From: Chitinophagaceae bacterium
Lineage (GTDB): Bacteria > Bacteroidota > Bacteroidia > Chitinophagales > Chitinophagaceae
Reading direction: 5' to 3'
Length of the DNA: 35,744 nucleotides
NCBI GenBank assembly: GCA_013140985.1
Contig: JABFRU010000022.1
Span: forward strand, 1 to 35,744
Shown here: positions 1 to 35,744 of the stretch, piece after piece
Layout: every line of letters starts with the position of its first letter
Position numbering within the stretch: the stretch's first letter is position 1
The notes under the pieces: model-generated
The model's input: only the letters and a program-made list of their open reading frames with translations
Database searches by the model: none
Told to the model about the DNA's origin: nothing
Made by a program: the position numbers and the translations under genes

Positions 1-248
1 CCTTCCGGTTTCGGACGACTTTCGTTGACAACAATGTTACGGCCATCAACTTCAGAACCATTCAAAGCTGCGATTGCTGCTTGTGCCTGGTCATCGTTTG
101 GCATTTCAACAAATCCGAAGCCTTTGCTGCGGCCAGTGAATTTGTCTGTAACGATTTTAGCTGATCCTACTTCACCATGTGAAGCGAAAAGGTTGGACAG
201 ATCCTGGTCTTTCAGGTTCCAACTAAGGTTTCCTACGTAAATGTTCAT
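1..248 (-). CDS. RRM-type RNA-binding protein (5' part only)
   Basis: The minus-strand reading frame begins at an ATG at 248 and runs off the left edge after 82 codons, so the C-terminus is missing. The product starts MNIYVGNLSW and shows a nearly complete RNA recognition motif: RNP2 is IYVGNL at residues 3-8 and RNP1 is KGFGFVEM at about residues 42-49, each with aromatic residues that stack on RNA bases. Small single-RRM proteins of this kind are common in Bacteroidota and cyanobacteria, where they are thought to act as RNA chaperones, some of them cold-responsive. A Gly- or Arg-rich tail is usual but lies outside the window. The gene stands alone, with 278 bp between its start and the end of rplI. 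Confidence 0.93.
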   Translation of the reverse strand, partial: MNIYVGNLSWNLKDQDLSNLFASHGEVGSAKIVTDKFTGRSKGFGFVEMPNDDQAQAAIAALNGSEVDGRNIVVNESRPKPE

Positions 249-470
249 TTTGAGAGGTTTTAAAAAAAATAAAAAGTGCCAACAGTAAACAGTAACCAAT
301 GAACATTCACAGGATTATATGAGAAACGTTCAGGACTTGTGAAACTGTAAAGAACACCAAAAGCGAAACAAAATAAAGCATTTTTTCCGGAGATATGATA
401 AATAATTCTATTCTGGCTGGTAATAGAGCCCAAATCATTGATTTTTATAGAATAAGGATTAGCTGGGGTA

Positions 471-500
471 TAAAAAAAGTCCCTCTGTGCAGAAGGACTT
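471..500 (-). terminator. Rho-independent terminator of the rpsF-rpsR-rplI operon
   Basis: Read on the minus strand, AAGTCC (500-495) pairs with GGACTT (482-477) around a short loop with a few inner pairs. It is followed by a run of seven T (478-472). It lies about 27 bp beyond the rplI stop codon. The plus strand also has a T-run after the stem, so it may work in both directions. Confidence 0.7.
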
Positions 501-526
501 ATAATTTTTTTGGCTCATGACTTTAT

Positions 527-973
527 TTATTCAGCGGCAACTTCAAACTCTACTTCAGCATTTTGGCCATTACCAAATTCGATATTGGCTTTGTAAGTGC
601 CGAGTTCTTTTACTTCGTCAATGATGTGGATCTTGCGGCGATCAATATCATAACCTTTTTGCTCACGGATGGCACGGCTGATCTGCAGTGATGTAACACT
701 ACCGAAAATTTTTCCGCTGGTACCTGTTTTGGCACCAACTTTTAGCGGGCCTTCTTTTAATTTTTCAATTACACTGTTGATCTCAGCAAGCATTTTATCT
801 TCTTTCTTTTTCACTTGCTTCATTCTTTCTTCGAGCTGCTTCTTATTGCTGGGATTATTTTCAACAGCGAGTTGACGGGGCAATAAGTAATTGCGGGCAT
901 AACCGTTCTTTACTTTCACCACTTCATTTCGGGCGCCGAGAGTATCTACATCTTGTATTAATATGACTTCCAT
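527..973 (-). CDS. rplI: 50S ribosomal protein L9 (bL9)
   Basis: The 148-aa product is the normal length for bL9. It has the signature N-terminal domain MEVILIQDVDTLG followed by VKVKNGYARNYLLPR, the loop that contacts 23S rRNA. A long charged connecting helix lies at about residues 40-75, and the C-terminal domain contains KTGTSGKIFGSVT. L9 binds near the L1 stalk base and limits frameshifting. It is the last gene of the rpsF-rpsR-rplI operon, the usual arrangement in Bacteroidota. It is separated from rpsR by 64 bp that hold a heptad-repeat string. A terminator follows. Confidence 0.97.
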   Translation of the reverse strand: MEVILIQDVDTLGARNEVVKVKNGYARNYLLPRQLAVENNPSNKKQLEERMKQVKKKEDKMLAEINSVIEKLKEGPLKVGAKTGTSGKIFGSVTSLQISRAIREQKGYDIDRRKIHIIDEVKELGTYKANIEFGNGQNAEVEFEVAAE

Positions 974-979
974 TTTTAT

Positions 980-1036
980 AAGCTTTTAGCTTTTAGTTGC
1001 AAGCTATTAGCTAGTGGCTAACAGCTAACAGCTAAA
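980..1036. repeat. AGCT-centred heptanucleotide repeat string
   Basis: The spacer between rpsR and rplI is almost entirely built from seven-base units. On the minus strand it reads TTAGCTG twice, then TTAGCCA, CTAGCTA, ATAGCTT, GCAACTA, AAAGCTA and AAAGCTT. Because each unit is centred on the palindrome AGCT, the string is also partly self-complementary. The low-complexity repeat lies inside the transcribed operon, ending just before the rplI start. Confidence 0.75.
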
Positions 1037-1037
1037 A

Positions 1038-1301
1038 TTATTTCAATAGATCTGTTACGTAAGGCAATAATGCCATTTGACGGGCCTTCTTTACAGCATC
1101 AGAAACTTTACGCTGATACTTCAGGCTGTTACCTGAAAGACGACGGGGTAATAATTTACCCTGCTCGTTCAGGAATTTTTTCAGGAACTCTACATCTTTA
1201 TAATCAATGTAGCGGATCTTATACTTTTTAAAACGGCAAAACTTCTTTACTCTTTTGTCGTTCTTAATGGCCGTCAGGTATTTTATTTCATTTTTTGCCA
1301 T
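1038..1301 (-). CDS. rpsR: 30S ribosomal protein S18 (bS18)
   Basis: The 87-aa product has the bS18 core: [23 protein letters not shown] followed in part by [20 protein letters not shown], the segment that binds helix 22/26 of 16S rRNA together with S6. It is the usual length and ends in hydrophobic and basic residues ([10 protein letters not shown]). It starts three bases after the rpsF stop codon, which fits translational coupling of S6 and S18, partners that assemble as a heterodimer on the 30S platform. Confidence 0.97.
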
Positions 1302-1304
1302 GGC

Positions 1305-1661
1305 TTATACCTCCGCTAATTTTTCGGTTCCTGTTTTAACACCACTTCTTTTTCTTGCATTATACTCGACGGCGTATTTATCGAGTTTGGTCAGCAAATG
1401 ACGAAGTATTGATTCGTCACGCAGGATCTGTACCTGTAGTTTCTCATTGAAATCAGCAGTTGCTGTAAATTCAAGCACCCAGTACAATCCCGTTGTTTTT
1501 TTCTGGATCGGGTAAGCCATTGATTTCAATCCCCAGGCATTTTCAGCAACTACAGAGCCACCGGCATCGGTAACAAGCTTCGCATATTTTTTTTGCTCGG
1601 CTTTGAACTCATCATCGCTGAGAACCGGAGTGAAGATCACCATCAGTTCGTAATTGTTCAT
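1305..1661 (-). CDS. rpsF: 30S ribosomal protein S6 (bS6)
   Basis: The 118-aa product starts MNNYELMVIFTPVLSDDE and contains WGLKSMAYPIQKKTTGLYWV and LRDESILRHLLTK, all typical of the bS6 ferredoxin-like fold that pairs with S18. It is the first gene of the rpsF-rpsR-rplI operon. About 110 bp of apparent leader separates its ATG from a good -7 promoter element (1772-1779), and that leader can form a hairpin at 1675-1694. Confidence 0.96.
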   Translation of the reverse strand: MNNYELMVIFTPVLSDDEFKAEQKKYAKLVTDAGGSVVAENAWGLKSMAYPIQKKTTGLYWVLEFTATADFNEKLQVQILRDESILRHLLTKLDKYAVEYNARKRSGVKTGTEKLAEV

Positions 1662-1674
1662 TTTGTTTTTTTTA

Positions 1675-1694
1675 TCCCGACAATATGATCGGGA
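1675..1694 (-). promoter_or_regulatory. Leader hairpin upstream of rpsF
   Basis: TCCCGA and TCGGGA form a perfect 6-bp stem around an 8-nt loop, 14 bp before the rpsF start codon. Many bacteria carry an S6:S18-binding leader in front of rpsF that represses the operon. Position and size fit such an element, but I could not confirm the conserved CCG-containing bulge, so the regulatory role is inference. Confidence 0.4.
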
Positions 1695-1771
1695 AGGTTT
1701 TCGATTTTCCCACTGGACATCAGCCGGTCTAACCCGTTACTGAAGAATCTGCGAATACAGATTTGGGGCGG

Positions 1772-1779
1772 CAAAGATA
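1772..1779 (-). promoter_or_regulatory. Probable -7 element (TATCTTTG) for the rpsF operon
   Basis: On the minus strand the octamer TATCTTTG fits the Bacteroidota primary sigma consensus TAnnTTTG. No good TTTG partner was seen 19 bases upstream, so the call rests on the -7 box and its location in an otherwise empty 247-bp gap. Confidence 0.45.
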
Positions 1780-1908
1780 GGCGTTCAGGGGCAGAAATGA
1801 GGGTCGTTTTTGAAGAAATTTTGGAAGCAATCTTCTTAGAAGCAATCTAATTCAGACTCGCTATTAATCAAGCTTTTGTGATCAAAACCTAAACCAGAAA
1901 CCCGTAAC

Positions 1909-2967
1909 TCAAAATGACTTCTTCTCCGGCTTTACTTCTTTGAGCATAACCAAATAAGTAGGAAAGTGATCGCTATAGCCGCCGCGGTAAGTGTTGCCAT
2001 CCCAGGTGCGCATTGGATAGCCTTTATATCTTCCATTATTTTCTACCAGGTATTCTTTATTGAATATATGCTGGCGCTGAAAAAACAATCCATCTTGCCC
2101 TTTGCTCAACCAGGGATAAGAAATAATGATCTGGTCAAATAATCCCCACGCATCCTGGTAGGCAAGCGTACCATACCCCTTTTTGTATAACTCTGTCCAG
2201 GGATTGTATAACCCGCCTTTTATCACATCTTCTGCATTAGGTTTTGCTCCTAATATTTTTGCTACGCTTTCATTTATAGGATCATCGTTCAGGTCGCCCA
2301 TGATGACGATCTTAGCATTCGGTTCTATTTTGGCAATGGAATCAATATGGTTCTTACAAACCTGTGCAGCAGCATTTCTTCCCGGCGCACTTCTTTTTTC
2401 ACCACCGCTGCGGCTGGGCCAGTGATTGACGTAGATGTGAATGGTTTCTCCATCCAGCTTTCCTTTTACCCATAAAACATCACGGGTATAATAAGCATCT
2501 TTTGAGCCTCCGGGTAATTGTACATATAACTTATCGCTGGCTTCTACCGTAAAATATTTTGGATTATATAAAAGGCCCACATCAATACCTCTTGCATCTT
2601 TGGAATCGTAGTGAACTATTTTATATCCTCTGTCTTTGATCAGTTTGTGTTTTACAAGGTCATTCAGCACTGTATCGTTCTCCACTTCAGCCACACCTAA
2701 TATAGCAGGACCATCTGCATTCATTTCTGTACCTATTTCTGAAATTACAGTGGCCAGCTTTGTCAGTTTGTCAAAATAAATGGAACCGTTGTAATTGCGG
2801 GGGCCGCTTGGTAAGAATTCCTCATCATTGATCATCGTATTATCTAATGTGTCAAACAGGTTCTCCAGGTTGTAAAAGGCGACAATTACCGGTTTGTAAT
2901 CTTTTTTCTGGCCTATCGCAGAAAAACAAAACAACACTAACAGGTTAAGGATGAAAGCTTTTTTCAT
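1909..2967 (-). CDS. Secreted endonuclease/exonuclease/phosphatase (EEP) family protein
   Basis: I choose the ATG at 2967 because it gives a proper signal peptide (MKKAFILNLLVLFCFSAIGQ); the longer frame adds 13 residues ahead of it. The 352-aa product has the complete EEP (DNase I-like) catalytic set: FYNLENLFD near the N-terminus, GVAEVEND (metal-binding Glu), NHWPSR (catalytic His), GDLNDD (Asp/Asn pair) and SDHFP near the C-terminus. The family hydrolyses phosphodiesters in nucleic acids or other phosphoesters. The signal peptide predicts a periplasmic or surface location, and there is no T9SS tail. It is divergent from the TonB receptor gene that begins 178 bp away. A second EEP enzyme closes the same locus, which suggests that both feed one uptake system. 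Substrate is unproven. Confidence 0.88.
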   Translation of the reverse strand: MKKAFILNLLVLFCFSAIGQKKDYKPVIVAFYNLENLFDTLDNTMINDEEFLPSGPRNYNGSIYFDKLTKLATVISEIGTEMNADGPAILGVAEVENDTVLNDLVKHKLIKDRGYKIVHYDSKDARGIDVGLLYNPKYFTVEASDKLYVQLPGGSKDAYYTRDVLWVKGKLDGETIHIYVNHWPSRSGGEKRSAPGRNAAAQVCKNHIDSIAKIEPNAKIVIMGDLNDDPINESVAKILGAKPNAEDVIKGGLYNPWTELYKKGYGTLAYQDAWGLFDQIIISYPWLSKGQDGLFFQRQHIFNKEYLVENNGRYKGYPMRTWDGNTYRGGYSDHFPTYLVMLKEVKPEKKSF

Positions 2968-3144
2968 ATTGCGATAAATAATATGGGGACAAACATACAG
3001 AAACAAAGGACGCAGGCAACCTTTAAAAAGTTGAGCAGCGTTATTTAATTATTACCCCGCTTGATGCGGGACAAGTTGTGCCTATTTTTATTAGCACATT
3101 CACTGTAACAGTCTTAGTTTTGCCCCTTTGCCAAAAAAATTAAT

Positions 3145-5736
3145 ATGCTTAAAATGAGATTGCTGCTCCTGCTGTTTTTGTGCACCGGAACTGCAGCCCT
3201 TTCGCAGGTGGATACTACCGCCAGAAGAGACACCCTTATTGAAGATGTAAAGCAAGGCGTACTGGATAATATTCCTGTCGTTTCGCTGGATGAGAATGAC
3301 CTCGGGGATGGAGGAGCACAGAACACTTCGTCTTTGCTAACCGCCGGCCGGGATCCATTTTATTCTGCTGCTTCATTCAACTTCAGTGCTGTTCGTTTCA
3401 AGATCAGGGGTTATGACAATGACCTGTTCAGTACTTATATGAACGGGATACCGATGGATAACCTTGACAACGGATTTACTCCTTATGGTCTATGGGGCGG
3501 ATTGAATGATGTGATGCGGAACAGGGATGTATCATGGGGTTTGCGTTATAACACATTTGCCTTCGGCGATATTGGAAGCAATACCAATATTGATTCCCGT
3601 GCCAGCAGGCAACGTACACAAACAAGTATTGGCTATGCATCATCCAACCGTAATTATAATAACAGGTTGATGATAACGCATTCTACCGGTTTAAGTAAAA
3701 AAGGCTGGGCATTCACTATCAGTGGCAGCCGCCGTTGGGCCGGTGAAGGATATGTGCCCGGTACTTATTATGATGGCTGGGGATATTTTGCTGCGGTTGA
3801 TAAACGCATTGGTCAAAATCATTTGCTCTCGCTGACAGCTTTTGGTGCGCCAACTGAGAATGGAAGACAGGGAACTTCTGTAAGCGAAATGGTAGAGTTG
3901 GCCAATGATCATTATTATAATCCTAACTGGGGCTATCAGAATGGTGTAAAAAGAAATGCAAGTGTTGCCCGTAGTCACCAGCCGGTGTTCATTCTTACTC
4001 ATGATTATCGTATCAATAATAGTACAACGATCACTACAGCTGCCGGCTTTTCTTTTGGCGACAGAAGCATCACTGCATTTGACTGGTACAATGCTGCTGA
4101 CCCAAGGCCGGATTATTATCGCTATTTACCGAGCTATACAGCTGTATGGGCCAGTGCACCCGATCCTGTGCAGGGACAGATGTTATATGATCTGATGAAG
4201 AGTGATATCAACTTGCGCCAGGTAAACTGGCAACGGTTGTATGATGTGAACCGTGCCAGCAATGCTACAATCAATAACGCAAATGGTGTTGCCGGTAATA
4301 ATGTTACAGGCCGCCTTTCCCGTTATATCATTGAAGAAAGGGTGATCAATACACAGCGCTTCAATGCAAACTCTGTTATCAATACCAAGTTTGGAGATAA
4401 AATTGATTTTACGGCGGGAGCGTCTTACCAGTTCCAGAAGAATCATTATTTCAAAAGAGTGGATGACCTGCTCGGTGGAGAATTCTATGTAAATCTTAAC
4501 CAGTTTGCAGAAAGAGATTTCCCGGCTGACAATATAGCCAACCAGCATGATCTTGACCGTCCCAACAGAATTCTTCATGAAGGAGACCAGTTCGGTTATG
4601 ATTATAATATTAATATCAGCAAAGCCGCTGCATGGGCACAGGGAGTTTTTAAGTTCGAAAAAATTGATTTCTTCTTAGCAGGAACAATTTCGCAAACTAA
4701 ATTCTATAGACAAGGGAATGTAAGGAACGGTCTTTTCCCCAATAACTCAAAAGGAAAGGGAACGATGAATGAATTTACTAACTATGGTGGTAAAGGCGGA
4801 GTTACGTATAAAATAGACGGACGTAATTATATTTTTGCAAATGCATCTTATCAAACAAGGGCGCCATATTTTGAGAACATATTCATTTCTCCCCGCACAA
4901 GAAACGATCAGCAGAATGATGTAAAGAGTGAAACGATACAAACGGCGGAAGCGGGTTATATTATGAATGCGCCGAAATTCAAGATCAGGTTAAATGGATA
5001 TTATACCCGTTTCCAGGATGGAATGGATGTAATGTCATTCTATCATGATTCGTATCAGAATTTTGTGAACTATGCGATCAGCGGTATCGATAAATTACAT
5101 TTTGGCGGTGAGTTTGGTATTGAAGCCAAAGTAACATCTACAATAACTGTAAATGCTGCTGCTGCTGTTGGCCGTTATTATTATAACAGCAAACAGAATG
5201 CGATCATCACCGTTGACAACAGCGCATCTGTTATTGGTCAGCAATTGATTTATGCCGAGAATTTCAGGATACCATCTACACCGATGGAAGCATACAGTTT
5301 TGGCGCTTCCTATCGGTCGCCTAAATTCTGGTTCATCAGTTTGACAGGCAATTATTTTGATCAGTCTTATTTAAGTTTTAATCCTCTTCGTCGTACATGG
5401 GATGCATTGAAGTTCGTTGCGCCGGGTTCAGCTGGATATAATGAGATATTCAACCAGACAAAATTTGATGCGCAATTCACATTGGATTTCTTTGGCGGAT
5501 GGTCATGGAAATTGCCAAAAGCTTACGAGGTCAACAAGAAGCCAACCTTCCTTGTATTCAACGTGGGTGTAAATAATATTTTAAACAACCAGGATATTGT
5601 AACCGGCGGTTATGAGCAATTGAGATATGATGCACAAACAACAACAACCGACCCGATATCGACAGGCAAATTCCCTGCGAAACTGTACTATGCTTATGGC
5701 ATCAACTTTTTCAGCAGTGTAACATTGCGGTTCTAA
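3145..5736 (+). CDS. TonB-dependent outer-membrane receptor
   Basis: The 863-aa product has a signal peptide (about residues 1-21), a plug domain (about 50-150; RFKIRGYDNDLFSTYMNGIPM is typical, in part) and a long beta-barrel ending in the aromatic SSVTLRF. No carboxypeptidase-like N-terminal extension of the SusC type is evident, and no SusD gene follows. DTLIEDV just after the signal peptide could be the TonB box. Two DUF5689 lipoproteins, a T9SS repeat protein and EEP nucleases surround it, so the cargo may be nucleic-acid fragments or phosphoester products; this is inference. A possible -7 box (TAGTTTTG) lies at 3115-3122. An alternative start is the in-frame ATG at 3154. Confidence 0.9.
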   Translation: MLKMRLLLLLFLCTGTAALSQVDTTARRDTLIEDVKQGVLDNIPVVSLDENDLGDGGAQNTSSLLTAGRDPFYSAASFNFSAVRFKIRGYDNDLFSTYMNGIPMDNLDNGFTPYGLWGGLNDVMRNRDVSWGLRYNTFAFGDIGSNTNIDSRASRQRTQTSIGYASSNRNYNNRLMITHSTGLSKKGWAFTISGSRRWAGEGYVPGTYYDGWGYFAAVDKRIGQNHLLSLTAFGAPTENGRQGTSVSEMVELANDHYYNPNWGYQNGVKRNASVARSHQPVFILTHDYRINNSTTITTAAGFSFGDRSITAFDWYNAADPRPDYYRYLPSYTAVWASAPDPVQGQMLYDLMKSDINLRQVNWQRLYDVNRASNATINNANGVAGNNVTGRLSRYIIEERVINTQRFNANSVINTKFGDKIDFTAGASYQFQKNHYFKRVDDLLGGEFYVNLNQFAERDFPADNIANQHDLDRPNRILHEGDQFGYDYNINISKAAAWAQGVFKFEKIDFFLAGTISQTKFYRQGNVRNGLFPNNSKGKGTMNEFTNYGGKGGVTYKIDGRNYIFANASYQTRAPYFENIFISPRTRNDQQNDVKSETIQTAEAGYIMNAPKFKIRLNGYYTRFQDGMDVMSFYHDSYQNFVNYAISGIDKLHFGGEFGIEAKVTSTITVNAAAAVGRYYYNSKQNAIITVDNSASVIGQQLIYAENFRIPSTPMEAYSFGASYRSPKFWFISLTGNYFDQSYLSFNPLRRTWDALKFVAPGSAGYNEIFNQTKFDAQFTLDFFGGWSWKLPKAYEVNKKPTFLVFNVGVNNILNNQDIVTGGYEQLRYDAQTTTTDPISTGKFPAKLYYAYGINFFSSVTLRF

Positions 5737-5763
5737 AATGATTCAACAGGTATAAAAAAAATT

Positions 5764-6495
5764 ATGCGTATGGAATTTATTAAACAAAAGTGGAGTGCAG
5801 CAATGATCGTTACATTGCTGAGTGTATTATGGTCTTCGTGTGATAAGCAACCCATCGGGCCTACAGGTCCTGACCCGGTTGGCCCTGCAGCTCCGGGGCA
5901 ATATATAAGCCTGAAAGATTTCAGGGCATTATATCCGGGTTCCGGAAATTTTACCATTCCTGCCGGAACAAAAAAATTCCGGGCAGTAGTTATTTCAAAT
6001 TCTGCCAATGAAGCAGCAGGAAATTTCCGCCTGCAGGATGAAAGCGGCTCAGGTATTCGTTTATATGCTGCAATAGGCTCACCTGTTTATTCACTGGGAA
6101 GTGTATTGGAGGTTGATCCAACCGGTGGTGGCATTTTGGAATTATACAATGGAGACCTTGAATTGAAAAGTGTACCGCAGGCAAAGGTGGTTCCATTGAG
6201 CGGCACGATCACTGTAACAACCCGCAATGCAACGATCGCTGATATCATTACAAATAAAGACCTGTGGGCTTCTTCACTGGTAAAAGTTACCGGGGTAACG
6301 ATCACACAAGGTTCAACAAATGGTACTGGCACCAACTATACATTAACAGATGCAAGTGGTACGATAACGATGTTTGTCCGCACTGCATCTGGTATAACTG
6401 TTACAACGGGTAGCAATAAAACCGTTACAGGTTACATCACTATTTATCAATCGGCTGCTGAACTGGTGATCAGATCTGCTGCTGATATTCAATAA
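5764..6495 (+). CDS. DUF5689-domain lipoprotein
   Basis: The 243-aa product begins with a lipoprotein signal ending in the lipobox-like LWSSC (Cys at about residue 27), then a short Gly/Pro-rich linker (PIGPTGPDPVGPAAPG). The DUF5689 region (about 47-125) includes YISLKDFRALYPG and NFRLQDESGSGIRLY. A second beta-rich part contains VTGVTITQGSTNGTGTNYTL and ends in VIRSAADIQ, resembling OB-fold-like strands seen in extracellular nuclease accessory proteins. It starts 27 bp after the receptor stop and is probably co-transcribed with it. A role as a surface ligand-binding partner of the receptor, in place of SusD, is plausible but inferred. ATG at 5770 is an alternative start. Confidence 0.82.
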   Translation: MRMEFIKQKWSAAMIVTLLSVLWSSCDKQPIGPTGPDPVGPAAPGQYISLKDFRALYPGSGNFTIPAGTKKFRAVVISNSANEAAGNFRLQDESGSGIRLYAAIGSPVYSLGSVLEVDPTGGGILELYNGDLELKSVPQAKVVPLSGTITVTTRNATIADIITNKDLWASSLVKVTGVTITQGSTNGTGTNYTLTDASGTITMFVRTASGITVTTGSNKTVTGYITIYQSAAELVIRSAADIQ

Positions 6496-6518
6496 TTAAT
6501 TGAGTGAAAAATAATTTT

Positions 6519-8009
6519 ATGAAAATGAATTTCAGAAATAATTGGTTCAACGCAGCGGTGCTGGTGGTTACAGTAAGCGTAGCAATGACCGCATGTCAAA
6601 AGAAATATACCGATCCGCCAATATTGGGCAATCCTGATATTGTTGCCAACATTACTATTAAAGATGTAAAGGCAAGATATACTTCAGGCGCTCCTGTCAA
6701 GATCAATGATGATGTTGTAATTGAAGGTATCGTAGGCGCCGACGACAGAAGCGGTAACTATTACCAGCAAATTGCGATACAGGATGCGACCGGTGGTGTA
6801 TTGCTTCGCCTGGCCGGAAATAATTTGTACAACAATTACCCGGTAGGCCGTAAACTGTTTGTGAAATTAAAAGGTCTTTATCTCGGCCAGTATAATGGTA
6901 CATTACAATTTGGAGGTGGTATAGATTCACCGTATATCAACCAGGGTGGCGTTACCTTACTTGCTTATAACTTAATTGACCAGCATATAATAAAAGGTGC
7001 ATTGAACCAGCCGTTGGTTCCAAAAGTGGTAACGGTAGCAGATCTGACCACCAGTCTTCAGAATCCTTATATCAGTACATTAGTAAAATTGCAGGGGTTT
7101 CAGTTTAAGTCTAATGAATTAGGTAAGAACTATGCAGATGATGGTCAATCCGGCAACAGAATCATAGAGAATTGTGCGACACCTGCGGCTACGATCACTG
7201 TACGCACCAGCAACTATTCTAATTTTGCCAGGTTACCGGTGGCCCAGGGCAATGGTGATATCATCGGTATTTATTCTTATTTCAGCTCAACAAAACAATG
7301 GACCATCCGTGATACAACTGATGTACAGTTTTACGGCAGCCGTTGTCCAACCGGAGCAGGAAATGGCAGTATCAGTTTAACGGCTTCACCACAAACCATC
7401 AATTTTGATAATATTGGAACAAGCGGCCTTCCACAAGGAGTATATGTAAAGGAAAATGCGACCAGTCTTGACCTCGGTGTCGAAGCTTCCGTACCCGTTA
7501 ATCATTTCAACACGCAAACTCAATGGAGCTCGACTACAGGTGCATTCAAGAATTTTGCTTCTGCAACTGGGCTTGCTTCCAATGCATCGACTGCAACACA
7601 AAATGCTTCTACCAACAGGGCATTGGGAATAAGGCAAACCGGCAGCTATGGTGATCCCGGCGCTGCGTTTGCATTTCAACTGGCCAATACAACCGGTAAA
7701 TCCAATCTTGCATTGGAGTTCAAATTACAATCACTGGATATTACAGCCGCAGGAAGAACGACGACCTGGAGAGTGGATTATGGTACAGGATTAAGTCCAT
7801 CCTCATTTACAACGATCGCTACAGCTCCGGTTACACTGACAACTGCATACGGAACATTTGCGAATACAACGGTAACTGTAAATTTTGGCGCTGCGTTGAA
7901 TAATATCTCTGGACCGATCTGGATTCGCATAGTAACGCTAAGTGCTGCGACAGGTAGCAGCAACAGGGCTTCAACAGGTATTGATGATGTGAAGTTCACC
8001 TGGAATTAA
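6519..8009 (+). CDS. DUF5689-domain lipoprotein with C-terminal beta-sandwich region
   Basis: I use the ATG at 6519; an in-frame GTG at 6504 would add five residues. The signal ends in a lipobox-like AMTAC. The DUF5689 domain (about residues 35-260) is a strong match: IKDVKARY, VIEGIVGADD, NYYQQIAIQDATGGVLLRL, NYPVGRKLFVKLKGLYLGQY. The C-terminal half (from about 290: TINFDNIGTSGLPQGVY onward, ending RASTGIDDVKF) looks like the beta-sandwich module common in Bacteroidota exported proteins. It lies 23 bp downstream of the first DUF5689 gene and so is likely in the same operon as the TonB receptor. Surface exposure and ligand binding are inferred. Confidence 0.84.
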   Translation: MKMNFRNNWFNAAVLVVTVSVAMTACQKKYTDPPILGNPDIVANITIKDVKARYTSGAPVKINDDVVIEGIVGADDRSGNYYQQIAIQDATGGVLLRLAGNNLYNNYPVGRKLFVKLKGLYLGQYNGTLQFGGGIDSPYINQGGVTLLAYNLIDQHIIKGALNQPLVPKVVTVADLTTSLQNPYISTLVKLQGFQFKSNELGKNYADDGQSGNRIIENCATPAATITVRTSNYSNFARLPVAQGNGDIIGIYSYFSSTKQWTIRDTTDVQFYGSRCPTGAGNGSISLTASPQTINFDNIGTSGLPQGVYVKENATSLDLGVEASVPVNHFNTQTQWSSTTGAFKNFASATGLASNASTATQNASTNRALGIRQTGSYGDPGAAFAFQLANTTGKSNLALEFKLQSLDITAAGRTTTWRVDYGTGLSPSSFTTIATAPVTLTTAYGTFANTTVTVNFGAALNNISGPIWIRIVTLSAATGSSNRASTGIDDVKFTWN

Positions 8010-8079
8010 AAATATTGATCAGCAGTCCTGCAGTTACGGACTGCTGATATTTTAAATGATCACAAAGAATAGAATAGTT

Positions 8080-10953
8080 ATGAAAAAAATATTTACGTTA
8101 TTATTAATACTCCCGTTCTACTTTGCTGCAAAGAGCCAGTTGCTGACAGAGAATTTCAGTTATACTGCCGGACAGTTATTAACTGCTAATGGCTGGACAG
8201 CGCATTCAGGTGCTGGAACAAATGCGATAACAGTAACATCACCAGGTTTGACTTATGCTGGGCATCCCGGTTCTGGCGTTGGAAATGGAGTGACAATGAC
8301 AACCAGTGGCGAGGATGATAACAAAACATTTACAGCCGTTACAAGTGGCACCGTTTATATCTCGTTCCTTGTAAATGTTAGCGCTGCAACAGCGACCGGC
8401 GATTATTTTGTCGGATTATTGACAAGTGCGTCAAGTTTTCCAGTAAGAATTTATGCTAAATCAGACGGGGCAGGAGGTTATTTTTTTGGTATTGGTAAGA
8501 ATGCTGCAGCGGCGGTATATGAAACAACGCAGAGAACATTCGGAACTACTTATTTTGTCGTTGGTAATTATATCTATAATACAGGTACAACCACAGACGA
8601 TGCTGTCAATCTTTGGGTAAATCCTGCTCTCGGGGGTTCTGAGCCTGCAGCGACTATTCCTAATGTGACCGGCGCTAATACGGACGTTACAACGATAGGT
8701 GCTGTTTATTTAAGACAGGGAACCGCAGCGAATGCATCAACTCAACAAGTAGATGCTATTTTAGCAGGTACAACATGGGCACAGGTTACTCCTTCTGCTG
8801 CTGTACCAACATTGAGTGTAACACCTTTTACTCCATTCGGTAATGTTTGTATCAATACAACAGCAGGGCCTAATTCATTTACAATAAACGGATCGAATCT
8901 TACAAATGCAAATATTACAGTAAGCGCTTTAGCTGGATATACTTATTCAACTACAGCAGGCGGAACTTATACTGCAAGCTTAAGCCTTCCACAAGGTGGC
9001 GGTACTTATTCACAACAAATATTTGTACAATTCACTCCCACTGCTGTGCAATCTTATAATGGTAATATATTCGTTGGTGGCGGAGGCGCAACTCCAATAG
9101 TTTTTCCAGTACCCGGAGCTGGTATAAATGATATGCCAACTGTAACAACAGGCGGATCAAGTGCTGTTACACAAACCACAGCTACTTGTGCAGGAAGTAT
9201 TCCTTCGATCGGGTGTTCTGCGATTTCTGCTTATGGTATTGAATACAGTACTACTGCAGGGTTTGCAAATGGTACAGGGACACCGGTAACGTCTTCCAAT
9301 CTTTCAGGGGGTAATTTCACTTCTAATCTTTCCGGCCTTACAGCCTCCACTACTTATTATTATCATGCTTATGCAACGAATGGTGCAGGTACGGCTTATG
9401 GTTCGGAACAATCATTTACAACAGCAAGTCCAAATCCCACTATTACTACATCAGCATTAGCGGCATTTGGTAATGTTTGCATCAATACAACAGCCGGTCC
9501 AAATTCATTTACGATAACTGGTTCTAACCTTACTTCTGCTAATGTTGACCTGGCAGCATTGGCAGGATTTACTTATTCAACTACTTCCGGCGGAACTTAT
9601 ACAACAACATTAAGCCTGCCACAACCGGGCGGATCTTATTCGCAACAAATATTTGTACGGTTCAATCCAACAGCAGTCCAATCTTACAATGGAAATATTG
9701 TTATTTCCGGCGGCGGTCTTGCAGCGAATGTAAATGTGGCTGCTTCGGGTTCGGGTGTGAATACTGCTCCATCAGTTACAACAGGTGCTGCCAGTGCCAT
9801 TACTCAAACCACTGCAACAGCGGCGGGCACCATTACTGCCACGGGTTGTACTTCTGTAACAGCTTATGGAATTGAGTATAGTCTTACCAATGGTTTTGCC
9901 AATGGAACAGGAACACAAGTAGTTTCTTCTAATCTTAGCGGAGGCAATTTTACTTCTAACCTTACCGGATTAACATCGAACACTACTTATTACTATAAAG
10001 CTTATGCAACAAACGGAGGCGGTACTACATGGGGGGCACAGCAATCCTTCACTACATTACCGCCTGTATTATCAGCTACTGCATTAACACCGTTTGGAAA
10101 CGTTTGTATCAATAATGCAGGAGGTCCGAATTCATTTACAATATCTGGTACCGGTCTTTCAAACGCCAACGTAACAGTAGCAGCATTGGCAGGATTTACT
10201 TATTCAACTGCATCAGGAGGAACTTATACAACAACATTATCTATTCCTCAGCCAGGCGGCGCATTCTCACAACAAATATTTGTACGATTCAGTCCAACGG
10301 CTGTTCAATCATACAATGGAAATATTGTTGTTGGTGGCGGAGGTGCAAACAATATCAATGTAGCAGCATCGGGTGATGGTGTAAACACATTGGCTACAGT
10401 AGTAACCGGCGCTGCAACAAATATTAATACGTTTAGCGCAACATTAGCAGGTCGTATTGCAGCTAATGGTTGCTCTAATGTTACAGCATACGGCATTGAA
10501 TACAGCGGCATCAATGGTTTTATCAGTGGTAATGGAAGTAAAGTTGCTTCCGGTAATTTAACCAGTGGAAGTTTCTCATCATCATTGACTGGATTGGTAC
10601 AAGGCGCTACTTATTATTATAAAGCATATGCAACAAACAGCGGTGGTACTTCTTATGGTTTACAGCAATCATTTACAGTTGCTTCTATCGCCAATGAATT
10701 TACATTCTATCCAAGCCCTGTTAGTCCGGGTGGAGAAGTAAGAGTAACGATGAACAATATTGCTCCCGGACATTATGGAGTACTGATCTTTAACAGCGAT
10801 GGAAAACTGGTTTATCAAAAAGACATGAACATCCAGGTCAACTTCATCAACCAGGCATTTACTATTCCGGGTCATTTACCGGGAGGTATTTACAGGGTAC
10901 AGTTGATCAATCACCTTGATATATTGTCAACGAAAACGGTGCTGATCCTGTAA
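8080..10953 (+). CDS. Large T9SS-secreted repeat protein with FN3-like units
   Basis: The ATG at 8080 gives a clean signal peptide (MKKIFTLLLILPFYFAAKSQ); an upstream in-frame ATG at 8056 adds eight residues. The 957-aa product has an N-terminal beta-rich, lectin-like region (ENFSYTAGQLLTANGW, about residues 20-235). Three tandem composite units of about 209 aa follow, each with FGNVCIN, YSQQIFV or FSQQIFV, TAVQSYNGNI and a fibronectin III-like half ending in YYYxAYATNxxGT. The C-terminal 85 residues match a type A T9SS sorting domain (FTFYPSPVSPGGEV through GGIYRVQLI). The protein is likely exported through type IX secretion and anchored or released at the surface. It follows the DUF5689 genes on the same strand, 70 bp away, and shares a terminator with the convergent nuclease gene. 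Confidence 0.85.
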   Translation: MKKIFTLLLILPFYFAAKSQLLTENFSYTAGQLLTANGWTAHSGAGTNAITVTSPGLTYAGHPGSGVGNGVTMTTSGEDDNKTFTAVTSGTVYISFLVNVSAATATGDYFVGLLTSASSFPVRIYAKSDGAGGYFFGIGKNAAAAVYETTQRTFGTTYFVVGNYIYNTGTTTDDAVNLWVNPALGGSEPAATIPNVTGANTDVTTIGAVYLRQGTAANASTQQVDAILAGTTWAQVTPSAAVPTLSVTPFTPFGNVCINTTAGPNSFTINGSNLTNANITVSALAGYTYSTTAGGTYTASLSLPQGGGTYSQQIFVQFTPTAVQSYNGNIFVGGGGATPIVFPVPGAGINDMPTVTTGGSSAVTQTTATCAGSIPSIGCSAISAYGIEYSTTAGFANGTGTPVTSSNLSGGNFTSNLSGLTASTTYYYHAYATNGAGTAYGSEQSFTTASPNPTITTSALAAFGNVCINTTAGPNSFTITGSNLTSANVDLAALAGFTYSTTSGGTYTTTLSLPQPGGSYSQQIFVRFNPTAVQSYNGNIVISGGGLAANVNVAASGSGVNTAPSVTTGAASAITQTTATAAGTITATGCTSVTAYGIEYSLTNGFANGTGTQVVSSNLSGGNFTSNLTGLTSNTTYYYKAYATNGGGTTWGAQQSFTTLPPVLSATALTPFGNVCINNAGGPNSFTISGTGLSNANVTVAALAGFTYSTASGGTYTTTLSIPQPGGAFSQQIFVRFSPTAVQSYNGNIVVGGGGANNINVAASGDGVNTLATVVTGAATNINTFSATLAGRIAANGCSNVTAYGIEYSGINGFISGNGSKVASGNLTSGSFSSSLTGLVQGATYYYKAYATNSGGTSYGLQQSFTVASIANEFTFYPSPVSPGGEVRVTMNNIAPGHYGVLIFNSDGKLVYQKDMNIQVNFINQAFTIPGHLPGGIYRVQLINHLDILSTKTVLIL
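8834..10690 (+). repeat. Three tandem intragenic repeats of about 630 bp
   Basis: Matching landmarks recur with periods of 630 and 627 bp: the FGNVCIN codons begin near 8836, 9466 and 10093. The units are in frame and remain similar at the DNA level (for example CAACAAATATTTGTAC appears in each), so they probably arose by duplication and can recombine. Confidence 0.85.
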
Positions 10954-10971
10954 AAAAGGTTATAGACAAAT

Positions 10972-11010
10972 GAAAAAGGCCATCCCGCTTTAAGCGGGAT
11001 GGCCTTTTTC
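10972..11010. terminator. Bidirectional Rho-independent terminator
   Basis: A perfect 19-bp inverted repeat (10972-10990 and 10992-11010) with a GC-rich core GGCCATCCCGC is bounded by A5 and T5 runs. It sits between two convergent genes and serves both strands. Confidence 0.92.
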
Positions 11011-11028
11011 ATGCGATAATGTTCTGTA

Positions 11029-12240
11029 TTAAAGACGCACCAGTTTAATCACTGTTTTGTACTGCTTGGTCTCAACTTGTAAAAAATAAACACCTCTTGT
11101 TACTGATGGGAAGGATGGTTGAACAATAGAATTAGCATTGATCATCCCATAAGATTGAGTGTTCAATACCTGTCCCTGCATATTTACTAAACGAAGTTGT
11201 ACATTGATCAGCGTTTTCGTGGCAGTAAGATTTAAATTCTGAATAAAAGGATTGGGAGAAACTTTTATTCCCAACTCATTTGCAGTAACGTTTGGTACAC
11301 TGGTAATGATACCCGCCAGGCTATATTTTGAAAAAACAGGATAATGATCTGAAGTGTTATGTGCAGTGATATAATCAGGGACCTGTGTTGTTACGTCTGT
11401 TCTTACCTGTGCAGAATTCAAAACATAATAAGCTTCTGCTTCATTAGAGATAACATGGTTGTCAATTACATTCGGAAAATTGATCATGCTGGTTTGCCCG
11501 GCTGCTCCTAACGGAAGTGTGACAGATTTGTAATGATCGGCATCAGTACTGTCAGTAATAATGGGTGTATAGGAGCTCACACTTGCCCCGGTATAAATGG
11601 ATGTGTGCAGGGCATCATTATAATCACCAATAATAAGAACAGTGGCAGAAGAGAATTGAGCATCCAAAGTGTCTTTTAACTCCTGTGCGCCTGCAAGACG
11701 GCGATTATAGTCTGTTTGAGTGTTTCCGGATTTTCCATGCACCACAATAAAATTGATGGTCTTGGTAATTCCATTGATCGTTACATCAGCTCTCATCAAA
11801 AAAGGTACCCGGCCATTGGCCCAATTGGAAACAGCCGTTGCACTTGTCAACATCATTCCCCTCGTTGTGATATTGGAGAAGATATCTTTCTTGTACATGA
11901 AAGCAAGCTTTTGATCCTGTCTCCAGCCATTGGTACCTATAGGTCCGCTTGTACTATACGGGGCAATAATATATTCAAAATTGCTGCCGAGAGAATCTCT
12001 TAATTTCCGAAGGTGTACGGTATCAACTATTTCAACTAATCCATAAATATCCGCATCAAAATAGCGCATCAGTTTTTTAGCATTGGCTTCCTGCAGGTCT
12101 TTATCTGTAGGACCGCTTGCATACGGTGCGCCAAAAAATTCAAGGTTCCAGCCGATCACATCTAATGTAGCGTTGCTGCTTTGTGAAAATGAAATGTTGC
12201 TTACAATAATAAGTACAAAGACGAATAAAAATTTTTTCAT
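11029..12240 (-). CDS. EEP-family nuclease/phosphatase with T9SS sorting domain
   Basis: The ATG at 12240 is preferred: it gives a signal peptide (MKKFLFVFVLIIVSNISFSQ) and avoids overlap with recJ, whereas a start at 12282 adds 14 residues. The 403-aa product keeps the EEP catalytic landmarks: IGWNLEFFG, GLVEIVD, FIVVHGKSG, IIGDYNDAL and NTSDHYPVF. The last 80 residues form a T9SS type A sorting tail (VSPNPFIQNLNL, then RGVYFLQVETKQYKTVIKL), so it should be secreted across the outer membrane, unlike the first EEP enzyme in this locus. Likely substrates are extracellular nucleic acids or other phosphodiesters. A TACATTTG -7-like box lies at 12259-12266 on the minus strand. Confidence 0.88.
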   Translation of the reverse strand: MKKFLFVFVLIIVSNISFSQSSNATLDVIGWNLEFFGAPYASGPTDKDLQEANAKKLMRYFDADIYGLVEIVDTVHLRKLRDSLGSNFEYIIAPYSTSGPIGTNGWRQDQKLAFMYKKDIFSNITTRGMMLTSATAVSNWANGRVPFLMRADVTINGITKTINFIVVHGKSGNTQTDYNRRLAGAQELKDTLDAQFSSATVLIIGDYNDALHTSIYTGASVSSYTPIITDSTDADHYKSVTLPLGAAGQTSMINFPNVIDNHVISNEAEAYYVLNSAQVRTDVTTQVPDYITAHNTSDHYPVFSKYSLAGIITSVPNVTANELGIKVSPNPFIQNLNLTATKTLINVQLRLVNMQGQVLNTQSYGMINANSIVQPSFPSVTRGVYFLQVETKQYKTVIKLVRL

Positions 12241-12278
12241 GCTTCTCAGTTTCGGTGACAAATGTAATGAATCAAAAC

Positions 12279-13979
12279 TCATTGAGCAGAAAGACGGAAA
12301 TCGATCATACGGACCTGCAATGTCTTTTGATCATTCCATTCGTTCTCATCTATTTTAAAAACTATATCAAGCGGTTTTTTTTGTTGCAACAAATGAAATT
12401 TGTCAGCCATGCCAAAACCAATTCCGGTGATGGTAACATTGTCCTGTTTTACAGAGAAACGGATATGTTGTTCTTTTACAATTTTTGACCAACCGCTATC
12501 CATCACATTTTTGACAATAAAAACAGGACGAAGATTTTCGGGACCGAAGGGTTCCATCTGGCAAAGTATGTCGTAAAATGATTGTTTGATATCTTTTAAT
12601 GTTATTTCAGCATCGATTATGATCTCGGGGATCAGTAACTCCTCTGTGATAGTGGCTGAGACAATTTCTTCGAATTTATTCCTGAAAGCATCTACTTGTG
12701 ATAATTCTAAAGTCATTCCGGCTGCAGCAAAATGGCCGCCGTATCCAAGCAAATGTTCCCGGCAGGCATGTATTGCTTCATATAAATTAAAACCCGGTAC
12801 ACTGCGGGCACTGCCGGCAGCATATTCACCTGATTGAGTCAACACGACTGTTGGGCGGTAATAATGTTCAATTAATCTTGATGCAACAATTCCGACTACG
12901 CCTTTATGCCAGTGTGGTTGAAAAACAACAGTTGATTTTCTCCTTATCCATTCTTCTTTTCCACTGATCAATGCCAGCGCCTCTTCGGTTATACTGCTGT
13001 CCACTTCTTTGCGATCGGTATTATCACTGTGCAGCATCTCAGCAAAATGTAAAGCTTCATCGTATGTTTCTGCAATGAACATATGCACCGCTTTGCTGGC
13101 ATCGTCCATTCTTCCGGCTGCATTTACCCTCGGTGCTATCATGAAAACAAGATTGTTGATATGCAGTGTTTTTACAAGACCGCTTAATTGTATCAATGCT
13201 TTGATACCATAGTTAGGATCTTCATTGGCTTTTTTCAAACCATGAAAAGCAAGGATGCGGTTCTCGCCGGTGATAGGAACAATATCAGCAGCGATAGCTG
13301 TTGCAAGCAGATCAAGATCTGCAAATGCGAGTTCTGCCGGCAGATCCAGTTTTTCTGTCAGTGCTGTTATCAGTTTAAAACCAACGCCACAACCACAGAG
13401 TTCTTTATAAGGATAATTACAATTTTTTTGTTTTGGGTTAAGAATAGCTACCGCAGGTGGCAATACTTCATCAGGAAGGTGGTGATCGCAAACAATAAAA
13501 TCAATACCAATACCCTTTGCATAAGCAATAAGTTCTGCTGATTTAATACCGCAATCAAGTGAAATGATCAAGCCGAAGCCATTCTCTTTTGCAAAATCAA
13601 TTCCAGCTTTGCTCACTCCATAGCCTTCCCGGTAGCGATGCGGAATGTAAAAATCAATAAGAGAATGAATTTTTTTGAGGAATTTATACATGCAGGCAAC
13701 AGCAGTAGTTCCATCCACATCATAGTCGCCGAACACCAATATTTTTTCCTGGTTGCTGATAGCCGTTATGATCCTTTCAACAGCTTTGTCCATGTCTTTC
13801 ATCAGCCATGGGCTGTGCAGGTCATGTAACTGTGGTCTGAAAAAATCTTTTGCCTGTTCGTAGGTTTCAATTCCACGTTGTAATAAAATTTTGCAGAGTA
13901 CAGGACTTATCGTTAGCGATTGATGCAATGATCTTGATTTTTCTTCATCAGCAGTTAATATGTTCCATCTTCTTTGCAT
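12279..13979 (-). CDS. recJ: Single-stranded-DNA-specific exonuclease RecJ
   Basis: The 566-aa product has the usual RecJ length and DHH-phosphoesterase motifs: FGDYDVDG (residues 83-90), SLDCGI, CDHHLPD (about 164-170), APRVNAAGRMDDAS, and GYGGHFAAAGM of the DHHA1 domain, followed by the C-terminal OB-fold region. RecJ is a cytoplasmic Mn-dependent 5'-3' exonuclease used in recombination and mismatch or excision repair. It ends 38 bp before the nuclease start and lies 13 bp downstream of the polyprenyl synthase gene on the same strand, so the two are probably co-transcribed. Confidence 0.96.
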   Translation of the reverse strand: MQRRWNILTADEEKSRSLHQSLTISPVLCKILLQRGIETYEQAKDFFRPQLHDLHSPWLMKDMDKAVERIITAISNQEKILVFGDYDVDGTTAVACMYKFLKKIHSLIDFYIPHRYREGYGVSKAGIDFAKENGFGLIISLDCGIKSAELIAYAKGIGIDFIVCDHHLPDEVLPPAVAILNPKQKNCNYPYKELCGCGVGFKLITALTEKLDLPAELAFADLDLLATAIAADIVPITGENRILAFHGLKKANEDPNYGIKALIQLSGLVKTLHINNLVFMIAPRVNAAGRMDDASKAVHMFIAETYDEALHFAEMLHSDNTDRKEVDSSITEEALALISGKEEWIRRKSTVVFQPHWHKGVVGIVASRLIEHYYRPTVVLTQSGEYAAGSARSVPGFNLYEAIHACREHLLGYGGHFAAAGMTLELSQVDAFRNKFEEIVSATITEELLIPEIIIDAEITLKDIKQSFYDILCQMEPFGPENLRPVFIVKNVMDSGWSKIVKEQHIRFSVKQDNVTITGIGFGMADKFHLLQQKKPLDIVFKIDENEWNDQKTLQVRMIDFRLSAQ

Positions 13980-13992
13980 CGGTCAGTTTGCC

Positions 13993-14955
13993 TTAATATT
14001 TTCGATCGGTAACAAATAATACCATATCCTGTAACCCTTGCCTGGCAGGGTTTTCAGGAAATTGATGAAGAACGGCCAATGCTTCATCACGGAATTCATT
14101 CATCTTCTTTTTTGCATAATCAATACCACCGGCCTGTTCTACCTGTTGTATCACCCATTTTACTTTTTCTTTTTCCCGGTTATTATTCTTTACGATGTAA
14201 ATGATCTTTCTGCGGGTACTCCCATCTACTTTATTCAACGTATAAATAAGCGGTAGCGTCAATTTTTTTTCTTTGATATCATTGCCGGTTGGTTTGCCTA
14301 CATTCTCACTGGCATAGTCAAAAAGGTCATCTTTTATCTGGAATGCCATACCTGTTTTTTCTCCAAACAGTTTCATTTTTTCAACAGCAGATTCATCATT
14401 ATTGGCCGACCAGGCACCCACAGCACAGGCTGAAGCAAGTAATGAAGCAGTTTTATTTTTAATGATCTCGTAGTAAATATCTTCTTTCAGGTTCAGGCTC
14501 CTGGCTTTTTGCATCTGTAGTAATTCTCCTTCACTCATTTTTCGAACAGCATCTGAAAGTATTTGCAAAGCCCGGAAATCATTGTTATCAAGAGAAAGTA
14601 ATAGTCCTTTTGCCAATAAATAATCGCCAATAAGTACGGTTGCTTTGGCTTTCCAAAGGGCATAAGTGGAAAAAAATCCTCTTCTTTCCAGCGAATCGTC
14701 CACTACATCATCATGCATAAGGGTAGCAGTATGGAGCAATTCTACCAGGGAAGCAGCCCTGTAAGATGACTCGGTTATTTGGCCGCACAATTTGGCAGAG
14801 AGCAATACAAACATGGGCCTCAATTGCTTACCTTTTCGCTTGACAATATATCGCATCATATAATCAAGCTTCCGGGACTGGCTTTTAACGGCATCCCTGA
14901 ATCTGGACTCAAAAATGCGTAATTCATCATTAATAAGGTCAGTGGGTAACTTCAT
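13993..14955 (-). CDS. Long-chain trans-polyprenyl diphosphate synthase
   Basis: The 320-aa product has both aspartate-rich motifs of the IspA/IspB superfamily: DDVVD (residues 82-86) within LLHTATLMHDDVVDD, and DDLFD (209-213) after KTGMAFQIK. GKQLRP near residue 42 binds the allylic or isopentenyl diphosphate. The residues four and five before the first motif are small (Ala/Thr), which favours a long-chain product such as the side chain of menaquinone. It probably makes the quinone tail precursor in the cytoplasm. The exact chain length cannot be read from the sequence, so I leave the symbol empty. It lies upstream of recJ with a 13-bp gap. Confidence 0.92.
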   Translation of the reverse strand: MKLPTDLINDELRIFESRFRDAVKSQSRKLDYMMRYIVKRKGKQLRPMFVLLSAKLCGQITESSYRAASLVELLHTATLMHDDVVDDSLERRGFFSTYALWKAKATVLIGDYLLAKGLLLSLDNNDFRALQILSDAVRKMSEGELLQMQKARSLNLKEDIYYEIIKNKTASLLASACAVGAWSANNDESAVEKMKLFGEKTGMAFQIKDDLFDYASENVGKPTGNDIKEKKLTLPLIYTLNKVDGSTRRKIIYIVKNNNREKEKVKWVIQQVEQAGGIDYAKKKMNEFRDEALAVLHQFPENPARQGLQDMVLFVTDRKY

Positions 14956-15078
14956 TCGTTAGGAGTGGCAATTTACGGGCAAAAAAATAATTCTGGGGGC
15001 GGGCAGCAAAATGGGGTTTATCATTGACTAAGTAATTGAAAAATAACCGGGAAACACGGTAAATTGTTTTCATAAAAA

Positions 15079-15109
15079 TTTGGTAATTAGTCCTCAATAT
15101 CTATTTTTG
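15079..15109 (+). promoter_or_regulatory. Consensus Bacteroidota promoter for the OmpA-family gene
   Basis: TTTG (15079-15082), exactly 19 bases, then TATTTTTG (15102-15109) match the TTTG-N19-TAnnTTTG consensus. The start codon follows 42 bp after the -7 box. It is the best promoter match in the window and fits a highly expressed outer-membrane protein. Confidence 0.75.
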
Positions 15110-15151
15110 CTTAGTATTTAGGACATTGTTCACAAATCTTAATCCTTAGTT

Positions 15152-16894
15152 ATGGCAAGCAAAAAGTATTTATTACTTGTTGCAGTAATGTGTTTTACTG
15201 TAATCAGTTCTTTCTCTCAAGTCAAGATCGGGACGTATTATGATTCTTCCCAGATACCTAATCGCAGGATGCCACAGCATTCTGAGTTTTTAAGTGGTAC
15301 CTACAATTTTCCGGCAAAGCCCCGCAACCAATGGGAAATTGGTATTAAAGGCGGTTTGTTCCAGGTATCAGGAGATATACCTGCTAAATTTTTATCACCA
15401 GGCTTTGGTCTTCATGTAAGAAAAGCTTTTGGTTATGTTTTTTCCATGCGCCTTGAGTATATCTATGGTATTGGTAAAGGATATGCATTCAGAGCTGCTA
15501 ACAACTATGCAAAAAATCCTGCATGGGGTACAAATATCTCCAATCCGGGTCAGCGGTATAACGCACCAATGGCAGTATCCGGAGCAGGAGGTGTGAGACA
15601 AGTAGTTTCTTCTGTAACTGGTCTGGCTCCAACCACACCCTGGGACAATGTCTATTACAACTACAAAACAGTTGTTCAGGACCTCAGTCTTGAAGGTATC
15701 ATAACATTGAACAATGTTCGCTTCCATAAAGCTAAAACAGGTTGGACAGTATATGGTATAGCCGGCATCGGTGGTACTGTTTATGATACTAAAGTGAATG
15801 CACTAAACGGATCTAACAAGTATGACTTTAATGCCTTAAACCAGTCTGATTACAAAAACCGCAAATCTTTCCTGAAGAATATGCGGAACAGTGTATTAGA
15901 TGATACATATGAAACACCAGCAGAAAACCAGGGAGAACGTCGTCCAAAATTGTTTGGAGATACATTCAAACCATCAGGAACTGTAGGTATGGGTATCAGC
16001 TTTAAATTAAGCAAGACTATTAACATAGCACTGGAAGATCGCTGGACATTTATTAAGGACGATCTTCTCGATGGACAGCGCTGGCAGGAGCATGCATGGG
16101 GCGATGCTGTATTGACCCGTGACTTCGATTCTTACAACTACCTGAGCCTTGGATTGAATCTTAATCTTGGAGGTAAATCTGTTGAACCTTTGTGGTGGCT
16201 TAATCCATTGGATTATGCTTACAGCGAGATTCGCAACCCTCGCTTGATGCGCTTACCAAAACCAGTATTACCTGATACAGATGGTGATGGTGTTACTGAC
16301 CAGTTTGACCTTGAACAAACACCTGCTAATTGCCCTGTTGACAGCCATGGTGTAACTAAAGATACAGATGGTGATGGCGTTCCTGATTGTAAAGAAAAAG
16401 AACTCATCACTCCTACATATTGTCAGCCTGTAGATGCTGATGGCGTTGGTAAATGCCCAGTTCCTTGCCCTGATCCTGCAACTTGTGGATTGTGTACAAC
16501 CCCTTGTGGCGGCGGCGGCGGAACCTGTGCTACTACTCTTGGTGCTTTACCAAGTGTTTCCTTCAAGGTTAACTCAACTGTATTAAGTGCTGATGCAAAA
16601 GCTGTGTTGGCAACTGTAGCGGCTAAAATGAGAAATAACCCAGGCTGTAAAGTGGTTGTGGTCGGTTACTGCTCTTCTAACAAAAAAGAACAGCAATTGA
16701 GCTGGGATCATGTAAATGCAGTAATTAACTATATGGTGGATTCAGAAGGTATCAGCTCTGACCGCTTTATCTTCAATTATATGCAAGAAGGTGGCGATTG
16801 CAATACCGTTGACCTCCGTGCAGCCGGCGAAGGTGAAGATGGACCAAACAGGGTAGAACCTCCGCATCCTAACCTGATGAAGAAGAACAAATAA
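15152..16894 (+). CDS. OmpA-family outer-membrane protein with TSP3-like repeats
   Basis: The 580-aa product has a signal peptide (residues 1-22, ending SSFSQ) and an N-terminal beta-barrel-like region of about 350 residues. Calcium-binding TSP3-like repeats follow (DTDGDGVTDQFD and DTDGDGVPDCKE, near 375-415), then a Cys/Gly-rich linker and an OmpA C-terminal domain (from about 470: VSFKVNSTVLSADAKAVL, VVVVGYCSS, QQLSWDHVNAVINYM). In canonical OmpA domains the GYTD Asp and the LSxxRA Arg hold the diaminopimelate of peptidoglycan; here the matching positions are Ser and His. Peptidoglycan anchoring may therefore be altered. It has its own strong promoter and terminator, so it is monocistronic. 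Confidence 0.88.
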   Translation: MASKKYLLLVAVMCFTVISSFSQVKIGTYYDSSQIPNRRMPQHSEFLSGTYNFPAKPRNQWEIGIKGGLFQVSGDIPAKFLSPGFGLHVRKAFGYVFSMRLEYIYGIGKGYAFRAANNYAKNPAWGTNISNPGQRYNAPMAVSGAGGVRQVVSSVTGLAPTTPWDNVYYNYKTVVQDLSLEGIITLNNVRFHKAKTGWTVYGIAGIGGTVYDTKVNALNGSNKYDFNALNQSDYKNRKSFLKNMRNSVLDDTYETPAENQGERRPKLFGDTFKPSGTVGMGISFKLSKTINIALEDRWTFIKDDLLDGQRWQEHAWGDAVLTRDFDSYNYLSLGLNLNLGGKSVEPLWWLNPLDYAYSEIRNPRLMRLPKPVLPDTDGDGVTDQFDLEQTPANCPVDSHGVTKDTDGDGVPDCKEKELITPTYCQPVDADGVGKCPVPCPDPATCGLCTTPCGGGGGTCATTLGALPSVSFKVNSTVLSADAKAVLATVAAKMRNNPGCKVVVVGYCSSNKKEQQLSWDHVNAVINYMVDSEGISSDRFIFNYMQEGGDCNTVDLRAAGEGEDGPNRVEPPHPNLMKKNK

Positions 16895-16909
16895 GCTTTA
16901 AATATGCTG

Positions 16910-16939
16910 AAAAAACCCTCCCAACCGGGAGGGTTTTTT
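16910..16939 (+). terminator. Rho-independent terminator
   Basis: CCCTCCC (16916-16922) pairs with GGGAGGG (16927-16933) around AACC, flanked by A6 and T6. It lies 16 bp beyond the stop codon of the OmpA-family gene. The symmetry means it could also act on the minus strand. Confidence 0.92.
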
Positions 16940-17038
16940 ATTTGACCTCACCTTTACAATAACCTTAACTGGCACTCTTTGGGGCACTAAGTTTTTTCCG
17001 TAAGTTTTGCAGCTAACAGTTAACTTTGCCAACCTTTT

Positions 17039-17893
17039 ATGAAACTGACCTGGATATTACTTATTACGATTTTTCTGGCCGGATGTTTTGGCGGTAAGAA
17101 TACTGCTCAAAAGTCATCAGGTAAAAAAAGCATCAGTAAAATATTGAAGAGCCCTGACCCGGCTTATAAACTCAAAATGGCCGAGCAATTTTTTGTCAAA
17201 AAGAAATACACAAAGGCCCAGTTGATCTTTGAAGATGTGATACCTTATTATAAAACAGAGTACAAGGTATTTGAAGACATTTATTACAAGTATTCATATT
17301 GTGCATATTACCTGAAGGATTATATGAACGCTGAGAACCTGTTCAAGAGTTTTCTTGAGATATTTCCAAACAGTACCAGAGCAGAAGAAGCAGATTATAT
17401 GAGGGGGTATTGTTTTTTTAAGCAATCACCAAAACCTGAATTGGATCAGACCAGTACCATCAGGACGATGGGTATCATGCAGACATTCATCAATACACAT
17501 CCCGGCTCTGCCCGAAATAAAGAGGCTACCGAGATCATTGATATTTGCCGTGAAAAGCTGGAAACCAAAGACAGGAAAAGTGCTTTGTTGTATTATGACC
17601 TGGGTCAGTTCAGGGCAGCAGGTGTAGCTTACACGGAGTTACTTAATTCCTATCCGGAATCAGTACAGGCAGATAATTATAAGTTAATGATCATAAAGTC
17701 ATACTACCGCTTTGCAGAATTAAGTATTGAAGAAAAACAAAAAGAACGGTATGAGCAGGTGATCAATGAATGCAATGAATTTACGGACCGCTTTCCTGAC
17801 AGTAAACTGAAAAAGGAAGCAGACGAATTTTTAAATCTATCTCAAAAAAATATTAAACGACTAAATAATGAGCAAATTAAGACGTCAGCTTAG
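17039..17893 (+). CDS. bamD: Outer-membrane protein assembly factor BamD
   Basis: The 284-aa product has a lipoprotein signal (ITIFLAGC, Cys at residue 16) and TPR-like helices throughout: AEQFFVKKKYTKAQLIFEDV, YMNAENLFKSFLEIFP, and LGQFRAAGVAYTELLNSYP in part. Size, lipobox and repeat layout fit BamD, the periplasmic lipoprotein that works with BamA in folding outer-membrane proteins. Its 3' end overlaps the rpoZ start by 26 bp, an arrangement I recognise from other Bacteroidota. A possible TAACTTTG -7 box is at 17021-17028, very close to the start codon. Confidence 0.92.
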   Translation: MKLTWILLITIFLAGCFGGKNTAQKSSGKKSISKILKSPDPAYKLKMAEQFFVKKKYTKAQLIFEDVIPYYKTEYKVFEDIYYKYSYCAYYLKDYMNAENLFKSFLEIFPNSTRAEEADYMRGYCFFKQSPKPELDQTSTIRTMGIMQTFINTHPGSARNKEATEIIDICREKLETKDRKSALLYYDLGQFRAAGVAYTELLNSYPESVQADNYKLMIIKSYYRFAELSIEEKQKERYEQVINECNEFTDRFPDSKLKKEADEFLNLSQKNIKRLNNEQIKTSA

Positions 17894-18209
17894 TGCAGGC
17901 ATAGCCAATAATATAGATACCCGTAATCTTGATGATATCAAGAACAAGACAGGTAATTTGTATGAGTCCATAGCCATCGTTGGTAAAAGGGCTAACCAGA
18001 TCAATATATCATTAAAAGAAGAGTTACATAATAAACTGGAGGAATTTGCCAGCCATACAGACAGCCTGGAAGAGATACATGAAAACAAAGAGCAGATAGA
18101 AATATCCAGGGCTTATGAAAGAATGCCTAACCCTGCATTACTGGCAACGCAGGAATTCCTGGAAGACAAAGTCTATTTCCGCAAAGGAGAAGACGAACTT
18201 TTCAGCTAA
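17868..18209 (+). CDS. rpoZ: DNA-directed RNA polymerase omega subunit
   Basis: The 113-aa product has the omega features: NLYESIAIVGKRANQI (helix packing against the beta' subunit) and the acidic helical middle, as in the extended Bacteroidota form. Omega helps assemble beta' and can bind ppGpp in some phyla. It begins within the bamD coding region in another frame (26-bp overlap), so its translation is probably coupled to bamD. A strong terminator follows 25 bp after the stop. Confidence 0.9.
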   Translation: MSKLRRQLSAGIANNIDTRNLDDIKNKTGNLYESIAIVGKRANQINISLKEELHNKLEEFASHTDSLEEIHENKEQIEISRAYERMPNPALLATQEFLEDKVYFRKGEDELFS

Positions 18210-18234
18210 ATAAAAGAGATTTTAATAATATTTC

Positions 18235-18267
18235 AGCGATCCCGACGAACAGTCGGGATCGCTTTTT
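18235..18267 (+). terminator. Rho-independent terminator after bamD-rpoZ
   Basis: AGCGATCCCGAC (18235-18246) and GTCGGGATCGCT (18252-18263) form a perfect 12-bp stem with a 5-nt loop, followed by a T-run. It ends the bamD-rpoZ transcript and separates it from coaBC. Confidence 0.93.
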
Positions 18268-18276
18268 ATGGCACAT

Positions 18277-18307
18277 TATGTCTTTTTACAGGTAAATAGT
18301 AATTTTG
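18277..18307 (+). promoter_or_regulatory. Probable promoter of coaBC-DUF4835-DUF4296
   Basis: TATG (18277-18280), 19 bases, then TAATTTTG (18300-18307) fits TTTG-N19-TAnnTTTG with one mismatch in the upstream box. It lies between the preceding terminator and the coaBC start at 18315, which would give a very short leader. Confidence 0.55.
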
Positions 18308-18314
18308 ATACTTC

Positions 18315-19511
18315 ATGCTGAATGGAAAGAAGATATTACTTGGTATAACAGGGAGCATTGCCGCTTATAAATCTGTGTACCTCGTCCGGTTACTGATAAA
18401 AGCCGGGGCCGAAGTAAAAGTGATCATGACCCCGTCGGCAAAAGATTTTGTTTCTCCACTCACCCTTTCTACGCTGAGCCACAATCCGGTATTGACCGAT
18501 CTTTTTGATCAGCAAAGCTGGTCCAACCATGTAATGCTGGGGCGCTGGGCGGATATAATGCTGATTGCTCCCCTGAGTTGTAACACACTTTCAAAAATAG
18601 CAACCGGTCAATGTGACAATCTTTTACTGGCTGTTTATCTTTCTGCAACCTGTCCGGTTGCTATTGCCCCTGCTATGGATGAAGATATGTGGCAGCACCC
18701 TGCTACAAAAGAAAACCTGAAAAAGCTGGGATCATTCGGAAACAAGATCATCCCCGTAGAAAAAGGAGACCTTGCCAGCGGACTATATGGAGAAGGAAGA
18801 ATGGCTGAACCCGAAACCATTATTGAATTTATCAATACCAATTTTTTTTTGACCAGCCCGTTACAAGGTAAAAAAGCAATTGTAACTGCCGGACCTACCT
18901 ATGAACCACTGGATCCTGTTCGGTTTATCGGTAATTATTCTTCGGGCAAAATGGGGTTGGCCATTGCCAAAGAATTACATGAACGGGGGGCTGATGTTAC
19001 ATTAATATTGGGGCCTTCTTCGTTAGAGTTTTCAGCTAACGGCTTGTCTGTGATCTATGTCAATACAGCAGCAGAAATGTATGATGCCAGCAATGAAGCT
19101 TTTGATAAAGCAGATATAGCCGTAATGGCTGCAGCAGTCGCTGATTACTCCCCGGTAGTGACAGCAAAGGAAAAAATAAAGAAGAATGATCAGCACTTAA
19201 CAATTGAGCTGACAAAAACAAAAGATATTCTCAAAAGCCTGGGAGAAAAAAAGAAGAAAGAGCAGGTGCTGGTTGGATTTGCACTGGAAACGGAGAATGA
19301 GAAAGAGAATGCGATCAGTAAGTTGAAAAGAAAAAATGCAGATATGATAGTGCTGAATTCTCTGAAGGATGCAGGTGCTGGTTTTAAGAAAGACACCAAT
19401 AAAGTAACTATCTTCGAAAAGGGGGGACAAGAATTCAGCTTTCCGGTAAAATCGAAGGAAGATGTTGCAAAAGATATTGTTGATACCATAATCCGTCTTT
19501 ATTATGCGTAA
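18315..19511 (+). CDS. coaBC: Bifunctional phosphopantothenoylcysteine decarboxylase / phosphopantothenate-cysteine ligase
   Basis: The 398-aa product is the two-step coenzyme A enzyme. CoaC (about 1-180) shows GITGSIAAYKS (FMN binding), SNHVMLGRWAD (catalytic His72) and PLSCNT (Asn90). CoaB (about 185-398) shows GPTYEPLDPVRFIGNYSSGKMG, AAAVADYSP and NADMIVLN. In E. coli CoaC the sequence ACGxxGxGRM carries the reducing Cys158; here the equivalent is ASGLYGEGRM with Ser155. I believe this Ser variant is common in Bacteroidota. CoaBC converts phosphopantothenate to phosphopantetheine with CTP and cysteine. The gene overlaps the next by 8 bp. Confidence 0.95.
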   Translation: MLNGKKILLGITGSIAAYKSVYLVRLLIKAGAEVKVIMTPSAKDFVSPLTLSTLSHNPVLTDLFDQQSWSNHVMLGRWADIMLIAPLSCNTLSKIATGQCDNLLLAVYLSATCPVAIAPAMDEDMWQHPATKENLKKLGSFGNKIIPVEKGDLASGLYGEGRMAEPETIIEFINTNFFLTSPLQGKKAIVTAGPTYEPLDPVRFIGNYSSGKMGLAIAKELHERGADVTLILGPSSLEFSANGLSVIYVNTAAEMYDASNEAFDKADIAVMAAAVADYSPVVTAKEKIKKNDQHLTIELTKTKDILKSLGEKKKKEQVLVGFALETENEKENAISKLKRKNADMIVLNSLKDAGAGFKKDTNKVTIFEKGGQEFSFPVKSKEDVAKDIVDTIIRLYYA

Positions 19512-20421
19512 AAAAATTTTGATAATCGTTTACAGCCTGATGTCCGCCGTGTTAGTTCAGGGACAAGAACTGCAGGCCCGTTTGACAGTAATGACGAGTA
19601 AGATCAGCACACAAGTTGATAAGAAAGTATTTCAAACCCTTCAAACGGCATTGACCAATTTTCTGAACAGTCGCCGGTGGACCAATGATGTAGTGCAACC
19701 CTCTGAGAAAATAGAATGTAATTTTCTCCTGAATATTGACCAGGACCTGGGAAATAATCTTTACAAGGCAAAACTAACCATACAATCAGCCCGCCCCATC
19801 TACAATACAACGTATGATTCACCAATCATGAATTTCATAGATGATAATGTTACTTTCCGGTATGTAGAATTTCAGCCTATTGAATTTAATGAGAACAGGG
19901 TACAAGGCAATGACCCGCTTGCAGCCAATATTACCGCAGTTCTTGCCTTTTATGTCAATATTATTTTAGGACTCGATTATGATTCATTTGCCATCCGGGG
20001 CGGTGATCTGTATTTTCAAAAGGCCTGGAACATTGTCAACAATGCGCCGGAAGGCGGCGATATAGGGGGATGGAAATCATTTGAAAGCCTTCGCAACCGC
20101 TATTGGCTGGCAGAGAACTTTAATAATAACCGCTTCGCACTGCTTCATGATGCTATCTATTCTTACTACCGCCTGGGCATGGATATTTTTTATGAAAATG
20201 AGGAGGGAGGACGTACGGGAATATTGAACTGCCTGAATTTTTTAAATACAATCAATACAGAGAACCCCAATTCCATGGCCCTGCAGTTTTTTTTCCAGGG
20301 AAAAAGCAATGAACTCGTGAAGGTTTTCAGTAAAGCAAAAGATGATCAGAAGACCAAAGCCCGGGAGCTTCTGACAAAGCTTGATATTACTAACGCAACA
20401 GCTTACAAGGAAATAAAATGA
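19504..20421 (+). CDS. DUF4835 family protein (PorD-like)
   Basis: The 305-aa product has a signal peptide (residues 1-20, ending VLVQGQ) and the pattern of the DUF4835 family: YDSPIMNFIDDNVTFRY, VLAFYVNIILGLDYDSF and RGGDLYFQKAWNIVNNAP, with a helical C-terminal half. Members are restricted to Bacteroidota, often lie next to coaBC and have been linked to the type IX secretion system as PorD. The T9SS-tailed proteins encoded elsewhere in this window agree with that. Its start lies inside the end of coaBC and its stop overlaps the next gene (ATGA), so the three are translated as a unit. Confidence 0.85.
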   Translation: MRKKILIIVYSLMSAVLVQGQELQARLTVMTSKISTQVDKKVFQTLQTALTNFLNSRRWTNDVVQPSEKIECNFLLNIDQDLGNNLYKAKLTIQSARPIYNTTYDSPIMNFIDDNVTFRYVEFQPIEFNENRVQGNDPLAANITAVLAFYVNIILGLDYDSFAIRGGDLYFQKAWNIVNNAPEGGDIGGWKSFESLRNRYWLAENFNNNRFALLHDAIYSYYRLGMDIFYENEEGGRTGILNCLNFLNTINTENPNSMALQFFFQGKSNELVKVFSKAKDDQKTKARELLTKLDITNATAYKEIK

Positions 20422-20864
20422 AAAGCTGGGTATTGGTTCCGCTGTTGATATTTTTTCTGAGTGCCTGTAAAGGAAAGAACAGGGTGCCTTCGGGTGTATT
20501 ATCTCAAAAAAAAATGCAAGCTGTGTTGTGGGATGTCATGAGAGCTGATGAATTTTTATCTGCCAATGTGCTGAGAAAAGATTCAAGCCTTGATAAAATA
20601 ACAGAAAGTTTTAAATACTATCAGCAAATATTTGCCATTCACAAGACAACCAAAGAGCAGTTCGAGAAAAGTTTTTCCTTCTACAAAGATCATCCCGATC
20701 TGTTTAAAGCGATAATGGATTCATTAAGCAGGGCCCCGGTGGCAGCACCTACTCAACTTGTCCAACCTGTTGCAGCGCCAGAAATAACCCAGCCGGTACA
20801 AAAACAATCATTGCCAGATTCGGGAATAAAATTGCAAAAGAAAAAACCACTTTCTGTCGAATAA
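20418..20864 (+). CDS. DUF4296 lipoprotein
   Basis: The 148-aa product has a lipoprotein signal (IFFLSAC, Cys at about residue 17) and the DUF4296 pattern: VPSGVLSQKKMQAVLWDVMRADEF followed by a helical segment with YYQQIFAIHKTTKEQFEKSF. The C-terminal 40 residues are low-complexity and rich in Pro, Ala, Val and Gln. The family is known only from Bacteroidota and has no assigned function. It overlaps the DUF4835 gene by four bases (ATGA) and closes the operon. Confidence 0.83.
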   Translation: MKSWVLVPLLIFFLSACKGKNRVPSGVLSQKKMQAVLWDVMRADEFLSANVLRKDSSLDKITESFKYYQQIFAIHKTTKEQFEKSFSFYKDHPDLFKAIMDSLSRAPVAAPTQLVQPVAAPEITQPVQKQSLPDSGIKLQKKKPLSVE

Positions 20865-20915
20865 CTCAGGATATTTTCTATCTAAGTTCCCTAATTTTAC
20901 TGTCATTCTTATTAC

Positions 20916-21614
20916 ATGAACAAAGTAATTGCATCTGCTGACGAAGCAGTGAAAGATATTAATGACGGGGCCGTGCTGATGCTCGGTGGTTTTGGTCTTT
21001 GTGGTATTCCCGAAAATTGTATTGCTGCATTGGTCAGGAAGAAAGTGAAGAATCTTACCTGCATTTCCAACAATGCAGGGGTGGATGATTTTGGGATTGG
21101 CCTGATGCTGAAACAAAGACAAGTAAAAAAAATGATCTCTTCTTATGTTGGGGAAAATGCCGAGTTTGAAAGACAATTGCTGAGTGGGGAACTTGAAGTA
21201 GAGTTGATACCCCAGGGAACTTTGGCCACCCGATGTATGGCAGCAGGATACGGTATGCCAGCCATTTTTACTCCGGCCGGTGTAGGGACTGAAGTAGCGG
21301 AAGGAAAAGAGGTCAGGAATTTTAATGGCAAAGATTATTTATTGGAGTATGCTTTTAATGCTGATTTTGCTATTGTAAAAGCGTGGAAGGGCGATACCGA
21401 TGGCAATCTTATTTATAAGGAAACCGCCAGAAATTTTAACCCTATGATGGCAATGGGCGGCAGGATAACTATTGCAGAAGTAGAAGAGTTGGTGCCGGCA
21501 GGTGAACTGGATCCCGATCATATTCACACACCCGGAATTTATGTGCACAGGATATTCCAGGGAAATAATTACGAGAAGAGGATCGAACAGCGAACAGTAA
21601 GAAAGAAAATATAA
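20916..21614 (+). CDS. scoA: 3-oxoacid (succinyl-CoA:acetoacetate) CoA-transferase, subunit A
   Basis: The 232-aa product has the subunit A landmarks [11 protein letters not shown] (CoA-binding glycine-rich segment), [30 protein letters not shown] and PQGTLATR. With subunit B it moves CoA from succinyl-CoA to acetoacetate (ketone body use or short-chain acid activation) in the cytoplasm. The usual length is 230-235 aa. It is followed by scoB after 9 bp. The choice of acetoacetate as substrate rests on overall similarity, and related butyrate or propionate transferases are hard to exclude by eye. Confidence 0.9.
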
Positions 21615-21623
21615 AACCACGAG

Positions 21624-22280
21624 ATGGCTTTAACGAAAGAACAAATTGCACAACGTATAGCAAGAGAATTGCGGGATGGATATTATGTAAATCTCGGGAT
21701 TGGCATACCTACATTGGTAGCCAATTATATTCCTCAGGGAATAAATGTCGTATTGCAAAGTGAAAATGGATTGTTGGGAATGGGTCCATTTCCTTTTGAG
21801 GGAGAAGAGAATCCCGATCTGATCAATGCAGGAAAGCAAACGATCACAACTGTACCCGGTTCGGCTTTTTTTGATTCAGCATTAAGCTTTGGAATGATAA
21901 GGGCAGGTAAAGTTGATCTGACGGTTCTCGGCGCCATGGAAGTAAGTGAAGAAGGTGATATTGCCAATTGGAAGATACCGGGCAAAATGGTGAAAGGTAT
22001 GGGCGGGGCAATGGATCTTGTAGCCAGTGCCAAGAATATCATTGTGGCTATGATGCATACAAATCCGAAAGGGGAGTCCAAACTATTACCTAAATGTGCA
22101 TTGCCCCTAACTGGCGTAAAATGCGTTAAGAAAATTGTTTCTGATATCGCTGTACTGGATGTGACACCCAATGGATTTAAATTATTGGAAAGAGCACCGG
22201 GAGTTACTGTTGAGGAAATAAAAATTAAAACAGCAGGGAAATTGATCGTAGAAGGAGATATTCCTGAAATGACTTTCTAA
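21624..22280 (+). CDS. scoB: 3-oxoacid CoA-transferase, subunit B
   Basis: The 218-aa product has LGIGIPTLVANY and the active-site motif QSENGLLGMGP; Glu47 would form the glutamyl-CoA thioester. TVLGAMEVSEEGDIANW and KGMGGAMDLV also fit the family. It pairs with the upstream subunit A. The gene is convergent with the first response regulator gene (gap 17 bp), with no clear terminator in between. Confidence 0.92.
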   Translation: MALTKEQIAQRIARELRDGYYVNLGIGIPTLVANYIPQGINVVLQSENGLLGMGPFPFEGEENPDLINAGKQTITTVPGSAFFDSALSFGMIRAGKVDLTVLGAMEVSEEGDIANWKIPGKMVKGMGGAMDLVASAKNIIVAMMHTNPKGESKLLPKCALPLTGVKCVKKIVSDIAVLDVTPNGFKLLERAPGVTVEEIKIKTAGKLIVEGDIPEMTF

Positions 22281-22297
22281 TCTTTCGACAGTCCAGG

Positions 22298-22948
22298 CTA
22301 TTCAATCAAATTATTTTTTACTGCAAAGAAAACCAGCCCTGCTGTATTCTTACTTCCAAACCGTTCCATCAGTCTGTCTTTAATGGCTTCCACCGTTCTT
22401 GGACTGATCTCCATTTTTTGTGCGATCTCAGCAGCAGTAAATTCCATACAGATAAAACGCAGCACATCTTTTTCTTTATCACTTAAAGTGATCTCATTAT
22501 TCAGAGAAGGCACTACTTTTTGACGGGAATGTGATTTCTTAAGCAGTATGCGATTCACAAAATTGTTCAGGTAATATCCTTTTTCAAAAACTTCCATGAT
22601 GGCCCGGCGTATCTCATTCGGCTCAGCATTTTTAAGCAAATAACCATTAGCACCGTTCTCCATAAGGTGATAAACAAAACGTTCATCTTCATACATGCTC
22701 AATACAAGCACTTTTATCTGCGGATATTGTTTGCTGACAGCTTTGGTGGTTTCAATACCATCCTTGCCGGGCATCCGCAGGTCCATTAGCACCACATCAG
22801 GTTCGGCAGAAGGAAGACCATTCAGCAGTTCTTCGCCATTATCGGCCTCCAATACAAATTTTATATTGGAATAGGGGCGCAGGGAAAGAATAACTCCCTT
22901 TCGAAAGATCTTGTGATCGTCAGCAATGGCTACCTTAATGATTCCCAT
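22298..22948 (-). CDS. NarL-type response regulator (cassette 1)
   Basis: The 216-aa product has a receiver domain (about 1-125) with the acidic pair ADDH, phospho-acceptor Asp56 in LMDLRMPG, the switch Ser in LVLSMYED and Lys in YLLKN. A LuxR-type helix-turn-helix follows (about 150-212: LSDKEKDVLRF, AEIAQKMEISPRTVEAIKDRL). It should act as a phosphorylation-dependent transcription factor. It lies 112 bp downstream of a histidine kinase gene and carries its own promoter-like sequence, so it may be transcribed both with the kinase and separately. It is one of four such regulators within 11.5 kb. Confidence 0.94.
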   Translation of the reverse strand: MGIIKVAIADDHKIFRKGVILSLRPYSNIKFVLEADNGEELLNGLPSAEPDVVLMDLRMPGKDGIETTKAVSKQYPQIKVLVLSMYEDERFVYHLMENGANGYLLKNAEPNEIRRAIMEVFEKGYYLNNFVNRILLKKSHSRQKVVPSLNNEITLSDKEKDVLRFICMEFTAAEIAQKMEISPRTVEAIKDRLMERFGSKNTAGLVFFAVKNNLIE

Positions 22949-22965
22949 AGTTATTAGATAGGGTG

Positions 22966-22993
22966 CAAAGTTAATAAGTTTATCAGTTCACAA
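22966..22993 (-). promoter_or_regulatory. Possible promoter of the cassette 1 response regulator
   Basis: On the minus strand, TTG (22993-22991), 17 bases, then TAACTTTG (22973-22966) resembles the Bacteroidota consensus, with a spacer two bases shorter than usual. It is in the gap between kinase and regulator, 17 bp from the regulator start. Confidence 0.4.
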
Positions 22994-23060
22994 GTCCATC
23001 TGTTTTCGGATATAAGATTTACCGGGGTAACAACTCCTCAACGGAAAGTTTGTGAACAAT

Positions 23061-23885
23061 TCATTGGTACGGTTCATCTTTGGGAAGCTCGATGGTGACT
23101 TTGTAATAGGTCTGGGAAATATCTTTTTCAAAATTGATATTGCCCTGCACCAGCCGCATGCGGCTGCTGATGTTCTTTAATCCAAGACCGATATTACTTT
23201 TATTCAGCTTGTCAAAATCAGATTGCACAATGCCCCGTCCGTCATGGTGGATGCGGAGGTAGAATTTATCGGCATGAACATTCTGGGTGAGGTGGATGAA
23301 ACTTGAATTGCTGTGTTTGAGAATATTATTGATCAGTTCCTGCACTACCCGGAAGATGATCAGTTCCTTTTCTTCCTTCAATCTCTCTTTATATTCATGG
23401 AAGCGGCTGCTTGCATTGATAGTGCCCGAACCACTGATCTTCTGGAAGAGATCGTTGATGGCTGATTCCAGTCCAAAATTCTTCAACGTGGGTGGCATCA
23501 GGCTATGGCTGATATTACGAACCAGTTGAATGGTATCATCAATGATCTGCCTTGCCTGGAAAATAGCCTGCAGTTGAGTGGCTTTATCCTGGTTCACCAG
23601 GTTTTCATTTAAGTACAAGCGGGCAGTAGCCAATAAAGGCCCGGCATCATCATGCAGGTCAGCAGCAAGCCGCTGTCTTTCTTCTTCCTGTAATTTAATA
23701 GAAGCATTCAGCAGGATCTTTTGCTGCTCCTGTTCCATTTGTGCAATGCGGTTCTGGAAACGAAGCACCCGGCGCTGGTGCATGATGAGAAAGATGATGA
23801 TACTGACCACTAAGACAACCATGCCCGCCGTGCCCAATAAGAGCACAGTGGATACAGAAGGTCCGTTGGTTTGGAGAAAGAACAT
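23061..23885 (-). CDS. HisKA_3-type sensor histidine kinase (cassette 1)
   Basis: The 274-aa product has one N-terminal membrane segment (about residues 13-35), a coiled-coil-like stretch, the HisKA_3 box EEERQRLAADLHDD with His78, and an HATPase domain with VQELINNILKHS (N box), HHDGRGI and GLGLKNISSRM (G boxes). It has no sensory domain of its own beyond the single helix. Signal input probably comes from the multi-TM protein encoded 23 bp upstream. Kinases of this family phosphorylate NarL-type regulators such as the one encoded 112 bp downstream. Confidence 0.93.
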   Translation of the reverse strand: MFFLQTNGPSVSTVLLLGTAGMVVLVVSIIIFLIMHQRRVLRFQNRIAQMEQEQQKILLNASIKLQEEERQRLAADLHDDAGPLLATARLYLNENLVNQDKATQLQAIFQARQIIDDTIQLVRNISHSLMPPTLKNFGLESAINDLFQKISGSGTINASSRFHEYKERLKEEKELIIFRVVQELINNILKHSNSSFIHLTQNVHADKFYLRIHHDGRGIVQSDFDKLNKSNIGLGLKNISSRMRLVQGNINFEKDISQTYYKVTIELPKDEPYQ

Positions 23886-23908
23886 AAGGGTTAGTGGTTG
23901 CAGGGTTT

Positions 23909-24604
23909 TTAAATCATGTCGAGATAAGGTATAGACCTAGAATTTTTTTTTGCATCATCTTTCGATTTAGATGAATAAAGATAAATGCCTATTGATACAA
24001 GAATGTTTTTGATCGTTTCAAAAATATAAGTCAAAAACCAATACCCCCTGACTGATTCTTTATCAATACCAGCCAAAATATTAAAGAAAAATGAACAGGA
24101 AAGATAAATCAAAATACCAGTGACTATAAAAAACCAGGGATTTTGATAGATATATTTATTTTTTGTGTTTTTAAATTGCTCAGAGAACAACAATATAACA
24201 TAAGTGAATATTAATATTGACTCAATTCCAATTGGCACCGAGTCTATCGTTTTAAACTTTGCCGTAAAGAAATAGGTGACTTGAAAAATAATAAACAGTA
24301 TGGAAAGTATTACTACTAACTGTTTCGCTCTTTTATTTTCTATCATCAGTAAAAGAGCCCAGGAAAAGAAAATATACTCTATAGTTGTATAAGAAGTTGT
24401 ATAGATGTGCCTGTTTAAGTCTGAAAGGGATTTGTCAAAGAATAAGAAAAGAAAAAATAATAAGGAGTAAGCTACTAGGGAGAACGTAACATATCCTCTC
24501 AGCTTTAACTTGTTGTAAAAAACTAAAAAAAGTAATACGGGAACGAGAAAGGAGTACTTAAGTACTTCAAAGCATATAGTTTCTATAGTAAGTAGGTTCG
24601 GCAA
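23909..24604 (-). CDS. Multi-pass membrane protein of signalling cassette 1
   Basis: I do not recognise a named family. The 231-aa product is strongly hydrophobic, with about seven membrane segments (near residues 13-30, 36-53, 72-88, 94-113, 124-140, 155-174, 186-206) and a basic C-terminal tail (KSKDDAKKNS). The only start available is a TTG at 24604; an in-frame stop lies 28-30 bp upstream and no ATG occurs until well inside the protein. It is 23 bp ahead of the histidine kinase gene. The same topology and position recur in cassette 2, so it is probably the sensory or ligand-binding partner of the kinase. A terminator-like hairpin directly precedes the TTG. Confidence 0.75.
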   Translation of the reverse strand: MPNLLTIETICFEVLKYSFLVPVLLFLVFYNKLKLRGYVTFSLVAYSLLFFLFLFFDKSLSDLNRHIYTTSYTTIEYIFFSWALLLMIENKRAKQLVVILSILFIIFQVTYFFTAKFKTIDSVPIGIESILIFTYVILLFSEQFKNTKNKYIYQNPWFFIVTGILIYLSCSFFFNILAGIDKESVRGYWFLTYIFETIKNILVSIGIYLYSSKSKDDAKKNSRSIPYLDMI

Positions 24605-24655
24605 AAAAAAGTTTTCTATATGAATGGATTTTCATCCAAATATAGAAAACCTTTT
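24603..24655 (-). terminator. Terminator-like hairpin abutting the TTG start of the membrane protein gene
   Basis: ATATAGAAAAC (24640-24650) pairs perfectly with GTTTTCTATAT (24611-24621), 11 bp. TGGAT/ATCCA pair again inside the loop. On the minus strand the stem is followed directly by eight T and then the TTG start codon of the membrane protein. The plus strand also has a T-run after the stem. It could end an upstream transcript or act as an attenuator for the cassette 1 operon. Confidence 0.65.
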
Positions 24656-24688
24656 TAAGAAATTTGAGTTCGGAGAACTCGTAGAAAC

Positions 24689-24748
24689 TTACTCGCCCCA
24701 AACAAGACCTTCAAGTTCCCAGCCGAGTGTTCTTTGATTCTTTTTCAT
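24689..24748 (-). CDS. Candidate 19-aa small ORF upstream of cassette 1
   Basis: The ORF encodes MKKNQRTLGWELEGLVWGE, ending 34 bp before the start of the hairpin that precedes the membrane sensor gene. Its first bases lie in an 18-base sequence (24742-24759) that recurs exactly at 32674-32691, again covering the ATG of a small ORF upstream of a response regulator. It might be a leader peptide or signal peptide for the cassette. Coding is unproven because an ORF this short can occur by chance. Confidence 0.3.
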   Translation of the reverse strand: MKKNQRTLGWELEGLVWGE

Positions 24749-24772
24749 AACAGTAACGTTTTTAAGCCTTTC

Positions 24773-24786
24773 GTAAATCGATTTAC
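24773..24786. promoter_or_regulatory. 14-bp perfect palindrome, operator candidate
   Basis: GTAAATCGATTTAC is a perfect palindrome 25 bp upstream of the 19-codon ORF. Symmetry suits binding of a dimeric regulator, but no second copy was noticed in the window. Confidence 0.35.
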
Positions 24787-25084
24787 CCGGTAAAAATTGA
24801 AATAAAGTGTATCGGGGACAATAATGGTTTCCTTTATTGAATCACATAAAAGGGCGTCAAATTCAATGTAGATAAGGATTTCAACGATTTTTAATGAGTA
24901 TAGTTACGAGCTGTAAATTGGTAATATTTCTTGCTAAAATTCGTAATTTTACTAGCATAAAAATAGTAAACCTACCGGGATAATTTACGGTTATCAACAG
25001 CTGTGGAAAAAAGAAAAGCGGATTTGCAAGGTCTCAGGCAAGACTAAGAGAGATATCCTTTACTGCAGGATTGAAAACTAAAAA

Positions 25085-25317
25085 CAAGTTGATTGACATT
25101 GGATTTTGCTTATGGCTTTCAATGGATTTGGAAATTCTGTTCAGGACGGTTTTACAGGACATTGGACGATTTGAGGGGCTCGATCCTTTATCAATCAACT
25201 TGGGTCAAAAATATATTCACATTCCAATGTGTGCAAGAGCAAATGCACTGCGTTTGCTGCACACAGTAATTACTATAAAAATCGTATCCGCCCGGATGTG
25301 AAATGAAAATATACGAT
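25085..25317 (+). ncRNA. Candidate structured RNA element, copy A
   Basis: CAAGTTGATTGA (25085-25096) and TCAATCAACTTG (25191-25202) form a perfect 12-bp closing stem. A strong hairpin follows at 25228-25265 (TGTGTGC and AGCAAA on the left arm, TTTGCT and GCACACA on the right, 3-nt bulge), then ATCGTAT/ATACGAT (25281-25287 and 25311-25317). The region resembles 32774-33040, which shares GGACATTGGA, TCAATCAACTT and CAAAA-TATATTCACA and also has a closing stem with different base pairs. Strand is chosen by comparison and is not certain. Confidence 0.45.
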
Positions 25318-25362
25318 AGGAGCGATGAAAAATTACGAACTGCTATCGGGATGATTATGAAA

Positions 25363-26025
25363 CTACATTGCCACAACGCCATTTCTGATAGCTACCATGG
25401 CCAGGCCTACCCTGCTTTTTACATCCAACTTAAAAAACAATTGATCTCTTAAGGTATCAACTGAACGGGGATTCAGGCCCATTTGCTGTGCGATCTCTTT
25501 ATACGTCAGATCGGAACATGCCAGTTTCAGAAATTGCAATTCCTGTTCGGACAACATGTTTTTTTGCAGGTTCATGTTTCCCTCAGAGTGGTTGCGAAAA
25601 AGATTGACCAGCTTACCGGTAGTATGGTTGGAATAATAATAGCCGGATTGAAAAACAGAACGAATAGCAAACTGCAACTCCGAAGGGGGTATGTCTTTTT
25701 TTAAAAACCCTTTTACACCAGCCTGCAGCAATCTTATCAATGAAAGCTCTGAGTCATACATGGTGAGCATCAATACATGCACCTGCGGCTGATGTTGTTG
25801 CAGCCAGGAGGCTGTTTCAAAACCATTCATTTCCGGCATATTCAGGTCGAGCAATACCACATCGGGTATATATCCTTGCGCTATTTTCCCAGATAGTTCT
25901 TTGCCATTACTGCATTGGTGCATTACTTTACAATCCCCAAAACTGTCTATCAGGGCCGCCAGGGCATTACGCAGCAATACATGATCATCGGCCATTGATA
26001 CTTTTATGACAGGATTTTTTTGCAT
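25363..26025 (-). CDS. NarL-type response regulator (cassette 2)
   Basis: The 220-aa product has a receiver domain with MADDH, phospho-acceptor Asp60 in VLLDLNMPE, switch Thr in MLTMYDS and Lys in FLKKD, followed by a LuxR-type helix-turn-helix (LSEQELQFLKL, YKEIAQQMGLNPRSVDTLRDQL). It is the most divergent of the four regulators here. The kinase gene ends 6 bp upstream, so the two are clearly co-transcribed and probably cognate. Confidence 0.94.
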   Translation of the reverse strand: MQKNPVIKVSMADDHVLLRNALAALIDSFGDCKVMHQCSNGKELSGKIAQGYIPDVVLLDLNMPEMNGFETASWLQQHQPQVHVLMLTMYDSELSLIRLLQAGVKGFLKKDIPPSELQFAIRSVFQSGYYYSNHTTGKLVNLFRNHSEGNMNLQKNMLSEQELQFLKLACSDLTYKEIAQQMGLNPRSVDTLRDQLFFKLDVKSRVGLAMVAIRNGVVAM

Positions 26026-26031
26026 AATTGA

Positions 26032-26817
26032 TCATTCAAAGGGAATAGTAAATGAAAGCAATGTGCCGCCACCGGGCCTGCTGCTGATATTCATGGTGCC
26101 TTTCAATATGCTGATCCGGGTTTGCATATTTTTCAGTCCTGCATGGCTTTTACAATCGTTTAATTCTGTATCAAAACCTTGTCCATCATCATTGATGCTG
26201 ATTAATAGATTTGTTTTATTGTAATGAAGGGATAATGTTGCCAATTTAGCCCTGGCATGTTTAATAATATTATTAAAGGCTTCTTGTATGATGCGGAAGA
26301 TGATCAGTTCTTTTTGTGCGTCTAAATAAACCGGCACTCCTGTAATGTTGAATTCTATAGTCAGGCTTGCTGCCTGCCTGATACGTTGTATTTCTTCTTC
26401 CAACGCCTGCAATAAACCCTGCTGGATGATAATATCGGCATTCAGGCTTTTGGAAATATCACTGAGTTGGGAAATGGAGCCACCCAATAACCCAATAGAG
26501 CTATTTATTTTTTCCCATGATTTGCCCTTATCTCCCCAATCCAGTGTATGCAGTTGCAGTTTGGCCAGTGTAAGTGAGAGAGTGATATTATCGTGTATCT
26601 CCCGGGAGATATGCTGAAAGGTTTGTTCCTGTATCTCAAGCTGGGTCTTTAAAAGGTTCTTTTCATAATTGGCCTCTATCTCATTTAATTTTTGCAGATA
26701 ACCTAATTGTTTTTTCCGATGTAAATAAATAATGAAGAAAATAAATACTGCCATAAGCATTATCAAAAAGAAAATAATGACAAGCAACGATGTTATGATG
26801 TTAATGGTGTTTTGCAT
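26032..26817 (-). CDS. HisKA_3-type sensor histidine kinase (cassette 2)
   Basis: The 261-aa product has one N-terminal membrane segment (about residues 8-31), a charged coiled-coil region, the phospho-acceptor box FQHISREIHDN (His75) and an HATPase domain (IIQEAFNNIIKHA, NDDGQGFD, GLKNMQTRISILKG, PGGGTLLSF). Its start overlaps the end of the membrane protein gene by 25 bp, and its stop is 6 bp from the regulator gene. It lacks a periplasmic sensor domain, as in cassette 1. Confidence 0.93.
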   Translation of the reverse strand: MQNTINIITSLLVIIFFLIMLMAVFIFFIIYLHRKKQLGYLQKLNEIEANYEKNLLKTQLEIQEQTFQHISREIHDNITLSLTLAKLQLHTLDWGDKGKSWEKINSSIGLLGGSISQLSDISKSLNADIIIQQGLLQALEEEIQRIRQAASLTIEFNITGVPVYLDAQKELIIFRIIQEAFNNIIKHARAKLATLSLHYNKTNLLISINDDGQGFDTELNDCKSHAGLKNMQTRISILKGTMNISSRPGGGTLLSFTIPFE

Positions 26818-27524
26818 GAAAAAGCTTTAGCCAAACAAAGAAATAAAATACTGAGTGACATGAAATGAAAGCTGAATGTGATTTCGTATAAATGACGATT
26901 CTGTTCATAAAGATGTGCCCCCATCAATAACAAAGGGAAAGAAACGATACAATAAAAGAACAGGCCGTTTACGATCCAAAATGCAGGGCTCGAAGCCAAA
27001 GATTTTTTAATTAAAACTTCTTTTGTCAGAAGGCAGTAAAAATAGTACAATGCGAAAGGGATTAAAAGCACAAACTCAATGGCATTAATGAGGAAACTCA
27101 TTCTATTGAGTTCGTTCATTTGTGTGTCTGGATCTAAAACCTTTTGAAAAAAAAAGATACAAATTCCCAAGAATATGATCCAGAGAATTTGAATAAGGAC
27201 CTTGATATTTTTTGAATTAAATAGATAAGTAAAGAAAAAAAAGAATACACTAAGTTCTATCATCTCAAAAACTGTATTACTTGACTCAAGGTAATATGTA
27301 TAACTTCTGCCTCGTAAACCCGAATAGTATTTGATGACATCTATATGAGTAGAAATCAAAATGGATATTACCGCATAAGAAAGGAAAAATTGGAATAGTT
27401 TTTCCTTTCTGTAATATTTTATACCGGCTATTATTGTAATCATCATACTAATTAGCCACAATGGATATGTATAATAACTTTTCTCGAAATATTTCAATAT
27501 ATAATCCCAAAACGATCCATCCAT
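26793..27524 (-). CDS. Multi-pass membrane protein of signalling cassette 2
   Basis: No named family is recognised. The 243-aa product has about seven membrane segments (near residues 18-35, 43-58, 84-101, 108-126, 142-162, 180-202, 213-235) and resembles the cassette 1 protein in size, topology and place, though residue similarity is low by eye. It starts at an ATG and overlaps the kinase start by 25 bp, suggesting translational coupling and a physical link to the kinase. It is divergent from the secreted protein genes that begin at 27834, and the shared 309-bp intergenic region may control both directions. Confidence 0.75.
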   Translation of the reverse strand: MDGSFWDYILKYFEKSYYTYPLWLISMMITIIAGIKYYRKEKLFQFFLSYAVISILISTHIDVIKYYSGLRGRSYTYYLESSNTVFEMIELSVFFFFFTYLFNSKNIKVLIQILWIIFLGICIFFFQKVLDPDTQMNELNRMSFLINAIEFVLLIPFALYYFYCLLTKEVLIKKSLASSPAFWIVNGLFFYCIVSFPLLLMGAHLYEQNRHLYEITFSFHFMSLSILFLCLAKAFSCKTPLTS

Positions 27525-27727
27525 ACCAGCAAATTAAAGCACTCTGTTTAAAGGCAAAAGAAAAAACTCTCCGAAAAAAACGTCCAAAAATGTTTTTTTC
27601 CCCTTGCCAGCCCGAAAAACATCTTCAAATTTGTTGTAAACAGTTCTTTGAGATGATTTAAACAACTAGGTTGTTGTTAATAGCACAAACAGTCAGTAAA
27701 GAACATTTTTTTCATACTGTTTTTCTC

Positions 27728-27758
27728 ATGGCAGCGGTATTGCCTCCCTATAGTTTTG
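27728..27758 (+). promoter_or_regulatory. Possible promoter in leader copy 1
   Basis: TAGTTTTG (27751-27758) fits TAnnTTTG and is conserved in the second leader. A conserved TCTCATGG block precedes it with a poorly conserved 19-base spacer in both copies, the spacing of Bacteroidota promoters, although ATGG is not a good -33 box. It implies a 5' leader of about 70 bases. It overlaps the small ORF 27728-27829, and both readings cannot easily be true in full. Confidence 0.45.
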
Positions 27759-27829
27759 GTGAATCATTGGCCAAATGCTGCGGGGATGCCGAAAACCGGG
27801 TATTAAACAGAGTAGGCAAGAAAAACTAG
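27728..27829 (+). CDS. Candidate 33-aa small ORF in leader copy 1
   Basis: The ORF starts MAAVLPPYSFGESLAK and ends in AENRVLNRVGKKN, four bases before the downstream start codon. Leader copy 2 encodes a related 34-aa peptide ending AENRVLNRVGRKIY. In the shared core several DNA differences are synonymous (GTA/GTT, TTA/TTG, AAC/AAT) and others conservative (Asp/Asn, Lys/Arg), which favours coding. The N-terminal parts differ, and the overlap with a promoter-like sequence argues against. Function unknown. Confidence 0.35.
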   Translation: MAAVLPPYSFGESLAKCCGDAENRVLNRVGKKN

Positions 27830-27833
27830 TAAA

Positions 27834-28352
27834 ATGAAAAAATTATTTTTTTATCTGTTTTCGGCCGTATGTTTAGCTATAAACAGCCAGGCCCAGGAGA
27901 ATAAAACCGCTCCGCCGGAAATAAGCCATCCATGCCCTCTTGGTATGTGTGTATCTTCTGCTATGTTCCATATTGACCTGTTTAATTTTCACAAACCCAG
28001 AACGGAATGCAAAAGTGGTTTTGGATTTTGCGTAAAAGGCCATTGGGAGTATTCTTGTGGCTTTTACCCTAATTGTGTGGGCACAATTAATACTGGCAAA
28101 GCTGCAAAGATTGAAAATGGTAAAGCATTCTGTTGGTTTAATATTGTTGATGGAAAGCTCGAACTTCATATTCCGTTGGAATTAGAGAAGCTTGAAGAAT
28201 ACCAGGATGTTGATTTTTCCGTATTTACCATTGATACAGATATGATTTTCTTAAAAAATGACCAGGGAAAAGTTGTTGCGAAAGCAAAAGAAGGCGATTA
28301 TCCTGTCAAAAAAACGGAAGAAGAGTTTGTTATCATTATTGATCTTGAATAA
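27834..28352 (+). CDS. Secreted Cys-rich protein of unknown function
   Basis: I do not recognise a family. The 172-aa product has a signal peptide (MKKLFFYLFSAVCLAINSQAQ). The middle third contains seven cysteines with neighbouring aromatics (HPCPLGMC, ECKSGFGFCVKGHWEYSCGFYPNC). The C-terminal half is acidic and likely beta-rich (GKLELHIPLELEKLEEY, EEFVIIIDLE). The cysteines suggest disulfides outside the cytoplasm. It follows leader copy 1 and is divergent from signalling cassette 2. A 10-bp inverted repeat lies just after the stop. Confidence 0.7.
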   Translation: MKKLFFYLFSAVCLAINSQAQENKTAPPEISHPCPLGMCVSSAMFHIDLFNFHKPRTECKSGFGFCVKGHWEYSCGFYPNCVGTINTGKAAKIENGKAFCWFNIVDGKLELHIPLELEKLEEYQDVDFSVFTIDTDMIFLKNDQGKVVAKAKEGDYPVKKTEEEFVIIIDLE

Positions 28353-28359
28353 TTAACAC

Positions 28360-28394
28360 AATATGCAGCTGCTTTTAGTGAGTGGCTGCATATT
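28360..28394 (+). terminator. Stem-loop after the Cys-rich secreted protein gene
   Basis: AATATGCAGC (28360-28369) and GCTGCATATT (28385-28394) form a perfect 10-bp stem with a 15-nt loop. Only a weak T-rich stretch follows, so it may be a poor terminator or an mRNA 3'-end stabiliser. Confidence 0.5.
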
Positions 28395-28407
28395 CAATAT
28401 TTAATCG

Positions 28408-29007
28408 ATGAAGTCTATAATTTGCATCAGTTTATTTTTTGTAAGTATTTCCATTTTTTCTTGCAAAGCTCTTATTTCAAAGAAGTACCATTTCAATGAA
28501 AAGTTTGAATTCACGAAAAAAGAGGAATACAATTCTTTTTTAAAGAATAAAAAAGGGTTTGATCTTTCCAGGGTTATTTACCCTGATTCGAACTCGTATC
28601 AAATTTTTCTAGGGGAATTGATATCGAGTGATCTGATTGTTTATTATGGATGTTTGAAAAATGATAGTACCGAAATGATCAAATCCCCGGAGTTAAAAGA
28701 TAATCTCGGTTGTGCAGGACGTATTTTAGCGGAGATCAAAACCAATGATGCTTCTTCAGATTTAATGAATAAGTCATTATTTACAAAAAGTAATTTCAGG
28801 CAATTCAGCTTTAAATACCTTGATGATAACAGGTCGTTTAATGTTAATGAGTCAAATAAGAAACTTAAAGTGATCTTGATATACTCATTTTCGGGCGGAA
28901 CATATTATGATGGATACTATAAAGACATCCAGGATTATTTTATTAAACACCAGGCTGATGTGGATTTGTATATTATTACACTAGATCCCGTTTCAAGATT
29001 ACTTTAG
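28408..29007 (+). CDS. Lipoprotein of unknown function
   Basis: The 199-aa product has a lipoprotein signal (SISIFSC, Cys at residue 19). No family is recognised. The C-terminal 50 residues (KLKVILIYSFSGGTYYDGYY, then DVDLYIITLDPV) read like a beta-alpha-beta fold reminiscent of thioredoxin-like proteins, but there is no CxxC, so a redox role is not supported. It lies between the two leader-plus-secreted-protein units, 55 bp after the first, and may share its transcript. Confidence 0.65.
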   Translation: MKSIICISLFFVSISIFSCKALISKKYHFNEKFEFTKKEEYNSFLKNKKGFDLSRVIYPDSNSYQIFLGELISSDLIVYYGCLKNDSTEMIKSPELKDNLGCAGRILAEIKTNDASSDLMNKSLFTKSNFRQFSFKYLDDNRSFNVNESNKKLKVILIYSFSGGTYYDGYYKDIQDYFIKHQADVDLYIITLDPVSRLL

Positions 29008-29163
29008 GATTGTTAGAGTCTGTAATAGCAGACTGTTAAACCACTAGTATTGTTTTTTACTCCTGAACCAACCAGAAGCACTTGCAAATTTGTTTTAAAC
29101 AACAAAGTCGTTGTTAACAACACAACTGGTCAGGAAAGAACATTTTTTCATGATGGATTTCTC

Positions 29164-29194
29164 ATGGCAGGGGATAAACGATCCGATAGTTTTG
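29164..29194 (+). promoter_or_regulatory. Possible promoter in leader copy 2
   Basis: TAGTTTTG (29187-29194) occurs at the same place as in copy 1, again 19 bases after CATGG. The spacer bases differ between copies while the boxes are kept, as expected for a promoter. Confidence 0.45.
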
Positions 29195-29268
29195 GTTCAT
29201 CATTAGGCCAATGCTACGGGAATGCCGAAAACCGGGTTTTGAATAGAGTAGGCAGAAAAATTTATTAA
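29164..29268 (+). CDS. Candidate 34-aa small ORF in leader copy 2
   Basis: The ORF starts MAGDKRSDSFGSSLGQ and ends AENRVLNRVGRKIY, with its stop one base before the next start codon. It parallels the 33-aa ORF of copy 1. A longer in-frame extension to 29050 exists, but copy 1 has a frame change and stop in the matching part, so only the 3' portion could be a conserved peptide. Confidence 0.35.
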   Translation: MAGDKRSDSFGSSLGQCYGNAENRVLNRVGRKIY

Positions 29269-29269
29269 A

Positions 29270-29902
29270 ATGAAAAAGATCATTTATCTGTTGTCGTTCC
29301 TGGTTTTAAGCAAACTAACTTTGGCACAACCAGGCCAGCAGACAATAACAGTAAGCTTAATTAATGATGCGGAGCTTACTGCTTCAATACGAAATTTGTT
29401 TAATGGCTTGTCCTGTAACCAGGAAAAAGTGGTTAATTATTCAGGAATCCCTTCATTTAATGAGAGTGATTTTGATTTTACTGCCATTTATGAAAGCCAA
29501 AAAACCGGGAAATCTGAAATTGCTTATTCTGTAAAGCACAAAGCTTCTACTGGCAATTCAGATTTTGCATTTTCCGTATTCATGGATAAAGGGGTACTTA
29601 AAAATCCAATGCTAATAGCTACGATTTCTGACAGATCAAAAATAGTTTATCACCAACTTGAAGAGAACAAGTCTTTTGAAGTGAGTAATATTGATAAGGT
29701 GGTTACTTACAGCAGTCACGATGTGGATTATGGTGGAGAAACAAAGAAAGGTAGTGGATGCGGGAATTGTGTTAGTAATTGCATTTCGGATGCTTATACA
29801 AATCATGGCTGGGTTTCTGTGTGGGCGTTTATTCAAAGTATTTTTGTTCCTGCTACCGGGGTGGGTATTGCAATTGGATGCATAGCCAGTTGCTGTAATT
29901 AA
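29270..29902 (+). CDS. Secreted protein with Cys/Gly-rich hydrophobic tail (possible peptide toxin precursor)
   Basis: No family is recognised. The 210-aa product has a signal peptide (MKKIIYLLSFLVLSKLTLAQ) and a beta-rich middle. The last 50 residues are distinctive: GSGCGNCVSNCISDAY, a Trp-containing segment, then VPATGVGIAIGCIASCCN. Six cysteines and a Gly/Ala/Ile-rich stretch resemble the mature part of some membrane-active bacteriocins, though those usually have short leaders rather than a 160-residue region. An 85-aa two-TM protein is encoded 11 bp downstream, the usual place of an immunity gene. Toxin activity is inference. Confidence 0.65.
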   Translation: MKKIIYLLSFLVLSKLTLAQPGQQTITVSLINDAELTASIRNLFNGLSCNQEKVVNYSGIPSFNESDFDFTAIYESQKTGKSEIAYSVKHKASTGNSDFAFSVFMDKGVLKNPMLIATISDRSKIVYHQLEENKSFEVSNIDKVVTYSSHDVDYGGETKKGSGCGNCVSNCISDAYTNHGWVSVWAFIQSIFVPATGVGIAIGCIASCCN

Positions 29903-29913
29903 AAAATAGGGTT

Positions 29914-30171
29914 ATGAAATTAACAAACTTGGTTTTGTTTTATCTATTACTTGCAATCCCACTTGCTTGTTTGATTATTCTTGCAAGAACTAAACTAATA
30001 GGTGATGAATTTTTTGTTTTTGGTTTAATTAGTTGGGGTTTTATATATCATCCCTTAGTCTGTGGATTGAGATTGCTGGGTAGCAATAAAATAAGGAGAT
30101 CCGAGTTTTTAATGAATTTTGTCCCTTTCTGGAATTTAAAATACTTTCTTTTTTTATTTTTCAATAAGTAG
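29914..30171 (+). CDS. Small two-TM membrane protein (possible immunity protein)
   Basis: The 85-aa product has a first hydrophobic segment at about residues 5-24, a second at about 31-54, a basic stretch (GSNKIRRSE) and a hydrophobic aromatic end (WNLKYFLFLFF). No named family is recognised. It begins 11 bp after the secreted Cys/Gly-tail protein and on the same strand, so the two are probably co-expressed. Small membrane proteins next to secreted peptides often confer self-protection, but it could equally take part in export. Confidence 0.6.
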   Translation: MKLTNLVLFYLLLAIPLACLIILARTKLIGDEFFVFGLISWGFIYHPLVCGLRLLGSNKIRRSEFLMNFVPFWNLKYFLFLFFNK

Positions 30172-30251
30172 AGATCACATCCTGCTATTTTTTATCAAAT
30201 CGGTTTTGTTTCATTACTGGCAACGTCGCCTAAATCTTGAAAACATAAAAA

Positions 30252-31070
30252 ATGAAACCTCTTTTGCTAATATTATATTGGCTCTGGCCATGCTTTGCTA
30301 TCGCCCAGGCAAAAGAGGTTTCATCTCTTTCAAAAAAAGATACAATCAAACCAACGCAGCGCCAGGTACAACCTTATAAACCCGAAATACTCACTTCCGG
30401 TTTTATTGATATTGTTAACAACGGCCAGGTAAATGCATCAGCAAGATTTATAAGATTATTTATTGGGGAACCGGGAAAATTTGCTGTTCCCCTTTCCATT
30501 TACAGCGGTGTTTCTTCCAATAATTTTCAAAATCAACAAACAACTGCGGGTATAAGGTCTAATGAACACCTGGTAAATGGCTTTATCAATCCGCTCAGCG
30601 GTCTCGCCAATATTTCTATCGATGGGATTGTTTTTTTTAAAAAGCAGCCTGCAAAGATCACCAGAACCGGTCTCCTGTATCATGGTGGTACAAGGATACT
30701 CACAGGTTATAAAACAGGACCTATTACCAGTCCTTCTACAGGCAAGCCGATCAATTTCTTAAATAGTTTTATCACAGCAGGTTTCTATTTTCAAACAGGG
30801 GCATGGGAAAGAAACAATGCAAAAAATGTAGGCATCTTCTGGTTAGCAGGTCGCTATATCCTGTGTAAAACAAATGAAAAACAATTGCAGGATATAACTC
30901 CATCAATTCAAACTAATGGATTGTATCATGGCTGGTCATTGGCCTGGGGTGTGGAGATCAACAGCCTCGTTAATATCAAAGTGATCTATTATAAATATGT
31001 AAAAAAGCCTGAGATCGATTTCTCCTTACCCATCTACCAGTTTTCTTTCAACTATTCACTAAGAAGCTAG
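30252..31070 (+). CDS. Exported protein, probable outer-membrane beta-barrel, unknown function
   Basis: The 272-aa product has a signal peptide (residues 1-20, ending CFAIAQA) and a disordered, Lys/Gln-rich stretch (about 21-45). Alternating strands follow (FAVPLSIYSGVSSN, NFLNSFITAGFYFQTGAW, LVNIKVIYYKYV), ending YQFSFNYSLRS, a typical barrel terminus. I do not recognise a family. It stands 80 bp beyond the putative immunity gene and 86 bp before an orphan response regulator on the same strand. Confidence 0.65.
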   Translation: MKPLLLILYWLWPCFAIAQAKEVSSLSKKDTIKPTQRQVQPYKPEILTSGFIDIVNNGQVNASARFIRLFIGEPGKFAVPLSIYSGVSSNNFQNQQTTAGIRSNEHLVNGFINPLSGLANISIDGIVFFKKQPAKITRTGLLYHGGTRILTGYKTGPITSPSTGKPINFLNSFITAGFYFQTGAWERNNAKNVGIFWLAGRYILCKTNEKQLQDITPSIQTNGLYHGWSLAWGVEINSLVNIKVIYYKYVKKPEIDFSLPIYQFSFNYSLRS

Positions 31071-31093
31071 CAGCTTGAACAGGGATAGAATAA

Positions 31094-31113
31094 TTTTAGT
31101 AGAAATACTAAAA
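31094..31113. promoter_or_regulatory. Operator-like inverted repeat upstream of orphan regulator 31157
   Basis: TTTTAGTA (31094-31101) and TACTAAAA (31106-31113) form a perfect 8-bp inverted repeat around GAAA. The central 13-mer AGTAGAAATACTA recurs with one change upstream of the other orphan regulator (33074-33086). The position, about 45-60 bp before the start codon, suits an operator. Confidence 0.45.
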
Positions 31114-31156
31114 AAGAGTACTTTTACGCAAAATCACCAACCCTAATAAACCAAGC

Positions 31157-31816
31157 ATGACTGCCACACAGGAGATCAAAGTAGCAATTGCCGATGACCA
31201 TAAAATTTTTCGTGACGGCATCCGTATGGCGCTGAAAGATAAAGAGTACCTGAAAATACTCTGGGAAGCCGAAGACGGAAAAGACCTGATGCATAAGCTG
31301 AAGCTTAAGCTCCCCGATGTAATATTAATGGATATCCGGATGCCGGAAGTGGACGGCATCAATGCCATCAGCCTCATCCGCAAAGAATATGAGTCGCTGA
31401 AGATAATCGTTCTAACCATGTACGATGACCAGGAGATGATCACAAGGATGATGGAGATGGGGGCCAATGCATACCTCACCAAGACCACTGACCCGGAAGA
31501 GATCTACCAGGCCATTCTCACCTGCATGAACGATGATTTTTATTTTAATGAACTGGTGAACAAAGCCGTATTGCTGAAACTGCAGCATAAGAAAACAGTG
31601 AGGCAGTTTTATCCCAATCCTGTTAAGTTCTCCGAGAAGGAAATAAAGATCTTGAAACTGATAGCAGAAGATAAAACCACAGAAGAAATTTCAAAAGAAG
31701 TTTTCCTGAGCCCCCGCACTATTGAAACGATCCGCCAGAACATGAAACAAAAAGTGGGAGCCAAAACAATTGCCGGGCTGGTGATGTATGGCATGCGCAA
31801 CAAGCTGCTGGAGTAA
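31157..31816 (+). CDS. Orphan NarL-type response regulator
   Basis: The 219-aa product has IADDH, phospho-acceptor Asp59 in ILMDIRMPE, switch Thr in VLTMYDD, Lys in YLTKT, and a LuxR-type helix-turn-helix (FSEKEIKILKL, TEEISKEVFLSPRTIETIRQNM). No histidine kinase is adjacent. The next gene, 14 bp downstream, is a methyltransferase. It is closer in sequence to the 33169 regulator than to the cassette 2 regulator, by shared features such as FNELxNKA. A kinase from either local cassette could act on it. Confidence 0.94.
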   Translation: MTATQEIKVAIADDHKIFRDGIRMALKDKEYLKILWEAEDGKDLMHKLKLKLPDVILMDIRMPEVDGINAISLIRKEYESLKIIVLTMYDDQEMITRMMEMGANAYLTKTTDPEEIYQAILTCMNDDFYFNELVNKAVLLKLQHKKTVRQFYPNPVKFSEKEIKILKLIAEDKTTEEISKEVFLSPRTIETIRQNMKQKVGAKTIAGLVMYGMRNKLLE

Positions 31817-31830
31817 AAACGTTCACCTAC

Positions 31831-32577
31831 ATGTCAAACGTCAACGATAATTTTTTTGATGGACACTATAAAGACATCTGGAAAACAATCATACCGGGTG
31901 TGCTTACCGAAAAAGAAGTGGATTTTATGCTGCCCTATTTCAACTTGAAAGAAGGCAGTAAAGTGCTGGACCTTATGTGCGGTTATGGCCGTCATGCAAT
32001 TGCTTTGGCTAAAAAGGGAATTGAGGTAACAGCCGTTGATAATCTTGCTGAGTACATCAGCGAAATAAAAAACGCAGTAGAAAAAGAAAACCTGGCTGTG
32101 AAAGCAATACGATCGGGTGTGCTGGCATTTTCAACAGATGAAAAATTCGATCTGGCGATTTGCATGGGCAACAGCATTAATTTTTTTGACGCCAGCGATA
32201 CAGAAAGATTGTTGAAGAACGTTTCTTCTTTTTTAAAACCGGGGGGGCGGTTGTTGATAAACAGCTGGTCTATTGCTGAAATAGCTATCAGGAGTTTTAA
32301 AGAAAAAAGCGAGAATGAGATCGGCGACCTGAAATTTCAAACGGAAGCTCAATTTCTTTTTCATCCTGCCCGAATAGAATCGGAAAGCACTACTACTGAT
32401 AAGAATGGAAAAACAGAAATAAAAAAGGGGATCGATTATATTTTTTCTATCAATGAAATGGAAACTATGCTTTCTAAGGCTGGTTTTTCACTGAAAGAGG
32501 TTTACAGTATCCCCGGCCGTAAAAAATTTACAATAGGCGAACCCCGGGCCTATTTAGTAGCGGAGAAGAACCCTTGA
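31831..32577 (+). CDS. Class I SAM-dependent methyltransferase
   Basis: The 248-aa product has the Rossmann-type SAM-binding motif VLDLMCGYGRHAIALAKKG with the acidic residue of VTAVD, then LAICMGNSINFF and FLKPGGRLLINSW. It lacks the NPPY motif of DNA adenine methyltransferases, so a small molecule, lipid or protein substrate is more likely; the substrate is unknown. It lies 14 bp after the orphan response regulator and is almost certainly co-transcribed with it. Confidence 0.9.
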   Translation: MSNVNDNFFDGHYKDIWKTIIPGVLTEKEVDFMLPYFNLKEGSKVLDLMCGYGRHAIALAKKGIEVTAVDNLAEYISEIKNAVEKENLAVKAIRSGVLAFSTDEKFDLAICMGNSINFFDASDTERLLKNVSSFLKPGGRLLINSWSIAEIAIRSFKEKSENEIGDLKFQTEAQFLFHPARIESESTTTDKNGKTEIKKGIDYIFSINEMETMLSKAGFSLKEVYSIPGRKKFTIGEPRAYLVAEKNP

Positions 32578-32648
32578 TTTCGCTGACCTGGCTGTTTTAA
32601 CCACAATCAGAAATCATTTATACACATCAATCAGTGGTCAAAAATAAA

Positions 32649-32671
32649 CCCCGGCGTTATGAGGACCGGGG
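32649..32671. terminator. GC-rich stem-loop CCCCGG/CCGGGG
   Basis: The stem is 6 bp with an 11-nt loop. On the minus strand a T-rich run follows, as in a terminator, but no minus-strand gene lies there. On the plus strand it follows the methyltransferase stop by 71 bp and has no T-run. Confidence 0.4.
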
Positions 32672-32685
32672 CTACGTTACTGTTA

Positions 32686-32784
32686 TGAAAAGAAAAATTT
32701 TTAAACTTTCACTTGATAAGGATGGGTTGTTCTGCTTGTTTATGTTGGTTTTAAAAACGGGTTCTGCAAAAAGAGAAAGTTGAC
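32686..32784 (+). CDS. Candidate 32-aa small ORF upstream of orphan regulator 33169
   Basis: The ORF begins MKRKIFKLSLDKDGLF and ends in TGSAKRES. The start codon lies in the 18-base sequence shared exactly with the small ORF ahead of cassette 1. The N-terminus loosely recalls leader peptides of Bacteroidota ribosomal peptides (KLSLDK), but the rest does not look like a precursor. Its last codons overlap the left arm of the structured element. Weak evidence. Confidence 0.25.
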
Positions 32785-33040
32785 TGGCCGGTGAAGTGTC
32801 TCCCGGTTGAAACCGGGTTGGTTTTTACATTGGATATTGAAATGACTTTCTGGACGGTATTTGGACATTGGATGAGTAGGATAAAGACAGTTCATCCCGT
32901 GTCAATCAACTTTCTGAGACAAAAGTATATTCACAGTGAGATGTTAACAATAGCACAACTGCCCTATTTGAAGTATTCGGTATTTACTGATGCTGTCGTA
33001 TAAGTTCTACAATTACCTCGTACAGTTACTTTTTATACGA
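32774..33040 (+). ncRNA. Candidate structured RNA element, copy B
   Basis: AGAAAGTTGA (32774-32783) pairs with TCAACTTTCT (32906-32915), a perfect 10-bp long-range stem. TCGTATAA (32996-33003) pairs with TTATACGA (33033-33040). Copy A has the same two-stem layout with different outer base pairs in the first stem (compensatory changes), which supports a conserved fold. It ends about 130 bp before the orphan regulator start and might be its leader or a separate RNA. Confidence 0.45.
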
Positions 33041-33073
33041 TAAATCCCGGTACTTTCTGCAAATGTTAAATCA

Positions 33074-33086
33074 AGTAGTAATACTA
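33074..33086. promoter_or_regulatory. Operator-like motif AGTAGTAATACTA
   Basis: This 13-mer matches the one upstream of the other orphan regulator at 12 of 13 positions and keeps the AGTA/TACT symmetry. It lies 82 bp before the start codon of the 33169 gene. Confidence 0.4.
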
Positions 33087-33168
33087 TGGTATATGTTGCA
33101 GGATTTTTTCATCTTGCATCGCAGAATAATTACTTGAAACCAATTTTTTTTCTACTAATAATCCAATT

Positions 33169-33843
33169 ATGAAAAATCCCGAAACCAACACCGTTATTAA
33201 AGTAGCCATTGCTGACGATCATGCTTTGTTCCGCACTGGTGTAAAGACTTCCCTGCAGGCCCGTAAAGATATCCAGATGGTGGCAGAAGCAGAAAATGGA
33301 ATGCAACTGCTGAATTTGTTGCGCCATATAAAGCCCGATGTGGTTTTATTGGATATCCAGATGCCTGTAATGGATGGATTAACGGCGCTGCCGGAGATCA
33401 AAAAATTATATCCTGATATTAAAGTGATCATGCTTTCTTTCTTGAATGATCATTCTGTGATCTCAAAAATGATGGAAATAGGTGCCAACTCTTATATTAC
33501 TAAAGAGTCCGGCGCTGACATGATATATGAAGCTATCCGTGGTGTATTTGAAAATGACTTTCATTTCAATGAGCTTACTAATAAAGCATTGTTGAGCGGT
33601 TTGCGTACTAAACGTACAACAGAATCTAACATGCCGCAGGACGTACAGCTTACTGAAAAAGAAATTACGATACTTAAGCTAATGTGCGACGAGAAAAGCA
33701 CTAAAGAGATCGCTGATATTGTTGACCTGAGCCCCCGCACCGTAGAAGCTATCAGGGATAAACTCAAAACAAAAACCGGTACCAAGTCGATGGCTGGTCT
33801 GGTGATGTATGCAGTGAAAGCTGGTCTCGTAGAACAAGCATAA
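33169..33843 (+). CDS. Orphan NarL-type response regulator
   Basis: The 224-aa product has IADDH, phospho-acceptor Asp62 in LLDIQMPV, switch Ser in MLSFLND, Lys in YITKES, and a LuxR-type helix-turn-helix (LTEKEITILKL, TKEIADIVDLSPRTVEAIRDKL). No kinase gene is adjacent. It has a long upstream region with the structured element and operator-like motif and its own terminator, so it forms a single-gene unit. Confidence 0.94.
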   Translation: MKNPETNTVIKVAIADDHALFRTGVKTSLQARKDIQMVAEAENGMQLLNLLRHIKPDVVLLDIQMPVMDGLTALPEIKKLYPDIKVIMLSFLNDHSVISKMMEIGANSYITKESGADMIYEAIRGVFENDFHFNELTNKALLSGLRTKRTTESNMPQDVQLTEKEITILKLMCDEKSTKEIADIVDLSPRTVEAIRDKLKTKTGTKSMAGLVMYAVKAGLVEQA

Positions 33844-33866
33844 TTTTTCCCGGCAAGCATATTTAT

Positions 33867-33894
33867 AGCCGTTCCATGATGGGACGGCTTTTTT
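33867..33894 (+). terminator. Rho-independent terminator
   Basis: AGCCGTTCC (33867-33875) pairs with GGGACGGCT (33881-33889; one G-T wobble) around ATGAT and runs into T6. It lies 23 bp beyond the orphan regulator stop. Confidence 0.88.
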
Positions 33895-33910
33895 ATTTTA
33901 CTTTGGATGA

Positions 33911-34774
33911 ATGAACTATGTTTCGCTGAATGGAAAAATACAGCCGGGATCGGAACCGGTCTTGCTGGCGGGCAACCGGGGCTATCGCTATGGGGATGGT
34001 TTATTTGAGACCATGAAAATGGTTGACGGGAAAATTCAATTAGTCAATTATCATTATGAAAGATTATTATCCGGGCTTTCGCTATTGCAATTTGAAATAC
34101 CCAAACTTTTTACTCCGGAAAAACTGCAGGAGGAGATTATTACCATTTGCAGGAAAAACGAATGTGAGCAATTGGCCAGGACCAGGTTGTCTGTATTTCG
34201 GGGTAATGGAGGTTTGTATGAAAACAACAGATCCCTGCAATATTTAATTGAATGCTGGTCATTGAATGCGTCGGTGAATAAGCTGAATGAAAATGGATTG
34301 GTGATTGATGTTTATACTGGCGCCCGGAAAAGCTGCGATCAATTCTCTAATCTCAAATCTGCGAATTTTCTTCCTTACAGCATGGCGGCTTTATATGCAA
34401 AAAAAAATAAACTGAATGATTGCCTTGTGCTAAACACCCATGACAGGATCTGCGATAGCACTATCGCCAATTTATTCTGGATAAAGAACGGGACTATTTT
34501 CACTCCGGCCTTACCTGAGGGTTGTGTGAATGGTGTCATGAGAAGACATCTGCTTAAGGAATTGGAAATGGCAGGTTATAATGTCAAACAAACTACTGCT
34601 GCAATTACTGATATTGAAAATGCAGATGAGATTTTTCTTACCAATGCCATTAATGGCATCCGATGGGTAAAACAATTCAGGGAAAGCATCTACTCTAATA
34701 TAAAAACAGTAGAAATCTTTAATCAAACCGGGGGTTCACAAAATTATTCAGCTTCGAACCAAAGCGGTAGTTGA
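33911..34774 (+). CDS. Class IV PLP-dependent aminotransferase (PabC / branched-chain type)
   Basis: The 287-aa product fits fold-type IV PLP enzymes: GYRYGDGLFETMKM near the N-terminus, catalytic Lys149 in SNLKSANFLPYSMAALYAKKN (in part), then ICDSTIANLFWIKNG and TPALPEGCVNGVMRR. The motif that binds the PLP ring nitrogen normally carries Glu; here it reads CDST with Asp. Length and motifs suit aminodeoxychorismate lyase (folate synthesis), but branched-chain and D-amino-acid aminotransferases share them, so no symbol is given. The last 56 bp overlap the convergent gene on the other strand, giving an unusual Gln/Ser/Gly-rich tail. Confidence 0.85.
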   Translation: MNYVSLNGKIQPGSEPVLLAGNRGYRYGDGLFETMKMVDGKIQLVNYHYERLLSGLSLLQFEIPKLFTPEKLQEEIITICRKNECEQLARTRLSVFRGNGGLYENNRSLQYLIECWSLNASVNKLNENGLVIDVYTGARKSCDQFSNLKSANFLPYSMAALYAKKNKLNDCLVLNTHDRICDSTIANLFWIKNGTIFTPALPEGCVNGVMRRHLLKELEMAGYNVKQTTAAITDIENADEIFLTNAINGIRWVKQFRESIYSNIKTVEIFNQTGGSQNYSASNQSGS

Positions 34775-35744
34775 TACCAAAATAAGTATAGAAATTATAA
34801 CCCGAAGCCAGTTGACGGCGACGGGTCAGCACTTCCTGCGGCGTTGCCCCGCCTTTTGGAAGGAACAGCTGATCCCGGGTCAGTTCCGCATAAGTATAAA
34901 GATTGAATGACAGCCCGCCTGTTATCCGGATATTTACCTCAGTGTTGAAAGAAAGATTGAGGAGTTTCCAGTCATGAAAATAATTATGATACTCGGCGCC
35001 CACCGAAACAGTGCCCCATTTCTGGTTGAAAGAAAGACTTGTTTCCAGTGCATGGCCAAACAGTGTTTCTTTTGTTTTTTCATATAAGGTAGTGTCAAAA
35101 TAGGCATTACGTCTTGCATCTACCGTATAGGAAACTGTAAAAAATTTTGTATTCACTTCCTTATATGGAAAAACAGCATACTCGACACCGGTTCTGAAAA
35201 AAATCATGCCTTTGTTATTGGAGAAAGTGCTTCTGGAAAAACCCGCTTCGTATCCATAGGACCAATGTTGCCCGAGACTTTTTACCAGGAAATGTGACAA
35301 GTTATAGTTGTCATTTTTATTGGTGATCTTATCAATGCCCCCATTGCCGTTATCCAATTTGAAGACAGTCGTATTTTTTCCGGCATATACTTCAAAACCT
35401 GTTTTTAATTCATCTGTTACCCGGTTGGCAGAAAGATTGAGACTGACGCTTGAATTTTTATATACTTCATCGGCTGACAGGTTCCCATTGATGCCGACAT
35501 TGAATACCCAATAATTCCAGGGATCCTTAGTGGGTTGATCTGTCGAATCTTTTTCATCACCTTCTGTTTCTATTCTCTTAAAATTAATAACTGCATCTTT
35601 AGCTGCCGTTGTTTTTGCGACATAGGGTGCCAATCCCAGTTTCATGTATTGGATCAACATATCCCTTCTTTCAAACTCCGTGGCATTGGGATCTGTAGTG
35701 AAGTGAGTGGTGTCGTGCCGGCTCTTAACACTGTTTTGTCCCAA
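34719..35744 (-). CDS. Probable outer-membrane beta-barrel protein (5' end missing)
   Basis: The frame is open to the right edge (341 codons seen), so signal peptide and start lie outside the window. The visible part has a helical, charged N-terminal segment (ERRDMLIQYMKLGLAPYVAKT), then PWNYWVFNVGINGNL and many alternating strands with aromatic girdles, ending in YFGINYRFGSKLNNFVNPRFD (in part). This pattern indicates an outer-membrane barrel. No family name is certain. It converges on the aminotransferase gene with a 56-bp overlap and no terminator between. Confidence 0.72.
   Translation of the reverse strand: MGQNSVKSRHDTTHFTTDPNATEFERRDMLIQYMKLGLAPYVAKTTAAKDAVINFKRIETEGDEKDSTDQPTKDPWNYWVFNVGINGNLSADEVYKNSSVSLNLSANRVTDELKTGFEVYAGKNTTVFKLDNGNGGIDKITNKNDNYNLSHFLVKSLGQHWSYGYEAGFSRSTFSNNKGMIFFRTGVEYAVFPYKEVNTKFFTVSYTVDARRNAYFDTTLYEKTKETLFGHALETSLSFNQKWGTVSVGAEYHNYFHDWKLLNLSFNTEVNIRITGGLSFNLYTYAELTRDQLFLPKGGATPQEVLTRRRQLASGYNFYTYFGINYRFGSKLNNFVNPRFD

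What the first reader, a model, noticed from the sequence alone, without database searches (positions are those of the whole stretch)
22298..33843. Two paralogous sensor cassettes, two orphan regulators and secreted small proteins: a candidate undescribed peptide-signalling or antagonism system
Seen: two copies of the order multi-TM protein, single-TM HisKA_3 kinase, NarL-type regulator (minus), two more NarL-type regulators (plus), and between them duplicated leader plus signal-peptide gene units and a small two-TM protein. Known: kinases lacking a sensor domain often rely on a partner membrane protein, as in peptide quorum sensing. Inference: the multi-TM proteins sense a product of the island and the regulators drive the secreted genes.
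Basis: partly seen in the sequence, partly recalled or inferred. Interest (0 to 1): 0.75.

Follow-up and report, generated by a model that had tools for sequence, protein, structure and literature searches.

The report
Sensor cassettes beside RNA-led secreted peptides
In a Bacteroidota genome, an old cluster of sensor kinases and regulators sits beside secreted-protein genes led by a known but unexplained RNA element, one of which ends in a bacteriocin-like peptide, and beside two apparently undescribed small RNA genes; this looks like a way of controlling small secreted weapons or signals.

Summary
In detail: two TM-HK-RR cassettes, two more NarL-type regulators, and secreted genes behind a duplicated leader. 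The one-system reading is only partly right. (1) RRa-HKa-TMa, RRc and RRd form an old core locus (HKa orthologue in 54 of 147 family genomes). None of S1-S4 was found at 21 other such loci. (2) The leader is Rfam's DUF805b cis-regulatory RNA, just under cut-off in the window and above it in three relatives. It, or a close look-alike, lies divergent from RRb/HKb/TMb-like genes and ahead of unrelated small or secreted genes in seven other genera. So cassette b, not a, is the plausible partner; the enrichment is modest (p 0.03-0.06). (3) S3 ends in a Cys-bracketed domain that elsewhere is a double-glycine-leader peptide in a bacteroidetocin-type locus; the two-TM S4 accompanies it in 9 of 12 loci. 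(4) Two candidate small RNAs of 130-150 nt (25073-25203, 32764-32914, minus) keep a promoter and an upstream dyad across genera, also at unlinked sites. Best reading: cassette b with DUF805b-led bacteriocin-like cargo, inserted into an older regulator and small-RNA locus. Regulation and toxicity are inferred, not shown.

The parts
22298..22948 (-). RRa, NarL-type response regulator of core cassette a
   Evidence: Pfam Response_reg + GerE; median identity 90% over 22 rows, one genome counted twice
23061..23885 (-). HKa, single-TM HisKA_3 kinase of cassette a
   Evidence: Pfam; orthologue in 54 of 147 family genomes, own included, at E<=1e-85
23909..24604 (-). TMa, multi-TM protein of cassette a, fast evolving
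   Evidence: no Pfam hit; related to TMb by profile and median identity 37%
25073..25203 (-). candidate small RNA c; 13 other c copies lie 236-370 nt from RRc, here the insert separates them
   Evidence: model R1 E=7.7e-23 (window copies were in the training set); alignment A3; distances
25206..25236 (-). promoter of small RNA c (TTG-N20-TATTTTTG, with CACAT..ATGTG between the boxes)
25269..25288 (-). upstream dyad of small RNA c (7 of 10 positions)
25363..26025 (-). RRb, NarL-type response regulator of cassette b
   Evidence: Pfam
26032..26817 (-). HKb, single-TM kinase of cassette b
   Evidence: Pfam
26793..27524 (-). TMb, multi-TM protein of cassette b
27654..27841 (+). leader 1, holding a DUF805b RNA match at 27779-27818
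   Evidence: Rfam RF02914 33.3 bits, E 5e-8, cut-off 35.6
27834..28352 (+). S1, secreted Cys-rich protein
   Evidence: homologue behind the same leader core in G011
28408..29007 (+). S2, secreted or lipoprotein-like partner of S1
   Evidence: C-terminal similarity to the gene after the S1 homologue in G011, 2e-4 in a single comparison
29091..29277 (+). leader 2, holding a DUF805b RNA match at 29215-29254
   Evidence: Rfam RF02914 34.4 bits, E 2e-8, cut-off 35.6
29270..29902 (+). S3, secreted protein whose C-terminal part (29756-29899) is a double-glycine-peptide-like domain
29914..30171 (+). S4, two-TM protein, partner and candidate immunity protein of S3
   Evidence: S4-like gene beside the domain gene in 9 of 12 loci, 3 of the 9 being the profile's own members
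30252..31070 (+). OM, secreted barrel-like protein of unknown role
   Evidence: one relative at the 21 other HKa loci: G126, 64% identity
31157..31816 (+). RRc, orphan NarL-type regulator of the core
   Evidence: Pfam; median identity 92% over 20 rows
31831..32577 (+). MT, methyltransferase, neighbour of RRc at many core loci
   Evidence: Pfam; synteny
32764..32914 (-). candidate small RNA d, divergent from RRd
   Evidence: model R1 E=9.3e-17 (window copies were in the training set)
32920..32950 (-). promoter of small RNA d
32983..33002 (-). upstream dyad of small RNA d (9 of 10 positions)
33169..33843 (+). RRd, orphan NarL-type regulator of the core
   Evidence: Pfam; median identity 84% over 13 rows

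Best explanation
The stretch is a composite. An old core locus (TMa-HKa-RRa, RRc, MT, RRd) carries two divergently transcribed candidate small RNAs. Into it, between small RNA c and RRc, has come a second sensor cassette (TMb-HKb-RRb) with its own cargo: two gene pairs (S1-S2 and S3-S4), each behind a DUF805b cis-regulatory RNA. Proposed mechanism: TMb and HKb sense an outside cue and phosphorylate RRb; RRb turns on the divergent cargo promoters; DUF805b RNA in the 5' leader adds control of translation or transcription; the cargo is exported by Sec; S3's C-terminal Cys-bracketed domain acts as a bacteroidetocin-like peptide, with S4 as its membrane partner, probably immunity. Shown by sequence: gene order, DUF805b match, recurrence of cassette-type genes plus DUF805b-like element plus small or secreted gene with unrelated cargo, homology of the S3 domain to double-glycine peptides, S4 linkage. 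Inferred: insertion as the direction of change, sensing, RRb control, DUF805b action, toxicity, immunity.
For: Leaders match RF02914 (33.3 and 34.4 bits); relatives pass its 35.6 cut-off in G074 and G003 and G138. Such elements or look-alikes lie divergent from cassette-b-type genes in G074, G048, G003 and G021, G138 and G058 (G058 only 27.0 bits) and G033, where two stand in tandem as in the window. G021 keeps RRb and the led secreted gene in the core locus without HKb or TMb. G011 has the leader core before an S1 homologue. The S3 domain is a 65-aa GG-leader peptide in G119, in a locus with an S4-like gene, a TM protein, a thioredoxin-like protein and a peptidase-type ABC transporter, and a 62-aa GG-leader peptide plus S4-like gene in G753. 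The S4-like gene is adjacent in 9 of 12 domain loci. S1-S4 were not found at 21 other HKa loci.
Against: Enrichment of DUF805b-like elements at cassettes is modest: 7 elements at 6 of 89 loci around HKb-like kinases (662 kb, window excluded) against 1 in 680 kb of background and core-only DNA, p 0.03 by elements and 0.06 by loci. Most of these loci have none, and an Rfam scan at cut-off of 20 of them found no DUF805b. G048 and G021 are linked by similarity to the window leader, not by Rfam, and G033 by pattern only. The window copies fall just below the Rfam cut-off. S3 has no GG leader and no peptidase or transporter among the neighbours examined. The S3 model is weak (pLDDT 54) with no fold match. 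No binding site for RRb was identified.
Confidence: 0.5

Rival explanations
1. Chance neighbourhood: DUF805b-led secreted genes are common accessory genes in this group and landed beside a stable regulator locus without any regulatory tie to cassette b.
For: A DUF805b-like element also occurs away from cassettes (locus L213 of G055, 1 in 400 kb of background). Association p is 0.03-0.06. The secreted proteins of the window have no homologues at the other HKa loci. Most loci around HKb-like kinases lack the element.
Against: In eight genera, the window's included, the element or a look-alike is divergent from genes of the RRb/HKb/TMb type, with small or secreted cargo.
Confidence: 0.3
2. Pheromone reading: the S3 C-terminal peptide is mainly a signal sensed by TMb-HKb (three-component peptide signalling), not a toxin.
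For: A sensor cassette lies divergent from genes for Cys-bracketed peptides, including small ones in G033 (85 aa) and G138 (71 aa). TMb diverges fast (median identity 24%) while RRb is kept at 64%, as expected for a receptor of a changing ligand.
Against: The domain's relative with a double-glycine leader in G119 sits in a bacteroidetocin-type export locus. I noted no TM-HK-RR cassette in the parts of L049 and L164 that were printed, but did not search them for one.
Confidence: 0.15
3. One reading: both cassettes and both orphan regulators form one system that senses and drives the secreted genes.
For: Physical clustering in the window.
Against: The core persists without any of S1-S4 at 21 other loci; no DUF805b-like element with 0-1 mismatch at 15 core-only loci; the small-RNA dyad is not upstream of S1 or S3.
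Confidence: 0.05
4. For the small RNAs: the inverted-repeat elements are miniature transposons or DNA operators rather than transcribed RNAs.
For: Terminal inverted repeat; several dispersed copies in some genomes; covariation support is weak.
Against: Fixed place upstream of RRc and RRd in many genera; a promoter matching TTG-N18-21-TAnnTTTG just before the stem in 21 of 24 locus copies (about 0.06 of 24 in shuffles) and in 9 of 14 unlinked copies; a dyad at nearly fixed distance in 26 of 35 copies against 4% in shuffles; a T-rich stretch after the stem in the copies aligned.
Confidence: 0.15

Closest known systems
DUF805b RNA (Rfam RF02914, clan CL00115)
   Same: Both leaders match over the whole 35-position model; core 34-49 nt before the start codon in the six led genes measured
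   Different: Window scores are 1-2 bits below the curated cut-off; the genes led are secreted Cys-containing proteins; I know of no function for it, and the paper I recalled as its source was not held
Bacteroidetocins (Coyne et al. 2019, PMC6671954, passages read)
   Same: S3's C-terminal domain is shared with a GG-leader peptide in a locus holding TM protein, thioredoxin-like protein and peptidase-type ABC transporter (G119)
   Different: S3 carries a Sec-type signal and a ~130-residue carrier part, has no GG leader and no export genes among the neighbours examined; [quoted passage not shown]
LuxO-Qrr and GacA-Rsm circuits (recalled; only search listings seen)
   Same: Multi-copy small RNAs with a shared promoter and upstream dyad, some divergent from a response-regulator gene
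   Different: No homology tested; no CsrA link or target known; different phylum
FopS paralogous sRNAs of Bacteroides (PMC11697453, passages read)
   Same: Paralogous sRNAs with sigma-ABfr promoters in Bacteroidota
   Different: The paper says FopS was deposited in Rfam; our two sites match no Rfam family credibly even at E<=10 (whether the FopS model is in this copy was not checked); its long closing stem differs from FopS's 5' single strand plus terminator hairpin
DesK/LiaS-like HisKA_3 kinases with NarL-type regulators (recalled)
   Same: Membrane sensor, HisKA_3 kinase, NarL-type regulator
   Different: The multi-TM part is a separate protein of a family without a Pfam match of note (19 members scanned, best E 0.007 in single members)

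Membership tests
DUF805b RNA (RF02914) | Score at or above the curated cut-off (35.6 bits) | tested here: inconclusive
   Window copies 33.3 and 34.4 bits, E 5e-8 and 2e-8; related copies G074 43.6, G003 35.8, G138 38.7 pass; G011 30.7 and G058 27.0 do not; G048 and G021 not reported
DUF805b RNA (RF02914) | Cis position upstream of a gene, full-length match | tested here: met
   Model positions 1-35 matched in both; core 45 nt before the ATG of S1 and of S3
Bacteroidetocin | 15-16-aa leader ending in GG | tested here: not met
   S3 starts with a hydrophobic signal-like segment; the homologues in G119 and G753 do have a GG leader
Bacteroidetocin | Mature peptide of about 42-48 aa with at least two cysteines | tested here: inconclusive
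   C-terminal domain of ~46 residues with two invariant Cys in 10 of 10 aligned members; cleavage of S3 is unknown
Bacteroidetocin | Peptidase/ABC transporter, TM protein and thiol oxidoreductase nearby | tested here: not met
   None among the genes of window 18315-34774 scanned with Pfam; the rest of the contig was only listed, not annotated. Present in the G119 locus (transporter judged from its sequence)
Bacteroidetocin | Kills Bacteroidales | not testable with these tools
   needs bench work
Peptide three-component signalling (peptide, sensor kinase, regulator) | Exported peptide sensed by the neighbouring kinase | not testable with these tools
   neighbourhood only
Qrr/Rsm-type regulator-sRNA circuit | Several sRNA copies sharing promoter and upstream site, one or more beside the regulator gene | tested here: met
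   as sequence features only, transcription not shown
Qrr/Rsm-type regulator-sRNA circuit | The neighbouring response regulator drives the sRNA | not testable with these tools
   co-occurrence only: 14 of 14 sRNA-positive and 2 of 15 sRNA-negative genomes that could be compared have HKa, p=1.5e-6, phylogeny not corrected
6S RNA (6S-Flavo, RF01685) | Matches the Rfam model | tested here: inconclusive
   no match in the genome, but the controls were also empty; no RF01685 match at the two sites

The most novel reading that the evidence does not exclude
A recurring mobile unit of Bacteroidota: a TM-HK-RR cassette coupled to DUF805b-led genes for Cys-bracketed secreted peptides (toxins or pheromones, with exchangeable cargo), here nested in an older three-regulator locus whose real output is a multi-copy small-RNA family switched by its NarL-type regulators through a TTTAC-N10-GTAAA site, comparable in logic to LuxO-Qrr or GacA-Rsm.
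Probability: 0.3. Interest if true: 0.82.

Novelty: new variant of a known kind. Interest (0 to 1): 0.62.

Why it matters
DUF805b RNA has, as far as I recall, no known role; finding it before bacteriocin-like secreted genes next to a defined sensor cassette gives it a testable context. The S3-S4 family would put a bacteroidetocin-type domain on Sec-exported carriers with a dedicated membrane partner, where the passages read on bacteroidetocins report no obvious immunity protein. The small-RNA family, if real and controlled by the adjacent regulators, would be a regulator-sRNA circuit in a phylum where I know of none; full-text searches for Chitinophagaceae + small RNA + response regulator and Chitinophaga + sRNA + two-component held no paper, which covers open-licence papers only.

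Tried and rejected
Considered and dropped: (a) Leader as a coding peptide: 16 differences in 95 nt, 6 synonymous to 10 non-synonymous in the best frame, and a 4-nt gap in G074 breaks that frame. (b) Small RNA as an open reading frame: no frame is kept across 23 copies. (c) TM proteins as a known family: only weak single-member Pfam hits in 19 members, best E 0.007; PDB profile search gave weak rhodopsin matches, E about 0.1. (d) My own first conclusion that the secreted genes have nothing to do with the cassettes: revised when the leader was searched. (e) S3 fold: no match at E <= 0.001. (f) TMa structure: seven helices but pLDDT 48, not used. (g) Plasmid search for the domain: nothing. (h) A guessed small-RNA target pattern in the window: none.

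Counts and dropped rows: of 24 inverted-repeat copies, L045_c was left out of alignment A3 (23 rows). Of 14 unlinked copies, 9 matched the promoter pattern, whose -7 box was also the selection, so '9 of 9' would be partly circular; 2 more were added by hand for the dyad test (24 + 11 = 35 copies). The order search scored only 17 of roughly 700-2600 first-look candidates per genome, so 15 of 198 is a lower bound; in the own genome 150 of 2138 were scored. For the HKa comparison I could use 14 of 15 RNA-positive genomes (G667 was not) and 15 of 20 listed RNA-negative ones; 163 further negatives are not listed by the tool. G048 is not caught by the 0-1 mismatch pattern. The 12 rows with 2 mismatches (of 22 rows) were treated as noise; shuffles gave 10 such hits. 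L125 repeats L047. One S3 match (G051) has a stop inside and was not used further.

Papers: PMC6671954 and PMC11697453, passages only; all others, search listings only; the paper I recalled as the DUF805b source was not held; LuxO-Qrr, GacA-Rsm and the DUF805b background are recalled; the Bacteroidota promoter consensus is recalled, with sigma-ABfr promoters also named in the PMC11697453 passages. Names DesK, NVEALA and C39-type peptidase are recalled labels.

Full report
What is there. The window is a complete 35744-base contig of a 3.86-Mb genome. The multi-TM proteins TMa and TMb belong to one family (hhalign probability 98.7) for which 19 scanned members give only weak single Pfam hits.

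The core is old. An HKa orthologue at E <= 1e-85 is in 54 of 147 family genomes and 39 of 101 genera, own genome included, one per genome. In many of the loci fetched, RRa-HKa-TMa lies next to the CoA-transferase pair, with RRc and, in many, MT, RRd and an aminotransferase IV on the other side; the b cassette, where present, sits at varying places. Median identity to the window is 90% for RRa, 81% for HKa, 92% for RRc, 84% for RRd, but 37% for TMa. The membrane sensor changes quickly while the regulators hardly change.

The secreted genes are accessory. At 21 other loci with HKa, tblastn at E <= 0.05 finds none of S1-S4 and one homologue of OM, in G126. In 147 family genomes S3 has 3 matches outside the window genome, one of them with a stop inside, and S1 has one.

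The leader is a known RNA element. With the permissive threshold both leaders match Rfam RF02914, DUF805b RNA, over the whole model: 33.3 bits at 27779-27818 and 34.4 bits at 29215-29254, cut-off 35.6. The gathering-threshold scan therefore did not list them. blastn with the leader against the fetched loci found it in G074 (divergent from TMb, at the contig end), G048 (before a 203-aa lipoprotein-like protein with a Cys-rich end, divergent from TMb), G003 (before a 209-aa secreted protein, divergent from an HKb relative), G021 (before a 182-aa protein with a Cys-rich end, divergent from RRb, with no HKb or TMb there) and G011 (before the S1 homologue). Rfam puts G074 and G003 above cut-off and G011 below it; it does not report G048 or G021. 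Two regions first fetched as comparison material, G138 and G058, turned out to hold TM-HK-RR cassettes with a divergent DUF805b match (38.7 and 27.0 bits), and G033 holds a cassette with two tandem elements before an 85-aa Cys-bracketed small protein and a 192-aa secreted protein (pattern match only). That makes seven genera besides the window's.

How strong is that association. With a pattern of 0-1 mismatches there are, outside the window, 7 elements at 6 of 89 loci around HKb-like kinases (3 of 16 cassette-b loci, 2 of 53 and 1 of 20 others; 662 kb), none at 15 core-only loci (280 kb) and one in 20 background stretches (400 kb). The binomial p is 0.03 by elements and 0.06 by loci. An earlier test, made before G138 and G058 were seen to hold cassettes and counting them as controls, gave p 0.02 with G048 and 0.08 without. 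An Rfam scan at cut-off of 20 of these loci found no DUF805b. The association is suggestive, and most such loci lack the element.

S3-S4 is a peptide module. S3's last 46 residues share invariant C, D, Y, N, G, S, P and C positions with nine other members. In G119 the domain is a 65-aa peptide with a double-glycine leader, followed by an S4-like gene, a 214-aa TM protein, a thioredoxin-like protein and a 734-aa peptidase-type ABC transporter (the transporter judged by eye). That is the gene set reported for bacteroidetocins (PMC6671954, passages), plus the S4-like gene. G753 has a second such peptide of 62 aa with an S4-like gene. Elsewhere the domain ends a longer protein, lipoprotein-like by eye in five (L063, L064, L073, L075, L165); L048 and L070 are longer frames without a clear signal, L072 and L074 short frames. 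An S4-like gene is adjacent in 9 of 12 distinct loci at E < 1e-5, three of them the members the profile was built from; L073 is weak, L063 and L072 have none by profile. The domain is rare: 9 of 395 class genomes at E <= 0.01, five of them near threshold and probably chance, and 5 of 395 phylum genomes at E <= 0.001, the window genome included. No solved structure and no paper text with six motif strings was found. S1-S2 is probably a similar pair: in G011 an S1 homologue (1e-15) is followed by a gene whose end resembles S2 (2e-4, single comparison).

Two candidate small RNAs. Upstream of RRc and RRd across genera lies a 106-134-nt element closed by AAGTTGATTG...CAATCAACTT. On the strand divergent from the regulators it follows a promoter TTG-N18-21-TAnnTTTG in 21 of 24 copies, against about 0.06 of 24 in shuffles, and is followed by a T-rich tract. 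The stem is paired in 94.6% of cells against 15-49% when slid, but covariation is weak because the stem hardly varies: 2 pairs with both sides changed, covariation score reached by 19 of 500 shuffles. Single-sequence fold z-scores run from -1.8 to -3.7 in six copies. No reading frame is kept. Rfam gives nothing credible at either site. Two copies were found in the own genome, both in the window (150 of 2138 candidates scored). In an order-wide sample 15 of 198 genomes match, with up to 7 copies, many unlinked to the regulators; this is a lower bound. A dyad TTTAC-N10-GTAAA at a nearly fixed distance upstream reaches 8 of 10 positions in 26 of 35 copies against 4% of shuffles. Of the genomes that can be compared, 14 of 14 with the RNA have HKa, and 2 of 15 without it do (p 1.5e-6, no correction for phylogeny, model trained on HKa genomes). 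In the window the c copy is cut off from RRc by about 6 kb of genes, whereas 13 other c copies lie 236-370 nt away.

Reading. I take the stretch as an older regulator and small-RNA locus into which a cassette-b unit with DUF805b-led cargo has come, one of its cargo pairs being a bacteroidetocin-like peptide module. Every regulatory arrow is inference.

Noticed in passing
L164 9989-10165 (-): A second double-glycine-leader peptide (58 aa) with ABC-type transport genes around it lies beside the S3-domain peptide in G753.
   Followed up: no
L231 1438-1695 (-) and L194 4647-4862 (+): Small DUF805b-led proteins of 85 and 71 aa, both with a hydrophobic stretch bracketed by two cysteines near the C terminus, stand divergent from TM-HK-RR cassettes: possible unrecognised peptide toxins or signals.
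   Followed up: partly
window 30252-31070: OM, a secreted barrel-like protein without Pfam match, has a 64% identical relative beside TMb and a Cys-rich secreted gene in G126 (L045 5895-6650), so it may belong to the cassette-b cargo.
   Followed up: partly
window 25206-25236: Between the promoter boxes of small RNA c lies a palindrome CACAT-N5-ATGTG; a strict pattern finds it in 8 of 24 locus copies (window d has only a looser form) and 0 of 9 unlinked copies tested: a possible second regulator site.
   Followed up: partly
L070 5488-8031: Downstream of the Algoriphagus S3-S4 pair are two 58-aa Cys-containing exported peptides (NVEALA-like, name recalled) with larger exported proteins between them.
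   Followed up: no
L054 402-2564: G027 has a further TM-HK-RR cassette near the core locus, closer to a (HK 150 bits, RR 249 bits) than to b.
   Followed up: no
alignment A7: One of 19 TM-family members gives a weak Pfam DUF805 hit (E 0.009), curious beside an RNA family named after DUF805; probably chance.
   Followed up: no
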